Virus record (IMG/VR): IMGVR_UViG_3300042322_000140
Coordinates: 1-64,000 of that record
DNA length: 64,000 nucleotides
Direction: 5' to 3' (one strand)
Source of the DNA: a virus
Positions within the stretch are counted from its first letter, which is position 1. Each line of letters begins with the position of its first letter. Below, one piece after another: positions 1 through 64,000 of this stretch. The notes under the pieces were generated by a model, which was not told the origin of the DNA, searched no databases, and saw nothing but the letters and a program-made list of their open reading frames with translations. Made by a program: the position numbers and the translations under genes.

Positions 1-1
1 T

Positions 2-112
2 CTGAAGGGCCGTAGAATAACTAAAATAAAACAGCGTATGTTTCGTACTACAATATTGATGGGTTGCAGCCCTAAATTTAGTAAGAATGAGCCACAAATA
101 GAAAAAAAATGA
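2..112 (+). CDS. 3' end of an unidentified protein (partial)
   Basis: An open frame enters from the left edge and ends with TGA at 110-112. It encodes 36 residues ending in NEPQIEKK, rich in Lys and Arg in the first half. The TGA overlaps the ATG of the next gene (ATGA, 109-112), the arrangement of translationally coupled phage genes, and the other two forward frames are closed early. An internal ATG at 38 could give a very short peptide, but continuation from outside the window is more likely. The fragment shows no recognisable domain, so no function is proposed. Confidence 0.5.
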   Translation: MKGRRITKIKQRMFRTTILMGCSPKFSKNEPQIEKK

Positions 113-369
113 GCTACAAATTAGTAAGAAAATCAGACGGATTGGTTAAAGAGTCTAGAGATGTTATATGGATTGAGTTCCATATAAATGGTACATTTAA
201 AGAATCATTTGATGGACCAGTAGTTGGTAGGAGCTTATTAATGAGCCCTTTTAATGCCTTTTTTACTTGGCAAACTACGCCAATAACAAAGGTTATAAGA
301 AAGACAAAGTATACTGTTACATTTAAAACAGAAAATTCAGAGTATAAACTAACACTAAAAAAAGAATAA
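109..369 (+). CDS. Small phage protein of unknown function (86 aa)
   Basis: This is a short protein with a beta-rich pattern: an N-terminal stretch with WIEF, a central MSPFNAFFTWQT segment, and a charged C-terminus ending YKLTLKKE. The central aromatic segment resembles small hypothetical proteins I associate with phages of Bacteroidota; no biochemical role is known to me. The start overlaps the upstream stop (ATGA) and the stop shares bases with the next start (TAATG at 367-371), so it is translated as part of a compact operon. No signal peptide or membrane segment is seen. The reading frame is well supported by context, but the function is unknown. Confidence 0.7.
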   Translation: MSYKLVRKSDGLVKESRDVIWIEFHINGTFKESFDGPVVGRSLLMSPFNAFFTWQTTPITKVIRKTKYTVTFKTENSEYKLTLKKE

Positions 370-668
370 TGACAGAAGAAGAATCATTAGCACAAAGTTA
401 TTTATTAGAAGAAGATGACGAAAATGACAACTATAGCCCATATTGTCCAGTTTGTACTGGTTGTGGAGAGTCTGGTTGTTGTAGTCCTACTTATTGCGAT
501 CCGGACAATATTAATTGTCAATACCCAAAGACGTATACCGAGGACCTTAAATTAGGTTATCGTACATTTGAAAGATTTTGGGATTTATTAGAAGAGAATC
601 AATGGTTTGGTAAAAAAGAAGAATTTATGAAAATCTATGATGAACAATTAGATATTAGGTTTAAATAA
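369..668 (+). CDS. Cys-rich, probably zinc-binding small protein (99 aa)
   Basis: After an acidic N-terminus (EEDDENDN), residues of about 25-50 hold a dense cysteine cluster, CPVCTGCGESGCC followed by further Cys at TYC and NC. Paired CxxC spacing suggests one or two bound zinc ions, or an iron-sulfur centre. The C-terminal half is a charged helix-forming stretch without Cys. It is coupled to the previous gene by a TAATG overlap, and one base separates it from the next gene. Small zinc proteins of this kind in early phage operons are often regulators or host-takeover proteins, but nothing in the sequence decides that here. Confidence 0.65.
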   Translation: MTEEESLAQSYLLEEDDENDNYSPYCPVCTGCGESGCCSPTYCDPDNINCQYPKTYTEDLKLGYRTFERFWDLLEENQWFGKKEEFMKIYDEQLDIRFK

Positions 669-669
669 T

Positions 670-1083
670 ATGGAAGATAATAAAATAATAGTTCATAGCC
701 AAGTTACTTGTCTAGAATGTAAAGAGGTTTTGATTAGTCAACATAGGCATGATTTTAAAACATGTAGTTGCCCAAATGAAACTATGATTGATGGTGGTAG
801 TGCTTATGTAAGATTTGGTGGAAAAGATTTATCAAAAGTTGAAACTTTTACAGTATTTGATACTGACGACTTTAAATTTGTTCGTAGATATGCTTCTCGT
901 GGTGGTCGTGGAGTTGATGGTAGAGAGCCCTTGACTTGGACTAAGTTATGTGATATGAATGATGAGTGGTTACAAGCTGTATTAATCTATTATCCTGAAG
1001 GTACAGATAACGACCATTTAAAACTTATAAGAAAAGAAATTGAATACCGTAAAGAAACTAGACACAATGGAAAAAACGTATAA
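670..1083 (+). CDS. Cys/His-rich phage protein of unknown function (137 aa)
   Basis: The N-terminal 45 residues contain CLECKEVLISQHRHDFKTCSC, a Cys/His set (CxxC, HRH, CxC) consistent with a small zinc-binding fold. A DGGSAYVRFGG segment follows, then a mixed domain with RYASRGGRGVDG. This combination resembles a small hypothetical family found in many tailed phages whose function I do not know. The gene starts one base after the previous stop and overlaps the next start by 17 bases. Its position ahead of a primase-like gene suggests expression with replication genes. The function is unassigned. Confidence 0.65.
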   Translation: MEDNKIIVHSQVTCLECKEVLISQHRHDFKTCSCPNETMIDGGSAYVRFGGKDLSKVETFTVFDTDDFKFVRRYASRGGRGVDGREPLTWTKLCDMNDEWLQAVLIYYPEGTDNDHLKLIRKEIEYRKETRHNGKNV

Positions 1084-1519
1084 AAAAGTAGGTAAAAGAT
1101 ATGTTGAGATAGAGCAAAGGGTATCTTTAAATCAAGAGCTTGTATTAGGTTGTGCCTTTAGATATGCACTAGGTAGAGCTACTTATGTAGTTGGGGCCGT
1201 TTGTGAAGAACTTGTAAGGCTTGAGCCAATTCTAGGTGATAATTTTAAATCTAGGATAGCTAAAGAAATTCAAGAGTATCAAGACGAACATGGTAAGGCC
1301 GGTTGGGATTTTGATAATGATGAATGGAACTATGTAAAATGGTTTTATACCCCTAGCAGAAGATTTATCTTAGAAGCTAACTTTTACAAAACTGATGATT
1401 GGGAAGAAGTTGAGGCTTTTAGGAGTGATGAGTTAACAGAAGATGGAGAGCACATATACTACCCAGTAGGTAATAAAAATGGTTACTACCATACAGTAAG
1501 AAACGTAAGAAATAAATAA
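1067..1519 (+). CDS. Phage protein with FRYALGRATYVV motif (150 aa)
   Basis: Residues of about 20-65 carry CAFRYALGRATYVVGAVCEE followed by a helical, charged segment; the FRYALGR-TYV pattern occurs in small proteins of many tailed phages without a defined function. The C-terminal half is rich in Asp, Glu and aromatic residues. Two starts are possible: ATG 1040, overlapping the upstream gene by 44 bases, and ATG 1067, overlapping by 17. I chose 1067 because the shorter overlap matches the rest of the operon and the extra nine residues add nothing recognisable. The stop shares bases with the next start (TAATG). Confidence 0.65.
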   Translation: MEKTYKKVGKRYVEIEQRVSLNQELVLGCAFRYALGRATYVVGAVCEELVRLEPILGDNFKSRIAKEIQEYQDEHGKAGWDFDNDEWNYVKWFYTPSRRFILEANFYKTDDWEEVEAFRSDELTEDGEHIYYPVGNKNGYYHTVRNVRNK

Positions 1520-2415
1520 TGACAAACATATCCTTTTTTTATTACCCGGCAGATGTAACAATACCTAAACCTTTAGGTAAAGTAAACTTTAAGCAATTTT
1601 TACGAGCTAACAAGAACCCAAGTTCTGATATTAGTGGTATTTTTGATTTAATTTCTGCTGCTACTATTGTGGGGGATATGGGGCTAAAACATGAGCTTAA
1701 GTCAAAACTCTATTACTTTACACCTTGTGTACAAACAGATGGTAATGGTCGTTGTTATGCAAATATAACTGGGTTTACTGGGCTAATGGTTCTAGACTTT
1801 GATAAGTTACCGGATGCACCAGCCTTTAAGCAGTTTTTGTTTGATGCTGTGCCTAGTATAGTTGCAGCTTATTTGTCACCTAGTAAAAAAGGATGTAAGT
1901 TTATTGTTAAAATACCTGTGTGTAAAACTACAGACGAGTTCAAAAGTTACTTCTATGGTATGGCATATTTTTTAGATAAGTATGAAGGCTTTGACCCCTC
2001 TACCCAAAACTGTATCTTACCTTTGTACTTGTCAATTGACCCTGATTTATTGTATAGAGATAATCCAGAGACTTGGGCTAAAAGAGGTACTAAGATAGAT
2101 GAATTTAAGCCTTATGTTGGAGAGATAGAAGTCTTAGAAAATGTTAGCGAAAAAGACAAGAATAAGGTTAAAACTATGTTAACAAGGTCTATGGAAAAAA
2201 TTGTAGACTCTGGCCACTATATTGTGAGATCAACAGCTTTATGTGCTGGAGGTTATGTAGCAAGTGGTTATTTAACAAGAGAAGAGGCAGAAGACTTGCT
2301 TTTCGGTCTAATAGAGGACAACAGTTACTTACAAAAAAATGTAAGAGGTTACAAAATGACCACAAAAGAAATGATAACAAAGGGTATGACAGGCCCATTA
2401 TATTTAAAAGAGTAA
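1519..2415 (+). CDS. VirE-N/BT4734-like protein, probable AEP-type primase-polymerase
   Basis: This 298-residue protein has the layout of the archaeo-eukaryotic primase-like domain of VirE-N/BT4734-type proteins. A strand ending in the acidic pair LDFD lies near residues 91-95, and a Ser/Gly/Lys segment, SPSKKGCKFIVKI, follows near residues 120-132. These correspond to the metal-binding DxD and the sxsGxGxK nucleotide-binding motifs, although here the usual Gly is replaced (SKKGCK). Family members prime or extend DNA. No C-terminal helicase domain is attached, so any helicase would be a separate gene. The gene is coupled by TAATG to the upstream gene in the early operon. The assignment rests on motifs only. 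Confidence 0.55.
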   Translation: MTNISFFYYPADVTIPKPLGKVNFKQFLRANKNPSSDISGIFDLISAATIVGDMGLKHELKSKLYYFTPCVQTDGNGRCYANITGFTGLMVLDFDKLPDAPAFKQFLFDAVPSIVAAYLSPSKKGCKFIVKIPVCKTTDEFKSYFYGMAYFLDKYEGFDPSTQNCILPLYLSIDPDLLYRDNPETWAKRGTKIDEFKPYVGEIEVLENVSEKDKNKVKTMLTRSMEKIVDSGHYIVRSTALCAGGYVASGYLTREEAEDLLFGLIEDNSYLQKNVRGYKMTTKEMITKGMTGPLYLKE

Positions 2416-2418
2416 TAT

Positions 2419-2550
2419 ATGAGAAAAAATAATTTTATATTTGATTGTTTACTATTTCAAAGCAAAGATAGATTACATATCTTTTTAGGCATTTGGGTAT
2501 GGTTGCAATTTATAATTGGGGTGCTTGAAATACTTATAAGCCATGAATAA
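2419..2550 (+). CDS. Possible small membrane protein (43 aa)
   Basis: A 43-codon frame starts three bases after the previous stop and ends with TAA at 2548-2550. Residues of about 20-40 (HIFLGIWVWLQFIIGVLEIL) form one strongly hydrophobic segment preceded by charged residues, as expected of a single-pass inner-membrane peptide. Its stop overlaps the start of the next small frame, continuing the overlapping pattern of this operon. No family is recognised. Without this gene and the next, 2416-2699 would be an unusual gap in an otherwise gapless operon. Confidence 0.5.
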   Translation: MRKNNFIFDCLLFQSKDRLHIFLGIWVWLQFIIGVLEILISHE

Positions 2551-2710
2551 AAAAGATTTTTACAGAAAAGATTATTTAACATACAAAAAAAAGTACAATC
2601 TTTTATGTAATATGGAGCCAATAAATTTAATTTGTTTGGAAAAACCGAATATTAGTAGTACTTTTGCAAAACAAATAGTAATAACCGAAATAAAAAAGAA
2701 TGGAAATTAA
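2543..2710 (+). CDS. Possible small basic protein (55 aa)
   Basis: A 55-codon frame begins inside the end of the upstream 43-codon frame (ATG 2543-2545) and runs to TAA 2708-2710, overlapping the start of the metallophosphoesterase by 11 bases. The product is Lys-rich (MNKKDFYRKDYLTYKKKYN at the start) with two Cys in the middle, and no domain is recognised. The 3' half of the frame contains a promoter-like sequence, so part of its base pattern may be shaped by that rather than by coding. It is a plausible but unproven gene. Confidence 0.4.
   Translation: MNKKDFYRKDYLTYKKKYNLLCNMEPINLICLEKPNISSTFAKQIVITEIKKNGN
2635..2667 (+). promoter_or_regulatory. Bacteroidota-type promoter for the metallophosphoesterase gene
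   Basis: TTTG at 2635-2638 is followed by 20 bases and then TACTTTTGC at 2659-2667, matching the -33 TTTG and -7 TAnnTTTG elements of Bacteroidota housekeeping promoters. The 20-base spacing is the same as in four late promoters of this window. The start codon at 2700 lies 33 bases beyond the -7 box, giving a short leader. Confidence 0.6.
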
Positions 2711-3935
2711 CAAAAAAAGATTACAAGAGCTCTATGAGCAAGAACAAAGTAAAACATTAGCCGCTAAGGCTTATTGTGAAGAAGTTGGAATTGTTTATGA
2801 TGAGACATTTCGTAAAAAAGCAAATTCTTATATACTTAAATCAGAACGTGGTTTAGATGAAGATTTAGATAATACTACAGATACTGATACAAATCAGTAT
2901 GAAAAAATATCTTCTCTGTCGGCCTTAAAGGAAGACGGTACTATTATGAGTATAAAAGAATATTGTGAATTTTATAAAATCCCTTTTAATGATGTAAGGA
3001 CTTATAAGTTAGTTACACACACTGGTAAAGGTGCTTATTATAATATAGCCTCTAATCAAATTGAGGGTGGCCATATGGAGGCTTTCCATAAAAAAATACT
3101 AGAGGATATTGCAAATATCCCTAACAAACCAAAAACAATAAATAGAGTTGGTACAGATGATCTCAAATTAGATGATGAGCATTTATTTGTAATAGATCCA
3201 GCAGATGTTCACATTGGAAAATTAGCTAAAAGTTTTGAAACAGGAGAAGATTATGATAACCAGATTGCAGTTCAAAGAGTTCGTGAAGGTGTCGAAGGTC
3301 TTCTTACTAAAGCCAAGGGTTTTAGGATTGATAAAATTTTGTTTGTTGGAGGTAATGATATTTTGCATATTGATACACCTAAAAGAACCACTACTTCAGG
3401 TACTGACCAAGATACTGATGGTATGTGGTATACCAACTTTCTGATTGCAAAAGAGCTTTATATTGAGATCTTGAATAGACTTGTTAAAGTTGCAGACGTA
3501 CATTTTGTATTCAATCCTAGTAACCACGATTACACTCATGGCTTCTTTTTAGCTGATGTAATACAAACTTATTTCAAAGACTGTAAGAATATCACTTTTG
3601 ATTGTTCTATCGCTCACAGAAAGTATTATAGATATGGATCTAACTTAATTGGTACCACTCATGGTGACGGTGGTAAAATGGATAACTTGCCTTTAACCAT
3701 GGCTCATGAAAGTCCAGATTGGGGTGCTTGTAAACATAGGTATATTTATATACACCATTTTCACCATAAGATCAGTAAAGATTATATGAGTGTATGTGTA
3801 GAAGCTTTGAGAAGCCCATCGGGTACAGACTCCTGGCACCACAGAAATCAATACCAGCACGCCCCAAAGGCGATTGAAGGCTATATACATCACCCATTAC
3901 ATGGTCAGATTGCCAGACTAACACATTTATTTTAG
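2700..3935 (+). CDS. Calcineurin-like metallophosphoesterase (411 aa)
   Basis: Metal-binding motifs of the calcineurin-like phosphoesterase superfamily appear in order: DVH near residues 168-170, GGND near 216-219, NHD near 277-279, THGDGG near 320-325, and HHFHH near 350-354. Together they form the two-metal site that hydrolyses phosphodiesters; relatives in phages act as nucleases or cyclic nucleotide/phosphate hydrolases. The first 110 residues look like one or two small helical DNA-binding repeats (EYCEFYKIPFNDVRTYKL), suggesting a nucleic-acid substrate. A promoter lies directly upstream and a bidirectional terminator follows 9 bases after the stop. The exact substrate cannot be read from the sequence. 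Confidence 0.75.
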   Translation: MEINKKRLQELYEQEQSKTLAAKAYCEEVGIVYDETFRKKANSYILKSERGLDEDLDNTTDTDTNQYEKISSLSALKEDGTIMSIKEYCEFYKIPFNDVRTYKLVTHTGKGAYYNIASNQIEGGHMEAFHKKILEDIANIPNKPKTINRVGTDDLKLDDEHLFVIDPADVHIGKLAKSFETGEDYDNQIAVQRVREGVEGLLTKAKGFRIDKILFVGGNDILHIDTPKRTTTSGTDQDTDGMWYTNFLIAKELYIEILNRLVKVADVHFVFNPSNHDYTHGFFLADVIQTYFKDCKNITFDCSIAHRKYYRYGSNLIGTTHGDGGKMDNLPLTMAHESPDWGACKHRYIYIHHFHHKISKDYMSVCVEALRSPSGTDSWHHRNQYQHAPKAIEGYIHHPLHGQIARLTHLF

Positions 3936-3943
3936 TTTATTGT

Positions 3944-3983
3944 AAAAAAATACCCCCTTGGATTTTGTCCTTGGGGGTTTTTT
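3944..3983. terminator. Bidirectional terminator between convergent operons
   Basis: CCCCC at 3953-3957 pairs with GGGGG at 3973-3977, and an inner GGA/TCC pairing extends the stem across a 2x2 T/T internal loop. Seven A (3944-3950) lie on the left and six T (3978-3983) on the right, so the hairpin has a U-tract on both strands. It sits between two stop codons of convergent genes (3935 and 3990). Confidence 0.85.
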
Positions 3984-3989
3984 AATTTA

Positions 3990-6900
3990 TTATTCTTCTT
4001 CTGATATTTCTGCCCAGCCTCCTTCTTTTAGATCATTTTCATCTATAAGGATAGCTATTGGTATTAATGACTCATCTTTATTATAGTAGTCATATGTATC
4101 TCTCAAAGATTTAAGGTTACCGGCATTCCATAAATCAAATGTAGGTTTTGCTCCAGTAACGTTCTTCAAGAAGTATATTTGTTGTTTTGTCATACCTTTA
4201 AACCTACCTCTATCTTCTACTTCTGTGTCGAATGCTCTGGTGATGTTAAATAAGTTTTCTAATTTTTGTACTCCTACTAGAGGCTCTTTTACAGAACTAT
4301 AAAATTCACCAATTACCCCAAACTGTGTTGAAGATGTTTCTGTGGTTACCCTTTCTAACATATAAGCCGCAAATTGTGCTGCCCACATATCTTCTTCATC
4401 ATCTGCCCAGTGTCCAACTCCAATTGTTAATAAAAACAATACTGAAAGGAATGCAAAATCAACCATTACTCTCCTGATGTTTTCTCTTTGTACATCATCA
4501 CCATTTAAGTACTGGCTTTTTAGTTCACCTAATGCAGATTTCATACCTCCTTTTTGTAAACCGTTGTTAAAATTTTGTACAAAAAAGTTATAAACTGAGA
4601 AGTAAGTACCCTCTTCCATTTGACCGGTTTGTAGGTTTAAGTGTCTTCTCTTGAACCTATTTGCTGCAGATATAGCTAACCACCCTTTGTGTGTCATTGC
4701 AAATCTACCTAGTACGTCTCTTTGCATAGAGGTTCTTTCCTCGTTGGTAATCATACCATCAATTCTTTCTACAACTTTCTTTAATTTAGTTATAACCCCA
4801 ATCTCAATGTTTCTAAAATCTTTTTGAAACTGCTCATCGTTAGTTCTACCCATATCTCTAGCTAAACTATCATAGTCATAAGCTACTGTTCCGTCTTTTG
4901 GTGACATGTAGTTGTACAGGGTTTTATCTCTAAGTAAGTCCCATTGATTTGCCAGGTCTTTTTTAGTAGCTGACGGATTTACTGTTTTATATAAGGATTC
5001 AAATTTTTTAGAATCTACTAATTTACCTTCATATATTCTAAATCCATATAACTGAGAAAGCATTGCTTTAGACAAAGGTGCAAAGTTACCTGCTGTGTGT
5101 AGTATATACTTTGATTTAGCTAATACTCTAGGCCCTTTTGAGTACATAGAGTTTTCAAATTTATTACTTAAATCAAATACACCAAAATATTCTCCATATA
5201 TAGATAGCTTAGATTTTGAGTCTATTTCTAAACTTTCCTTCATTGCAGGAAAAGCTATCTTTCTAAACTCTTTTGAAGCTAAATTCATAGATCCAGAATC
5301 TACATACTGACCAACATATTTTTCTATAATCATAGATGCCTCAGCTGTAAGCCATGAAGTAACTGGTACTACAACATTCAATGCAAGAGAGTTATCTCTA
5401 ATAAGTTTATGCAACATATTTATTATCTTAGTTACATCAATTTGCCCTAGTACTGGTACAGTTACTCTCCAGTTTTTTCTTTCTTTTATACCAAATAAAT
5501 TATGGTCGTAGTAAGATTGAAACATTTTGTAAGTGTTTGTAGATGTAGCATCTTTACCTTCTGGATAAGCTCTCTTTAAAACTAAATCATTAAGTGTAGC
5601 AAACTCAGAGAATCTTTCTTTTCTAGCTTTATATAACTGAGATTGTTGTGCAAATAACATAGAGCTATAGAATAAATCTGTAGATACGTCTGTTTCTTCT
5701 TCTAATTTTTTCAAAAAGTACTTCGGTATAATTTTCATGTTTGTTGCTTTTACTAAAGCCTCTCCCTCTACTTCTTCACCAAATGCTTGCTCATCTACTC
5801 TAAATCTAACAGCATCTCTCCACCACTCTTTTATAGTCCCTCTTTTACCTTTTATTAAATCATTAGCTTTTTCTAGGCCGGTTTTTGAAACTTGTGGTGC
5901 TAAGTATAAGTTGTGTGTACCTAGTTCCCCATAAGATCTTAAACTTTCTCTTTGGAACTCCATGTATTCCTTGTACAAACTAAATAGTTTTTGATTAGTT
6001 GTAGCTTGAATATTGCCTTCATTATCTAATATAGGGTTATTGTCAGCGTCTAACACAGGTCTAAAAAGGTCTACGAAGTTTTTATTCAAGTACTTACTAA
6101 GTTTAGGTTGTTTAGAACCACCTTCAAAATCCTCTTTGTAATTTGGGTTCTTAAACTTAATTTCCCCCATTTCGTAGTAAGAAAAATTATTACTAACTTT
6201 TACATCTCTTCTTTTGTTTAGCTCTGTTACTAATGTATACACATTCTGATTTCCATTTTTTAATTGGTCGTAAAAGTTTTGTAAACCTACTGGGGCAAAT
6301 GCTTTATAATAAGGTGCTAATTTTGTCTCTGCATATTTTAATTTTGCTGCTGGAATATCATCCTTATTTAATTCAGACAATTCGTTTATCCCCACAGTTC
6401 TTAGTATTAATGCTTTGTGTCCCTCTGATACTCTTAACCCTTTTAATACATCATCTAAAGCGTCTGAAAATTGTCTTGCTTTCTTAGCATTTTCAACTGT
6501 CATATTTTCAAGAGCAAATTTGTATTTGCCTTCAGCAGTTGTTATTCTTGCGTCAGCTAACATATCGTAGTAAGACTGATTAGGCGTAGACTCAGAAACT
6601 CTATTCTCCTCTGTACCTAGACTAACTTTATCTTTAAATATAGTGTATAGCTCTACGGCCATTCTGTCTATTTCTTCAGATAATTCTATAACTTTACTTC
6701 TTTGTTGCGTTGACATTTCTTCAGCCATCGTGTTAGTAAAGTTTCTAGAGTCTTGGTATTGTTTTAATATAGATTTTCTAGATTGTAGTTTGTCTTTATA
6801 AGATTTTATTTTCTCTATCCAAGCTTGCTCTGAATTTGGGTCTTGGCTATATGAATCTATATAAGTCATCATGCTTTCTGATACATCAAAGTTATTCCAG

Positions 6901-9713
6901 AAATCATTAGAAAAACCTACGCTTGAGTTTAATATAAAAAATTCAACTGCTGCTTCTCTACCTTCTTCTAATTCAATCTTTTGAAGCTCTTCTAGAAATT
7001 TAGGTGCAAGTTTTTCAATATCTATTTTTTGCCCACCAGAAAGTCTTGCCTCTTCTTGCTTCTCAGCTAAAAAAGCTTGGTCTAATTTATTTATTTCAAA
7101 AGCTATCTTAGCCTCCTCACTTACAACTCCTTGAAGTTCATAGTATATTCCAGATACTTCTATAGAGTTTTCAGATGGGTTTTCAACTGGTTTTAGACCT
7201 GTTTTAATATCCCCAAAACTTTCGAATAAAGATTTTAAACTTTTTCTTTTTAAGTTTATAGCATCTAATTCATACTTATCTTGAGATGTGTACCTTGGTA
7301 AACCTTTTTCATTTTTAACTCTAGACATAAGACTACCTAAGTCTGTAGACAATAGTCTAAGCTCTGTTTTAGTAGTGTCACTTATTCCAAGTTTTTCATA
7401 TTTATCATCTCTATTTTGATAATAATCTTCTGTAAAACTTCTCTCCACTCTTGAATTAACTGCATCATTAACTTCTTTTTCATAAGCTTTTTCTGCTGCC
7501 TCATCTGTTATTTTTGGTAAGTCGTAGCTTTTTATACCCTTTATTATATCTTCGTCAGACATTGCTGTACCGCTATGAATCTTATAAGCTTGTAACTTTA
7601 TATCTGTAATGTCTTTTTCAAAAGCGTTAAAATCATATAAACTTGTTACATAACCTCCTTTTTCCATAAATTTAGGTAGGTCAGCTTCTGTAAAACCAAG
7701 TTTACGAATTGTATCTTGAAACTGTTTTGCTCTTACTAAATAGCTTTGTTCTGCATCTAGAGTCATATCTGCAATAACACTCCCTAAAATATTAAGTAGT
7801 GGATCATGTGCATGTGTGATTTGACCAAATGCTGAATAAAATAATTGTGTATCTCTAGTAGCAGTAGTAACTGCATCTCTTAGTTTTTGTCTAACTTCGT
7901 CATCAAAACTGTGTCTTATCATTAACCTGTCTATGATTCTGTCTAGTACATCATTTTGTACGTTATCTGCAGCCCCGGTTACAGCTGATACTTTTACAAC
8001 AACTGCGTTAATATCATTTACAATATCTGCTAAATCTGCATCCTCTTTTGATAGGGCTACTAATCTAGATAATACTGGTACAATGTTATCTTTCAAGCCT
8101 TGTAATACAATACCCTCTTCATTAGATAAAGTCTCACCTCTTCTTTTAGATGTTTCAATAGCTGTAGATACATAGTCTGCTTGTCTTTTTGCTAAAGATA
8201 TTAAGTCAAGTATTGAGCTTTTTGTAATAGCTTTATCTAATGCTGAGTTTAACATCTGTATACTAGCTGCAGATCCTCTACCGGCATTTCTAAGACTTCT
8301 TTCTTGGTCAAGTAATGATTTTACCAGTCTTTTTACAATAACATTCTTAGTATCAAGAACCACGTTTCCGCTTGCTTGTTGCTGATACATTCTAAAAGTC
8401 TTAGTTTTAGTTTTGTCTAAGTTTAAATACTTATTTACATCTTTGGTTAATAGCAAGTCCTCTACTTTTACCGTTAGTGCCTCTAAGTCAGTATAGAATG
8501 TATCCTTTACAACTACAGAATTAAAAAACTTACCTAAAAGCTCAAAAATTCTTTCTATTATTGTTTTGTGTATTTCTGTTTTACCCTCTGTATTAAATCT
8601 TTCTTGTATAGCTTTTGCCAGTTCTTTACCTAATATCTCTCTTCTAACTAAGTTTTCAACTTGTTCAGTAGACATACTTGGGTTTTCTCTTGTGTACAAT
8701 TCTCTATAAGATTGTGAAAATTCTACATAAGAACTGGTTTTGTTTATATTTCTTAATAGGCCCTCTATCTCAGCATCATCCCAAGTTTCAACTATGAAGT
8801 GTGAAGTCTCTTCTGCTAATCCATCAATAGTCATCAGACCATCTTTGAATGCAATTACTTGTCTAGATACATCTAATAATGCTTGAGCTGATGGATCAAC
8901 ACCATTTCTAATATTATAGCTATTTATGTAGCTGTTTATAGATGTCACCTTGACACCCATACTGTTTAAAAGATCCAAAAGATTCATTTTTAAAGACTCT
9001 TCATTAGTGTTCAAAGACTCTGTTGAGATACCTGATGGTAATGCATCTTTTACTGCATTGTTTATCATAAGCTCTACAGCTTCATCTTTACTAACAGACT
9101 TTTCTAACTCTCTTAGAGTAGTAGCCCTGAAGTCTTCTAAAGACATTGATTTATTACCTACTTGTACTTTATTCTTGTTGTTCAGTAATTCAATTCTACC
9201 GTCTTTGTAGATCTTAAAGTTCTTTCTGTTTAGGTTGGTTTTGGCTTCCTCCTTTATGATCTGTTCATTTACTATTTGTAATGGCCCATGGTTACCAGCT
9301 GCTTGGTGGTAAGTTTTTCCATTTTCTATTATTTTTTGATCAGAAAGAATATCACTTTTGATCATGTTGTTTATAAACCCTTCATAGCTAGCCGGGTTTG
9401 TGTTTGAAGACACTGAAACTAGGTTTTTAAACGTGTTTTCAATACCCATACCTATCTGTATATCCCCTCCTGCTGAGTTCTGTAAAGCTTCTTTGTAAGA
9501 ATTGAACGTCACACCTTTATCAGAAATAAAAGTGATAGGGCTTTGGTCGTTTATTTTTTCTGAATAAACATTTTTAAAAATAGACAAAGCTTCTTCTAAA
9601 CTTTCTACATGTGGAAGTCTAGCTATTTGTTTGAATAGTCTACTTTCTTTACCTTCTAGGTCAAAAACGTTTTTTATACTACCGTTTTTATTATAATTAA
9701 TCGTACAGCTCAT
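3990..9713 (-). CDS. Giant probable internal virion protein with C-terminal membrane segment (1907 aa)
   Basis: The product is very long, mostly helical and charged, with many predicted coiled-coil-like stretches. The first ~50 residues carry an NGSI..V..LEGKESRLFKQI pattern that resembles the N-terminus of the 2469-residue protein encoded just upstream. Near residue 299 an LAEETSHFIVE motif resembles a degenerate zincin helix, though without a full HExxH. Near 1746-1771, FAFLSVLFLLTIGVGHWA is a clear membrane-spanning segment, the only strong one. In podoviruses such giants are stored in the capsid and ejected to form a channel or act in the host. The gene has its own promoter at 9733-9765 and ends at the bidirectional terminator. 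No RNA polymerase DxDGD motif is visible. The role is inferred from size, position and membrane segment. Confidence 0.7.
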   Translation of the reverse strand: MSCTINYNKNGSIKNVFDLEGKESRLFKQIARLPHVESLEEALSIFKNVYSEKINDQSPITFISDKGVTFNSYKEALQNSAGGDIQIGMGIENTFKNLVSVSSNTNPASYEGFINNMIKSDILSDQKIIENGKTYHQAAGNHGPLQIVNEQIIKEEAKTNLNRKNFKIYKDGRIELLNNKNKVQVGNKSMSLEDFRATTLRELEKSVSKDEAVELMINNAVKDALPSGISTESLNTNEESLKMNLLDLLNSMGVKVTSINSYINSYNIRNGVDPSAQALLDVSRQVIAFKDGLMTIDGLAEETSHFIVETWDDAEIEGLLRNINKTSSYVEFSQSYRELYTRENPSMSTEQVENLVRREILGKELAKAIQERFNTEGKTEIHKTIIERIFELLGKFFNSVVVKDTFYTDLEALTVKVEDLLLTKDVNKYLNLDKTKTKTFRMYQQQASGNVVLDTKNVIVKRLVKSLLDQERSLRNAGRGSAASIQMLNSALDKAITKSSILDLISLAKRQADYVSTAIETSKRRGETLSNEEGIVLQGLKDNIVPVLSRLVALSKEDADLADIVNDINAVVVKVSAVTGAADNVQNDVLDRIIDRLMIRHSFDDEVRQKLRDAVTTATRDTQLFYSAFGQITHAHDPLLNILGSVIADMTLDAEQSYLVRAKQFQDTIRKLGFTEADLPKFMEKGGYVTSLYDFNAFEKDITDIKLQAYKIHSGTAMSDEDIIKGIKSYDLPKITDEAAEKAYEKEVNDAVNSRVERSFTEDYYQNRDDKYEKLGISDTTKTELRLLSTDLGSLMSRVKNEKGLPRYTSQDKYELDAINLKRKSLKSLFESFGDIKTGLKPVENPSENSIEVSGIYYELQGVVSEEAKIAFEINKLDQAFLAEKQEEARLSGGQKIDIEKLAPKFLEELQKIELEEGREAAVEFFILNSSVGFSNDFWNNFDVSESMMTYIDSYSQDPNSEQAWIEKIKSYKDKLQSRKSILKQYQDSRNFTNTMAEEMSTQQRSKVIELSEEIDRMAVELYTIFKDKVSLGTEENRVSESTPNQSYYDMLADARITTAEGKYKFALENMTVENAKKARQFSDALDDVLKGLRVSEGHKALILRTVGINELSELNKDDIPAAKLKYAETKLAPYYKAFAPVGLQNFYDQLKNGNQNVYTLVTELNKRRDVKVSNNFSYYEMGEIKFKNPNYKEDFEGGSKQPKLSKYLNKNFVDLFRPVLDADNNPILDNEGNIQATTNQKLFSLYKEYMEFQRESLRSYGELGTHNLYLAPQVSKTGLEKANDLIKGKRGTIKEWWRDAVRFRVDEQAFGEEVEGEALVKATNMKIIPKYFLKKLEEETDVSTDLFYSSMLFAQQSQLYKARKERFSEFATLNDLVLKRAYPEGKDATSTNTYKMFQSYYDHNLFGIKERKNWRVTVPVLGQIDVTKIINMLHKLIRDNSLALNVVVPVTSWLTAEASMIIEKYVGQYVDSGSMNLASKEFRKIAFPAMKESLEIDSKSKLSIYGEYFGVFDLSNKFENSMYSKGPRVLAKSKYILHTAGNFAPLSKAMLSQLYGFRIYEGKLVDSKKFESLYKTVNPSATKKDLANQWDLLRDKTLYNYMSPKDGTVAYDYDSLARDMGRTNDEQFQKDFRNIEIGVITKLKKVVERIDGMITNEERTSMQRDVLGRFAMTHKGWLAISAANRFKRRHLNLQTGQMEEGTYFSVYNFFVQNFNNGLQKGGMKSALGELKSQYLNGDDVQRENIRRVMVDFAFLSVLFLLTIGVGHWADDEEDMWAAQFAAYMLERVTTETSSTQFGVIGEFYSSVKEPLVGVQKLENLFNITRAFDTEVEDRGRFKGMTKQQIYFLKNVTGAKPTFDLWNAGNLKSLRDTYDYYNKDESLIPIAILIDENDLKEGGWAEISEEE

Positions 9714-9732
9714 ATTTTTTTATTATTATAAT

Positions 9733-9765
9733 GCAAAATTAGTATTTTTATTTGTCATATCCAAA
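9733..9765 (-). promoter_or_regulatory. Late promoter for the 1907-residue protein gene
   Basis: Read on the minus strand: TTTG (9765-9762), 20 bases, TAATTTTGC (9741-9733), matching the Bacteroidota -33/-7 elements. The start codon at 9713 lies exactly 20 bases beyond the end of the -7 box. Confidence 0.75.
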
Positions 9766-9766
9766 T

Positions 9767-9801
9767 ACATTAAAAAGTTAAGGCTACTTTTCAGCAGCCT
9801 T
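9767..9801 (-). terminator. Probable weak terminator after the 2469-residue protein gene
   Basis: A six-base stem AAGGCT/AGCCTT (9780-9785 and 9796-9801) lies just after the stop at 9808, followed on the minus strand by a short T run (9776-9772). It directly precedes the next promoter, giving a terminator-promoter boundary. Confidence 0.45.
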
Positions 9802-9807
9802 TTCTTA

Positions 9808-12800
9808 TTATTGACAGTTGAAATATTCATCGTCTATCTGTTTTAATTCTTCTTTAGAATAGTAATTTTTTGATGTCTTAAACACCTCTGGGCTATTTTC
9901 CAGGTATTGGTACTTGTTAAAGTTTACATCTGACAAAGGTTTTTCTATACCAGTTAGTTTAAAGTTAGGGTCTACTGAAGGCAGTTTGTTGTAAAACTTA
10001 ACGTTCCCTGCTTCGTATATCATTTCAAAAACCCCTTGTGTTGTTCTTACAAATGTATCTGTTTCATTCTTTACAGCTAATACCCCATCTTCTATGTATC
10101 TGTAATCTCCGGATATTTTCTTAGCACTTTCAGGATTATTTGCAAAAAACTCTCTTTGGCTTGTTTGGCTGTCATAGTCTTCAAATACTAACTCTTCTGA
10201 TGTCATTCCTAAATTCAAATTCTTAGATATTGCATCGTAGTCTGCCAAGTCTTTTTCAAATTCTAATGGGATAGACATTATTGCTTCCTCTTTAGATAAA
10301 GGGTCTTTTTCTACTAATTCTATTCCTTTTCCTGTAACCTTGAAGTACTTATTGTTTGTCTCTAGTATAAATCTATTGAAGTCTTTTACAAACTCTGTAA
10401 CCAAATACTCTGGGCTAGATATTACACTACCTAAACTATCTGTTGATACTTTTATAGGAGTCACTACTAATGGGAAGCCAAAGAACTTTTTATACAAATA
10501 TATCTTAGCCAGCTTATCAGGGTCTACTTCGTAATCTGCTACTTCAAGATTTGTTACTTCTTTTTCTACAAAGCTTCTTAAGTCTTCAATATTAGCTACT
10601 TCATCTGGTAACATTTCAGGATACTCTAGCATTGTATCGTAAAGCTCCTCTAAGCTCTGCTCCTCTGTTTGTCTATAAATATCCCCTTGCTTTTTGACTA
10701 AACCAAAATTATCAAACATTTGATACTCCGACATATCTGATTCAACAACTGTATCAAATTCATTATCTGTTTCTATTACAGCTGATTCTTCTGTGCTTGT
10801 ATCAAATAACTCTTTATAAATAGTAGAGTAGTTAATTATATTTTCCTCAGTTGGTCCTGTTTCTAGTAGATTTTCCATAGCGTCTAAAAACGCAAGTATA
10901 TCTTCTCTACTATGAGATAACACTTTAGTAGGAATGTCTCTTAGGTCAATACCGTTTGTCATAGCTTTCTTTTTAATAGAGGCTAATAATTTTACTACTG
11001 CATTAGGGTTTTCGTCCCAAACTTCTTCAGAAAACTCTTCGTTTATATATCTAATTTCCTCAGATAATTTAGAATTTTCTTCGTCAATCAATGTATTAGC
11101 TACAATGTTTTCTATGTCTTCTGCCTTATCAACTAACACCCCGTCTTTTGTAACCTTTATATTAACTAATTTATGATTCTTAGCTATATTATCTACTGAA
11201 GATTTAAAGTTAGAGTCTTTTGCATATTTATTGCTAAGATCTGGTAACAAATTATCTGAGATCTCTTCTTCAGAAATACCAGCTATATCTCTAGCTAACT
11301 CTGCTTCAACTATAAATGGGTTTGCTATTTCTTGTTTTCCAAATATGTTTAAGCTTGTTCCAGTAAGTGTTATAAAGTTTTTATTGTATTCTATCTCAAA
11401 AGGTTCTGTATTTTTTAATTTTAAATAAGCTTCTTTTATACTTCTTTGTAAGTCTAATGAGCTCATTATTTTTGTTGCCTCATACTTATTAAACACCCCA
11501 CCTCTTTGTAAAGATACTAAATTAAAAGATATAATACCAGATTTTGTAATAGCACTTTCTAATTTTTCTAAAAGCTCCGATGAAGAGTTTACTCCAAGTG
11601 CCATAGCTGCATTTCTTGCAACAACTTGGTCCTCTAATGATAAAGACTCTGTAGAATTATTTTTAAATTGCATCAAATCTTTAATCGAAGGCTCTCCGTT
11701 TTCATCATAACCATTTGGTGCAAGCTTTCTCGCTGGTCTTTGCATTTCAAAATCAGATGTCTTTTTATACCCAAGTGATGTGTAGAACTTTTCAAGTCCG
11801 GCATTAGTAGTGTTTTTATCTCTACTAGAAATAGTCAATACTGTACTTTTACCTATTGAGTCTGTGTATTTTAAAGCTGTATTAAAAGCTTCTCTTGCTC
11901 TACCCTGGCCTCTAAATTCTTCTGGTGTTTCTACCAATTCCATTTCTATTTTGCCAGTAGGTTTTTCAGTAATTGGGTTTACTTCATTTCTAAAATAAAC
12001 TTTACTTCCATTTACATCTGCAACCATTCTTTCTCCAGCACTTTTTATGTTTAGTTCAGAGACCCAAGAAGGTAATAATCCTACTTTTTGTTCTGCAAAA
12101 CTCATCATATCATATACTTGGTTAGTCAAGATTTTAGCTCCCTCTGTATCACCATTTCTTCTAAGTACTCTAGCTTTATCTCTTAATTCGAAAGCTTTGT
12201 CGTTTACTCCAGAGAAATTAACCCAAGAGTTTTGACCTCTAGTCTCAGTTGTCATGGCAAGTCTAGCTAATGGAGAGTACATTCTAGAGTGTATATTCCA
12301 TGCGTTTTCTTCTCCTAATGCACCAAAACCATTTCCAAATTTAGCATGCCCAAAGAAATCGTGTACAAATCTAAATATGTCATTTGCTAATAAAGGCTCC
12401 CCATTTACATCTTTAAACTTAGTCTTTTGTAAAAGTGGGTTGTCTTTTCTTTGTTGAGCTGTTATAGCCTCATCCCCAAATCCAGACTCCGTTGAGAAAA
12501 TCTTCATACGCTTATTACCACGTAAGTCAGCTATCATGTCGGCAGAGTTTTCATACGGCTCCGAATTATTTATCTCTGGTTTGTAACCATAGCTTAGTAT
12601 TTTTTTATACTGGTCTACAGTCTCTTTTACCATAGCTTTGTAAGCCGCTTTTGTTTTAGTATCGTTTGGTGTAGGTTGCATCTTATCAAACTCAGCTGCT
12701 ATACTTTTGCTATTTTCTTTATTTAATTCCTTTATCGGTTCTATTGCATCAATGCTTATACCTTTCTCTAACATGTATTCATCAGCTATTTTTGATGCGT

Positions 12801-15800
12801 CCTCTAAAGGTGCATTAAATAACTTATTACCATCTACTATAGAAAAGTTTACATAGCTGTCAGAATCATTAAATCTCTTTTTGGCTTCTTGGCTTTTCTC
12901 ATATACTTCTCTAAAGTCTCCAAAATACATATTTTTGACTCTTGCATAAGCACGTATGATATTCATACCACCAAAAGTTCCGGCATCTAAATGCACAGGT
13001 TTTCCGTCTTTTATGCCCCAATTAGCAATATCTCCTAAATCACCATAGATTATGTCGTAGTTTAAATACTCTTCTAATCCATAGTTTTTAAGTACTTCAA
13101 CCAAGTCTGGGTTTTTAGTATCAAAGTCTGCTTGACTATATCTGTATAGTTCCATAAGCATTACCTCTGCATCTTCTGTACCATATTGTTCACCATTCAC
13201 TATGTTGTATATAGGAATTTGATCATTTGGTTCAAGTTGAGTTAACTTTTCAGCTATAACATAATTAAGGCCAGTTTCATAAACTTGTGGAAGGACACCT
13301 TTACTTATAAGCTCTTCATTACCTTCTTGCATGTTTTGAGCTAGTCCTCTGGCATTATTTGCTACTTTTAGCACCTTACCCTCACCTAAATCAAAAACAA
13401 CTCTGTCAGAGCCTTGAGATAACTTTACTAAGTTTGGTATATCAAATCTATCTCTTGCTACTTGGTTTACGTCATATTTATACCTAAGATAAGTACTATC
13501 TATACCTAGATTTTTTTGCATTCTGGATCCAGATAATAATTCAGTGGCAGATGCTGATCCAAACTCTGCTAGTGTCATTGCTGATACTTGTTCAGCTGTG
13601 TAGTTTGATAACCCAACTGCTGCTTTTATAGCACCCCAAACACTTTTTAACCACTCGCTTAAGCTTCCTTTTTTATTGCTTAACAATAATTTAGCCCCTT
13701 GATCACCTATTACTTGTGCAAGGACTTCATTATTAAACTCTTCTGAACCTTCTTCTAGATCTGGTTGTGTGTTTTTTACAATATCTATGTATTGTTGAGC
13801 TTCTTCTTTATTTTTTTCAACAAGAGATAGTCCAGATTTATATATGTCTTCTCTGTTTTCTTTTAGCCAATCTAGATGTAAATGTCCAAATTCATGTATT
13901 GGTGTATCTAACCCCATTACATCGTTGTTCAAGTACACATCTCCTCTATAAGTAAAACCTGCAGTACTTAGTTTTATACCTTTTTCTAATAACTGTTTGC
14001 TAAATTTAATATCTTTGTTTATAGGCTCAACTAAAGTTTTATCTTTTATTGCAAATACAATTTGTCCTTTGTTACCTATATCTTCTCCTTTTATAATTTT
14101 TGCATTTTCTACTTCTTTTATAAAAGCGTCAAGTTCTTCTTTAGGTAATTCTATTCCTTCTGCTAGTAAAGAGTATCTAATTCTAGTTTTCCACTCTTTT
14201 AAATCAGATAGATTGTCTTGGTGAACTGTTAATAAACCTTGGCCAAAACCTACTTTTTCTACTCCCCATCTTTTATTCCAATTATCTAGGTCTAAAATAT
14301 CTGGGCTTTTGATTTTAAATTCTTCTATATTTCTACCAAAAACTCCGGCATATTTTTTTTGTACAGCAAAGTATTGTGTACCTTTATAGTTTGAATCAAA
14401 CTCTCCATTTATGCCTCTGTATACTGCAGGTAAAGATTCTATTTTATATTCTCTTATTAAAGCTGCTGCTTCTTCTTTTACTTCTTGTTCTGTTGAGTTT
14501 TCTGATAAGTATACCTCTAAATATGAACCATCCACTAAATTAACTTCCCAGAAGTCTTCTTCTGTGTTAAAAAATAAAGAGTCTACATCTTCTTGTGACA
14601 TAGTTACTTGCTTAGCTATTTTTGAATCTAAACCAAGGTTTACTAACTTAGCCTCTATCTGAGAGTTAGTCATTTGGAATACATTATTAGCTAACCCACT
14701 TAGTTCTAGCTTAGATATAATCTCTTGTGTTATCTCATTCTTAGAAGTCTCACTCAAGCTTTTAGAAAACATAGGTATAGACGACTTTAACTCAGAACGC
14801 ATCTTATTTGTTATCTCAATATAAGGCTGTTCTGCTAAAGTCAGTTTGTCTGCGTTTATTTCTTGTGGTACATATTTTTCAAAATACTTTCTAGCTCCCC
14901 CTGCTGTGTTATCTAAGTCTGAATTAGATAGTGTTTCTTCATCAACATACTCTACAAATTCTCCATTAACTCTTAAAACAAATCCATCCTCTTCTTCTGT
15001 AATTTCTACATTAGATTTTTCTGCAAAGTTAACTGTTTCTAATTTAGCATCTTTGTCAAATCTTTGAGCTTCTTTTTGTGCTACTTTTGTTACAATATTG
15101 TCATAGAAAGATTTCATACCTTCTCCACCTACTTCTAGGTCTAAGCCTGAGTACTCTTTACCTTGACCAGTTGACTTTAAGTCTCTTATTTCATCTAAGT
15201 CATTTACTACTTTTTTTGCAAACTCTTTCCCAAAAAAAGATTCTAATTCTGCATCATCTCTTACACCTTTTGCACTTAAAATTTTACCGTCTTTTTTTAC
15301 CTCGGCATTATATTTAAACAAACTACTTCCAGCATAGCTTATCTCTATAGCATCTACTTGATTAGATAAACTATACATACTAGAAGATTGCTGTCCTGTA
15401 GCAAAAGCTACACCACTGTACCCCTCTTGTGCTGCCATTTGTAAAACACGTCTTGTAGCTAAGCCAACCCATTGATCAGTATTTTTATAAGGCATTTCTT
15501 GTAAGCCAGACTGATCAATATCAATAATATCTCTTTTTGCAGCAGCTATTTGTCTTTCTAAAGGTGTTACTTTTGAGTAGTAGTCTTGTATTACTCTAAA
15601 ACCTTCTTGTTCAACACTTGGTAGATCTTCTACCCCAATAGTATTTTCAAGACTTTTTCTAAAATCTAATTCGTTTGCTCTTCTTTCTATAGTTGTATCA
15701 GCAACCTCTTTAGAGCCATAGTAGTTATTTTGTCCTGATACTTGTCCATCAACATATATTCTATAATCTCCATTGTTCTCTTTTACTGCTTCTACTCCTG

Positions 15801-17217
15801 TAGAATCACCTAACTTTTTACCAAAAGAGTTTACAGATTTAGCTATAGTTACATTTCCATACTCATCAATATTTGTAGTATAGCCTTTACCATCATTATA
15901 AATAACTCTCTGATAAGCATCCTTATCTATTTTTTTCTCTTCTTTAATCTTTAAAAGCTCCTCTGTTAAAGCTTTATATTTAGCTAATGCTATATCATTT
16001 TTAATTTGTAATTTTCTATCAGTAAAACCTATCTTACGACCAGCTTGTGCCCAATCAGATTGTATCTCATTTACTACCAAAACTTTATCACCATTTGGTA
16101 AACCTTTCTCGTTTAACCTTATGTGAGCCAAAATATTACCTTCATCCCAATGAGATGATTTATACTCTTCCTTAATATAAGGTGTTAAGTTATTTCCGAT
16201 AGCTACTTTATCTCCAAAAATCTGGTTTATTTTTTCTATTTCTGTTCTTATTCTTGCATGTTCTTCTCTTTGTTCCTGGGTTGGTGCCTGCCCAAAGGGT
16301 ATACTTAGTATAAGTTTTTTTTCAGATATTTTTATTGATTTATATTGCTCAATTGCAGAATTTAATTTAGTGTCTGGCATCGTCAATAATATCTCTCTAT
16401 AGTTTTCTCCCCCCTTTAGTTGATAACCTTGGTATTTTACATCTCCATCTTCTCTGTCTAATACTTCTTCAATTGCTGCTTTTTTTGCATTTTCTTGTGC
16501 ACTATAATAATCAAAGTTTTCATCAAAAGTATCTTCATCTGTTAAACCTATTTGGTCTAGTGTTATATAAGGCATAATTAAATTACCTTGGCCGGAGTAC
16601 TTTATGTTAAACCCATTACCGTCAAACTCTGCGTCTAAGTCATTAATGTCTATTTCAGGCTTACCCTTACTAACATCAACAATGCTAATTTGATTTGATT
16701 TAATATAATCTTCTACAACAGAAGCTGGTATGTTACCTGCTCTAGTATTGTTTTCTGCTACATAGCTGTTTAAATAATCTGCAAGTCCTATCCACTCAAG
16801 TTCTTGATTTACATTTTTTACTCCACCATTCTTTTGTGTGTCTGTAAGCTGTTTTAACCAACCTTGTGTGTTTTTGGGATTTAAGTCAGTCAAATTGTTG
16901 ATAGCAGACAAAGCATTTGAAAAGTAAGTACTATCTGGAGCTATTCTACTAAACTTTACAGCGTCTAGATTTGTTGCTAAATCTTTTTCAGATTTAACTA
17001 AATTGTTTACTCTATTTTTTATAGATGTAACTTTTGCTTTCACCATATCCTTGAAGTCTTCAACTTCAGTCAAGGCATAAAGATTTAAGGCGGTCTTTTT
17101 ATTACCGCCTGTTATATTCACTAATGTATCAAATAATTTACTTCTACTGCCATTTGCAGCTTCCACAAAATCAATATCCCCATTCTCGTCTTTATAAATT
17201 CTACATTTTAAGCTCAT
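9808..17217 (-). CDS. Giant polyvalent virion protein with several enzyme-like domains (2469 aa)
   Basis: Domains in order, by motif: a polyvalent-protein domain near residues 350-620 (HWDEGNILAHIR, NEIQSDWAQAGRKIGF, then QMAAQEGYSGVAFATG); an ADP-ribosyltransferase-like domain near 930-1060 (YRGINGEF..., KKYAGVFG); a zincin motif HEFGH near 1105; a kinase-like domain near 1259-1411 (DLGEGKVLKVA, then GDLGDIANWG and HLDAG); a conserved polyvalent domain near 1612-1660 (FRFVHDFFGHA, GALGEENAW); and a GNAT-type acetyltransferase near 1740-1830 (RGQGRAREAF, LEKFYTSLGY). Long proteins of this type in phages and mobile elements are thought to be injected with the DNA to modify host targets. It lies among other large cargo genes with its own promoter. 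Individual activities are inferred from motifs. Confidence 0.75.
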   Translation of the reverse strand: MSLKCRIYKDENGDIDFVEAANGSRSKLFDTLVNITGGNKKTALNLYALTEVEDFKDMVKAKVTSIKNRVNNLVKSEKDLATNLDAVKFSRIAPDSTYFSNALSAINNLTDLNPKNTQGWLKQLTDTQKNGGVKNVNQELEWIGLADYLNSYVAENNTRAGNIPASVVEDYIKSNQISIVDVSKGKPEIDINDLDAEFDGNGFNIKYSGQGNLIMPYITLDQIGLTDEDTFDENFDYYSAQENAKKAAIEEVLDREDGDVKYQGYQLKGGENYREILLTMPDTKLNSAIEQYKSIKISEKKLILSIPFGQAPTQEQREEHARIRTEIEKINQIFGDKVAIGNNLTPYIKEEYKSSHWDEGNILAHIRLNEKGLPNGDKVLVVNEIQSDWAQAGRKIGFTDRKLQIKNDIALAKYKALTEELLKIKEEKKIDKDAYQRVIYNDGKGYTTNIDEYGNVTIAKSVNSFGKKLGDSTGVEAVKENNGDYRIYVDGQVSGQNNYYGSKEVADTTIERRANELDFRKSLENTIGVEDLPSVEQEGFRVIQDYYSKVTPLERQIAAAKRDIIDIDQSGLQEMPYKNTDQWVGLATRRVLQMAAQEGYSGVAFATGQQSSSMYSLSNQVDAIEISYAGSSLFKYNAEVKKDGKILSAKGVRDDAELESFFGKEFAKKVVNDLDEIRDLKSTGQGKEYSGLDLEVGGEGMKSFYDNIVTKVAQKEAQRFDKDAKLETVNFAEKSNVEITEEEDGFVLRVNGEFVEYVDEETLSNSDLDNTAGGARKYFEKYVPQEINADKLTLAEQPYIEITNKMRSELKSSIPMFSKSLSETSKNEITQEIISKLELSGLANNVFQMTNSQIEAKLVNLGLDSKIAKQVTMSQEDVDSLFFNTEEDFWEVNLVDGSYLEVYLSENSTEQEVKEEAAALIREYKIESLPAVYRGINGEFDSNYKGTQYFAVQKKYAGVFGRNIEEFKIKSPDILDLDNWNKRWGVEKVGFGQGLLTVHQDNLSDLKEWKTRIRYSLLAEGIELPKEELDAFIKEVENAKIIKGEDIGNKGQIVFAIKDKTLVEPINKDIKFSKQLLEKGIKLSTAGFTYRGDVYLNNDVMGLDTPIHEFGHLHLDWLKENREDIYKSGLSLVEKNKEEAQQYIDIVKNTQPDLEEGSEEFNNEVLAQVIGDQGAKLLLSNKKGSLSEWLKSVWGAIKAAVGLSNYTAEQVSAMTLAEFGSASATELLSGSRMQKNLGIDSTYLRYKYDVNQVARDRFDIPNLVKLSQGSDRVVFDLGEGKVLKVANNARGLAQNMQEGNEELISKGVLPQVYETGLNYVIAEKLTQLEPNDQIPIYNIVNGEQYGTEDAEVMLMELYRYSQADFDTKNPDLVEVLKNYGLEEYLNYDIIYGDLGDIANWGIKDGKPVHLDAGTFGGMNIIRAYARVKNMYFGDFREVYEKSQEAKKRFNDSDSYVNFSIVDGNKLFNAPLEDASKIADEYMLEKGISIDAIEPIKELNKENSKSIAAEFDKMQPTPNDTKTKAAYKAMVKETVDQYKKILSYGYKPEINNSEPYENSADMIADLRGNKRMKIFSTESGFGDEAITAQQRKDNPLLQKTKFKDVNGEPLLANDIFRFVHDFFGHAKFGNGFGALGEENAWNIHSRMYSPLARLAMTTETRGQNSWVNFSGVNDKAFELRDKARVLRRNGDTEGAKILTNQVYDMMSFAEQKVGLLPSWVSELNIKSAGERMVADVNGSKVYFRNEVNPITEKPTGKIEMELVETPEEFRGQGRAREAFNTALKYTDSIGKSTVLTISSRDKNTTNAGLEKFYTSLGYKKTSDFEMQRPARKLAPNGYDENGEPSIKDLMQFKNNSTESLSLEDQVVARNAAMALGVNSSSELLEKLESAITKSGIISFNLVSLQRGGVFNKYEATKIMSSLDLQRSIKEAYLKLKNTEPFEIEYNKNFITLTGTSLNIFGKQEIANPFIVEAELARDIAGISEEEISDNLLPDLSNKYAKDSNFKSSVDNIAKNHKLVNIKVTKDGVLVDKAEDIENIVANTLIDEENSKLSEEIRYINEEFSEEVWDENPNAVVKLLASIKKKAMTNGIDLRDIPTKVLSHSREDILAFLDAMENLLETGPTEENIINYSTIYKELFDTSTEESAVIETDNEFDTVVESDMSEYQMFDNFGLVKKQGDIYRQTEEQSLEELYDTMLEYPEMLPDEVANIEDLRSFVEKEVTNLEVADYEVDPDKLAKIYLYKKFFGFPLVVTPIKVSTDSLGSVISSPEYLVTEFVKDFNRFILETNNKYFKVTGKGIELVEKDPLSKEEAIMSIPLEFEKDLADYDAISKNLNLGMTSEELVFEDYDSQTSQREFFANNPESAKKISGDYRYIEDGVLAVKNETDTFVRTTQGVFEMIYEAGNVKFYNKLPSVDPNFKLTGIEKPLSDVNFNKYQYLENSPEVFKTSKNYYSKEELKQIDDEYFNCQ

Positions 17218-17236
17218 TTTTCTTAGTTTATTTTAT

Positions 17237-17269
17237 GCAAAATTAGTACTTTTTTTTGTAAAAACCAAA
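17237..17269 (-). promoter_or_regulatory. Late promoter for the 2469-residue protein gene
   Basis: Minus strand: TTTG (17269-17266), 20 bases, TAATTTTGC (17245-17237). The start codon at 17217 lies exactly 20 bases downstream of the box, identical to the promoters at 9733 and 25512. An AT-rich hairpin (TTGTTAA/TTAACAA, 17271-17293) overlaps the preceding stop and could be a weak terminator. Confidence 0.75.
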
Positions 17270-17286
17270 TTTGTTAACTATTTTTA

Positions 17287-20200
17287 TTAACAAGGTTCAT
17301 TTTTAGCATCATCAACATCAGATTGTTGATCTGTATTTAGTCTAAAATACTCATCTATTAAGGATTGTACTAAAGGGTGATCTGATAAATCAGACTCTTG
17401 TGTTGTAAGAGCTTCATCAAGTAACATCATCTTATTAAAGATCTCTGTTGCTTTTTCTAAGCTTAGGTTTCCAGTAGCTATAGCATCTGAGTACCAATCC
17501 CTTTTTATTTCTACCATTTTGTCTAAGTTTATGATTGGCTTAGGTGAAGATAGTGGATTGTTTTCTATGTCTATCGCTAAAGAAGCTTCTGATACTAAAT
17601 TCTCTTTTGTGTGTTCTGTTGACATCCATGTAGATACATCTACTGTTTGTTTTACTTTATTTAGGTCACTTATTGCTCTTAGTAACGGTTCAGAAAAATT
17701 CCCATTCATGTCAACTAAAGTCTGTGCGTCTTCTCCAACATGGTATAAATTATAAGAGGCTGGAGATAGTCCATTTACTGCTAAAGTTTGATTGAACTCT
17801 AAAACTGCAGATCCTAAATTTTCAGTCTCCATTAACTTTTGTACTGCTGTGTCCCCTGCATTTGATGCCAACTCTTTTAATTGTATTGGGAAAGCTACTA
17901 AGTATTTACCTTGATTAAATATAATTACTGGTAACCCAGTTTTGTTAAGGTGATTACTTATGTAATCTTTTCTTACATTTTTAGTGTTACCTTTAAGTAC
18001 TAATTTTCCATCTTGTATATAACCGTAGTCAACAACAGCTTTTGGAGAAATATCAAAATACTTTATAGTACCACCTTCCATATTAAAGTTTGGTACACCT
18101 AAAAAGACATGTTTAATAAAACTTTCTTTTGGTAATTGTATGTCTATATCTGCTTCAGTTCCTAATCCTTTCTCTTTTACTATTTTTAAAGCCTCTTCTC
18201 TAATAAGTAAGAACTCTGAGCTTTGGCTAGTATTGTAGTTAGCTTTTAGATCACCAAATTTTCTACCTCTAACATCTGATACGTTAATCTTAAGTTGGTC
18301 TGATAATAATTTTTCTATCTTTAGAACTTCCGGAGACATTTTACCATCTTGGTCTATCATTACATCTCTGTCTTCAAGATCTTGTATAGCCTCTTGGTAT
18401 TCTAGAATTATCTTTTGATTATACTCATCGGTCAAATCTAGACTAAAGGTTACAGTGTCTCCAGGTACCATGTTGTAAAGCTCCATAGGTGAATAATCAC
18501 TAGAGTCTTTAAAGTCTGTCTCCATTATCTCCCCCGTTTCATTGCTATAAACTGGCGAATACCCTGAATCTTTAGTAAAAGAGTTTTCCATGTAACCCAT
18601 GTTAGCCTCTCTTAATACTTGCTCAACCTCTGATCCTTTTTTTATAGTTAGGCTTCCACCTTTATCTATAATTATAGTAGCTGTATTACCGTCTCTGAAT
18701 GTTAAGACAAATGTAGCACCGTACTTAACATTTTCAGCAACTTCTTGTATTGATATGTCTTTTGCTGTGTTTGGTACAGTTACTGTTTTATTATTAACAA
18801 CTTCTGTTTGTACAAAAGCTACTGTATCTGCTAAATCCACTCTTGACAATAAGCCAGGAAGTGTCAAATGAGATATTGTAGTTCCAAATTTATTTCTGTT
18901 TATAAATACATTTTGGTAAACTTGTAATACTTCTTCATTTCTAATAGCTTCCCCTGAATCGGTTTCTTTTGGCTCTTTCTTGGATATATTTACAATCTCT
19001 GTTTCAGTAAGTTCACTATTTATCTTAGGGTCTACAAACTGATTTACTATAATATCTTGTAATAACATATCACTTATAGATATACCAGTATCATTAGCTA
19101 CATTTTCTAGTAACCTCCAATTAGCTAATCTTTCGTTAAGCTCTTGTAATCTTTTTATCTCTGCTTTTTTCAAAGAAGGTCTTGTAGTTGGTGTTAGCCT
19201 ATTCCAAGTATAAGGGCTTTTAAAAGATATTGTTTTATTGTCAATCTTAGGGTCTGCTAAAGCTCTTATTGCTAAGTCTTCGTACTCATCTAACTCTTCC
19301 TCTGTCATCATAACAGGTACATCTGTACCATAATAGTCTAAAAGGTATGGACTGTTTTTGATCATGTCTACAACAGTTTCTTTTATAGTCTTCTTTCGAA
19401 CTTCTTTTTTGGTTGTCTGACCATTTTTAGGTGCATATTTCTTTTCAATAGCGTCTAACTTAGCTTTTCTTTCTTTTTCAAGGCTTTCTGTACTATTAGA
19501 ACTATTTCCACCAACAAGATTCATCCTACCGTTTGAGAAAGTAGCTAAATTAAATGATGGTGGTATTCTTATACCTGCATCATTTGGGCTAACTGCCATT
19601 ATATGTTCCATCACAATATCTCCAAAATACTTATTTATATTAAGATTTTGAGTATTTATACTATTTGGGAAACCCATTATTACTAACTTGGTAGCTCCTC
19701 TATGATTTATTTTACCGTCTATTAAAGCCTCTATTGAATTATATAAACCCTCTTTTGTAGTATTTACATTTGTGGTCCCTTCTGCCGAAGGTCCTGTATT
19801 AAGACCTGTTTTAAGTATCCCTTCTAGTGTTACTTCAGATGTTGTAAGATGTGATAAAAAGAAGAAGTCGTCTGGTAAACTTTCGATTCTATCTTTTAAT
19901 TCTTTCTTGAGATTATCTTTTTCTTCTTTTGATAACTTGTTAAAGTCTTCTATATTTTGTATAGATGTACTTGGGGTATCAGAGTTTGATATTTTAGAAT
20001 CATACTCATCATTTACTTTTTGTATTTCTGCTTGTTTTTTAGCTTCTTTTTCTTCTATTGTAGGCTTATTTATTTTAGCACCTTTTTCGTTATCAATAAC
20101 TTCTTTTACTGGTTCTAAATTCTCTAACCCTTGTACTATTGTATCTTCTGCTCTTTCTATAGAGCTTTCTGATAGCCCTCTTAAAAATTCTACAGTTATG

Positions 20201-22866
20201 TCGGTAGAGTTCTTGCCTCTTCCTAGTTCTGATACAATGTTTCTTCTTCCTCTAGCTCCTAATGTTGTATCAGAAAGTTGTCTAGATAAGTCTGCGTATC
20301 TTTTAAAGGCAGTTATTGACTTACCGTACTCGCTTATTAATTTTTGTAATTGGGCCCCTTTTTGTGGGTCTACTTCACTAAATGATGCGGCTAGTTCTCT
20401 TACTTGTTTTAAAGTTCTTTCTCTATTTCTTATACTTTGTGCACTAATCAAAACATCATCAACATTCTTACCAAATGGGTTTTTCATGTTGGCTGTTTTT
20501 ATCAGCATTGTATATTCTTTTGTTAAGGACTCTATGTTTTTATCTATCTCAGATATTCTAGATCTTATACCATCAGCTTTTGATAAAAATTCTTTTTTGG
20601 CATCTGTATCCACTGTTCCAAAAAGTGTCTTCTCTACTTCTTTATATTCTCTTTCTAGAGTTTCTTTTTCTCTATCTAGAACTTTTAATTCTTTCTCTTT
20701 CTTTGTAGCTTCTTTTTTAGTATCCTTACTGGCTTTTAAAAGAATATCTTCTATGTTAAGAGTGTCAGACATCTCTTGACCTAAAATAGTCTCTCCAGTC
20801 TTCTGTTTTATAGCTGTTAATAAGTCGTTAGAAAAGTCATGTACTTTTTCTCCAAGAGTTAATTCATAAGCAACAGCATCTTTTACTTGGCTCATATTAA
20901 GACCTAAGTCTTTGAACTCTTCTTTTTCATTTTTTGTAAAATCTTTACCTAATATATACTCGGTATAATTTCTATTTTTCTCGTAAGATTTAGCTGTAGA
21001 TTTATACTCCTTTACTAACTTTTCTTTTATATCTTCTGCCCCTTTTTCATCAACTCCGTACTCTTTCATAAGAACATCATTACCAATATTTCTAATACCA
21101 GTTTCTGTTCTTTCCATACTTTCATCTAGATAATCTAGGTTAAGTGCATGCGAGGCTTGAGCGATAATTGCTGATTGTCTAGCTAATTCCCCTCCTGTAA
21201 AATCTCCTTTTTTTGCAGCTTTGTCTGCACTTTGGTTAGCAGCTTGTACTCTACCAGAGTAGGCTAATGTTTCAGCCATGTTGTTAGGTGAATAGTACTT
21301 ATCATAAAAGTCTACTACTTGGTTTGCTTTTATTTCTTCCCCTTTTAATTCACCTTTTAAACTACCATAAGTTTTCATATTAATACCAGTACCTGTAAGT
21401 AAACCTACAATCATACCGATACCAACTTCTTTCATCCCCTCTTTGGTACCATAAGTGTCAGATAACCCTTGTGTAAAAGCATCTCCAACATCCATAGTTG
21501 TACCTAAATACTTAGGGTCATATGTAGAGTTTATCCAATTTTTAGCAGTATTTGTTCCAACAGATTGCATACCTTCTTCCCATACTCCTTCTATAAGTGG
21601 ACTTTTACCAATACCCCAAGAGTATTTGGCTACATTTTGTAATTTGCTAGCTGTTTTTGCTACCATTTTACCTGCTGACTCTTCTACCCCTATTCCAAAA
21701 AGCTTAGAATTAGCCCATTTAGATGAGGCTGAAAGTGGGCTTTTCATATCAAAAAGTCTACCTATAGTCATAAAATTACTTGAGCCTACAATTGCTAAGT
21801 TGAATCCGTACAAAGAGTTAGCAGAAGATGTTAAATTATTGTTGAAATCTTGTAACTCTTCTTCACTAGGCTTTCTTCCGTTTTTTGTTTCAAAACTTTC
21901 TTCAAAGTTATCCTTCATTTCTCGTATATAATTACGAGCTTCCATACCTGCTTCAAATCCTGCAGATGTATATGTAAACCTAGCTACGTTAGCAAACTCT
22001 CCTGCTTTACCAAAAGCCGTTGCCATTTTTGTAGGTAATTTTGCATTTAGGTAAGTTTTTAATATTGGCTGTGATGCTAAAGCTTTAGCTTTAGACATTT
22101 CCCCATATGCTTTTAATCCTTTAGCTATTTTTGCCTCTGCTCCTAAAATTCTAGTAACTTTTGGAGCTAATCTAGCAGCAGCTGTCCCTAAAGACATACC
22201 TCCTGTGGCCCAAGCCCATATAGCCTCTGAACCTATCGCTGATACTGTAAAAGCAGCACCACCTAATACGTCCTTGGCCCAAAAATTTGCTGTACCCATT
22301 GACTCAAAAAACCCCATATCTCTCTCTTCTTGAGAAACATAGTTTGGTAATTTGTAGTCTAATTTTTCATTTAAGTCATCTAAGTAGTTTGAAAAATCAT
22401 TATCATAAGTTGCTCTAAAGCTTCCTTCTTTTATACCTTCATAAATACCGTCTACTACTCCTATTGTACCTCCTACTATTCCTGTACCTACTTGTCCAGC
22501 AAATTTAGTTATACCATTTAACCATTTCTCACTTGTACTTTGATTAGCTGCTGCATATTCTGCATTATCTCTTCCTGCTTTATATGTTGGAAATCTTGCT
22601 ATGTAGCTTCCATCTCCTAATTTACCATAAGCTTCCTCTACGTTATAGTTCTTTTCTTCCAGAGAACCTCTATAATCAGAACGCATACCAGTGTTACCCC
22701 AAAGACCGTTGTCTGGGGTAAACCATTCTGGATTTTGCGTAAACTTTTTGCCAGTAGTATAAGAGGTTCTTATACTGTCCATTACTTGATTAATTTGAGG
22801 ATCTTGGCTTTTTCCTAAAGAGGATTCAACTGCTTGTCTCCCTAATTCTGCTGGGTTAAAATCCAT
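17287..22866 (-). CDS. Giant probable internal virion protein (1859 aa)
   Basis: The N-terminal quarter has two hydrophobic Gly/Ala-rich segments, near residues 122-144 (FAGQVGTGIVGGTIGVVDG) and 199-236 (VLGGAAFTVSAIG...), that could insert in a membrane or pack as amphipathic helices. A long charged coiled coil follows near 710-790 (KELKVLDREKETLEREYKEV). Near residues 1000-1025, FFFLSHLTTSEVTLEGILKTGL-type sequence resembles the start of small toxin-like or ADP-ribosyltransferase-like domains in polyvalent phage proteins. The C-terminal third is beta-rich without a recognised family. The start codon lies one base after the stop of the 874-residue gene, so the two are cotranscribed. An ejected cargo role is inferred from context and length. 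Confidence 0.65.
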   Translation of the reverse strand: MDFNPAELGRQAVESSLGKSQDPQINQVMDSIRTSYTTGKKFTQNPEWFTPDNGLWGNTGMRSDYRGSLEEKNYNVEEAYGKLGDGSYIARFPTYKAGRDNAEYAAANQSTSEKWLNGITKFAGQVGTGIVGGTIGVVDGIYEGIKEGSFRATYDNDFSNYLDDLNEKLDYKLPNYVSQEERDMGFFESMGTANFWAKDVLGGAAFTVSAIGSEAIWAWATGGMSLGTAAARLAPKVTRILGAEAKIAKGLKAYGEMSKAKALASQPILKTYLNAKLPTKMATAFGKAGEFANVARFTYTSAGFEAGMEARNYIREMKDNFEESFETKNGRKPSEEELQDFNNNLTSSANSLYGFNLAIVGSSNFMTIGRLFDMKSPLSASSKWANSKLFGIGVEESAGKMVAKTASKLQNVAKYSWGIGKSPLIEGVWEEGMQSVGTNTAKNWINSTYDPKYLGTTMDVGDAFTQGLSDTYGTKEGMKEVGIGMIVGLLTGTGINMKTYGSLKGELKGEEIKANQVVDFYDKYYSPNNMAETLAYSGRVQAANQSADKAAKKGDFTGGELARQSAIIAQASHALNLDYLDESMERTETGIRNIGNDVLMKEYGVDEKGAEDIKEKLVKEYKSTAKSYEKNRNYTEYILGKDFTKNEKEEFKDLGLNMSQVKDAVAYELTLGEKVHDFSNDLLTAIKQKTGETILGQEMSDTLNIEDILLKASKDTKKEATKKEKELKVLDREKETLEREYKEVEKTLFGTVDTDAKKEFLSKADGIRSRISEIDKNIESLTKEYTMLIKTANMKNPFGKNVDDVLISAQSIRNRERTLKQVRELAASFSEVDPQKGAQLQKLISEYGKSITAFKRYADLSRQLSDTTLGARGRRNIVSELGRGKNSTDITVEFLRGLSESSIERAEDTIVQGLENLEPVKEVIDNEKGAKINKPTIEEKEAKKQAEIQKVNDEYDSKISNSDTPSTSIQNIEDFNKLSKEEKDNLKKELKDRIESLPDDFFFLSHLTTSEVTLEGILKTGLNTGPSAEGTTNVNTTKEGLYNSIEALIDGKINHRGATKLVIMGFPNSINTQNLNINKYFGDIVMEHIMAVSPNDAGIRIPPSFNLATFSNGRMNLVGGNSSNSTESLEKERKAKLDAIEKKYAPKNGQTTKKEVRKKTIKETVVDMIKNSPYLLDYYGTDVPVMMTEEELDEYEDLAIRALADPKIDNKTISFKSPYTWNRLTPTTRPSLKKAEIKRLQELNERLANWRLLENVANDTGISISDMLLQDIIVNQFVDPKINSELTETEIVNISKKEPKETDSGEAIRNEEVLQVYQNVFINRNKFGTTISHLTLPGLLSRVDLADTVAFVQTEVVNNKTVTVPNTAKDISIQEVAENVKYGATFVLTFRDGNTATIIIDKGGSLTIKKGSEVEQVLREANMGYMENSFTKDSGYSPVYSNETGEIMETDFKDSSDYSPMELYNMVPGDTVTFSLDLTDEYNQKIILEYQEAIQDLEDRDVMIDQDGKMSPEVLKIEKLLSDQLKINVSDVRGRKFGDLKANYNTSQSSEFLLIREEALKIVKEKGLGTEADIDIQLPKESFIKHVFLGVPNFNMEGGTIKYFDISPKAVVDYGYIQDGKLVLKGNTKNVRKDYISNHLNKTGLPVIIFNQGKYLVAFPIQLKELASNAGDTAVQKLMETENLGSAVLEFNQTLAVNGLSPASYNLYHVGEDAQTLVDMNGNFSEPLLRAISDLNKVKQTVDVSTWMSTEHTKENLVSEASLAIDIENNPLSSPKPIINLDKMVEIKRDWYSDAIATGNLSLEKATEIFNKMMLLDEALTTQESDLSDHPLVQSLIDEYFRLNTDQQSDVDDAKNEPC

Positions 22867-22867
22867 A

Positions 22868-25492
22868 TTACTGCATTAATTTTATGTACTTATCTATGTT
22901 TTTTGGCTCGTATTTTATACTCTTTAAAAGAGCATCCGATATAAATATCTGAGGTTGGTATCTTATTAGATAAGATGTATCTTCTTCTAAATATCTCATA
23001 CCTAAATCTTTTTCCCAAACTACTCCTCCATTTTTATCTTTTACTGTAGTTGTCCATCCACCATCTTGTGAGCTGGCTTCTACTGTAAAATCATCTAAGT
23101 TTTTACTTAATAATTCTGTAAATGAGTCTATTTTTTCTTCTGGTATTTGCTTGTATAAAGTACCTTTGAAAACATCCTCTACACCTTTTTTTGTTATGTA
23201 GTTTATAGGAGGTACTTCAAAACCTCTTTGTGTATTAGCAGGCATGTTGTTTATAGTAGTACCTATCTTATTTATAGTAGTTCTCTTTGACATCTCTATA
23301 AACTGAGGTTTTGTAAAAGGTTTTACTTTTACATTAGTGTTTTCTGCATCTACTCTATCGCTGCTATTGATATATTTTGATAACTCTATGTATGCTGCAT
23401 CTTTAGAATCTACTATAACTGTTGGTTTCTTTTTGAAGTATCCTCCTTCTTTATTATCTGAAAAACCTGCATTTTGAGTAATAGTTATACTGTTATCTTT
23501 ATTTTTATAAAAAGATATAGGTTTTTCTTTATCAAAAATATTACCTTCCTCTGTTTGTGGTATCTTATTCAAAACACTTTCAACAGCCGCTTTTCCTGAT
23601 ATTGTGCTTACATTTGGTGTTTTAAAATATGAAGAGCTGCCTTTTATATCTGCATTAGCTTTTTCTAAAGAGTCCTTTTTTAAATCTTGTCTTATAAAAT
23701 TGGTAGTAAGAGTGTATACGTTTTGAGTTGTTAGCCCGTTTAATACGTTAGCAAACTCCTCTAGTTTTTTACTGTCCTTTGCTAGTACCGATTTTATATT
23801 TTTTATACCCCCATTGGCTTTTAAGAATTTATCTGCTTTCTGGTAAGCTGCCCATCTTTCTGCTGCATGATCTTCAAATAAATCAGATTGTCCGTCTCTA
23901 CCTGCTGTTGACATTTCGTCTTCTAATGAAGTAATATACTTGTCTGGGTCTTCATTAAATACAGAAGTTAGACTTTTAGTTTTTGTACTATTGTACTCTT
24001 TTGAGTACTCACTTCTTTTTATATCTAAATTGGCAACTTTTTTAGCTATCTCTGGGTGTATGTTAGCCATACCTGAGTTATTAAAAGCTGATTGCATAGA
24101 TGCAGACAATGAGTTTTTAGCTGCTAAGTCTTTGTTAATAACTTGACCTTTAGCATTGTAACCTCTTTTCTTCATCTCCTCAGCATAATGATTTTTAGCA
24201 TCAATAGGTGTCTTATCACTATTAACAGCACTACTTATCGTAGTGTTAAATTCTTTATTTGTATTTTCATATAACTTTTTTAAGTTATCAAAAGGATCAA
24301 AGTCTTCAGCTAGATCACCTTCCATAGGTGACTCAGAGTAAGCCGCCATATTTGCTGCACCGGGTTGTCCAGGTGTACTGGCCCCATACTCTTTTTGCAT
24401 TTTTGCTCTATGTTCTTCGTCTTCTCTTTGGTTCTTTTGTATGTCTAAATCTAAGTCTTGTTTTGCGAAATAATATTCGTCTTTTTTAGTTTCTATAGAC
24501 CACTTAGCTTGTGCCATATCAGCTATACCTCTTTTCCAAGACTCTCTTTCTAAAAAATATCCTAGGCTCTCTGGGTCGTCTTTTTTTAGACCTGAAAATG
24601 TAGAGTCCATAATTTTTCTTTGTTCTTGATAAGCATCGTATCTAGCTTTTGCTTCGGATCTATCTGATTCTGATAAAGCTGTATTGTCTTTAGCTATACC
24701 TTCTGCTTTTATATTCGCATCAATATCCTTATAAGAGGCTTCTTTGTACATATCTACAGATTTATTTGCCTCTTCTATATTATCTTTATACTTTGCCCAG
24801 CCGTTTATTTTTAGCTGTTCGTTTTCTTTAGATGTTAGTATATTAGGCATGTACTTGAATATCTCTTCTTGTGTCAAACCTTTGATTGTTCTTTCTATTA
24901 ACTGACCAGGATTATTTGGATCTGGCATAGATAATTTTTGCTCTCCTCTTAGATCCTTTAACTCTTTGATTTTATCCAAAGCTGTTTTTGTTACGTCTGT
25001 ATATGGAGAGTAGCTTAGGCTACCTAAGTTATCTGTACCCCCTGCCATATAAGCATCAAAACCCCCTTTGCTTAAAGCATAAGCATGGTTTGCTGCATTG
25101 TAACTTTCAGGCTTTTTCTCTTTTACTTCTTTTATTTCAGAGTTAAACTGATATATTGATTGTGAGTTTGCTATTTGTTGTCTTACTTTTCCATCAATAG
25201 CTGATCCTATATAAGATGTTATCTGTCTAGCTACCACATTATCTGTTAAGTCTACGTTTGCATTAGCATCAACCATAGCAAGTAACCCCTGGAGTTTTTC
25301 TCCAAGGTATTTTTTATCTTCGGGTCTTACCAGAGGTACGCTAGTTATTTTTGCAACAAGCTCGTCCATTTTAGCTAAGTTTATATCAAACTTCTGTTGC
25401 ATGCTACTTTGTATAGCTCCTAAATACTTTATTGTGTTCCCTATTGGTATAGGTGAACCATAATTAATAGGTGTTGAATATGCGTTTGCCAT
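22868..25492 (-). CDS. Probable internal virion protein, helical (874 aa)
   Basis: The sequence is mostly alpha-helical and highly charged, with a Gln/Glu/Lys coiled-coil stretch in the first half (DLDIQKNQREDEEHRAKMQ) and no Cys-rich or membrane segments. The N-terminus (YSTPINYGSPIPIGNTIKYL) is Pro/Gly-rich and likely extended. No enzymatic motif is seen. It is the first gene of a promoter-defined unit (promoter 25512-25544) with the 1859-residue gene one base behind, implying coordinated amounts of the two products. By size, composition and place after the muzzle genes it fits a crAss-like cargo protein packed in the capsid; that is inference. Start choice is fixed by the promoter-to-ATG distance of 20 bases. 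Confidence 0.6.
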   Translation of the reverse strand: MANAYSTPINYGSPIPIGNTIKYLGAIQSSMQQKFDINLAKMDELVAKITSVPLVRPEDKKYLGEKLQGLLAMVDANANVDLTDNVVARQITSYIGSAIDGKVRQQIANSQSIYQFNSEIKEVKEKKPESYNAANHAYALSKGGFDAYMAGGTDNLGSLSYSPYTDVTKTALDKIKELKDLRGEQKLSMPDPNNPGQLIERTIKGLTQEEIFKYMPNILTSKENEQLKINGWAKYKDNIEEANKSVDMYKEASYKDIDANIKAEGIAKDNTALSESDRSEAKARYDAYQEQRKIMDSTFSGLKKDDPESLGYFLERESWKRGIADMAQAKWSIETKKDEYYFAKQDLDLDIQKNQREDEEHRAKMQKEYGASTPGQPGAANMAAYSESPMEGDLAEDFDPFDNLKKLYENTNKEFNTTISSAVNSDKTPIDAKNHYAEEMKKRGYNAKGQVINKDLAAKNSLSASMQSAFNNSGMANIHPEIAKKVANLDIKRSEYSKEYNSTKTKSLTSVFNEDPDKYITSLEDEMSTAGRDGQSDLFEDHAAERWAAYQKADKFLKANGGIKNIKSVLAKDSKKLEEFANVLNGLTTQNVYTLTTNFIRQDLKKDSLEKANADIKGSSSYFKTPNVSTISGKAAVESVLNKIPQTEEGNIFDKEKPISFYKNKDNSITITQNAGFSDNKEGGYFKKKPTVIVDSKDAAYIELSKYINSSDRVDAENTNVKVKPFTKPQFIEMSKRTTINKIGTTINNMPANTQRGFEVPPINYITKKGVEDVFKGTLYKQIPEEKIDSFTELLSKNLDDFTVEASSQDGGWTTTVKDKNGGVVWEKDLGMRYLEEDTSYLIRYQPQIFISDALLKSIKYEPKNIDKYIKLMQ

Positions 25493-25511
25493 CTTTATCT
25501 TTATAATTTAT

Positions 25512-25544
25512 GCAAAATTACAAATTTTATTTGTATCCTGCAAA
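25512..25544 (-). promoter_or_regulatory. Late promoter for the 874- and 1859-residue protein genes
   Basis: Minus strand: TTTG (25544-25541), 20 bases, TAATTTTGC (25520-25512). The start codon at 25492 is again exactly 20 bases beyond the box. Confidence 0.75.
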
Positions 25545-25553
25545 TTAATTAAA

Positions 25554-27662
25554 TTATTTTTTCTTCTTAAATCTACCACCAAACTTACCTACAGTAGTTT
25601 TTTCTTTAGCTTTTTTCTCTGCCTCCGTAGCATTTACGTTAGTTATACCATATGGATTTATTAAGCTATCTACTTGTCCTGCATAATCTTTTTGCGTTTC
25701 CGGTTTATAATTTATCCTGTATGTACCATCGCCTTGTAGCTGTACTTGTTTGTTTAATGCGTTTTGTGCATTTGCACTAGCTACTGCGTCCCAATTAGTA
25801 TACTGATCATTAAACCTAGTGTTTCTAAGATTTTGCCAATCGTTTTCATAATTAGCTAAACCTTTGTATGTTCTAGCTTCATAACTCAATGCATTTTGGT
25901 TTTCTGCCATTTGTTCAGCATCACCTATCTTAGCATTGTAAATATCTGCTGTATTTTGTGCTTGATTATTGAATCTATTTGCCTCTGTTATTGCACTTCC
26001 TGCAGCTGCACCTTGATTTGCTGTTAGGCCTATATTTGCTGCTGCTCTTTGTGCGTCAGACATTCCAGATAAATTCTGTTGTGCTGCTACTACTGCTCTA
26101 TCTGTCTCCATTATTTTTTGTGTTGGAGATATATAGTTAGGTTCTATTCTATTTAACCTAGTAGCAACTTTTAAAGCTGGATTTAATGTAGGTGTTTGGT
26201 AGATTCTTTGTGGTAAACTAAGAAAATCATAGTTCACAGTTCTACTTAAATCTAAACCTGGTGGATCTTTTGGTGTTTCTTTAATTGGTTCTTGTTTAAC
26301 ATTAAACTGATTAATTGCATAATCTGCGTTAGTTTCCCCAACTTGTTTTTCTACATCTGTAACATTCTTTAAACTCTCTGTTGACAATTTATCTCTTAGA
26401 GGTGATGTTTTTAATTGTCTTAATGTAAATATACCGTTATCATTTAAGAACTTCTTATCTTCAGGTGTTACTAGATTCATACCCATAGAGTATCTACCTG
26501 ATGTAAATTGTCCAAGTTTTGAATCAAATCCTCTAGCTATTTCTTTTTCATTAAATGTTTGATTAGTCAAGTAATCTTGTGCTTGTTTTACAGCATCCTC
26601 TCCATAAACACTTGCGTTACTTATTATGTTTTGTGCAGAAGCCGCCATTCTATCATTCATTTTTGATTGAAGTGAGCCTATTACTTTTTGTTGAGTGTTT
26701 AACTTAACATTATTTTTGAACTTTAGATTACCTCTATTATCAATCTCTACATTCTCTTTAAGAGTGTCGTCTGAGTAAACTAAATCTGGGAAGTTTCTAT
26801 AAAGTTGTTGTAATGCTTCTTGTGCACTTTCTACATCTCCATAAGCTTCTACTCCTGTTTTTTGTTTCTCTCTTTTTCTAGTACTAAATTTATTTTCTCC
26901 TAGTGCAGTTTTTTTCTCTCCTGTTATTGTTTTTTTGAACTTTCCTGCAGTTTGGTATTTAGGTAAGTCTTTTAATAATTTAGCTGCTTTTTCTTCGCTT
27001 ATGCCATACTTATTTGCTAATTCAACAATACCTCCATTTTCCATTTTATAATCTGTAGAGTCTTTTTCTTTACTCTCTTCTTGTATTTGGAACATTATAT
27101 TAAACATCATTTCTCTATCTTTTTCGATAGGTTTTTTACTTTGTGCTTGTTTATATAATTGTTTTGATAAGTAGTCTGAATTAAGGTCAGAAGTCTTTTT
27201 ATCTTTAATTTTTAACTTTTGGTCTTTCATCATGCCCATTAGTTTTTCTAATTCTGCATTTATTTTATCAAGACCTGTTTTTGAATTAAATCTATCTAGT
27301 ATTTTGGCGTAAGTGTCTGTAGCTTTTGCTGGTAACCCTAGCTCTTTATTTACTTTTCTAGCAACATCTGCTCCAATTTTTAAATGGTCACTTAATATTC
27401 TAGTACCGTCCTCTAGTGCTACTGGCATACCTCCTTTTTCGTGAGTTTTACCTTGGGCTTTTCTTATACCTTGTGAATCAAATATGTATTCTCCACCTTC
27501 AATTTCAGCGTTTGGTTCTACCATAGGTTTCTTACTATCTAAGGCAAACTGGTATTCCCCAGTAAGTGCCTTGAACAAATCTTTCTTCTGGCCACCTTCT
27601 GCAAAGAATAGGTTTTCAAAAACTTCTTTTGGTATTGATATTTTATTCGAACTCGACATCAT
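25554..27662 (-). CDS. Probable internal virion (cargo) protein (702 aa)
   Basis: Residues 50-97 contain EIEGGEYIFDSQG and KTHEKGGMPVALEDGTRILSD, a Gly-rich module (GGE..., H..GG.PV.L..GT...SD) that I recognise from internal proteins of Bacteroidota phages. Lys-rich helices follow, then a second Gly/Tyr element, KYQTAGKFKK, near residue 240. The C-terminal half is Asn/Gln/Ala-rich, consistent with a helical scaffold-like region. The start overlaps the end of the 950-residue gene by 20 bases, indicating coupled translation; MMSSSN offers a second ATG three bases later. No catalytic motif is seen. Packing inside the capsid is inferred from neighbours and composition. Confidence 0.6.
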   Translation of the reverse strand: MMSSSNKISIPKEVFENLFFAEGGQKKDLFKALTGEYQFALDSKKPMVEPNAEIEGGEYIFDSQGIRKAQGKTHEKGGMPVALEDGTRILSDHLKIGADVARKVNKELGLPAKATDTYAKILDRFNSKTGLDKINAELEKLMGMMKDQKLKIKDKKTSDLNSDYLSKQLYKQAQSKKPIEKDREMMFNIMFQIQEESKEKDSTDYKMENGGIVELANKYGISEEKAAKLLKDLPKYQTAGKFKKTITGEKKTALGENKFSTRKREKQKTGVEAYGDVESAQEALQQLYRNFPDLVYSDDTLKENVEIDNRGNLKFKNNVKLNTQQKVIGSLQSKMNDRMAASAQNIISNASVYGEDAVKQAQDYLTNQTFNEKEIARGFDSKLGQFTSGRYSMGMNLVTPEDKKFLNDNGIFTLRQLKTSPLRDKLSTESLKNVTDVEKQVGETNADYAINQFNVKQEPIKETPKDPPGLDLSRTVNYDFLSLPQRIYQTPTLNPALKVATRLNRIEPNYISPTQKIMETDRAVVAAQQNLSGMSDAQRAAANIGLTANQGAAAGSAITEANRFNNQAQNTADIYNAKIGDAEQMAENQNALSYEARTYKGLANYENDWQNLRNTRFNDQYTNWDAVASANAQNALNKQVQLQGDGTYRINYKPETQKDYAGQVDSLINPYGITNVNATEAEKKAKEKTTVGKFGGRFKKKK

Positions 27663-30495
27663 AGTTTCCTGTTTTTTTATTGTATGTATAGTTTTTTATT
27701 GTCTTACCTTTCATCATAGATAAATACTCTCCACCATTTTTCATCATTGGCTGACCTTCTTCTGGACCTTCCATTTCTGTTTCTCCTCCTTGTATCTCTT
27801 GTAATAACTCTTGTATCATCTGTATTGCCTGTTCTTCTGGCATACCCATTTGTACTAATTGTTGTAAGATTTGCTTAGGATCAGCTCCTTGTTTCAAAGC
27901 TTGTTCTACTTGTGATTCAATTTGTTCCATGTTTGGAGTTTCTCCTTCTGCACCTTCATTTTCACCTTCCATTTGTTCATCCATCATCTCTCCACCTTCT
28001 TGGTAACTTCCTTGGTACCCTAGTTGCATACCTGCTTTGTTATTTTCATACCAGTTTGGTTTTTTATTTTGAACCATTCTAGACATAGTGGCTAAGTTCC
28101 CAGATCCTACATTAGCTAAGTTTGAACTGTATTTTTTATTTTGTTGTTCTTTAAAAAGTTGATCCATAGCGGATAGGTTTCCAGAGCCCACTTTAGCTAA
28201 GTTTGCAGCGTATTGTGAATCTTTCATATCTTGATTATCTTTTTCAGCTTTGGCTATAGCCTCTCTGTAATCTCCACCTTCTTGGTAGTAACCGCCTTTC
28301 CTTAGCTGTGGTGTTCCTTGTGGTGCTTCTTGTTGACCACCTTGCATTTGCTCCATAACCATTTGGATTACTTGCGTAGCTTGCTCTTCTGGAATACCTG
28401 CTTGTACTAATTGTTGTAGTATTTCTTGAGGGTCTGCCCCTTGTTGTAACATACCTGCAACTTGTTGTACTATAGCTTGCATTTGATCTCCTCCTGCTTG
28501 CTCTTCTTGTGGATTACCCATCATCATTTGCCCTCCTTCTATTTCTGGTTGCATACCTCCGTCTTGGTAACCTAACATTTTAGGAGCAGCTTGCCCTAAT
28601 CTTTGTGTTCCTTGAGTGATAAAACCTGCGGCTCTAGGTGCAGCAGCTTCTCCAATACCTATAGGCATTGCTTCAAATGTTGTGTAAGGAGATGCAGATA
28701 ATACTGCAGCAGCATTAAGTGTAGCTTTAGGTACTAGCTTTAATCCCATCTTAGTTTTATTTTTTAATTTTTCAGATGCAGATAATGTAGGATTGTACCT
28801 ATTAGCCATTACTTGTTTTCTGTATCCTTCAGATGTTTCACTTTCTGGAGTATTTGGATTAAGCCATGCTTTAAAATCTCCGAAAGCTTTGCTAGGATTA
28901 GCCATGTAATATAAAGGTAGTTCAAGACCTAATTGATCATCATATTCTGCTTGAGATCTCTTAGCATCTAATTCTCTTTGGTAGCTACCTCTTGTGTCTT
29001 GTTTAAGCTCTGGACCTTTAGGTCTTTTAGACATATCATATCCTTTAGACTTCCAAAAATCTTCAAGTGTCATTGATTTTTCAGCAGGTGCTACTTTTGC
29101 TTTTGCTTTAGGTGTAGCTTTACGCTGTACCGGTTTAGGTGTTGTAGCAACTGGTGCCTTTCTTAAATTCTCTTTTTTAAACTTCTCACTTTTTAGTTCT
29201 GATAAAAGTTTTGTATTATCTTTTGATGATCCATCTGTATAACCTAATCTCTTAGCTTCAGACCATGGCATACCTGTTTTTTCTACCCAAGTATCTCTGG
29301 CTGAACCTTCATCATACGATGTCTTAGCTGCACTTTCAGTTTTTGGTACAGATTTGTATCCTTCAGCTTCAAGTTGATTTTTAAACCCGTAGTATGTGTC
29401 TTTGTCCATACCTTCTTCATACCAATCTGTGGCAACTTTTGGCTCTTCCTGTGGACCAAATACTGGGTTTCTAGCTGCTATTTCTGCTTCTACTCTAGCT
29501 GAATTTGGGTACTTGTTGATCATATCATCTTCGTAACCCATTTCCTCTTCCCCACCTTCTTGGTAATAACCACCATACCTATTCATTTCAAGCGGTCTAT
29601 CTTCCCCTGTCATGTTTTTTCTTTGCTCTTCAGCATAATCCTTCATGACTTGATTTTGTCTTTTTTGAGCACCCATTCCTTGTAAGAAAGATTTTGTACC
29701 TTTCAATAAAGAGAGTGCTGCACCCCCAACAGTGGCTCCTATATTTCCATTGGCTGCACTCTTACCAGTAAAAGTAAGTGCATCATCTAAGCCCACGTCT
29801 CCATAAGGGTTTACAAATTGAGTTGTACCCATTCCTGGAGTTTCTACTTTTTTTCTAGCTGCAGCTCCTCCATCGTCAGTTGGTTTTAGTTGCTCATCTT
29901 CTGTAGACATACCCATGTACATTTTATTGTAATCAGGTTTGTCAGTACCTAAAGCGTTACTTTGTGCTTCTTGTGTCGGAGATTGTCCAAAATTAGTTTG
30001 CATCCCAGCTGGATTATTCTGATACCAGTTAGGTGTAGGTGTTGGTGAAGCTTTAGGCAATGGTTGGCCATATTGATCTAACTCTGCAGTTCCTGCAAAT
30101 TGATATTTTGGTAATTGCGTACCACCCATTTCATGCTTTTGGTTCCACATAGAGTAAGCAATTGCTATTGCCTGTTTTTGTGGACGGCCCTCTTTCATCA
30201 AGATTCCTATTTTTTCACTAATCCAATCTTGTTTCATACCACCATCTTTATAAGCTTTAGTTTCCGCTACATAGCTTGCCCCTCCAAATTTGTAGTCTTG
30301 GCCTGGCTCCATATATGTAGGTTCATCCATTGCCATACCATTCTGGTCTAATGGTTGACCATATAATGGATATGGTGTGTTTCTCATTGTTATGTCTTCA
30401 CTAGGTATATAGTTTATTGGATTACTTTCAGAAGCATATCCAGGAGTATAACCTGTGTTGTTTATAAGCTTAGATGTTTTTTTGTATTTTCTCAT
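27643..30495 (-). CDS. Gly/Gln/Met-rich internal virion protein with internal repeats (950 aa)
   Basis: This is a low-complexity protein with many short GG elements (YYQEGG, GYQDGG, SYQEGG, MKNGGEY). Near residues 675-718 and 865-900 lie two copies of a repeat built on QGADPxxILQQLVQxGxPEEQA, each followed by a Gln/Glu-rich helix. Near 398-425 lies a module, WVEKTGMPWSEAKRLGYTDG, that recurs in the 732-residue protein upstream. An early segment, EKIGILMKEGRPQKQAIAIAYSMW, resembles short modules of DNA-associated phage proteins. No enzyme domain is seen. Position and composition suggest a flexible cargo or scaffold-like protein of the capsid interior. It overlaps the 702-residue gene. Confidence 0.6.
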   Translation of the reverse strand: MRKYKKTSKLINNTGYTPGYASESNPINYIPSEDITMRNTPYPLYGQPLDQNGMAMDEPTYMEPGQDYKFGGASYVAETKAYKDGGMKQDWISEKIGILMKEGRPQKQAIAIAYSMWNQKHEMGGTQLPKYQFAGTAELDQYGQPLPKASPTPTPNWYQNNPAGMQTNFGQSPTQEAQSNALGTDKPDYNKMYMGMSTEDEQLKPTDDGGAAARKKVETPGMGTTQFVNPYGDVGLDDALTFTGKSAANGNIGATVGGAALSLLKGTKSFLQGMGAQKRQNQVMKDYAEEQRKNMTGEDRPLEMNRYGGYYQEGGEEEMGYEDDMINKYPNSARVEAEIAARNPVFGPQEEPKVATDWYEEGMDKDTYYGFKNQLEAEGYKSVPKTESAAKTSYDEGSARDTWVEKTGMPWSEAKRLGYTDGSSKDNTKLLSELKSEKFKKENLRKAPVATTPKPVQRKATPKAKAKVAPAEKSMTLEDFWKSKGYDMSKRPKGPELKQDTRGSYQRELDAKRSQAEYDDQLGLELPLYYMANPSKAFGDFKAWLNPNTPESETSEGYRKQVMANRYNPTLSASEKLKNKTKMGLKLVPKATLNAAAVLSASPYTTFEAMPIGIGEAAAPRAAGFITQGTQRLGQAAPKMLGYQDGGMQPEIEGGQMMMGNPQEEQAGGDQMQAIVQQVAGMLQQGADPQEILQQLVQAGIPEEQATQVIQMVMEQMQGGQQEAPQGTPQLRKGGYYQEGGDYREAIAKAEKDNQDMKDSQYAANLAKVGSGNLSAMDQLFKEQQNKKYSSNLANVGSGNLATMSRMVQNKKPNWYENNKAGMQLGYQGSYQEGGEMMDEQMEGENEGAEGETPNMEQIESQVEQALKQGADPKQILQQLVQMGMPEEQAIQMIQELLQEIQGGETEMEGPEEGQPMMKNGGEYLSMMKGKTIKNYTYNKKTGNYDVEFE

Positions 30496-30511
30496 TATAT
30501 TTTTATTAATT

Positions 30512-32710
30512 TTATTTTCTACTAAATAACTTTCTTCCTAAAAACTCTGCATCTTTTCTATTTTTTGAGTCTATAACTATAGTTGTATCTCCTTTTTTAA
30601 ACCTATCTGTTAAATAATTAATATCCGGTTTTCTACAGTTAACACAGCCATAGCTAGCATATCTATTTTTTGCCTCTTGTGAGTATAGTGGATTTCTGTT
30701 CTTAAAATCATATGTTACATGCAATGCTACGTCTTTTGATTTTGGTGCTGGTTGTCCAAAAGCTGGTATAGGGTTTATCCTAAAACCTGGTTCTCCATAT
30801 ATATCAGCTTTAGGGTCCATTACATATGCACCTACAGGTGTTCCCCTAGATTCTGGGTGTGTTTCTAAATAGTGAACGCCCCTATTATTAACGTTTTGAT
30901 CCGGGTTTAAGGCTGTTAATACTGGAAATGTTCTTGTCACTACTCCATCTTCTACTACATAACTAGTATTACTTCTCTTATCTGTAATAACTCCATTTTG
31001 TAGGTTTTGAGTGTTCCCAATATTACCTGTTATAAAATCATTAAATATATCTAACCCACTTCTATTTGATAAAGGACTCCTGTTTTCTTTATTTAATTTG
31101 TTAACTGTTTTGGTATCATTTTTAGCCTTTCTTATAGGTGCAGCAACAGATTTTTTAGTTACAGGTGGTTTTCTATCCCATAGTGGGTTAATAGGCACTT
31201 GAGGAAAAAACTCATTAGTATTTTCTGTATCCATTTTTTTATTACTTTTTATTTTAAAATTTTTGTCTTTTAGTTGGCTTAGTAACTCTATATTAGAATC
31301 TCTTGAGCCGTCTGTATAACCTAATCTCTTAGCTTCAGACCAAGGGAGTCCTGTTTTTTCTACCCAGTTATCTCTTGCTGAGTTATGGTCAAAATTACCC
31401 CCTTCTTGGAATTGTTCTTGAGGAAACATTATGTTTTGTTTTTTTTCCACTGCTGGATGTCTTGTAGTTCTTTCCCATTCATCTGCTTCTTGCCATGTTT
31501 TAAAAGGGCCTCCTAAGTGCTCTCCTGTTTTTTTAAATTCTTCAATAGGATCTGCTAATGGTTTACCATATTTAAAACTAGGAATCAAATAAGCTGGTTC
31601 TCCATTTTCTCCACCTATAGACATAGCTAATTCAGAACTAGGTTCAGCATAAGGTATTCTATACCCTTCTGGTAACTTTTCGCTAGTTGGTTGTAAGAAA
31701 GTTAGACTTCTGCCGCCAGTTTGGTATTTTGACACCTTGGTTACACTTTTGCCTGTACTTTGTCCACCACATTTATGGCAGTTATACATATCTTTTTCCG
31801 TAGATTCAGATTTGTCCCATGACCAACCACAGTTAGTACACTCTACTTCTCCTTCTATCTCTCCCCCATCTTTGTAAGCTGGCTCTTGTGGTATTTGGTT
31901 TTGGAGTTGCTCGTATTGTATAGCTTCGTAATTAGGTAATTCTATCTGTGGTACTTGGTAAAACGATGAGTCTAATCCGCTATCTTGTTGTTGTTGTTGT
32001 TGAATTTGCTGTTGTTGCTCTTCTTGTTTTTGTCTTAAGGCTGTAGCTTGGTTTTGTTTAGTTTGTAATTCTGCTAAAAAATCTTTTTCTTTTTGTTTTT
32101 GTAATAGCTCTGCCTTTGCTTGCTGTGCTTCTATTTCTTCTTTAGTAGTACCTATCTCTGGAGCTGTTATGTTTGCTCCTGGATCTGTAAATAAATTCAT
32201 TGACATATCTGATTCATCCTCGTAATCATAGTTTTCAGATGCAGATGGTTTTAGACTCATTTTTTTAGATAGCCAATTTTTTACAAAACCTACGCTTTTA
32301 CCTTGTACAAAAGGATTATCATGTATTGCTCTAGTTGACATTACATCTGAAATTGGTCTGTTATCTGCTGTTTTATACAATTTTTTATAACCAACAGCCC
32401 CTAAAAAATGAGCCCCATACAAATCTGCATGGGTTGGCTCTATACCTAAGTTTTTTTTAAGGTAGCTTATATTACTATTAGTAAATCTAACAGCTGCTTC
32501 TTGCTGTAGTTTTGTATTAAATCTGTCTTTCCAGTCATAGCCTAAGCCTGTCCATGTATCCTTTGTAAACTGGTAAAGTCCAGATGCACTTCCAAATGGG
32601 TTTTCTGCATACTTCTTCCCTGCACTTTCTGAACCCCTTACTTTTGCAAAGTAGTTTGTCAAATCGTTTTCAAGTTTTTTTACTTTCCCTGTTTTATCTT
32701 CTATGTACAT
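30512..32710 (-). CDS. Virion murein-processing protein: transglycosylase, zinc ribbon, L,D-transpeptidase-like (732 aa)
   Basis: Residues of about 20-150 form a lytic transglycosylase-like domain with the catalytic Glu likely at E28 (GSESAGKKY) followed by GSASGLYQFTKDTW, the usual SxxGLxQF element. Near 220-250 is a Gln-rich linker encoded by repeated CAA. Near 287-318, CTNCGWSWD...CHKCGG is a CxxC-CxxC zinc ribbon. Near 438-470 is the WVEKTGLPWSEAKRLGYTDG module shared with the 950-residue protein. The C-terminus, near 662-732, has HVTYDF then ASYGCVNCRKPD, the His...SxGCVN signature of YkuD L,D-transpeptidases, also used by enzymes acting on peptide stems. It probably opens and remodels peptidoglycan during DNA entry. 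Its promoter (32745-32776) starts the cargo operon. Confidence 0.7.
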   Translation of the reverse strand: MYIEDKTGKVKKLENDLTNYFAKVRGSESAGKKYAENPFGSASGLYQFTKDTWTGLGYDWKDRFNTKLQQEAAVRFTNSNISYLKKNLGIEPTHADLYGAHFLGAVGYKKLYKTADNRPISDVMSTRAIHDNPFVQGKSVGFVKNWLSKKMSLKPSASENYDYEDESDMSMNLFTDPGANITAPEIGTTKEEIEAQQAKAELLQKQKEKDFLAELQTKQNQATALRQKQEEQQQQIQQQQQQDSGLDSSFYQVPQIELPNYEAIQYEQLQNQIPQEPAYKDGGEIEGEVECTNCGWSWDKSESTEKDMYNCHKCGGQSTGKSVTKVSKYQTGGRSLTFLQPTSEKLPEGYRIPYAEPSSELAMSIGGENGEPAYLIPSFKYGKPLADPIEEFKKTGEHLGGPFKTWQEADEWERTTRHPAVEKKQNIMFPQEQFQEGGNFDHNSARDNWVEKTGLPWSEAKRLGYTDGSRDSNIELLSQLKDKNFKIKSNKKMDTENTNEFFPQVPINPLWDRKPPVTKKSVAAPIRKAKNDTKTVNKLNKENRSPLSNRSGLDIFNDFITGNIGNTQNLQNGVITDKRSNTSYVVEDGVVTRTFPVLTALNPDQNVNNRGVHYLETHPESRGTPVGAYVMDPKADIYGEPGFRINPIPAFGQPAPKSKDVALHVTYDFKNRNPLYSQEAKNRYASYGCVNCRKPDINYLTDRFKKGDTTIVIDSKNRKDAEFLGRKLFSRK

Positions 32711-32744
32711 GTATTTATATAAATCTATTCTAGTTATATTAGTG

Positions 32745-32776
32745 GCAAAATTAAGAAAAATTATTTAATTTACAAA
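32745..32776 (-). promoter_or_regulatory. Late promoter for the 732/950/702-residue protein genes
   Basis: Minus strand: TTTG (32776-32773), 19 bases, TAATTTTGC (32753-32745). Spacing is one base shorter than in the other late promoters, and the start codon at 32710 is 35 bases beyond the box, so this copy is less canonical. Confidence 0.6.
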
Positions 32777-32781
32777 ATTAG

Positions 32782-33714
32782 TTAAATATCTGACTCATTG
32801 AGAGTGAACTTTAAAGCTATGCTATATCTACTATCTTTGTCGTATGTAATTCTGTTTAAGAACCAATCCCCTACCATTCTTTCAAGAAGTGCTTTTCCTT
32901 TAAAGCTTACAGCATTTGTGTTTACAAACTTATCTATTTGATTTTTGTCCTGTAATAAAAATGGAATGTTATTAGTATTGCTCTTTACTCTATTGTAGAA
33001 GTAGTCGTAGTTCCATTTAAAACCATCTGGGTTAGTTATCATAATATCCTGTGTACCGTTTGTGTTAGTTTTAGGATAGTTTCTTGAATTAGCCGTTTTT
33101 GTTTTCTCCGGTATTAGGTTAATATTTCCTGAACATACAATATTATTGTATATCATAGACTTATTAAATGTTAATCCTATACTAGTAGCATAATCATACT
33201 CATTGTGGTATCTTTTTGCCTCTGTCCATATTTGGACATTGTTCAATGTCTTAGTTACAAATTCTTCTTTTATTGGGTACTCTACTGTAAATGGTTGTTT
33301 TTTACCGTAGAATACTTGGTAAGATTTGTTTGTTAATAAGTGAGACCATAGACCAAATTCTGAGTAGTCTGGGGTTACATTCATACCTGTTTGGAAGTAC
33401 TTATTATGATTTATATAATAGTTTGGCTCAAATCCATAAAAACTCATCCAGGAACCTAATACTGGAGAGTAAGCAATTGTCCAAGATACATCCTCAAAAT
33501 CTGTTGGGTTTACCTCTACTGGTACTACTATATTAGTTATTATTGGATCCACTACATCCAGACAGTTGCAGTGTGCGTTCCCGTTTTGTGTTAATACAAG
33601 TGTGCACCCTTCAGGGCACTGAATATCTGTTAGTACAGTTATCTTTGTGCATTCCTGAAATGGAAACGCTTGTATTGGTGTTAATTCATATCCTTCTGGG
33701 CAAGTACAATTCAT
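32782..33714 (-). CDS. Probable detached C-terminal part of the crAss-like muzzle protein (310 aa)
   Basis: The first 50 residues hold a Cys-rich segment with CTCPEGYEL and CPEGCTLV elements. From about residue 70 the sequence, DVSWTIAYSPVLGSWMSFYG, GLWSHLLTNKSYQVFYGK, then GKALLERMVGDWFLNRITYD, matches what I recognise as the C-terminal portion of muzzle (stabilisation) proteins of crAss-like phages, where it normally follows VFITKKDYIP-type sequence in one chain. Here that upstream sequence ends in the 2411-residue protein two genes away. The gene is preceded by the 635-residue gene at 11 bases and followed by a promoter. The simplest reading is a muzzle chain split into separate polypeptides. 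Confidence 0.55.
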   Translation of the reverse strand: MNCTCPEGYELTPIQAFPFQECTKITVLTDIQCPEGCTLVLTQNGNAHCNCLDVVDPIITNIVVPVEVNPTDFEDVSWTIAYSPVLGSWMSFYGFEPNYYINHNKYFQTGMNVTPDYSEFGLWSHLLTNKSYQVFYGKKQPFTVEYPIKEEFVTKTLNNVQIWTEAKRYHNEYDYATSIGLTFNKSMIYNNIVCSGNINLIPEKTKTANSRNYPKTNTNGTQDIMITNPDGFKWNYDYFYNRVKSNTNNIPFLLQDKNQIDKFVNTNAVSFKGKALLERMVGDWFLNRITYDKDSRYSIALKFTLNESDI

Positions 33715-33725
33715 TTTCTATATTT

Positions 33726-35633
33726 TTATGTTGTTACTGCTGTAAAACTTAATGGTACCATACTTCCAGATGATATATCTGGTGTAAAGGTATGTGTGCC
33801 TGCTGCTAGTGGTGTGCCTAATGCTGTAAGTGTAATTGTTTGTACACCGGTTCCTGCAAATACTCCTGTGCCTCTAAATGTTACTCCATTCGCACTTGCA
33901 ATAATATCATATGAACCTACACTTAAACCTGTTCCTAAACTTGTTACAGTTACTGTAAGAGATTTTGTTACACCGGTTGTTATTGCTACTCCTGCTGACA
34001 TAGTTCCTGTTTGTGCCCCCCAAATTAGTGCTGAAGCAATAGTACTCTTACCTCCAGTTGATGGTTGTAGTACTCTTGGTGCTGCTGATGGATTACATGG
34101 ATTAATTTCAAGGATCTTATCTCCAATAATACCTTGATATACACGAGTTGTCCCTACAAAAAATTCTAATCCTACTACACCTGAGTGTTGGTCATAATAT
34201 TGATTTGGGGCAGTCCCTAATACATTTGTTCCTCTTAACCTAATTTTTAAAGTCCCTACCCCAGAAGGTAATCCATTACCTATTGCTAATATTTCAGCAG
34301 CACTATATGTTATAGAAGATTGTCTTGCACCTGCTGCTGCCATATGTGTTGAGGGATCATCCCAATTAGCTATTGGTATAGGGCCACCGCCAGCATTATT
34401 CATATTTGCTATACCTACTGGTATACCGTTTGTCATAAATTCAAACCTTGCTCTGTTACAAGTATGTCCTGATGCAGAACTTAGTGCCCATTGTGGGTTT
34501 AGTGTGCCTCCAGGAACTGTGACAACTCCTATTAAACTACCGTCTAATCTTTGAAAAGTAGGAGTTGATAAAGCTCCAGCTGTTCTTGTCATATTTATTA
34601 TATTAGCAGAACTTGTGACTGTTATTCCAAGACTTAATAGTCCTGCAGAATGTGTAGTAACAAAAGTTGCAGCTGTTTGTGTTAAGTCTACATTAAACTC
34701 TATAAAGTAGATATGTGATTCATCATATCTAACTTCTGCTGATCCATCTGTCCCTGATAAAGTTATTGAGTGGTTAGTTGTTGCATTTGTATACTGCGAG
34801 CCTATTCCATCGTAAACTACTCTAGCTGTAAGTGCTGCTAAACATGTAGTTACTGTTGCTCCTACATTCACTACGTAGTTAAGGTTAGTTGTACAACCGT
34901 TTGGTGCAGTTGCTTGTATGTGGTATGTTACTACTCCTGCTACTGATGCTGTCAATGTGTTTGATATTGTTGTACCTGAACCAGCTATTGCACCAGTTAT
35001 TGTGCCAGGAGATGTTACAGTCCATGTAAATGTTGTCCCTGGTAATCCACTGCTAATAGCTATATTTACTGTAGCTCCACTTGCTATTGCTTGTGGTGAG
35101 CTAGGTGTTACTATTATATCTGGGACTGTATTTACTGTGACTATTACTTCAACTGGCTGCCCTTGGCATTGGCTAGATATTTCAAAAGGTGTTATAGTAT
35201 AAGTTACTGTACCTAATCCTGTTAATGTTTGTGCTATTACGCTACTATTACCTGATGAAGCCCCCATTACTCCTGATTGAACAGCGGTCCATGTGTAAGC
35301 AATCCCAGATTCTGTACTTGCTAATGCTATATTTGTTGCAGATCCACTACAAATAGTTTGCGGACTTGCAAATACGTCTGCTGTACATACACAAGTTGCT
35401 GCTACAATTTCTATAAGTGTACATGTGTCAAGATTTGGGTCATACGTATATCCATCTGGGCATAAGTCTAGGCCCTGTGTAATTATTTGACAATACCCAC
35501 CAACTAACTCATACCCATCTGGACAGGTTGTTATTGTGCATGACGGGTATATTGAGTCTATGTATTCACAAAAATATTCTCCTCCTATTTGTACTAGAGT
35601 TCTTCCCTCTAAGCATGTGCATGATTCTGCCAT
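33726..35633 (-). CDS. Cys-module and PKD-like adhesin protein inserted between muzzle parts (635 aa)
   Basis: The N-terminal 75 residues contain three short Cys modules (CTCLEGRTL, CPDGYELVGGYC, CPDGYTYDPNLDTC). Residues of about 80-265 are two PKD/Ig-like domains with TICSGSATNIALAST and TFTWTVTSPG elements, typical of flavobacterial surface proteins. The remainder is beta-rich with several long Thr/Gly/Ser segments, as in fibres, ending in a domain with GTLKIRLRGTN. No enzyme motif is seen. It lies between the 2411-residue and 310-residue genes with gaps of 11 bases on each side, so all three are made together. A receptor- or glycan-binding appendage attached at the muzzle is the likely role, inferred from modules and place. 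Confidence 0.6.
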   Translation of the reverse strand: MAESCTCLEGRTLVQIGGEYFCEYIDSIYPSCTITTCPDGYELVGGYCQIITQGLDLCPDGYTYDPNLDTCTLIEIVAATCVCTADVFASPQTICSGSATNIALASTESGIAYTWTAVQSGVMGASSGNSSVIAQTLTGLGTVTYTITPFEISSQCQGQPVEVIVTVNTVPDIIVTPSSPQAIASGATVNIAISSGLPGTTFTWTVTSPGTITGAIAGSGTTISNTLTASVAGVVTYHIQATAPNGCTTNLNYVVNVGATVTTCLAALTARVVYDGIGSQYTNATTNHSITLSGTDGSAEVRYDESHIYFIEFNVDLTQTAATFVTTHSAGLLSLGITVTSSANIINMTRTAGALSTPTFQRLDGSLIGVVTVPGGTLNPQWALSSASGHTCNRARFEFMTNGIPVGIANMNNAGGGPIPIANWDDPSTHMAAAGARQSSITYSAAEILAIGNGLPSGVGTLKIRLRGTNVLGTAPNQYYDQHSGVVGLEFFVGTTRVYQGIIGDKILEINPCNPSAAPRVLQPSTGGKSTIASALIWGAQTGTMSAGVAITTGVTKSLTVTVTSLGTGLSVGSYDIIASANGVTFRGTGVFAGTGVQTITLTALGTPLAAGTHTFTPDISSGSMVPLSFTAVTT

Positions 35634-35644
35634 TTTTTATTCTT

Positions 35645-38600
35645 TTAAAAATTTCTTATTGCTCTTACTCTACTTCCATTTCCTCCTTGACCGTTTGGTT
35701 GTTGTGGTCTTAGAGACCCTGCTGGTGTAGTATTGTAGTTATAAAATTGTATATTATAAGCTAAAGTGCTAGATGGAACTCTGCTTGAAGTCCAATAGTG
35801 AGATCTTCTTGTATCTCCATCTGTTGCAAAGTTTCCTATTACTGCCATATTTTGCCAAACTTTATATAATTCATCTGCACTTGGTAAATACCAGTCCGTA
35901 TAACCCCCACCTGTATAGTCTACACAAAGTTGTGCTGCGTAGTCTGTTGAAGTTGTAGATGTTGTGTAGCCAAAAGTTGAAAATAACAAATTTGTATTTG
36001 CTAATCCTGAACCAAAAGTGGTAGGTAGAGGAGATGGTAATGGGACTGTTGGAGAAAATGTTGTCATACCTAAGCCTGCTGTTAATCCTGGCACTCCTAT
36101 TGTTGGTAAATCAAATTCTGTGACTACTAATCCATGGCATCCTGAACTATCTAGGTGAAAGATAATTCCTCCTTGATGACTATCTCCAATTGCTAAGGTA
36201 CATACTTCTGCTAATACTTGAAAGCTTACAGTAGCTGTGTCACAATTTGTTAGGTTTAAATTTTCACATACTTGGTATGTTAAACTATGTGCTCCTATTG
36301 GTACTCCTACAGAAACAACTACATCATTTCCTGATAGTGTAATTCCAGTGTCGGTTGATGATACAAAACTTACTGTTACATTTGCAGGTATTACTGCTGC
36401 TCCATTTAAGGTGTCATTTGTAAGTACATTTGTAAATGTTGTACCTCCTATTGCATCTGTTATATTTATTCCTGTTTCATCATTTGCTACTATTGGTGCA
36501 CTATTTACTACTGCAGTTGCTACTGCAGTATCACAGTTTGTTGGATTAGCTATCTCACAAATTCCGTATGTTAATGTGTACGATCCTGGAGGTGTTCCAG
36601 CAGCTACCAATACGCTATTTCCAACAAGTGTTACGCCAGGATTGGTAGAAGATACAAAACTAGTTGTTACTTGTGCTCCTGTAACTGGTAATCCATTAAG
36701 AGTATCGTTTACTAATACATTTGGTACTGATGTTCCTCCAGCTGCTACCGTTAATGGTACTCCTGTATTATCATTTGCTACTATTGGCACACTGTTTACT
36801 AATACTGAAACTGTTCCTATATCACAATTTGATGGGTTTGCTACTTCACATATTCTATATGTTAATATGTATGATCCTGGAAGTGTCCCTGGAGCTACTA
36901 CAACACTATTTCCAACAAGTGTTACACCAGGATTGGTAGAAGACACAAAACTAGTTGTTACTTGTCCTGATGATATTGCTACTCCATTTAGTGTGTCGTT
37001 TATCAATACATTTGCAAATGCTGTTCCACCTGATATACTAGTTAGTGGTGTTCCTATATCGTCATTTGCTAAAATTACTGCATTATTAACTAATATATTG
37101 ACATTAGCAGTATCACAGTTTGTTGGATTAGCTATCTCACATATTCTATATGTTAACGTGTACAATCCAGACGGTGTTCCTGGAGCTACTACAACGCTAT
37201 TTCCAACAAGTGTTACGCCAGGATTGGTAGAAGACACAATTGTTGTGTTTACTTGTGTAGAAACTACAGGTAACCCCTCTAATGTGTCATTTACTAGAAC
37301 ATTTGCTACAGATGTTCCACCAGATATTGAAACTACTGGTGTACCTGTATCATTTGTTGCAATTATTTCTGGTAATGGACAATTTGCTGGTACTCTAACT
37401 AATTTGTCGCACATAGAAGTTTCTATATTGTATGTATATCCAGGTGGACAATTTGTAGTTGTTTCTGGGTCACAGCATTTTGTTACGTTGTAAACAAATC
37501 CTTGTCCTTCAATATACTCTATACATGGGTTTTTAGGGATATAATCTTTCTTAGTTATAAAAACTCTTCTGTATCTACTATCCCACCCCATTGTAAGCCC
37601 AAGGCCATTATATGGATTGTCTATATCTACATTTGGTAGGTAGTTTAACATTTTGAATGGTAGGTGTTCTTTAAACCAGTTTCTCATTCCACTAGCTTTG
37701 TCTCCTGCCATAGCAGATATTTCTATCATACCTTCGCCATTTGATGGTACCATCAATACTTGCCCTCTTTTTGCATCTGCGAAAAAGTGTCCAAATTCAT
37801 TTGAAACAAAAGTGGAATTTTGCGTTCCTCCATAGCCTAACCTAGTGTTATGGAAAGATGTAGATCTTCTTTGGAAGAAGGAGTTTCCTCCAAGTAATGA
37901 CATTACTGGACTAGATCCATCATCTACTTTGCTATCTACTTTGTTATATAATACAGATGTATTTGCAAATCTAGCTAAAATAGCTTGACCTTCAATATCA
38001 ATTATATCTTTTAATTTTCCATAATTTGAAGGAAACTCAAAAATATCCAATGGTCTATATATTAACCATGGATCGTATAAAGAGTTCTCTGTACTATCTG
38101 GTAAGCTAGCTATTATACCATTTGGCATATCTTGAGTACACTCATTAAATGATCTTTCGTAAGTATCTGTAAGTGTTCTTCTTCTAGTCAAAGATATTTG
38201 TTTTGAATACTCTGAGTTATATAAGAACACATTAGGCTCTCTTATAGATACTTTTTCTTCTTGTGTCCAATCTCCTAAATCTCCTACTAGTGGATAAAAC
38301 TTTCTATTTGATTCTTTTCCTGCATATCTGTAATTAGTATTTATTCTAGTTTCAGATAAAAAATTAGTTATACCATAGTAGTATAAATAGAATTTAGAGG
38401 GGCTTGTAATATAATTTCCTGAAGATGCAAGATTATCAAATATGTAGTCGCTATCAATGTCTGGAAAATTTGAGCCAGCATTAGAAAAATCTTTATTTTG
38501 CTCATAGCTGCAATAGAATTGAGGATTTCTGCCTATGTTACTATAAAAAAAGTAATTGTAAGGTGTTAAATCTGCTTGTTTCATTGCAGTAACTAAAAAT

Positions 38601-41600
38601 AGTGGCATTTTTCTTTTTAGGGTGTGCCTTGAGATATAAGTATCCCCACCAAATATTGGTAAACATCCTGAAGTTGCATTTCTAAGATTTCCTACATATC
38701 CTGTAGATAGCCATTTTATAGAGCTTATAGTTCCATATTGAGTAGGTAAATAATTTTTTATTGCAACATATGGTGATGCTATATTTCTTACTATCTCTGG
38801 GCTTCTCCCTGCTCCACCAAATCCGGATGCTGATTGATAAGTAATACTTGCATCCGCACCTTTATCATATATTCTATAATTATTAATACTAGCAGTAGGA
38901 TAAGTAATAGGCATATCTCCAAAGGATAGCAATACAGATCTTTCTCTATCAATATTATTAACATTTAATCTTTCTCCGGTTACTTCATTTGTTGTAACAA
39001 GTCTTCCGTCATTCAAGTATTTTGCAATATGCAGTCCTCTTAATTTATTCCCATTTAACCCAGGATCTAGCATGTAGTTATAGTAACCATCTGCATAATA
39101 ATAGTATGCAAAATTCTGTGGGCTACCAAAATCTCTAAATATTTTTAACCATTGGTATCTATATTCAGCATGTTTATAGATTAATGCTTCTGCTGTGCCA
39201 AATATAGCAACGATTCCTGCTGATATGAATGCTGGAAGTCCTATACTAGTACCTACAACAAATCCACCCATAAACCAAACTTGTGCATTAGATGTAATCT
39301 CAGCTACTTTTATTAGTATTTCTCCTGCTACTTCTATTGTAGCTAAAAAGTTTGCAAGACTTCTTGCTGCAGGTGATAAGATTACCCATTTAGGGTGTCC
39401 CTGGACTTCATCAAAATGACCTCTTGAGTTTCCAAACATGTAACCTTGAATACTAAGCTCTGAGGGTAGTCCTTGTCTATAGTAGTCTGTCTCTGGTGAA
39501 TGAAATGTGTAATTTCTATTTGATACTCCAAAAGTTACTCCATTTTCAGTACTTTGATCTTCTTCTAGGTTTAATAAGTCATTTTGGTAACTATTAAATG
39601 GGTAGTTTGAATAGTATACTGTTTTTGTGTGTTCTTTGTATTTTCTCATATCATACAAAAGACCAGAAGCTACTACTCCTCTATCTAAAGAGATGTCTCC
39701 TCTGAATACTTCATATCCTGATATTTTACTTCTATCACTTTGTGTCAACAATCCATTAACTACGGCTATGTCTAAAAATGCACTTATTAAGTTCTCATCT
39801 ATTGTTATACCCAATGGAAATATCAAACTACTACCAAATGGGCTTTGTTGTTTATTTGACATAAACGGTGCTAAGTCATTGTCTGGGAATTTGAAATGTC
39901 TTATATTAGCACAAGTAAAGTTAGCATTATTATTTAAAATATAACTACCATTAGCTACAGCATCTACAAATATATCCTCAAATTTTGTTCTTATATCTAT
40001 TGGTATTAAGTTCTGAGGTATTACTAAATCTCTAGAGTCATAAAGTTCTGGATTATCTGGGTATGTTTCTTCACTCTCCCAATAAGCAAACTCTCCTTTT
40101 CTATATGGTACAGCATTGCAGCTTTGTACTACTGGCTGTTGAAAAGTACATGTCGCTGTAGCTATTATCTTTTTGTCAAATCTAATAGAATCCCAAGTTA
40201 CATCTACTCTACTGTACTCTATATCTCTTTGAGTTACAGTATAACAGCTAGTTGTTGGCATGGATATGTACACTAATGCATTATTAGTATTAAAAAATGA
40301 AATATCTGTATCAATTGTTCTGCTTACTATTGGGCAATCTACTACTACATAATATTTTTTGCTTGTCAGCCACCCATTTGTTATAATTGGTGCTACTACT
40401 CCTAATGAATCTGTTATCTTTAAGCCATTTGGTGCTATACTTGAATCTTTTTCTAGAAGAAATGTCATTCCATCTGCTACTGTAATTATCTTTGAATAAA
40501 TAGCTGTTGTGTCTGAGCAACTTTTGAATATAGAAACTCTTAGCTGTGTAACTGGACCTAATGTGTCTTGTGGTGGTGTTGCCTTATCTTTACTTATATC
40601 AAGTAAAAATCTAGTTTTAGTTCCAATTTCTCCCTTGAACCAAAGTGCTCCTTTATGTATTTTATTAGTAAAGTTTCCAGATATTCCACCAATATGAGGT
40701 ATTTTAGAAGTATATAAATTATTTACTGTTGAGCTTATGTAGTAGTTATTAAAAGATGCCGCATTATAATTATCATTAGCGTTTGCATAAGTAGCTATTG
40801 CTACAGGATAATTACAATCTTCATTTTCAAAATCAGAGTCTCTTAATCTAACTGGGACTTCTTGGTTATTCCAAGTATCTTGTACTAATGTTCCTGGAGT
40901 AAATCCTAATGGATTAGTTGGATCTTGTTGTGGTGTACCTGTTGTTGAGTTTGTCTTATATATAGTGCAGGTTTTTGGCATTTTTATCCTTAGATACTCA
41001 GAGGGGAATACTTTTTCTATCTTTGTAGCCGCTTCATTTACAATATCTCCAACTACTACCTCTGTTTCTAATGTAGGTACATCACACTCTAACCCATCAA
41101 AAATATCTGTTTCACAACCTACTGCAGTGTAATTTCCATTTATTGCTGTACATATATCAGTTCCTTCGAATGCAACCGGGCAATCTGCTTTATGTTCTTC
41201 TATATACTGTGCTAATCCTACATATTCTGTTTCTTCTATATCTATAGAAAACATGTCTTGAGTTACATTATATACCCCTTCTACAATACAAGTTTTTGTT
41301 AAACTTTCTGTTACTGGTACTGTTTGTATATCTACTCCTTCACATATAGAACCTGGTTCAGAAAAAGCGGTGTTATAAAATTGCCATTTTTGATTTCTGT
41401 TTACTGAATTACATGATTGTATGTTTTTTATTATCGAGTCTACATCATCATTTATACCATTGCCACTTTCATCTACTACTAGATCCTTTTCTCCTGGTAT
41501 AGCAAATCTGCTTATTAATGGAAATAAAGCTGTTTCGTATCCTCCATCTAGAAAAAATCTTATAGATAATGGTACAACTTCGTCTCTATTATAGCCTAAA

Positions 41601-42880
41601 AACTTAGAGCTTAAGACTCCATTTTCATATAAGCTTTCAGGTGCCATGTGTGTTTGCCATTGTACAAACTCTCCTAATAAATTTATTACTGGCTGTAAGT
41701 TTATTTCTTTTTTTTGTGTAATTCCATATTGGAATAGTATATTATTAGAAGCTGTAAGTCCTTCTGCTTTTTCTATATTTAACTGATCTATTAATAGTTT
41801 ATCAAAACTTGTAGCTACTTTATTTTGTTCCGTAGTATAAACTACAGTATTATCATTAATTGTGTGTAGACCTTCTATAAAATACCTAGATGCTCCCTCT
41901 ATATCTGCTGTTTGTATTACAGCAACTTTGTAGTGAGAATAAGTCTTATCTAGGTCACTTACTTCTAGTCTTATGGCTAAATTTGTTCTACTTGCTAAGT
42001 CTTTTTGTTCTAGTATCCTATTGTTTTTATCAAATATTGATATTGGATTTGTTATAGAATAGTATGGTGATATTTCATTACCTGCTGCATCTGAATAAGC
42101 TATTAAAAACTCATATACTCCCATTTGTAACCTGCCTCCTAGTTCTATAGTAGCTGGTTCAATCTTAGGTATATTAAAAAGTTTAAATATTCTTAACTCG
42201 TTGTAATTGATACAAGGTGTAGTTACATTTACATCACAAGGTACATTTTGATCGTAGTATTTCCCATTATAAAGATCTGTGATATTTATGTGTCTTGGTG
42301 GATTATTATTATCTGAAAAATATATATTTTTACCACATTTTTCATTTTTGATAACTATCTTTTTTATTGGGTAGTTTATATCAAAGTTAAATCCTGATCC
42401 AGGAACAAAAGGCATACAAAGATTAGTGTTAACGTCTAAGTATCCATCTGCATCTGTCAGGAGTGTGGTGTATGTTTGTAGTGGTAATTGTGTTAGTGTC
42501 TCTAATGGCTCCGCAAGTTGATTTGCTTTGTTACAGTTATCACAGTCTACTAATATATCTGATACATCATTTGTATTTTGATTATCCTCTATAACGCCAA
42601 ATTCCCCTACATGTGTAGTGGGATTTACTAAGAAAAAGAATGTAGAGTTTGAGTCAATATCATTTTCAAACCCTATAACTTTAAACCCTAGTTTAAATTT
42701 AGAAGCTAGTATATTAGACTTTTCGTTTGTTAAATTTAAGCTATTACCAGATTCGTTTTCTACGTTTGCATTATATGCATGTGTATATTGAACGTCTGTT
42801 AATTGCGAAGGGTGGGTGTCTTTTTCCATACCCGTCTTAGCAAAACTTAAATTTACTTTCTTATTCTGTTGTTGTGCCAT
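35645..42880 (-). CDS. CrAss-like muzzle N-terminal part fused to Ig-like repeats and a lectin-like tip (2411 aa)
   Basis: Residues 1 to about 1800 look like a crAss-like muzzle (tail stabilisation) protein: DTHPSQLTDVQYTHAYNANV near the start, FKVIGFENDID, and late elements VSNEFGHFFADAKRGQV, MRNWFKEHLPFK, GLTMGWDSRYRRVFITKKDY. A hydrophobic stretch near 1160-1237 is unusual for a nozzle protein. After CCDPET...CPPGYTYN (about 1800-1827) come four 97-residue repeats (about 1835-2222) with NVLxNDTLNG and LTYxICExANPTNCDT elements, as in flavobacterial adhesins. The last ~185 residues resemble the DUF1566/C-type-lectin-like fold (GGYTDWYLPSADELYKVW, ending SRVRAIRNF). It probably forms the short tail nozzle with a receptor-binding extension. 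Gaps to neighbours are 11 bases. Confidence 0.65.
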   Translation of the reverse strand: MAQQQNKKVNLSFAKTGMEKDTHPSQLTDVQYTHAYNANVENESGNSLNLTNEKSNILASKFKLGFKVIGFENDIDSNSTFFFLVNPTTHVGEFGVIEDNQNTNDVSDILVDCDNCNKANQLAEPLETLTQLPLQTYTTLLTDADGYLDVNTNLCMPFVPGSGFNFDINYPIKKIVIKNEKCGKNIYFSDNNNPPRHINITDLYNGKYYDQNVPCDVNVTTPCINYNELRIFKLFNIPKIEPATIELGGRLQMGVYEFLIAYSDAAGNEISPYYSITNPISIFDKNNRILEQKDLASRTNLAIRLEVSDLDKTYSHYKVAVIQTADIEGASRYFIEGLHTINDNTVVYTTEQNKVATSFDKLLIDQLNIEKAEGLTASNNILFQYGITQKKEINLQPVINLLGEFVQWQTHMAPESLYENGVLSSKFLGYNRDEVVPLSIRFFLDGGYETALFPLISRFAIPGEKDLVVDESGNGINDDVDSIIKNIQSCNSVNRNQKWQFYNTAFSEPGSICEGVDIQTVPVTESLTKTCIVEGVYNVTQDMFSIDIEETEYVGLAQYIEEHKADCPVAFEGTDICTAINGNYTAVGCETDIFDGLECDVPTLETEVVVGDIVNEAATKIEKVFPSEYLRIKMPKTCTIYKTNSTTGTPQQDPTNPLGFTPGTLVQDTWNNQEVPVRLRDSDFENEDCNYPVAIATYANANDNYNAASFNNYYISSTVNNLYTSKIPHIGGISGNFTNKIHKGALWFKGEIGTKTRFLLDISKDKATPPQDTLGPVTQLRVSIFKSCSDTTAIYSKIITVADGMTFLLEKDSSIAPNGLKITDSLGVVAPIITNGWLTSKKYYVVVDCPIVSRTIDTDISFFNTNNALVYISMPTTSCYTVTQRDIEYSRVDVTWDSIRFDKKIIATATCTFQQPVVQSCNAVPYRKGEFAYWESEETYPDNPELYDSRDLVIPQNLIPIDIRTKFEDIFVDAVANGSYILNNNANFTCANIRHFKFPDNDLAPFMSNKQQSPFGSSLIFPLGITIDENLISAFLDIAVVNGLLTQSDRSKISGYEVFRGDISLDRGVVASGLLYDMRKYKEHTKTVYYSNYPFNSYQNDLLNLEEDQSTENGVTFGVSNRNYTFHSPETDYYRQGLPSELSIQGYMFGNSRGHFDEVQGHPKWVILSPAARSLANFLATIEVAGEILIKVAEITSNAQVWFMGGFVVGTSIGLPAFISAGIVAIFGTAEALIYKHAEYRYQWLKIFRDFGSPQNFAYYYYADGYYNYMLDPGLNGNKLRGLHIAKYLNDGRLVTTNEVTGERLNVNNIDRERSVLLSFGDMPITYPTASINNYRIYDKGADASITYQSASGFGGAGRSPEIVRNIASPYVAIKNYLPTQYGTISSIKWLSTGYVGNLRNATSGCLPIFGGDTYISRHTLKRKMPLFLVTAMKQADLTPYNYFFYSNIGRNPQFYCSYEQNKDFSNAGSNFPDIDSDYIFDNLASSGNYITSPSKFYLYYYGITNFLSETRINTNYRYAGKESNRKFYPLVGDLGDWTQEEKVSIREPNVFLYNSEYSKQISLTRRRTLTDTYERSFNECTQDMPNGIIASLPDSTENSLYDPWLIYRPLDIFEFPSNYGKLKDIIDIEGQAILARFANTSVLYNKVDSKVDDGSSPVMSLLGGNSFFQRRSTSFHNTRLGYGGTQNSTFVSNEFGHFFADAKRGQVLMVPSNGEGMIEISAMAGDKASGMRNWFKEHLPFKMLNYLPNVDIDNPYNGLGLTMGWDSRYRRVFITKKDYIPKNPCIEYIEGQGFVYNVTKCCDPETTTNCPPGYTYNIETSMCDKLVRVPANCPLPEIIATNDTGTPVVSISGGTSVANVLVNDTLEGLPVVSTQVNTTIVSSTNPGVTLVGNSVVVAPGTPSGLYTLTYRICEIANPTNCDTANVNILVNNAVILANDDIGTPLTSISGGTAFANVLINDTLNGVAISSGQVTTSFVSSTNPGVTLVGNSVVVAPGTLPGSYILTYRICEVANPSNCDIGTVSVLVNSVPIVANDNTGVPLTVAAGGTSVPNVLVNDTLNGLPVTGAQVTTSFVSSTNPGVTLVGNSVLVAAGTPPGSYTLTYGICEIANPTNCDTAVATAVVNSAPIVANDETGINITDAIGGTTFTNVLTNDTLNGAAVIPANVTVSFVSSTDTGITLSGNDVVVSVGVPIGAHSLTYQVCENLNLTNCDTATVSFQVLAEVCTLAIGDSHQGGIIFHLDSSGCHGLVVTEFDLPTIGVPGLTAGLGMTTFSPTVPLPSPLPTTFGSGLANTNLLFSTFGYTTSTTSTDYAAQLCVDYTGGGYTDWYLPSADELYKVWQNMAVIGNFATDGDTRRSHYWTSSRVPSSTLAYNIQFYNYNTTPAGSLRPQQPNGQGGNGSRVRAIRNF
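36200..37365 (-). repeat. Four tandem 291-bp coding repeats (97 aa each) in the muzzle/adhesin gene
   Basis: Four consecutive in-frame units of 291 bp. Equivalent DNA segments beginning ACATTTG lie near 37301, 37010, 36719 and 36428, spaced by 291. Each unit encodes the pattern ANDxxGxP...GGT...NVLxNDTLNG...SFVSSTNPGVTLVGN...LTYxICE...NCDT. The first three are closely similar; the fourth, nearest the C-terminus, is more diverged. Confidence 0.85.
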
Positions 42881-42891
42881 TATGGTTTTTC

Positions 42892-43755
42892 TTATAAGTT
42901 AGGAAACATTCTTTCGAATCTGTTTGTCTCTTGGATCATTTTCATCTTTAGCTTATCCTGCCAGTTTCTCCCAAGACCTTCGAATTTAACCTGCGTCATT
43001 GCAAGCCCAAAGTATTCTCTTTCTTGTTGTTTTATATAAGTTAGTTTATTTATTAGATTAACATCATCGTCATTCATCCATAAACCCTCTAATATTTTTC
43101 TCTTTACAAAGTACATCAAGTACTCTTGTAAACTTACTACATCCGGTATATAAAGGTCCCCAGTTTCGTCTGATGGGATTGCGTTATACTGCATGTATAT
43201 GTGGCCCTTCTTAAAGTTAGCTTGTATCTTATTGCCAAGGATGTTTATTTCATGCTCTGCAGAGTTTGTAAGCTGCTTTTGTAGGTTCTTGCAACCTGGA
43301 CTGCAATATTCTTTTTTTATGCCCTTAGTAAGCTTTAAAATAATTGGGTTTGTATATCTAAAGTTTATAACAGTATTGTTATAGTACTTTTTCTCAATGA
43401 TTTCTTTATAGCTTGTCTTTGTATGTGAATTAGATTGATTATCCCAAGTATAGGTATTCTCTATCTTTTGTGTGTAGTATTGTGAATCTTGTACGTCTTG
43501 TCTTGTACCTTTTTCAAACTCGTGGCTATCTTCTGTACATTTTACAGCTAAGTGTAAACTCCAAAAATCTTCTGGTAAATCAACTTGGCCATTCTCTACT
43601 TCTAATACTTTTTCTGTAAGTGTAGTAATGTTAGCACCAAATCTTTTTAGTTCACTTTTTATCCATAGATTAACTGACCTATAATCTATAAGTCCAGCTT
43701 CATCATATTGTCTTAGGTCTGAAAGTATTTCTGCTATTAGCTGCTTTCTAGTCAT
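42892..43755 (-). CDS. crAss-like tail stabilisation/ring protein (287 aa)
   Basis: The N-terminal half (LIAEILSDLRQYDEAGLIDY, then LWIKSELKRFGANI and GQVDLPEDFWSL) matches my memory of the P22 gp4-like or ring-type protein that precedes the muzzle gene in crAss-like phages. A CSPGCKNL motif lies mid-protein, and the C-terminal third (VSLQEYLMYFVKRKILEGLW, then EREYFGLA) is helical, suited to packing in a ring below the portal. The gene lies 11 bases upstream of the muzzle gene and 9 bases after the 180-residue gene in one operon from the 45000 promoter. It likely joins portal and tail nozzle. Family recognition is by sequence pattern only. Confidence 0.65.
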   Translation of the reverse strand: MTRKQLIAEILSDLRQYDEAGLIDYRSVNLWIKSELKRFGANITTLTEKVLEVENGQVDLPEDFWSLHLAVKCTEDSHEFEKGTRQDVQDSQYYTQKIENTYTWDNQSNSHTKTSYKEIIEKKYYNNTVINFRYTNPIILKLTKGIKKEYCSPGCKNLQKQLTNSAEHEINILGNKIQANFKKGHIYMQYNAIPSDETGDLYIPDVVSLQEYLMYFVKRKILEGLWMNDDDVNLINKLTYIKQQEREYFGLAMTQVKFEGLGRNWQDKLKMKMIQETNRFERMFPNL

Positions 43756-43764
43756 AGTTTTTTA

Positions 43765-44307
43765 TTATAAGTCATTACCTTTTTTCCTTGCTTTTCCAAA
43801 AAATAATGATGCGTTAAATGTATATTTTTTACCTGCTTTCAAACTGTCACATAATGCTTTTTTTACCTTTCTTGAAAAGCTGTAATCAAATACCCATGTC
43901 TTGAATATGTTATCTGATTCTATAGGAACAAAAGCTATGTTGTATATTTTATTGTCTGTTCTAGGGTTAAGTTTTATCGAACCATCTTTTGGGTTATGTG
44001 AACTTCTATTGTCCATCTCTTGTATTATTCCGAAATAACCAAGGCCGTCTACAAATACCCCTCCTGATGTCGATGTTATTTTTTCTCCTACTATCTCATA
44101 GAACTTAGATATTATTTTGCCATGCTCTATGTAGTTTTGAACGTCTTCTAAGTTTGCTAATTTAGAGTTGTCTCTATAATACTGATAAGCTTTATAGTCT
44201 CTTAACGAAAAGCTGCCTCCAAGATCCCCTATAGATTTTTTTCTTCCTCTGTTTCTAAAAATGTACTTGAAGGCTTCCTTAGTAAATGGTTTACTAGGTT
44301 TCCTCAT
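43765..44307 (-). CDS. Probable crAss-like connector-region protein (180 aa)
   Basis: The protein is basic at both ends (MRKPSKPFTKEAFKYIFRNRGRK with many Lys/Arg; C-terminus FFGKARKKGNDL) with a central segment EHGKIISKFYEIVGEKITSTSGGVFVDGLGYFG and a beta-rich second half. No enzyme motif or membrane segment is present. It is encoded between two proteins of recognised crAss-like tail-ring type, with gaps of 2 and 9 bases, so a structural role at the head-tail junction is likely. The TKEAFKYIFRNRG start is shared, as far as I recall, with uncharacterised crAss-like structural proteins. The exact position in the virion cannot be given. Confidence 0.55.
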   Translation of the reverse strand: MRKPSKPFTKEAFKYIFRNRGRKKSIGDLGGSFSLRDYKAYQYYRDNSKLANLEDVQNYIEHGKIISKFYEIVGEKITSTSGGVFVDGLGYFGIIQEMDNRSSHNPKDGSIKLNPRTDNKIYNIAFVPIESDNIFKTWVFDYSFSRKVKKALCDSLKAGKKYTFNASLFFGKARKKGNDL

Positions 44308-44309
44308 AT

Positions 44310-44978
44310 CTATTTCTCGTTATTGTTTAGATTAGGGTTTTCGTCAGCCGGTACCTGTTTTTTCATAGCTACCTCTTTTACTGTCTCTGCTATTATCAGC
44401 TCTTCTAGTTTATCTGGTACTATAAATTCATAGTCCCATAGGCTTTTACATCCTGGTGTACTACAAGCAGAAACATTATCAATATCATCTAAATCTAATG
44501 TTAAAAGATATAAGTTTACTATTTCTATCTCTGTGTCGATTAGGTATAAGTACCCATCCTTTACATAATAGTTTATATAGTCTGTTCCTGATACTCTATT
44601 TTTATCCCTTCTGTATTGTGAAGGTGTAGTTGGCTTAAACTCTTTTTCTTCATCTACAGTAGTCACTTCTTTTAGTGTGCTACCATATCTGCTATAAATA
44701 AGTTTAGGCAGTTTCTTTTTTGATTTCATTATAGAATTGCATTTTCTAAATTCTATAATATCACATTTTACAGCTTCAATTCTTTCTAATTCGAAACAAT
44801 CTAGCGTTTTATAAATGTTATCTTCTCTAAATAAGCTTCTATCATTAAGTTTTTGAGATATGTAAAACATAGATTTTTGTTTACCTACATGTAGGATATA
44901 TCTACGTGAAATCCTATCATCCTTAGATAATGCGTTTAGCCCATTTATTACTCTTGATGTAAATTCTGAATTAGTCAC
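44310..44978 (-). CDS. crAss-like ring protein with GTG start (222 aa)
   Basis: The sequence SRVINGLNALSKDDRISRRYIL, DRSLFREDNIYKTLDCFEL, CDIIEFRKCNSIMKSKKKLP and SQYRRDKNRVSG follows a crAss-like structural protein that sits two genes before the muzzle and resembles ring proteins. A CSTPGCKSLWDYEFIVPDKL element lies near the C-terminus. The only upstream ATG (45095) lies inside two terminators and would add 39 residues of hydrophobic, unlikely sequence, so I place the start at GTG 44978. That codon lies exactly 20 bases beyond the -7 box of the promoter at 44998, matching three other late genes. Initiator GTG would be read as Met (MTNSEF). Confidence 0.65.
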   Translation of the reverse strand: MTNSEFTSRVINGLNALSKDDRISRRYILHVGKQKSMFYISQKLNDRSLFREDNIYKTLDCFELERIEAVKCDIIEFRKCNSIMKSKKKLPKLIYSRYGSTLKEVTTVDEEKEFKPTTPSQYRRDKNRVSGTDYINYYVKDGYLYLIDTEIEIVNLYLLTLDLDDIDNVSACSTPGCKSLWDYEFIVPDKLEELIIAETVKEVAMKKQVPADENPNLNNNEK

Positions 44979-44997
44979 TTTTGTACGGTTTAAGTTT

Positions 44998-45030
44998 ACA
45001 AAATTAGTAAAAATTTTTATGTTTACCAAA
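44998..45030 (-). promoter_or_regulatory. Late promoter for the ring/muzzle operon
   Basis: Minus strand: TTTG (45030-45027), 20 bases, TAATTTTGT (45006-44998). It lies directly after two tandem terminators and 20 bases before the proposed GTG start at 44978. The -7 and -33 regions are themselves similar (ACTAATTTGGTAAAC and ACTAATTTTGTAAAC), making a 28-base-spaced direct repeat. Confidence 0.75.
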
Positions 45031-45042
45031 TTAGTTAAAAAA

Positions 45043-45065
45043 AAGAAAAGGGGCCGAAGCCCCTT
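45043..45065 (-). terminator. Terminator with UUCG tetraloop (second of two)
   Basis: Minus strand: AAGGGGC, loop TTCG, GCCCCTT (45065-45048), then TTC and a run of T (45044-45037). A perfect seven-base-pair stem with a stable tetraloop. Confidence 0.85.
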
Positions 45066-45077
45066 CTCACCCAACAG

Positions 45078-45104
45078 AAAAAAGAGGAAAACCAAAAACC
45101 TCTT
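45078..45104 (-). terminator. Terminator downstream of the fibre operon (first of two)
   Basis: Minus strand: AAGAGG (45104-45099), an 11-base loop, CCTCTT (45087-45082) followed by TTTT (45081-45078). It is 12 bases beyond the stop of the 92-residue gene and 17 bases before a second terminator. Confidence 0.75.
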
Positions 45105-45116
45105 ATCGTTAATATT

Positions 45117-45395
45117 TTATTTTGGTGAATCAAACAATGCAACTGATGCTGCTATGCCTGTCATGTCCCTTACTCCCCAGTAGTCTTTAAGCAAAACTAG
45201 TCTTAGATGTGAGACTTTTCTTTCAAAGTCATCTAATCTTGTTTGCGGTTGTCCTCCTTTTAATATTTCAGTGTACTCACTATCTAAGTGTGTCTTTAAG
45301 ACCAATAAGTTGTTATACTCATTGTCTACTTCTGGTTGTGTTTTTATTGGTATATTCATAACTACCCCGTCTATTATTACTTCTCTTGTTTCCAT
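45117..45395 (-). CDS. Small protein at the end of the fibre operon (92 aa)
   Basis: This is a short soluble protein with a beta-hairpin-like start (REVIIDGVVMNIPIKTQ) and a long central helix (EVDNEYNNLLVLKTHLDSEY) that could form a coiled coil; it ends GIAASVALFDSPK. No family is recognised. It is the last gene before the tandem terminators and follows the YadA-like fibre gene by two bases. Small helical proteins next to fibre genes can be fibre-assembly chaperones or fibre bases, but nothing here proves that. Gene reality is supported by length, tight spacing and lack of a competing frame. Confidence 0.6.
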   Translation of the reverse strand: METREVIIDGVVMNIPIKTQPEVDNEYNNLLVLKTHLDSEYTEILKGGQPQTRLDDFERKVSHLRLVLLKDYWGVRDMTGIAASVALFDSPK

Positions 45396-45397
45396 AT

Positions 45398-47419
45398 CTA
45401 TGCTAATAAGATTTTTACTGGTACTCCGTTAATTACTACATTCCATACTTTTGTGGAAGTGTTTGTTTCTGTTACTATTGCCCCTGCTGGGGATGCTGCT
45501 GAACCAACTACAAATTGATTACTTCCTGTTGCTCCTGCAAATGCTCCTAATACTACACAATCACTAAAATCTGTTGCTGATGCAAAGTGTCCTATTACTG
45601 TGTTTCTATCTCCAATAACGCTGGTCCACATTGCTCTACTTCCAATTGCTATATTTGCAAAGTTTGCTGCTCCTTGCCCAGCTGCCCCAAAGCCAATACC
45701 TATATTTTCAGAGCCGTTTGTTGTAGCTGCTAGTGCTGAGTCTCCAACTGCAACATTCCAGTTTCCGTCTGTTAATTGTGATATAGCTGACGATCCTATG
45801 GCTGTGTTTCCTGTTCCTATACCTACTGGCGGTGATCCAGGAAAACCATTTCCACCTCCCCACGCAGCTGCATTACCCATAGCTGTATTGAAGCTTGCGT
45901 CTACTCCAGCTAAAGCTAGGAAACCATTGCCTACTGATCCGTCTTTTGTTTGATATATTAGGGTACCATTACCTATTGCATGGTTTTGTGCCCCTATAGT
46001 ATTAAATTGAAGTGCTGCAAAACCAAGTGCCATATTTTCATGTCCGGTTGTTGTTAACTGTGCTGCTCTAAAACCAACTGCTACATTATGACCTTGTTGA
46101 CCAGAATTGTGAGAGAGTAGAGCTTGAAAACCAGCTGCTACATTTGTGTAGTTGTTTCCTCCACCTCTACCAACAGTCAGTAAGTTTACTTGTATATCTC
46201 CATTAACGTCTAAGATTTTAGCTGGTGTTGGTACACCTATTCCTACAAATCCTGCTGGAGTTATAAGAACTTTCTCAGAACCGTTTGTAAAAAATCTTAT
46301 TGGGTTAGCCCCGGCTTGGCTTATTATCAATCCATTTGTCTTTTCAGAACTAGAGTTTACCCAGCTTGTAGAAGGCCAAGATGCGTGTGTAGAAGGGTAA
46401 CTTCTTAAGTCAATACCTCCTTCACCAGTATTGCTAAATGCTCCTGTAAATGAGTAAGCTGCTGTACCTGTATTTGTATTTCTTGACACTATACCGTCTG
46501 CTGCATTTGTGTTTGCATCTACAACAAGTTTAGCAGTAGGGTTTATATTATTAATACCTACGTTTGTGCCGTTATCAAATATAGAAGAGTTCCCTAATGT
46601 ATGAATGCCTGTAAATTTAGATACATAGTTTACTGTACCTGTTGCTTCTGCTAAATTAGCTGATAATGTAATATCAATGTCACTAATTCCTTCAGTTACT
46701 GTTACTCTAGAGTCTGTAGATTTTATTTTTCTTAGTAGAAAGACTTCACTATTTCCTAAAAAAGCTGATGATTTATACACTGAAGCTCCAGTTCCATCAT
46801 TATTTATAGAGTACGTATACTGATTATTTTTTACAAATTGCTCTAACAATGTATCGTCTAGATCTAAAGAGATGTCTGATGCATTTTCAGATACTAATAA
46901 TTTAAGATCAGATGAGTTTATCTTTCTAAAGTTAAAAGTTACATTATTACCAACTGTAGTTGAATTTTTATATGAGCTAGACCCTGTACCAATATTAGCT
47001 GCAGCATATGTAATTTGATTAGCTTGTACAAATTGCCCTAGTACCGTAGTATTTATGCCTATTTCAACTTCTTTATTGTCTGTAGATAATCCTACAGTTA
47101 GTATTGTATTTGTAGGTGTTATAGATCTTATTTCTTTTCTTCCTATTCCATCAACTCCTTTATATACTCTGGTACCTGCTCCTACACTTATAAGACTAAA
47201 TGAATTTGCTAGTTGGGTTGATAAGTCACAAAGATATGTGTCAAGTTGAGAGAAAGCTTCTGTCATAAGAGTTCCTCCTAATATTTCTGTACATGGTAAG
47301 TCTTCACCAGTATACTGTATGCAATCTGTACTTAAGTCTTTTATAGGACAAGCACAGTCATTTGGTACACAACTAGAACAAACCGAACTAGTTGTTATTG
47401 TATTTCCGCAGTTACACAT
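45398..47419 (-). CDS. YadA-like fibre with N-terminal Cys module (673 aa)
   Basis: The first 45 residues are Cys-rich (MCNCGNTITTSSVCSSC, CACPIKD), then DLSTDCIQYTG and a short helix ending YLCDLSTQL, resembling the two small neighbours upstream. Residues of about 60-400 are beta-rich repeats (AGTRVYKG, GTGSSSYKNSTTVG). Residues of about 426-620 are left-handed beta-roll repeats of YadA head type (ENMALGFAALQ, NTAIGSSA, NWNVAVGDSALAAT, ENIGIGFGAAG), which form trimeric stalk-head adhesins. It ends NVVINGVPVKILLA without a membrane anchor, consistent with a virion fibre rather than an autotransporter. It likely binds the cell surface or decorates the capsid or tail. It has no chaperone domain of its own. 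Confidence 0.65.
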   Translation of the reverse strand: MCNCGNTITTSSVCSSCVPNDCACPIKDLSTDCIQYTGEDLPCTEILGGTLMTEAFSQLDTYLCDLSTQLANSFSLISVGAGTRVYKGVDGIGRKEIRSITPTNTILTVGLSTDNKEVEIGINTTVLGQFVQANQITYAAANIGTGSSSYKNSTTVGNNVTFNFRKINSSDLKLLVSENASDISLDLDDTLLEQFVKNNQYTYSINNDGTGASVYKSSAFLGNSEVFLLRKIKSTDSRVTVTEGISDIDITLSANLAEATGTVNYVSKFTGIHTLGNSSIFDNGTNVGINNINPTAKLVVDANTNAADGIVSRNTNTGTAAYSFTGAFSNTGEGGIDLRSYPSTHASWPSTSWVNSSSEKTNGLIISQAGANPIRFFTNGSEKVLITPAGFVGIGVPTPAKILDVNGDIQVNLLTVGRGGGNNYTNVAAGFQALLSHNSGQQGHNVAVGFRAAQLTTTGHENMALGFAALQFNTIGAQNHAIGNGTLIYQTKDGSVGNGFLALAGVDASFNTAMGNAAAWGGGNGFPGSPPVGIGTGNTAIGSSAISQLTDGNWNVAVGDSALAATTNGSENIGIGFGAAGQGAANFANIAIGSRAMWTSVIGDRNTVIGHFASATDFSDCVVLGAFAGATGSNQFVVGSAASPAGAIVTETNTSTKVWNVVINGVPVKILLA

Positions 47420-47448
47420 TTTTTATGTTTTTTTAGTTATTAATATTT

Positions 47449-47817
47449 TTATGGACAACAGTTTGTTTGGATGTCTACTACGTCTAATTGAAGTTGAGCT
47501 ACTATACCTTGTAAAGTTATAATATCTGTTTGTGCAGTTAGCATTGCATTTTGTAAGTCTAAGACTTGTCCTTGTAACGCTAGTATTTGAGCTGCTTGAA
47601 CTGCGTTCTCTTCTTCTAGTTGTGTTGTTCTAGTATTATTACTCTGTAGAGATAATACCATAGCTTGTATGACTGCTGTTAAATCTTCATTTGGGTCTAT
47701 AAACAAGTATGTAATAGCTTCTGGATAGAATATACAGTTTGTTGATGTATGTACTCCACCACAAGGATCTACTTGTTGGTTTAGTATCGGTATGTTTGTT
47801 TGGCTACATGTTCCCAT
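47449..47817 (-). CDS. Small Cys-capped coiled-coil protein (122 aa)
   Basis: The N-terminus has Cys at CSQTN, PCGGVH and NCIFYP; residues of about 55-115 form a long heptad-like coiled coil (TTQLEEENAVQAAQILALQGQ, then LQNAMLTAQTDIITLQGIV), and the chain ends in NCCP. This is the layout of a trimerising stalk closed by disulfides or metal. It lies between the 147-residue and 673-residue genes, both with similar N-terminal Cys elements. It probably connects or caps fibres. No enzyme motif or membrane segment is seen. Confidence 0.6.
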   Translation of the reverse strand: MGTCSQTNIPILNQQVDPCGGVHTSTNCIFYPEAITYLFIDPNEDLTAVIQAMVLSLQSNNTRTTQLEEENAVQAAQILALQGQVLDLQNAMLTAQTDIITLQGIVAQLQLDVVDIQTNCCP

Positions 47818-47819
47818 AA

Positions 47820-48263
47820 TTACGGTGTTGGTGTTTGAGTGTTATCTAATAAGTATTGTAGTAGTTGTCCTAATGTAGTTATTGGGGTGCTACAAGCATC
47901 TAGTATACCAGTTAAGTCTACACAGTCTGTGATAATTTTATCACATATTGCTTCGTTTTCTAGATAGGTTACTCTGTCCTTTAAGTTACATATTTCTTCT
48001 TCGTATTTTATTAATACGTTTTTTACAATTGTTTTTCCACCTTCTTGTACGTAAGTCAAGCAATCATTACCTAAAGCTGATAAATCAATTTCTGATTTAA
48101 TACCACCTACTAAATTGTATAGGTCTTCTGTTGTTTCTTCTATTGTAATGCACTCCTGACCTACCAAGCTTGAAAATGCTGGTACCTCTAGTTCGTAGTA
48201 AGTACATGTGGCATAAGTTTTTTCACCACACATGTGTTTAATTTTGTTTCCGCAATTTTTCAT
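47820..48263 (-). CDS. Small Cys-rich fibre-associated protein (147 aa)
   Basis: The N-terminus is Cys-rich (MKNCGNKIKHMCGEKTYATC), followed by an acidic segment, then SALGNDCLTYVQEG and a helical stretch EEICNLKDRVTYLENEAICD with regular Leu/Ile. It ends in a low-complexity NTQTPTP tail. The DCxxY...EEICxLK arrangement also occurs near the start of the 673-residue protein, suggesting a common attachment fold. The ATG overlaps the TGA of the 44-residue gene (ATGA). No function is known; a structural role with fibres is inferred. Confidence 0.55.
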   Translation of the reverse strand: MKNCGNKIKHMCGEKTYATCTYYELEVPAFSSLVGQECITIEETTEDLYNLVGGIKSEIDLSALGNDCLTYVQEGGKTIVKNVLIKYEEEICNLKDRVTYLENEAICDKIITDCVDLTGILDACSTPITTLGQLLQYLLDNTQTPTP

Positions 48264-48394
48264 CCTTGTCCTCGATTTAGTTTTAAATAATTTTTTGATG
48301 TTTTTAGTTTAGAAGTTTTGCTTTTTGCGTGTACTCCTGGTCTTTTTACTTTAGGTTTAGCTTCAAATGATGCTGTGTTAGTTTTTACTGCCAT
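48260..48394 (-). CDS. Small basic protein ending KLNRGQG (44 aa)
   Basis: A 44-codon frame from ATG 48394 to TGA 48260 fills what would otherwise be a gap of about 150 bases. The product is strongly basic, with KPKVKRPGVHAKSKTSKLK followed by TSKNYLKLNRGQG. Peptides with the KSKTSKxKxSKNYxKxxRGQG pattern recur, as I recall, in phages of Bacteroidota, with no assigned function. Its TGA overlaps the ATG of the next gene. A disordered, basic peptide could bind nucleic acid or act as a structural minor component. Confidence 0.6.
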   Translation of the reverse strand: MAVKTNTASFEAKPKVKRPGVHAKSKTSKLKTSKNYLKLNRGQG

Positions 48395-48416
48395 TTTTTA
48401 TTTTTTATTATAATTA

Positions 48417-48926
48417 TTATCCTTTACAAGGGCTTATTTCTTGTAGTCCACTCTTAGGAGAGTAAAATCCAACATAGGTATTATCTGATATTTTACCTTC
48501 ATATTCAATAGGTTGTTTTAAATCTTCGTCTACGTAAATAAAAGCAGCCTTTGAAAAATCATCATTGTCTAAATAAAACTCTCCTATCTCTTTACCAAAA
48601 CAGTCGTTAAAAATAAAAACTGCCCTTTTTCTGAGTCTTATGTCAGGTCTTTCTATTAATAGAATGTCTATCGGGAGTATTACACCTGCCATTAGTTCTT
48701 CAAAAGTAGCTCCTGTTACTACTATTTTACTACGGAATAGTATGGCGTAAGGTAGGGTTATAAAATTGCCGCTTGGTATACTATCTGCTTGTGTTGTACT
48801 TTCTATATTTCTTAGATCGTAATAGATTATTGCTTTGTCTGCTGTTGTAAAACGGTCTTGTGTTTGTACTTCTGTCTGTGTGGCAGTTCCTGCATTCGTC
48901 TCTAAGAATTGTATGTTATATGTCAT
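48417..48926 (-). CDS. Structural-region protein of unknown function (169 aa)
   Basis: The sequence is soluble and beta-rich: YNIQFLETNAGTATQTEVQTQ, then KAIIYYDLRNIE, IVVTGATFEELMAGVILPID and RAVFIFNDCFGKEIGEFYLD, ending in GLQEISPCKG. No domain is recognised, and there is no membrane segment. It lies 12 bases after the aromatic 139-residue gene and before the small Cys-rich genes, inside the fibre operon, so a small virion or fibre-base protein is likely. The start is the only ATG that fits the gap. Confidence 0.55.
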   Translation of the reverse strand: MTYNIQFLETNAGTATQTEVQTQDRFTTADKAIIYYDLRNIESTTQADSIPSGNFITLPYAILFRSKIVVTGATFEELMAGVILPIDILLIERPDIRLRKRAVFIFNDCFGKEIGEFYLDNDDFSKAAFIYVDEDLKQPIEYEGKISDNTYVGFYSPKSGLQEISPCKG

Positions 48927-48938
48927 TTTATTATTTTT

Positions 48939-49358
48939 TTAGCAATAGCTCCAACTAATTCCTTGATCTGTCAATACAGTTGAAGGACTGTCTATTTCCC
49001 AAGTATTGTAAACATTAGTATCAAACATTGGTTCATAATACAAGTACTCGTACCAGAAATTGGTTACATCAATCATCACAAAATATAGTGGGCCACTCCC
49101 ATTTGTAGCATAATAAAGTCCGTCATTCCCTGTGTAAATATCCCAGTAATCATAGTTACAAGGGTCTCCTGCGTAGAATGAATTAAAGTAAGTATAAGTT
49201 ACTTCACCTCCTGAACTATATCCGTAAAACTCACTAACACTATCAGGAGTGGAGAATCCAGCTGAGCTTGACATGTTTCTTAGGGAATAGGGTGTACCTG
49301 CTCCTAACTCACTTGCTATTGCTGAAAAACTTAATTGTCCACTCCCTGGTAATGCCAT
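48939..49358 (-). CDS. Aromatic-rich small fibre/adhesin protein (139 aa)
   Basis: The N-terminus MALPGSGQLSFSAIASELG resembles a short leader found on small tail or fibre proteins of many phages (alternating small residues before SFS.I...LG). The rest is exceptionally rich in Tyr, Trp and Phe (TYTYFNSFYAGD, NYDYWDIYTG, TNFWYEYLYYEP), with two Cys near each end of this region. Such aromatic-rich domains commonly bind carbohydrates, but no family is recognised. The gene lies four bases after the 128-residue gene, in the fibre operon. A tip or decoration protein is the best guess. Confidence 0.55.
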   Translation of the reverse strand: MALPGSGQLSFSAIASELGAGTPYSLRNMSSSAGFSTPDSVSEFYGYSSGGEVTYTYFNSFYAGDPCNYDYWDIYTGNDGLYYATNGSGPLYFVMIDVTNFWYEYLYYEPMFDTNVYNTWEIDSPSTVLTDQGISWSYC

Positions 49359-49362
49359 AATA

Positions 49363-49749
49363 TTACTTTGCTGATGTTTTTTGAGCTGGTTCTACTGCCG
49401 GTTCAACAACTGGTTCTACAACAACTTCTTCTGTTGCCCAAGGCAAAGTAGGTTGTTTAATTACTTTAGCATCAATCTGCTTTTGTATTTGATTGTTTAC
49501 ATGCTCTTCATAAGAATCTACTACTACTGACTTAATCCAGCCTAGTATTAACTCTTCTGTTAATTCTGTGTAAGGTACAAAATTTTCTGCATCAATAGAT
49601 GATTGCGGAAACGGTGTAGCTCCTACGAACTTACCTTCGTTTCCTTCTGAATCTGTTCCAATTTTTTCCCAGTACGTTTGTACTACTGCGTTTTCGACTT
49701 CTGTTGTATCCAAAGTCTTCACTCCTGTGATTTTCCAAGTGTATTCCAT
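49363..49749 (-). CDS. Small protein downstream of the large fibre, DUF7936-like (128 aa)
   Basis: The sequence YTWKITGVKTLDTTEVENAVVQTYWEK..., with VVQTYW, FVGATPFP, LTEELILGWIKSVVV and VNNQIQKQIDA, matches a small family I recall as DUF7936, found near tail fibre genes of aquatic phages. The C-terminus is a Val/Glu/Pro-rich tail (VVVEPVVEPAVEPAQK). The function is not known; a fibre-assembly or attachment role is inferred only from its place eight bases after the 2230-residue fibre gene. No catalytic motif or membrane segment is present. Confidence 0.6.
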   Translation of the reverse strand: MEYTWKITGVKTLDTTEVENAVVQTYWEKIGTDSEGNEGKFVGATPFPQSSIDAENFVPYTELTEELILGWIKSVVVDSYEEHVNNQIQKQIDAKVIKQPTLPWATEEVVVEPVVEPAVEPAQKTSAK

Positions 49750-49757
49750 TTTGTTTG

Positions 49758-52700
49758 TTATTTAGTTATTAATTTGTTTACTAATTCTTTTAATTCTTCT
49801 ATTTGTTTTTGTTGTTCTTTTACTGCTTCGAATAATACAGCTACTGCGTTTTGGTATTTTACAGCTTTAGTGTTATCTTCATTTGTAACTACTAATTCTG
49901 GAAATTCTACTTCTAGCTCTTGTGCTATAAATCCTATATTGTTTTTTTCTCCACTGTCAATTCTGTCGTATAAGACTCCTCTTGAATTATTAATTCTTTC
50001 TAGTACATTTTCAATTGGTCTTATATTTTCTTTTACCGATTGATCTGAATATGCTACAATGTCATAGTCTGCGTAAATTGAGACATTGCTGACTTGTTGT
50101 GTTACTCTTAGTGGATGAGATGCTGTATTGCTTGAGCCAATTGTTATTCTAGATGTAGAAGATACGTTATCTATATGAAAAGATAATGCTGTTCTAGGTC
50201 TAAATTGTATAGCACCATTTGTGGTGTTATTATTTAGTATGTCCATATAACCACTAGAGAACATATTAATGCTACCACTGTATGCACCTGAAAACATATT
50301 TACTCCTGCTATTGCTTGAGCTCCTGTATTAGTATTTGTTATAGTTATACCACTTTGATAAGTTGCATCATTAAAGCTTATACTAAGTCTGTTTAAAACA
50401 CTTGTACTAGCTGGATCTATATAATATGCAGTATTGGTTCTTTCATAGAATATATTAAATCTGGCACCATTACCAAGAACATCTTGAGCTGTTCCTGCAG
50501 GGCTACCTGCGTAAAAAGAGGATGTTGTATAAACCGATCCATAATAAACTCCTACAGATGGATTACCATAACTGTTTGCAAACTGTAGACCTATTGTATC
50601 TGAGCCGGATTGTACAACTACTTTACTTGCTAAATTTGCAGCAGTTGTTGAATCAGCTGGGTTTATATAGTACGCTGTATTATTTGAGTCGTAAAATATT
50701 GGTGCTCTAAGAGAATCATTAGATTGGAAAAATCCTGTTTTACTTTGATTTGAACCTCCAGAACCAATTGCAGTTTCCCATGCTTGAAATGAACCAGCTC
50801 CATTATAACTTCTAAACCATAAGTTGTTATCATAGTAACTCATTGCCATTTGAAATCCATGGTAGTTACTTTGATTACTGTGTCTTACATTTATTGAGTT
50901 ATACCAAGTACTACTAGGCCAGTTTGAACCTCCACCATCATTCTCATAAAAACCACTATTTCTCCAATCATTAGCATTATTATGAGAAGCTATTAAAGAA
51001 TTAGTTGTCATCCAATCCGGTTTACTTGATACATTAGTCCAAGCTACTGCACTTGCTGAACCAGCATTACCAGTAATGTTTCCAGATATAGTGTTAGCTA
51101 CTGTTAATCCAACTAAGTTAGAGGTACTAGTAGGATCTATAAAATAACCAGTGTTATTTGAATCATAGAATATAGGAGCTCTCATATCATCTCTTGATCT
51201 AATAGAACCTGAGATAGCTGCTAAGAAACTACCATTTTCTGTAACAAGTAATCCATGTGTATTTAAGTTTCCTGCAACTCCTCCAGCATTTGGGTGAGAC
51301 CAGGCCATACCATAAAGGTTACCAATAGAAGTCCCATCTGCAGGAAGAATATAAGCTTCTCCCATTGAAAAGACTGCTTGGTATCTAATAGAACTATATA
51401 ACCCAACTTGTCCATAACCAAAATTTGTGGCAACTATATTATCACTATGATATAGCTTAGATATATTTGAAGTTAAATTAGGGTCTATATAAAAGCCAGT
51501 ATTATTTGAGTCATAGAATACAGGTGCTCTAAAATCACCACTTGTCTGATATGTACCAGTACCACCTGTTTTTGAAGTAAGTGAGTCAAAAGTGTGTGTA
51601 TGAGAAACAGCAGCTGCGTAAGTTCCTACATTACTTGAATCTAATACAGTTCTCCATGCTTGCCATGTTCCACTATTTTTACCTCTTATTGCTATTTGGC
51701 CAGATCTAAAATCTCCTGCTATTTGATGTTGCCAAGCTGAGCTATATGCTTGAGAGTATAATGCTCCGTCTGTAGCGTTTCCTGTAAAGTTTGGTACACC
51801 TGCTGTATAATAAGTAATACCATTACTTTCTAAGGTATCCGCATTTATGGCTGAGTTAGAACCTGTGTTTCTAAAAGGCATCCCATCAATTTGATCAGCA
51901 CTTGTAGCTGTGGCTGCATTACCTGATATGTTTCCTGTAATTGTATTTGTAACAGTTAGTCCAAGTAAATTGCTTGTTGAAGCAGGATCTAAGTAATAGG
52001 CTGTATTGTTTGTATCATAATATATTAAAGCATACAATGCACCTCCCCCATTTACATTGACCCCATATACAGCTGGATATTGCCAAGGATTCCAAGTGCC
52101 TGCATCTCCATTTCTTGTTCTAAATGTTATTCCATAGCCTCCACTGCTATAAGGTGCATTGAATTGTAAACCATATCCTCCAGCCTCAATGTGTGCTAAA
52201 GGTCCACTATACGGAGCATTGTTTGCATATGTAAATCCAGATTTACTGCCTGCTATTGTATTTGCATCATATCCTGGATTAGTTACCCATCCATCATACC
52301 ACCTGTTTGTAGCTGCTGTTGCATATCCTGCAGAAGCATGGTTACCCCATGAGTAAGCTGTATTCCAGTTAGTAGAATTATCTGTAAAAGGTAATACATA
52401 AAAGTTAGCATTAGTAGCCCCTGTATAACCAAGATCAGCTAATGTCATCGTTCTAGTTGTAATGTTTGTTACACTACCTATTGCATCTGAAGTAAACACG
52501 TCAATTACTTGTGCTCCTGATGTATCAATATTTCTTGCTGTATAAGCAGGATGAGTATACACCGTATTTGTGTCTGTAGAGGATATTGTTACAACTCCTC
52601 CGGCCCCGTAGCTTAGTGATACATTTGTTCCTGCAACTAAATCTAATGAACCATTAGAGGTAATTGTAGTTCTTTGTACACCGTTAGTTTTTAAATTCCA

Positions 52701-55700
52701 GTATTGGTAGTTATCATAGGGGTGTGTATGTGAGGCTAGTGCAAAAGCTGAAGCATGGTTACCATCTAATAAGTCAGCGTCTAATCCACTTCCTGAACCA
52801 TCGTTACCTGCATGCCAAACAATACTATTATCCCAATACAATACACCATTAGTTCTCATCTCTAAAAACTTACCGACTGTGCCACTAATATGAAATGCAA
52901 TACCTGTTGTTGTTGTACTATAAGATTCAGTCCATATAGCTGCTGTTGTGTAGTCGTTGTCTGCTTGAGCTTTTCTAGACTTTATTGTATTATCAGCTAT
53001 TAATAAGCTTAAACTACTTGTCCCGTTTGGGTTTGTGTAATAAGCAGTATTATCTGAATCGTAGAATATTGGAGCTCTAAAATCACCACTTGTCTGATAT
53101 GTACTTGTACCACTACTCTTAGAAGTCAAAGAATCAAAAGTGTGAGTATGAGAAGTTGTAGCCGCAAAAGATCCTATGTTAGCTGAGTGAATTACTTCTC
53201 TCCAACCACTGTATTGATCATTGTCCCATTGTGTCTTAAAATAAAAGTTTCCAGTGTGTGAACCCCAAAGTTGAAAACCAAAATTAGTACCTCGCAAACT
53301 TAACATTCCACCATAATTGTAACCCCCTGGAGGATTAGACCAGCTTCCTGTGTCACCTATTTGATCAAATCTTACAGTTCCTGCTGTAGATTGTAAGGTT
53401 TGAAAATCTCCACTTGTAGAATAGCCTCTATATAATCTAGGATCTGTGTAAGTGGTGTAGTTATCTGCATGTAATAAATTATGTGTACCTGTATTGTTTG
53501 TAAAAGTACCATTACCTCTAATGTAAGAGCTGTACCCTAAAGTATTAGAACCTATGTATACACCATAAGATGAGTTCCAACCTATACTATCTGCCATAAC
53601 ATCAGAAGTTATCCATGTAGATGTTTGAGAACCAAATGATAAATCTCCTGCTAAGTTTAACGCATTTAAGTTAGAAGTACTAGCAGCATCAATATAATAA
53701 CCAGTATTGTCTGTATCATAAAATATTGGAGCTCTAGAACTTCCACTAGCTGTTACTATACCTGTAAAAAAAGCTCCTTCACTAGCAAATGAAATTCTGT
53801 GATAAACAGAACCATTATTTTTTATGACTAAATGATGTCCATAACCATTTCCATAAGAGTAACCTAATCCATACATATTAGCTAATGGCCAAGACTCTCC
53901 AATGGTCCAAATAACTTTGTCATTAGTTCCATTTATATTATAGTCTCCCATAAGACCTCCACTATTGTTACTAACTAAGTAATCTGAATAAGTGAATCTT
54001 CCTGCTAAATTACCTGTATTTAAATTAGAACCTCCATCTGGATTTAGATAATATGCTGTATTATTTGAATCATAAACTATAGGGGCTCTGAAATCTCCAC
54101 TTGTTTGATAAGTTCCTGTACCCCCTGTTTTTGAAGTTAGAGAGTCAAATGTGTGTGTATGGTTTGCAGCTGCTGCATAGTTTCCTATATTAACATCTGT
54201 GATATATCTTTGCCATCCTTGCCATCCTGCAGCATAAGAGGCAGTTCTGTACCAAGAGCCTCCAGTAGAATCAAAGTACACTTGACTTGCAACGTGTCCG
54301 ATTTTACTGTAGTATTCCAATACTGTGCCATAGTCATCTCCTAATCCTGTGCCATTAAAATAATTGTCCCACATCTTAACAGACATAGGTTCTGTATTTC
54401 TAGGGGCAGTTGCTGGATTAAAATTAGTAGAAGGAAATAGTAATTGATTTACTGTAAATAGGTTTGTATTACTAGTAGATGCAGGATTTACATAGTAGCC
54501 TGTGTTATCTGAATCATAGAATATAGGAGCCCTAAAATCACCTACTGCTTCTGAATATGTTCCATTTAATAAAACTCTTCCTAAAGTATTTCTAATAGAA
54601 AAGTCAGTGTCTAATGCAGAGCCAAATCCTTCCCAAGCCGTTTCTGCACCACTTGTGTTTCTATAAGAAATATAACCAACTTGGGCCGCCCCAGAACTGT
54701 CGGTGTCTTGTATTACTAAAGCTGGAGATATAGATTGTACTTGTATTGAAGTACCTAGTACGGTGTCGAAACGAGAAATAAAAGCTGGGTTTACATAATA
54801 GCCTGTATTGTCCGAATCATAAAATATAGGTGCTCTAAAATCACCAGAAGTTTGGTAAGTCCCTGTTCCTAATGTTTTATTTGTTAAGTTGTTAAAATCA
54901 ACACTCCCTGCAGAAGTGGCTGATCCTGTTATACTTATTGGCCATGTCCCTGTTGCGTTAGTACCATCTGTGAATGAAATGTCTTTATATGAAGAGTATG
55001 CTGTAGCTGAACCATAAGTTTGCTGCCATATTCTCATTCCAATTGCATCCTTTCTAAACATAACTAAATTGTCAAGCCCTCCAGAAGCATCTTGATAACT
55101 TCTCATATGTAAGAAGTCTGCATAAGGGCCTGAGTTATTATTATTCCAAGATGTAAAGCCAAACTTTAATCTATTTGCTGCTAACTCACTTGGAGAAATT
55201 GTTCTGTTATCTTCTGATATTAGTGTTCCAGAATAACCCGATATATTTGTTACAGATGTTAGGTAAGTATTTGAATCTACAGTTCCATCTGCCTTTAAAA
55301 ATTGTGAAGCTGTTCCTCCTGCCTTAACAAACTTATTAGCTGTTATATCATATAGATTTGATGAAGCTGCTGGATCTAGATAATAATTTGTATTATCTGA
55401 ATCGTAAAATATAGGTGCTCTCATATCTGCAGTTGCAGTTAAACTTCCACCACTAGAGAGAGTCATTTTTTGACTTCCATTTATTGAAAATAGGTAGCCA
55501 CTTAAGCTTTGTCCATATGTTGGATTAAACTCTAATTGATGAGCTGTATTTACTTTAAAAACAGACAACACAAGTCCGTCAGCTCTTTTGCTTAAAAATT
55601 GTGCGTTATTATCTATTATTATGTTTCCTCCAGAAACAACTAATTTTGCATAGTTTGGGTCTGTAGTTGTGCCTATTAATACGTTTGTACCATTATCATA

Positions 55701-56450
55701 TACTAAGCTATTTCCTAATGTAGTTGATCCTGTAAATTTTGATAAATAGTTTGTTGTACCATTTGCATTAGCTGGAGTATACCCTAACCATCCTGCAATA
55801 GTTTTATTAACCCACAGTGTACCATTAAATCCTAAGATGTGTCCATTTATAGGAGTTGTAGTTTTTAGATCTACATCATGTAATTCATCAAGTTCAAAAC
55901 CATTTTGTACTTTAACAAATATTTCACCACTATTTAAGTTTACTCTTGTAACAATACCAATGAAAACTAAATGGGTAGGTGCGTAAGGTTTATTAATTAA
56001 TCCATAAATAAGATTACCTCCTGTCCCTAACCAAACAGGATCTCCTGCTGTAGCTCCAATTGTATTTAGTCCTGCAAGTAAACCTTCTGATACAACATTT
56101 GCAAAACCGTTTATTGCAACAGTTGCGTCAAGTAATCCCATTGTTTTACTTGACGTTGCCTCTGAAGTATTTGATGCCAAAGAAGCAAGCATATTTGTGC
56201 CATCTGCTCCGGATATATAGATAGCTTGACCTTTGTTTATAGCGACTGCTGCTTTTACTACATGCTGTAGTCTAGCTGCTGGTGCTCCTACATCTACGCC
56301 TAAATCAGATAACATTTCTGCACCTGTTCTGTACTTAACTAGGCCGCCATCAGATACAAGAAACTTATCTGTATCTGTAGTGGCATTAGCTATACTTCCA
56401 ATTGTGGTAGTGCCTTTTATATCAAGGTTTGAATATATTTTTTGCGACAT
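49758..56450 (-). CDS. Giant tail fibre with S74 intramolecular chaperone (2230 aa)
   Basis: This is a long trimeric-fibre-like protein. Eleven copies of a motif built on RAPIFYDSDNTGYYxNP lie between about residues 350 and 2010, alternating with pyocin-knob-like segments (YAAGWQGWQRYITD, WQAWRTVLDSSN) and HTHTFDSLTSK linkers. The last ~96 residues form a peptidase S74 domain: YSDQSVKENI gives the probable catalytic pair Ser2135 and Lys2140, followed by NIGFIAQELEVEFP and a C-terminal coiled coil. Known relatives cut themselves just before this Ser once the trimer has folded. It probably binds the cell surface. It has no recognised depolymerase domain. It follows the 553-residue fibre gene by 23 bases. 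Confidence 0.75.
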   Translation of the reverse strand: MSQKIYSNLDIKGTTTIGSIANATTDTDKFLVSDGGLVKYRTGAEMLSDLGVDVGAPAARLQHVVKAAVAINKGQAIYISGADGTNMLASLASNTSEATSSKTMGLLDATVAINGFANVVSEGLLAGLNTIGATAGDPVWLGTGGNLIYGLINKPYAPTHLVFIGIVTRVNLNSGEIFVKVQNGFELDELHDVDLKTTTPINGHILGFNGTLWVNKTIAGWLGYTPANANGTTNYLSKFTGSTTLGNSLVYDNGTNVLIGTTTDPNYAKLVVSGGNIIIDNNAQFLSKRADGLVLSVFKVNTAHQLEFNPTYGQSLSGYLFSINGSQKMTLSSGGSLTATADMRAPIFYDSDNTNYYLDPAASSNLYDITANKFVKAGGTASQFLKADGTVDSNTYLTSVTNISGYSGTLISEDNRTISPSELAANRLKFGFTSWNNNNSGPYADFLHMRSYQDASGGLDNLVMFRKDAIGMRIWQQTYGSATAYSSYKDISFTDGTNATGTWPISITGSATSAGSVDFNNLTNKTLGTGTYQTSGDFRAPIFYDSDNTGYYVNPAFISRFDTVLGTSIQVQSISPALVIQDTDSSGAAQVGYISYRNTSGAETAWEGFGSALDTDFSIRNTLGRVLLNGTYSEAVGDFRAPIFYDSDNTGYYVNPASTSNTNLFTVNQLLFPSTNFNPATAPRNTEPMSVKMWDNYFNGTGLGDDYGTVLEYYSKIGHVASQVYFDSTGGSWYRTASYAAGWQGWQRYITDVNIGNYAAAANHTHTFDSLTSKTGGTGTYQTSGDFRAPIVYDSNNTAYYLNPDGGSNLNTGNLAGRFTYSDYLVSNNSGGLMGDYNINGTNDKVIWTIGESWPLANMYGLGYSYGNGYGHHLVIKNNGSVYHRISFASEGAFFTGIVTASGSSRAPIFYDTDNTGYYIDAASTSNLNALNLAGDLSFGSQTSTWITSDVMADSIGWNSSYGVYIGSNTLGYSSYIRGNGTFTNNTGTHNLLHADNYTTYTDPRLYRGYSTSGDFQTLQSTAGTVRFDQIGDTGSWSNPPGGYNYGGMLSLRGTNFGFQLWGSHTGNFYFKTQWDNDQYSGWREVIHSANIGSFAATTSHTHTFDSLTSKSSGTSTYQTSGDFRAPIFYDSDNTAYYTNPNGTSSLSLLIADNTIKSRKAQADNDYTTAAIWTESYSTTTTGIAFHISGTVGKFLEMRTNGVLYWDNSIVWHAGNDGSGSGLDADLLDGNHASAFALASHTHPYDNYQYWNLKTNGVQRTTITSNGSLDLVAGTNVSLSYGAGGVVTISSTDTNTVYTHPAYTARNIDTSGAQVIDVFTSDAIGSVTNITTRTMTLADLGYTGATNANFYVLPFTDNSTNWNTAYSWGNHASAGYATAATNRWYDGWVTNPGYDANTIAGSKSGFTYANNAPYSGPLAHIEAGGYGLQFNAPYSSGGYGITFRTRNGDAGTWNPWQYPAVYGVNVNGGGALYALIYYDTNNTAYYLDPASTSNLLGLTVTNTITGNISGNAATATSADQIDGMPFRNTGSNSAINADTLESNGITYYTAGVPNFTGNATDGALYSQAYSSAWQHQIAGDFRSGQIAIRGKNSGTWQAWRTVLDSSNVGTYAAAVSHTHTFDSLTSKTGGTGTYQTSGDFRAPVFYDSNNTGFYIDPNLTSNISKLYHSDNIVATNFGYGQVGLYSSIRYQAVFSMGEAYILPADGTSIGNLYGMAWSHPNAGGVAGNLNTHGLLVTENGSFLAAISGSIRSRDDMRAPIFYDSNNTGYFIDPTSTSNLVGLTVANTISGNITGNAGSASAVAWTNVSSKPDWMTTNSLIASHNNANDWRNSGFYENDGGGSNWPSSTWYNSINVRHSNQSNYHGFQMAMSYYDNNLWFRSYNGAGSFQAWETAIGSGGSNQSKTGFFQSNDSLRAPIFYDSNNTAYYINPADSTTAANLASKVVVQSGSDTIGLQFANSYGNPSVGVYYGSVYTTSSFYAGSPAGTAQDVLGNGARFNIFYERTNTAYYIDPASTSVLNRLSISFNDATYQSGITITNTNTGAQAIAGVNMFSGAYSGSINMFSSGYMDILNNNTTNGAIQFRPRTALSFHIDNVSSTSRITIGSSNTASHPLRVTQQVSNVSIYADYDIVAYSDQSVKENIRPIENVLERINNSRGVLYDRIDSGEKNNIGFIAQELEVEFPELVVTNEDNTKAVKYQNAVAVLFEAVKEQQKQIEELKELVNKLITK
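50400..55440 (-). repeat. Eleven dispersed coding repeats (RAPIFYDSxNTxYYxxP) in the large fibre gene
   Basis: Eleven copies of a ~20-codon motif occur through the fibre gene, spaced irregularly (about 90-290 codons). Two copies are degenerate (ALIYYDTNNTAYY and NIFYERTNTAYY). DNA of the copies is diverged, so they are ancient repeats, not recent duplications. Confidence 0.75.
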
Positions 56451-56473
56451 GTTGGTTTTAGTCTATTGGGTTA

Positions 56474-58135
56474 TTAGTCAATTTTTTGAACTAACGCTCT
56501 TACTGGATTTGTTGGTGCAGTTATAAATGTTACTGTAACTGCGAATGGAGTGGTCATTGATCTAGCTATATCTGCATAAATTACTTCTCCATTAATAGTG
56601 TCAAATAGTTGTACTATTACATCTGATGTACCTAATCCATGTGCTACTGTTTGTGCACCAACTGTTGCTGTTAGTGTGACAGCGTATGAATCTGCTGCTG
56701 CTTGGTTTGCAATGTAAGTTGCAAGAGTTGCTGGAGTTACAGCTCTAACTGTATCTGTACCTGCGTTTACCTCTGCTTGTGTTGCTAACTCGATTACTCC
56801 GACTGCTGTTTCTGATGCATTATTTGCTGCAATTGTGAAAGCTTTTGCTGTACCTGATGAAGTATCTGTTATAGTTATACCATTTCCTTGTGTAAGTGCT
56901 ATACTTGTTACAGTGGCATCTCCTGAAATAGGTATGTTATAAAAAGTTGTTCCATCATTTGTGAAAGTCCATCTATCTGTAGACTCATTCCACACTAAGG
57001 ATACATTTGTTAACGTGCCTCTTTCTATTTCAATACCTCCATTTTCAGTTGGTGCTGATCCGGTGTAGTTGCTGTTTAATGTGATTATATTATCAGCAAG
57101 GTTTATAGTCTCTGTATTTACTGTAGTAGTAGTTCCACTTACTGTTAAATCTCCAGATATGATTACATTATTTGAGAATGTTTTATCTCCTGCAAAAGTT
57201 TGCCCATTTGTTGTAACAACCCCTGATGCTGTAGCAGATGCTGATGGTATTGCTGCGTATGGTACTGCTGACATACCAACTCCTGTTAAAGACCCTGTAG
57301 GCCCTGCTGTAGTTCCCCCGGTCCATGCGAATGCTGTAGGGTACCAGTTAGTATCTAAATTTGCTGGTAATGTAAGAGTTAAGTTACTCTTTGTTACAAG
57401 GTGTCCTTGTGCGTCATATGTAACATAAGGTACAATAAAGGTTCCACCATAAGCTAGGGTTCTTGTTACGCCTGTATCACCAAAGTTACTTGCTGTTACA
57501 GCATTAGAGTGGTTAAAAGTTGTACCAGATAATGATAAACCAGTACCTGCTGTATAAGTTGTATTTGTGTCTGTAGATGCTATTGTTATAGTATCTGTTG
57601 TATCGTTTGTTGTTATAGTTACGTTTGATCCTGCTACTAATGTTAATGTGTCATTATTAGAGTCCGCTACTACTGTATTTTGTCCTGCTACTGCAAAGTT
57701 TTTGAATATGTTTTGTGAAGATCCAAGATCTGTATTTGTTACTGTAACTGCTCCTGTAGCACTGTTTACTGATATTCCAGTACCTGCTATTATTGATGTG
57801 ACGGATGCTGTACCTCCTGTGATATAGTCATAAAGTAAGTCTGAAGTTACAAGCCCTGTTCCTCCGTTAGTAACTGTTGATGCAATATCTAAAGCTAACG
57901 ATACTGCTCCAGTTGTTCCACTTGTTACTGTTAATTGTGAGGTTGTTGATGCAACACTTGTAATATCACCTACTGGTGTCCAGTTTGCTCCATCATGTAT
58001 GTAAAGTTTTTTATCACCTACTGAAGAGTTATAATAAATTTGCCCCTCTACGCCTGTTGGGGGTGTTCCTAGTGGGTGTATTACAGCATTCTGTAATTGA
58101 TTTTTGCTTAAGTCAATGTGAGCTAAAAATTTCAT
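56474..58135 (-). CDS. Fibre protein with conserved N-terminal attachment sequence (553 aa)
   Basis: The start MKFLAHIDLSKNQLQNAVIH followed by EGQIYYN and LYIHDGANW is a recurrent N-terminal element of tail or head fibres in phages of Bacteroidota and cyanobacteria. Thr/Ser/Gly-rich beta repeats (NTDLGSSQNIF, TYTAGTGLSLSG, TINLADNIITLNSNYTG) fill the middle. The C-terminal ~70 residues (QTVAHGLGTSDVIVQLFD...) resemble the C-terminal module of the next upstream 119-residue protein. No catalytic motif is seen. It is 15 bases after the 119-residue gene. It likely forms part of a branched fibre or a fibre-attachment segment. Confidence 0.65.
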   Translation of the reverse strand: MKFLAHIDLSKNQLQNAVIHPLGTPPTGVEGQIYYNSSVGDKKLYIHDGANWTPVGDITSVASTTSQLTVTSGTTGAVSLALDIASTVTNGGTGLVTSDLLYDYITGGTASVTSIIAGTGISVNSATGAVTVTNTDLGSSQNIFKNFAVAGQNTVVADSNNDTLTLVAGSNVTITTNDTTDTITIASTDTNTTYTAGTGLSLSGTTFNHSNAVTASNFGDTGVTRTLAYGGTFIVPYVTYDAQGHLVTKSNLTLTLPANLDTNWYPTAFAWTGGTTAGPTGSLTGVGMSAVPYAAIPSASATASGVVTTNGQTFAGDKTFSNNVIISGDLTVSGTTTTVNTETINLADNIITLNSNYTGSAPTENGGIEIERGTLTNVSLVWNESTDRWTFTNDGTTFYNIPISGDATVTSIALTQGNGITITDTSSGTAKAFTIAANNASETAVGVIELATQAEVNAGTDTVRAVTPATLATYIANQAAADSYAVTLTATVGAQTVAHGLGTSDVIVQLFDTINGEVIYADIARSMTTPFAVTVTFITAPTNPVRALVQKID

Positions 58136-58150
58136 AATTTTAGTGGTTTT

Positions 58151-58510
58151 TTAGTTTAGATAAGCTTTCCCTGAAAAGGTTGCTTGGAATCTTATTGTTA
58201 TTTTATTTGTACTATTGTACTCAATGTCTCCTATGACTACGCTATCTCCTGAATCTACTATGAATGCTGCTACAAACTTACCTAAGTTGTGTTGTATTTC
58301 CCATACATTAGATGCGGCTAATTGTGTATGCACATAGTTTTTATCACCCACTACTGTACCCTCATTGTCTATTAGTGGTACAGGTATCCCGTTTAAATCT
58401 GTGATGTATGTTGTTACATCTTGTTCTCCAGTGTCCTTTACATAGTATACTGAATTTGGTCTTGGGTTAGCAGGTAAAACTTTTACTTTATAATGTTTTA
58501 CTTCTTGCAT
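58151..58510 (-). CDS. Small beta-rich structural protein (119 aa)
   Basis: The N-terminal part (YKVKVLPANPRPNSVYYVKD) is extended and Pro-rich. The C-terminal ~60 residues (WEIQHNLGKFVAAFIVDSGD, then NSTNKITIRFQATFSGKAYLN) form a beta module, H-LGKF-xxx-VDS-G...NxxTIxFxxxFSGKAYLN, that I recognise from many phage minor structural proteins. The same fold appears at the end of the 553-residue fibre next to it. It lies one base after the 115-residue gene and is probably a baseplate- or fibre-associated decoration protein. Confidence 0.6.
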   Translation of the reverse strand: MQEVKHYKVKVLPANPRPNSVYYVKDTGEQDVTTYITDLNGIPVPLIDNEGTVVGDKNYVHTQLAASNVWEIQHNLGKFVAAFIVDSGDSVVIGDIEYNSTNKITIRFQATFSGKAYLN

Positions 58511-58511
58511 G

Positions 58512-58859
58512 TTACCATTCTAGTTTTTCCCAATCACAACATTCGTTGCTCATTGAGTTTAGTTGATCAATACCGTATGGTATATCGTATAATTTAAAAT
58601 CCTTAATTTTTATCTTGTATTTAGATCCCTCTAAATCACCATTAATTTTTTTAAATACCCAGTCAATTAATTCACACTCATCTGTACAAAGTATATTGTA
58701 AAACATTTGAGAGTGTTTTAATTTGTCTCTATCTAATGTATTGCCTACCCCAAACTTTTTGTTTAGGTAGTACAAGTCAGCATTAACTAGTATGTCTTTT
58801 TCAAATTTGTCAAAGTAGTTTTCCTGACTTAGTTCTAAGTAGTTTTCTTGTCCTGCCAT
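58512..58859 (-). CDS. Unknown protein of the fibre operon (115 aa)
   Basis: This is a charged, soluble protein: ENYLELSQENYFDKFEKDIL, DLYYLNKKFGVGN, CTDECELIDWVFKK, ending ECCDWEKLEW. Four Cys are arranged as a CxxxC pair and an adjacent CC pair near the C-terminus, which could bind metal. No family is recognised. It lies one base after the 182-residue gene and one base before the 119-residue gene. A structural or assembly role is inferred from position only. Confidence 0.55.
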   Translation of the reverse strand: MAGQENYLELSQENYFDKFEKDILVNADLYYLNKKFGVGNTLDRDKLKHSQMFYNILCTDECELIDWVFKKINGDLEGSKYKIKIKDFKLYDIPYGIDQLNSMSNECCDWEKLEW

Positions 58860-58860
58860 T

Positions 58861-59409
58861 TTATATACAGTCTAAACATTCTCCTAATCCTTTTAGTATT
58901 GATTTTGCTTCAGAAAAGAAACGATCTGCTTTTACAAAATCGCCTAGTTTTGCGTGTGATTTGGCTACTTTTATTAACCAGTCAACATCGTATAATTTTT
59001 CTCGGAAAGCTTTATCATTCTTAGAGTATTCAAAGCCATGTTTTACCATGACTTTTGAAAGCTCTAATTCTGTTCTATCTGTTTTTAAGTAGTATTTAGT
59101 TTTTTCGAAATTACTATACCCACTTTTTAAAACTATTGTATAAACCCCGTCTGGTAAATCTGCATAAACTTCATCTTTACAGTCGTTTGTAAAACAAGTT
59201 ATACCAAGGTTGTGGCTATTATAAGCATTTATTGCCTTTTTCTTAAATGTAAAAACTAGTGCTCTTTTTGATCCAGGTAAAGTAATTAGTATATTTGCAG
59301 GTAATGTTTCTGCGTGTACCCAATCACTATTATCCCCTATCCAAAGGGTTTGGACTGTAGATTGAATTACATCAAAGTCTATTTTTATTTCTCCTATTAC
59401 TTGTGCCAT
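58861..59409 (-). CDS. Unknown structural-region protein with beta domain and helical tail (182 aa)
   Basis: The first ~100 residues are beta-rich (EIKIDFDVIQSTVQTLWIGD, RALVFTFKKKA, DGVYTIVLKSGY) and resemble an Ig-like or carbohydrate-binding sandwich. The last ~70 are helical (WLIKVAKSHAKLGDFVKADR, then FFSEAKSILKGLGECLDCI) and end in CLDC. Similar two-part proteins occur, as I recall, next to fibre genes in flavobacterial phages, without known function. It lies 20 bases after the collagen-like fibre gene. Confidence 0.55.
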   Translation of the reverse strand: MAQVIGEIKIDFDVIQSTVQTLWIGDNSDWVHAETLPANILITLPGSKRALVFTFKKKAINAYNSHNLGITCFTNDCKDEVYADLPDGVYTIVLKSGYSNFEKTKYYLKTDRTELELSKVMVKHGFEYSKNDKAFREKLYDVDWLIKVAKSHAKLGDFVKADRFFSEAKSILKGLGECLDCI

Positions 59410-59429
59410 TGGTTTTTATTTTTTAATTT

Positions 59430-60869
59430 TTATACTACTGCTGTTGCTGGCATTGTAAACCACTCTCCTATATTTGTTCTTAGGTAAATTGTTGGTCCAC
59501 CGGAAATATTAGGAAATAATATTTTACATCCTATAGGCCAATAAGCTGTAGATAAACTTGTTAGTGTAGCTAAAGTTGGTGTTGTACTGCTATAATCTAC
59601 AATGGTATCTCTTGCTCTATCTTCAGTTAACCTAAACAAAGTTGTGCTGTTTGTACCAGAGTCTTCTTTTAACAGTAAATAATATGAATTAGATTTTAAG
59701 TCCACACTACTGTTACCATTAACATTCTCATTTAATATTGAAAAGTTAACATCAAAGTTACTTGTATTTTTTAAATATATAGCTCTACCTATTCTAGGTG
59801 TCTCTGTTAACTTTATTCCTTTACCTCCAGCTGAAGCAAAAATTCTTACAAACCCAACTCCTGAAAAGTTAGTTGGTGTATCATTAGCTGTCACTTGTGT
59901 AGAAGACCCACTAAAACCCATAAGTTTTGAAGTCCAAGTACTCAAACCAGTTTTTATATAAGCTGTTGCTCCATTTAATATGTTAGGACAATATACTGTA
60001 AGTCCTATAATATTAAAGTAGTCAGGGTATGCGTTATTTAACAGTGTATCGTTTAAAGTTGTAGTTGTAGTATTTACAGCTACAAGAGGGTATGTTGTAC
60101 CATTACCATGAGCTTTTCCACCAATTAAGACAGGAGATCTTTGTAATGCTTCAACAGCCCAGAAATTTGTCCCTAAAGAAGTAAATTTATAATACTGGTT
60201 AAACTCTACTTGTAATTGAGAGGTGCTTGTGTTGTATGTAGTTGCAAGAGTAGCACCTAATCCATGAGCATATATATAAGAGCTGTTACCATTACCACTA
60301 GATACTATGATTTCTTTACCTACTACAGTTGTATTTGGTAAAATAAACATGCTCCCTGAGCCTGCACCTAGTTGTAAAATGTTTATGTCATTGCTTAACA
60401 CAGCTGGTGATCCGTTAACTCCACCAAAAATTAAACCTTGAGTCTTAACTGGTGCTGTACCTGCTGGTCCTTGAGGTCCTTCTGGTCCTTGTGCTCCTAC
60501 TGCTCCTGCTTGCCCTTGTGCTCCTTGTGCTGCTAATAAAGCCCAGTGTACTGTATCGGTTTCTGGGTCGGTATTGCCTGTTCCTGTTACTGGAGAAATA
60601 CAAAACCAAGATGCTCCATTAAATGCAACTGCATCATCTGCAGCATATGCTGTATCTGCATCCCATAAACCTTGCCATTCTAAACCTGCTGGTCCTACTG
60701 GCCCTAAAGCTCCTTGAGGCCCTGCTGGTCCTTGTATACCTTGTGGTCCTGCTGGTCCTTGGTTAGATCCTAGATTATCTACTACTTTTGATAAAGCATC
60801 TACTTCTTCTGGTAATCTCCACCAATTTACTTTTGGCTCTAATGGGAATTTATTTTTTTGACTTTTCAT
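59430..60869 (-). CDS. Collagen-like fibre with inserted carbohydrate-binding-like domain (479 aa)
   Basis: Two runs of Gly-X-Y triplets (about residues 38-62, GPAGPQGIQGPAGPQG..., and about 116-137, GAQGQAGAVGAQG...) form collagen-like triple-helix segments. Between them lies a ~50-residue module with GLWDADTAYAADDAVAFNGA and WFC, the pattern of a chitin-binding-type CBM5/12 domain. The C-terminal 340 residues are beta-rich and Thr/Ser/Asn-rich, as in trimeric fibre tips (HGNGTTYPLVAVNTTTTTLN). The protein probably makes a flexible trimeric fibre. It follows the o-spanin gene by 11 bases and begins the fibre block. Confidence 0.7.
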   Translation of the reverse strand: MKSQKNKFPLEPKVNWWRLPEEVDALSKVVDNLGSNQGPAGPQGIQGPAGPQGALGPVGPAGLEWQGLWDADTAYAADDAVAFNGASWFCISPVTGTGNTDPETDTVHWALLAAQGAQGQAGAVGAQGPEGPQGPAGTAPVKTQGLIFGGVNGSPAVLSNDINILQLGAGSGSMFILPNTTVVGKEIIVSSGNGNSSYIYAHGLGATLATTYNTSTSQLQVEFNQYYKFTSLGTNFWAVEALQRSPVLIGGKAHGNGTTYPLVAVNTTTTTLNDTLLNNAYPDYFNIIGLTVYCPNILNGATAYIKTGLSTWTSKLMGFSGSSTQVTANDTPTNFSGVGFVRIFASAGGKGIKLTETPRIGRAIYLKNTSNFDVNFSILNENVNGNSSVDLKSNSYYLLLKEDSGTNSTTLFRLTEDRARDTIVDYSSTTPTLATLTSLSTAYWPIGCKILFPNISGGPTIYLRTNIGEWFTMPATAVV

Positions 60870-60880
60870 TTTTTTGTTTT

Positions 60881-61357
60881 TTAAAATAGTTTATATTGAA
60901 TAATTAATCCCCAACTAGCTTTTTCTGTGCTTCTTATACTATAATTTAGTCCTGTTGACCATTTACTGTATTCGAGTAGTAAGTTTCCATATGCTGTAAT
61001 ACTTGATGTAGATAACTCATTCGATCTTACACCGGCATACCCATGGAACTCTATTTTTTTAGGCTTGTTAAGTATCTCGTTTTGTACTTGTATGAAATCT
61101 TTTTGGCCAGATATTATATCACTGTTGATTGATACTTGGTTTTCAAGATTTATAACTACCTTTTGTAAATTTAATATTCTTTTGTCTTGTTCTTTTACAA
61201 GCTCCTTGCAAGAGTCATACTTTACTAAGTCTATTGCTGTAAGTCTAGCCTCTCTTTCTGATAATACAACTATACTATCTTTCTTCTGAGTATCTATCTG
61301 TGAAAAACTTTTGCAACCCACTAATAGTAAGACTATCAATAACTTTAATTTGTACAT
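60881..61357 (-). CDS. Probable outer-membrane spanin lipoprotein (158 aa)
   Basis: A signal peptide with lipobox LLVGC places the lipidated Cys at residue 15. A periplasmic coiled coil follows (CKELVKEQDKRILNLQKVV, then NLENQVSINSDII), and the last ~60 residues form a beta-rich domain (IEFHGYAGVRSNEL, SKWSTGLNYSIRS). Its start overlaps the end of the inner-spanin gene by 83 bases, the usual overlap of Rz/Rz1 pairs. It should sit in the outer membrane and join the inner spanin to fuse the membranes at lysis. The C-terminal beta domain is longer than in most o-spanins. Confidence 0.65.
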   Translation of the reverse strand: MYKLKLLIVLLLVGCKSFSQIDTQKKDSIVVLSEREARLTAIDLVKYDSCKELVKEQDKRILNLQKVVINLENQVSINSDIISGQKDFIQVQNEILNKPKKIEFHGYAGVRSNELSTSSITAYGNLLLEYSKWSTGLNYSIRSTEKASWGLIIQYKLF

Positions 61358-61607
61358 ACTCTTTTTCTTTTATTTTTTTTATCCTTGTTACTATAACTGT
61401 ATCTATTTTTCTAAGTTCTTCTTCTTCCTTTTTGTAAGTTGTGGCTTTTTTTTCTAGCCTCTCTATCTTAACTTTTAGAACTTCTGACTCTTTTATTAGT
61501 TGATCTCTTTTAGTTTGGTACAGTACTGTTGAGAGTACCCATACAACAATTAATGCCGACCCTAGCCATTGCTCTTTAAAAAAATTTAATATCTTAATAG
61601 TGTTCAT
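61275..61607 (-). CDS. Probable inner-membrane spanin (110 aa)
   Basis: One N-terminal membrane segment (residues of about 14-30, LGSALIVVWVLSTVLY) is followed by a long charged coiled coil (LIKESEVLKVKIERLEKKAT, then KEEEELRKID) reaching residue ~90. This is the layout of i-spanins (Rz). The gene lies two bases after the M15 peptidase gene and overlaps the lipoprotein gene in another frame, supporting a two-component spanin. It should act last in lysis, disrupting the outer membrane after peptidoglycan loss. Confidence 0.7.
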   Translation of the reverse strand: MNTIKILNFFKEQWLGSALIVVWVLSTVLYQTKRDQLIKESEVLKVKIERLEKKATTYKKEEEELRKIDTVIVTRIKKIKEKEYVQIKVIDSLTISGLQKFFTDRYSEER

Positions 61608-61609
61608 CT

Positions 61610-62074
61610 TTAATTTTTAATTTGGAAATGCATCCAATCATAATTCTTTTCTCTCCCTAAGGATTCAAAACCATGTTTATAAAATATATCAATCATTTTT
61701 TTGTATTCCGGTCTTGCAAATCTTGCAGTCTTTGATGTCTCTTTTAATGTATTTCTTGCCGGGTCTAAATCTATTGCTATCCCCCAAGAGTGTGTTGACC
61801 AAGCTGACCCACCTCTCATTTTTCTGTAGTTAAAACATCCTCCGAAAAGGTCTATGCCTAATTCTACTATTTTTTCATAGCCGTATTCTTTTAATAATTC
61901 GTTAAAAACTGCTATAAAATTATCTGCTACTAGACTATGGCACATCATTATCTTAACTTTAGTGTCTGTGTCCCAAGCTAATCTCATTGGATAAGGTAAA
62001 GTTATCTTTACTAAATATCCTTTTCCTGTTTCGTTTGGTGTACCGTACTTTTTTGTTATTTGTGCTGTTGTCAT
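61610..62074 (-). CDS. M15-type peptidoglycan peptidase, probable endolysin (154 aa)
   Basis: The sequence has zinc ligands of M15 (VanY/DacB-like) peptidases: His95 and Asp102 in [12 protein letters not shown], and His149 in [19 protein letters not shown] precedes the His motif, as is usual for the substrate-binding Arg. Relatives cut D-Ala-D-Ala or L-Ala-D-Glu bonds in peptide stems. There is no signal peptide, so it needs the holin, whose gene ends two bases upstream. The length matches single-domain phage endolysins of this type. It completes a holin-endolysin-spanin cassette. Confidence 0.8.
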
Positions 62075-62076
62075 TT

Positions 62077-62505
62077 TTATTTTAATTCGTCTATATCGTC
62101 TTTTAGTTCTTTTGATCTCCTTAATAAAACTTTAAGTTTTTGGAAAATATCAATTTTAAAAGCCGCTTCAAAATTTTCTTTCATACTAGTTAGCTCAATA
62201 AATATTATTACTATTGCTATAACTTTTGTAAAAAAGAAAGGTATGCTAAACCATATTTTAAAAAATTCACCTAATAAAAACTTATCTATTGTATACAGTA
62301 GTAGTATAGCAGATTGATATAACACAAACTTTGATACAATATTACTTAATTTTCTTGATGTAACTTTATCTTTTATCATAATAGCTTTTGCTATTCCAAG
62401 AATTGTATCTAAGGCGATAGCTACACCAACTGCAATTAGTATTCCTGAAACAGGTGCAAAAAATACCAATAGTGATGTAATTACATATGTTATATAAATT
62501 TTCAT
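62077..62505 (-). CDS. Phage holin family membrane protein (142 aa)
   Basis: Three or four hydrophobic segments are visible: [20 protein letters not shown] with [36 protein letters not shown], and [18 protein letters not shown]. The charged C-terminus ends in a helix ([15 protein letters not shown]). The pattern DTxLGIxKA...[11 protein letters not shown]...Y matches the Bacteriophage holin 4 type family. It would form inner-membrane holes releasing the M15 endolysin encoded just downstream. The gene lies after the terminator of the capsid gene, with no obvious Bacteroidota promoter between, so its transcription source is unclear. Confidence 0.7.
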
Positions 62506-62542
62506 TATTTTTTAATTATTCTACTATGTAGGGTTAGATTAT

Positions 62543-62570
62543 AAAAAAAAGGGAGGAGTATTCTCCTCCC
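62543..62570 (-). terminator. Strong terminator after the capsid gene
   Basis: A perfect eight-base-pair hairpin GGGAGGAG-(4-base loop)-CTCCTCCC at 62551-62570 is followed on the minus strand by eight T (62550-62543). It lies 15 bases after the stop codon at 62585. Confidence 0.9.
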
Positions 62571-62584
62571 TAATTAATTTTAGT

Positions 62585-64000
62585 TTATGCTCTTACTGGA
62601 TAAGCTTCCACTGTAGGCAAGCTTGCCGCTGTAGCTAATGCGTTAACTAACGCTTCAACTCCTGCATATTTACATGCATCTACAAGTACGTGGTAGTCGA
62701 TGTTCTCTACTACTTCTCCTGAGAATGATTGTGCAAATCTATTTGTTCTAATTCTAATAGAATAGTCTACGTATTGTATTGTAGGTTTTAAGTGTGACTC
62801 TTGACCTAACACTAATTTACCGTAGTTATTTCCTGCTAATCTTTGACGATTTTCAAAATATACTCTAGTACGCTCTTCTAAATCGTAAAATTGACCTCCC
62901 ATTGCTTCTGGCTCAGTTCCAATAGAAAGTGCTTTTACTGCAAATCTACCGTTACTTCCTGCACTGAAAGATTCTGAAACCATTCCAGGTGCTGCGTTTG
63001 CAACAGATATTCTTGTAGAAGAATATACGAATGGTAAATCATCTCTGTATTCTTCTGATCCTGCAAGTATATTAACTTTAGATTTTAAGTGAATACCCAT
63101 TTTTGCTACACCAGAATAACTTACTGCCGCTGCTTCCCAATTTACTCCATTGAATGGTGTTGGTGCTTCTGCTGTAAATAAGTCTCTTAATAGTGGAGAA
63201 CACTCTTCACATACAACAGTTGATAACACTGTAGTAGTGTAAACTGTTTGGCATGCTGCAGATGTTCCTGTTACAATTGTTAATTCTGGATATGCTGCTA
63301 CAATTTCTGCAGTTTTAGGGTCTCCACAGTTATCATCTGCTAATTGAATAGTAAATGTTTTTTCAACTGCGTTGCAAGTTCCTGATTCTGCCCATACAAT
63401 AGCTGTAGTTGTTCCAGTACAATCTGGATCCCCAGCACAATCATGCCCTTGGATCGAAATTGTTTGTGAAAAATTTGCCAATACTGTAGTAGCTGGTGCT
63501 AAGATTACATATGTAGAAGCTCCTCCTGCATAAGATTCTCTTTTTACTAAATGTGCTGGGTACTGTGCTTGTACTAAAGCCAATGCACTAGAATTTCCTG
63601 TATCTTGTACTGTTAAGCTGAAGAATGAAAACTCATTACCTATTGCTACAGTTGTTACGTTTGTGCTGTTTACTGGAGTAATATCAATATATTCAGTAAT
63701 TGGAACTCCTCCTACTAAAGTGATTTCTTTTAATCTTTCTACTCCTTTTTCAACAATTTCATGCATTGTAAAAGTACCTGTATTTGGTGCCTCTAAGTAA
63801 AGTTTTACTGTAACTTTAGCTTCTGGGTAACCTAACATACCGATAGCGTCTCCAGATAATGTAATATCAATTACTTCATTATCTCCATTGCTTAATACGA
63901 TTGCTGTATCATTATTGATACCATCGTAACCAATGATAAACTCATCTACAGAAACCCCTAATTTTGGAGCGTTTACTCTAATGTCTACAATCTCTGAAAG
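62585..64000 (-). CDS. Probable major capsid protein, 3' part (partial, at least 471 aa)
   Basis: The frame is open to the right edge; the ATG at 63838 (MLGYPEAKV) is internal, and at least 54 further codons precede it (for example VDIRVNAPKLGVSV). Features seen: an internal Cys-rich segment (QGHDCAGDPDCTG, CQTVYTTTVLSTVVCEEC) and a C-terminal part with FYDLEERTRVYFENRQRLAG and DYHVLVDACKYAGVEALVNA, which match what I recall of crAss-like major capsid proteins with an HK97-type core. A very strong terminator follows, as expected for a highly expressed capsid gene, and lysis and fibre genes come next. The true start lies outside the window. A tail tube or other shell protein is less likely. 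Confidence 0.6.
   Translation of the reverse strand, partial: LSEIVDIRVNAPKLGVSVDEFIIGYDGINNDTAIVLSNGDNEVIDITLSGDAIGMLGYPEAKVTVKLYLEAPNTGTFTMHEIVEKGVERLKEITLVGGVPITEYIDITPVNSTNVTTVAIGNEFSFFSLTVQDTGNSSALALVQAQYPAHLVKRESYAGGASTYVILAPATTVLANFSQTISIQGHDCAGDPDCTGTTTAIVWAESGTCNAVEKTFTIQLADDNCGDPKTAEIVAAYPELTIVTGTSAACQTVYTTTVLSTVVCEECSPLLRDLFTAEAPTPFNGVNWEAAAVSYSGVAKMGIHLKSKVNILAGSEEYRDDLPFVYSSTRISVANAAPGMVSESFSAGSNGRFAVKALSIGTEPEAMGGQFYDLEERTRVYFENRQRLAGNNYGKLVLGQESHLKPTIQYVDYSIRIRTNRFAQSFSGEVVENIDYHVLVDACKYAGVEALVNALATAASLPTVEAYPVRA

Follow-up and report, generated by a model that had tools for sequence, protein, structure and literature searches.

A crAss-like phage muzzle encoded as two separate chains, with putative adhesins at the break

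Gene layout at the muzzle locus

The stretch of viral DNA analysed here (the window) comprises 64,000 nucleotides, positions 1 to 64,000 of IMG/VR record IMGVR_UViG_3300042322_000140. Three minus-strand open reading frames (ORFs) of 2411, 635 and 310 aa lie downstream of a ring protein 1 gene, and their lengths, strand and order within this 64-kb window agree with a preliminary description made from the sequence alone. The features of the locus, all on the minus strand, are as follows:

42892..43755, minus: gene for ring protein 1, immediately upstream of the muzzle (Pfam CrAss_Ring_1, 62.6 bits against a cut-off of 27)
35645..42880, minus: muzzle chain 1 (P0001, 2411 aa), consisting of N-terminal muzzle body, hinge and putative adhesin tail (phrog_37948 match)
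37526..42862, minus: muzzle body within chain 1, residues 7-1785, last strand GWDSRYRRVFITKKDYIP (phrog_37948 match)
37409..37450, minus: Cys hinge element CPPGYTYNIETSMC, chain-1 residues 1811-1824, at the break (motif, also present in other split and intact relatives)
35529..37493, minus: cassette of ~1965 bp present in the window but not in sister phage L001 (blastn colinearity)
36209..37360, minus: four tandem Ig-like repeats of 97, 97, 97 and 93 aa (DNA identity 59-77%)
35732..35959, minus: Lcl_C / C-type-lectin-like terminal domain, weak match (Pfam PF07603, E = 2.2e-4)
35634..35644, minus: gap AAGAATAAAAA from chain 1 (TAA) to the 635-aa gene
33726..35633, minus: free-standing putative adhesin of 635 aa, with Cys cap, CPxGY hinge, two PKD-like domains and a C-terminal domain (PKD_5, E 4e-13; homology)
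33715..33725, minus: gap AAATATAGAAA from the 635-aa gene (TAA) to chain 2
32782..33714, minus: muzzle chain 2 (P0002, 310 aa), consisting of a Cys-rich start cap and the muzzle C-terminal domain (profile match; top PDB match 7qok_A)
33547..33714, minus: chain-2 start cap, residues 1-56, with 7 Cys (profile common to chain-2 N-termini in split loci)
32794..33525, minus: muzzle C-terminal domain of chain 2, residues 64-307 (phrog_37948 match)

The 2411-aa protein had been described as muzzle-type sequence passing through a CPPGY Cys element into Ig-like repeats and a lectin-like end. All of these were found, including VFITKKDYIPKNP and the CPPGY element, with the Lcl_C match (chain-1 residues 2308-2383, E = 2.2e-4 for the whole protein) falling under the Pfam gathering score. 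Among the 21 large ORFs of the window, CxxGY..C motifs occur only in chain 1, the 635-aa protein and chain 2. The giant proteins neighbouring the muzzle genes mostly contain 0-2 Cys. No DGR reverse transcriptase was found in the record, which may be incomplete, and DGR diversification of the lectin-like end was rejected on this ground.

Two chains of one muzzle family

Chains 1 and 2 gave complementary matches to a single PHROG profile, far beyond what chance would produce. Residues 7-1785 of P0001 matched phrog_37948 positions 5-1739 of 2289 (1470 bits, E = 0, one stretch only), and residues 64-307 of P0002 matched positions 2050-2286 (E = 1.6e-61). The profile has the length of the structural protein of Cellulophaga phages phi17:2 and phi4:1, an intact single chain of 2289 aa that is 43-45% identical to the window muzzle over both parts (for phi4:1 and chain-1 residues 1-1830, 43% identity over 97%). 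The ∼310 profile positions absent from both window chains correspond to a nested insert of phi17:2 (∼300 aa), which lies in the loop where the window muzzle is split.

The earlier recognition of the 310-aa protein as a muzzle C-terminus is borne out by its profile match and by single-chain homologues. In every annotated phage record examined (phi17:2, phi4:1, csAssE-Sib and Leptolyngbya phage Lbo-JY46) the C-terminal part is fused to the body in one chain, and these related phages identify the 310-aa protein as the muzzle C-terminus. The csAssE-Sib homologue, annotated as Muzzle protein, is intact with a ∼30-aa linker at the same loop; the Fipvunavirus proteins match in the C-terminal part and likewise form one long chain. 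No C-terminal muzzle domain was found within the 2411-aa chain, and the domain is present in single copy in the whole 128-kb record. The muzzle shares with crAss-like muzzles of the gp44 type both homology over the N- and C-terminal parts and a position directly downstream of ring protein 1, as in the gp43-gp44 pair of phicrAss001, but it is not a single polypeptide. The muzzle of this phage is confirmed to be encoded as two separate chains, which hold its ∼1785 N-terminal and ∼240 C-terminal residues.

Searches of P0001 and P0002 against PDB sequences with phmmer yielded no useful match because the muzzle is too diverged for single-sequence comparison. AlphaFold models were generated as monomers for the intact C-half of relative L043 and for chain 2, from shallow alignments (28 and 44 rows). 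The first PDB match of the L043 model (560 aa, mean pLDDT 78) was the phicrAss001 muzzle (7qol_P, E 1e-13), followed by the nozzle proteins of SU10 and cyanophage A4; for the P0002 model alone, too, this muzzle was the best PDB match (7qok_A, E 9.9e-6, probability 1.00). Both models match the fold of that muzzle. Alignment with hhalign gave the same affiliation for the intact C-half against gp44 (prob 97.7, E 2.3e-12), whereas chain 2 alone was not usable (prob 5.6), so that the intact C-half was required for this comparison.

Motif matching places the break close to residue 1197 of the 1371 in gp44 (GWDSRYRRVFITKKDY / DVSWTIAYSP...SWMSF against NNDVYFTYKDH / CLCYSELINQFTSF, the slash marking the break), where the phicrAss001 protein, a single chain, makes a tight turn. 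This position is C-terminal to the IG2 domain (residues 318-1021; PMC10172136) and within the part of gp44 comprising the propeller and the ring-joining domain. The phicrAss001 muzzle contains a seven-bladed propeller in addition to the ring-joining domain (PMC10172136), and from the sequence and the DSSP string we read the break as probably sitting in a beta-hairpin of the propeller region. When chain 2 was folded alone, residues 56-106 and 126-137, where the propeller strands that follow the break are located, had pLDDT <50; the corresponding strands in the intact L043 model are mostly at ∼90.

Recurrence of the break and the adhesins beside it

All six close IMG/VR loci are split, with differing chain-1 tails. 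Profile searches recovered 90 non-redundant muzzle loci, comprising 68 with intact muzzle genes, 17 split (window included) and five partial. The break lies at the same site in 15 of the 16 further split loci; L113 is split at a different loop and falls outside the main clade, and L061 has a third chain-2 type with its own N-terminal region, including sequence like the phi17:2 insert. Three contigs carry an HNH endonuclease gene between the chains (PHROG E 3e-63).

Trees were built from the core (85 rows) and, more carefully, from the core plus C-terminal part (32 rows). Counting strongly supported branches only, the split label needs seven changes on the former and six on the latter. A single clade of all split loci is rejected in an AU test (p 1e-5); an origin of the split as one clade is discarded, while an ancestral split followed by re-fusion is compatible with this result. 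The latter would mean that a clade of 25 members was split once, long ago, and that re-fusion with a nested insert then undid the split repeatedly, in place of repeated gain or transfer. All splits but one do fall in a single clade (support 100/98), and nearly all have homologous caps at the start of chain 2; yet at least six changes are required, the sister pair L051/L059 is in opposite states, the L061 chain-2 N-terminus is different, and L113 is split elsewhere, outside the clade. We consider the old split possible, if somewhat doubtful. The direction of change, repeated splitting versus repeated re-fusion, cannot be read from the tree; the split and nested-insert states, as judged from these sequences, do interchange.

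The preliminary description also held that adhesins are exchangeable at the break. The differing chain-1 tails support this; the adhesin site is not unique to the break, however, as intact muzzles nest inserts at the same place. Those inserts are often von Willebrand A domains (clear in L131, just under the Pfam cut-off in L046, L054 and L062), and others are PA14-like (L063, weak) or a beta-propeller (L068). The chain-1 tails of split relatives include PKD, LRR, Fib_succ_major, DUF11 with DUF285, Big_9 and BACON. In this small and related sample there is a trend for the nested state to contain mostly closed domains with neighbouring termini and the split state mostly open arrays.

Hinge elements of the CPxGY..C type precede the adhesin in both split and intact states. 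A Cys-rich cap begins chain 2 in nearly all split loci, and its profile matched no intact muzzle at E <0.5. An odd number of Cys in the cap (7 or 9) was considered as proof of an interchain disulfide and rejected because several chains carry one more Cys outside the cap.

The 635-aa PKD-like protein does lie between the two chains, as first described, and its PKD_5 match holds, but its origin could be refined. In L001, L002 and L003 the chain-1 tail has homology to the hinge and PKD part of this protein, and in L034 the homology of the chain-1 tail covers everything from the protein's first CPxGY element to the C-terminus. A blastn alignment of the window with L001 is colinear as far as chain-1 nt 5387 and resumes at nt 7353; these points lie 40 bp apart in L001, and the window therefore holds an extra segment of ∼1965 bp. 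This segment runs from the remainder of the hinge through the four Ig repeats, the Lcl_C-like end and its stop codon to the gap and the start of the 635-aa gene (ATG and first 35 codons). Since the four nearest relatives are without this segment, insertion in the window lineage is the simpler reading, under which the 635-aa protein would be the old chain-1 tail, cut off by a newer cassette of ∼1.97 kb entering upstream. The start thereby acquired is similar to the chain-2 cap in L025/L047, at 46% over 28 residues.

The PKD-like domains and the position of the 635-aa protein suggest an adhesin, and its Cys motifs, while not proof, would tie it to the muzzle. It could alternatively be an independent secreted or moron-type adhesin that is not part of the nozzle, in keeping with its separate gene and faster evolution (dN/dS about 0.4-0.6). 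This we regard as rather unlikely, given that chain 1 of L034 and of L001-L003 contains a homologous domain as a fusion, that the protein shares the Cys cap and hinge elements otherwise confined in the window to the muzzle chains, and that L045 is likewise laid out as three chains, with a chain-1 tail of another kind.

Junctions, selection and a proposed architecture

Both junctions in the window read TAA, an 11-nt A-rich gap and ATG, providing each chain with its own stop and start. The reading frames do not overlap at the junctions, the downstream ORF being open upstream for only 1-4 codons, and for a single codon in the window, and the frame offset between chains varies among relatives (0, 1 or 2). 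These features rule out fusion by frameshift or readthrough. A split intein or a group I or II intron at the break was rejected likewise, with no intron RNA or intein match in Rfam, Pfam or NCBIfam. Introns, inteins and stop recoding are known from crAss-like phages. TGA recoding has been described in the muzzle gene of phage Lera (PMC12386605). Removal of the break by any such process, so that one chain is made, nevertheless seems extremely improbable here, given the TAA stops, the short upstream opening, the varying offsets, the lack of database matches and a sequence between the halves that is unrelated among relatives.

Chain 2 is under strong purifying selection, with a dN/dS of 0.07 against L001 (range 0.07-0.12), 0.05-0.08 in the conserved domain and 0.22 in the cap. 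Pairwise identities of the chain-1 core and chain 2 are correlated across 15 split loci (r = 0.94), as expected for interacting partners or simply from joint inheritance. That chain 2 is what is left of a broken and decaying muzzle gene, dispensable to the virion, might be suggested by its short and physically separate gene, but is largely refuted and very hard to credit: its conserved domain is constrained, it is intact in the other non-redundant split loci, it holds the sole copy of the C-terminal domain in the record and it diverges together with chain 1. The complementary profile matches, the genuine junctions and the 16 further split loci uphold the original proposal that the muzzle is split in two. 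No description of a split muzzle was found in the literature searched.

We think it probable that the two co-encoded chains jointly form one muzzle subunit, broken at the propeller hairpin, with the adhesin on chain 1. The end of chain 1 and the start of chain 2 would both lie at a beta-hairpin on the surface of the propeller region. A receptor-binding tail, borne on the free C-terminus of chain 1, would project from the nozzle, and chain 2 would re-enter the fold and contribute the propeller strands that follow as well as the final domain. The two chains most likely fold or assemble together in the nozzle, where Cys elements may staple the joint between them; receptor binding by the tails, the stoichiometry of the chains and any disulfides are presumed. 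Virions of phicrAss001 have disulfide-stabilised tails (PMC10172136). Adhesins would be swapped as a cassette of hinge, adhesin, stop, A-rich gap, ATG and Cys cap. In the window lineage, entry of a second such cassette into the chain-1 hinge would have left the older adhesin tail as a protein of its own (635 aa), possibly attached through its Cys elements.

A more general proposal, which in our judgement could fall either way, is that of a mobile, stackable stop-restart cassette in the propeller hairpin, which cuts the nozzle gene and adds an adhesin upstream, while its Cys cap re-attaches the downstream chain, possibly by disulfides. Repeated entry would turn one gene into two and then three, and the adhesin would be freed from the need for adjacent termini that applies to nested inserts. 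Since breaks of this kind recur in several related lineages, a split component combined with exchangeable receptor-binding pieces is apparently a workable way to build a virus tail. The nozzle gates DNA release, and the wiring of receptor recognition to this gate is not settled; if adhesins are exchanged where a nozzle is naturally cut, at one hairpin, that hairpin would be a display site and the nozzle a natural split-propeller system. In many crass-like phages, muzzle C-termini, adhesins and orphan adhesin genes will be overlooked or wrongly named by annotation pipelines.

By profile and fold, the phicrAss001 gp44 muzzle (PDB 7QOK, 7QOL) belongs to the same family as the window muzzle. Published variation in muzzle length (PMC10172136) concerns the crass and IG2 domains, and not the break hairpin as in the window. 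The nozzle proteins of SU10, cyanophage A4 and GP4 are structural matches to the intact C-half model but are much shorter single chains (for SU10, PMC9509320). Tail fibres of zeta crAss-like phages (PMC12386605) combine an Ig stalk with a lectin-like tip, as does window chain 1; unlike the window tip, which is on a nozzle chain in a record where no reverse transcriptase was found, they are separate, DGR-diversified proteins.

Several crass ring proteins are present in the record, with both CrAss_Ring_1 and CrAss_Ring_2 above their Pfam cut-offs. A single-sequence search with the phicrAss001 MCP gave no match in the record; the portal and large terminase, at 69-73 kb, are related to those of phicrAss001 (E 2.7e-15 and 4.7e-11). 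Going by the cultured relatives, hosts of the Flavobacteriia type may be guessed at for the split relatives. The Cellulophaga Lightbulbvirus relatives are listed outside Crassvirales.

Inserts in intact muzzles

The Flavobacterium phages FPSV-S29 and Fpv3, both Fipvunavirus, carry different nested inserts at one and the same muzzle loop; intact muzzles within a single genus therefore also undergo swapping. Two large inserts with NHL-like repeats (identified by eye) were found at residues ~640-1280 and ~1385-1735 of an intact sister muzzle:

L031, 6167-15379: intact sister muzzle, 3070 aa

These occupy loops other than the hairpin loop, at positions corresponding to residues 614-620 and 718-737 of chain 1 (P0001), and the hairpin loop itself is short in this protein.

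Second site and additional genes in relatives

A further site at which the muzzle carries an insert or is broken lies in its C-terminal part, flanked by YFQTGxN and GLWSH:

L025, 12846-13907: insert in chain 2 at this site
L113, ~9911-11100: muzzle split at this site

Two kinds of additional gene were observed at split muzzle loci:

L022, 16756-17340: HNH endonuclease gene between chains 1 and 2 (likewise in L024 and L029)
L045, 2809-3201: nucleotidyltransferase-like ORF, 130 aa

L024 and L029 also have an ORF related to the HNH endonuclease gene after chain 2. These endonuclease genes are possible drivers of exchange. The nucleotidyltransferase-like ORF overlaps the end of chain 1 and is followed by the homologue of the 635-aa PKD-like putative adhesin.

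Other ORFs of the window

30512-32710, minus strand: 732-aa protein
49758-56450, minus strand: 2230-aa protein
36237-37493, plus strand: antisense ORF of 418 aa, opposite the Ig repeats

The 732-aa protein, encoded immediately downstream of the muzzle, is transglycosylase-like at its N-terminus and has a C-terminal L,D-transpeptidase (YkuD) domain. The 2230-aa protein contains no cysteines and ends in an S74 endosialidase-type chaperone domain. The antisense ORF most probably results incidentally from the composition of the repeats.
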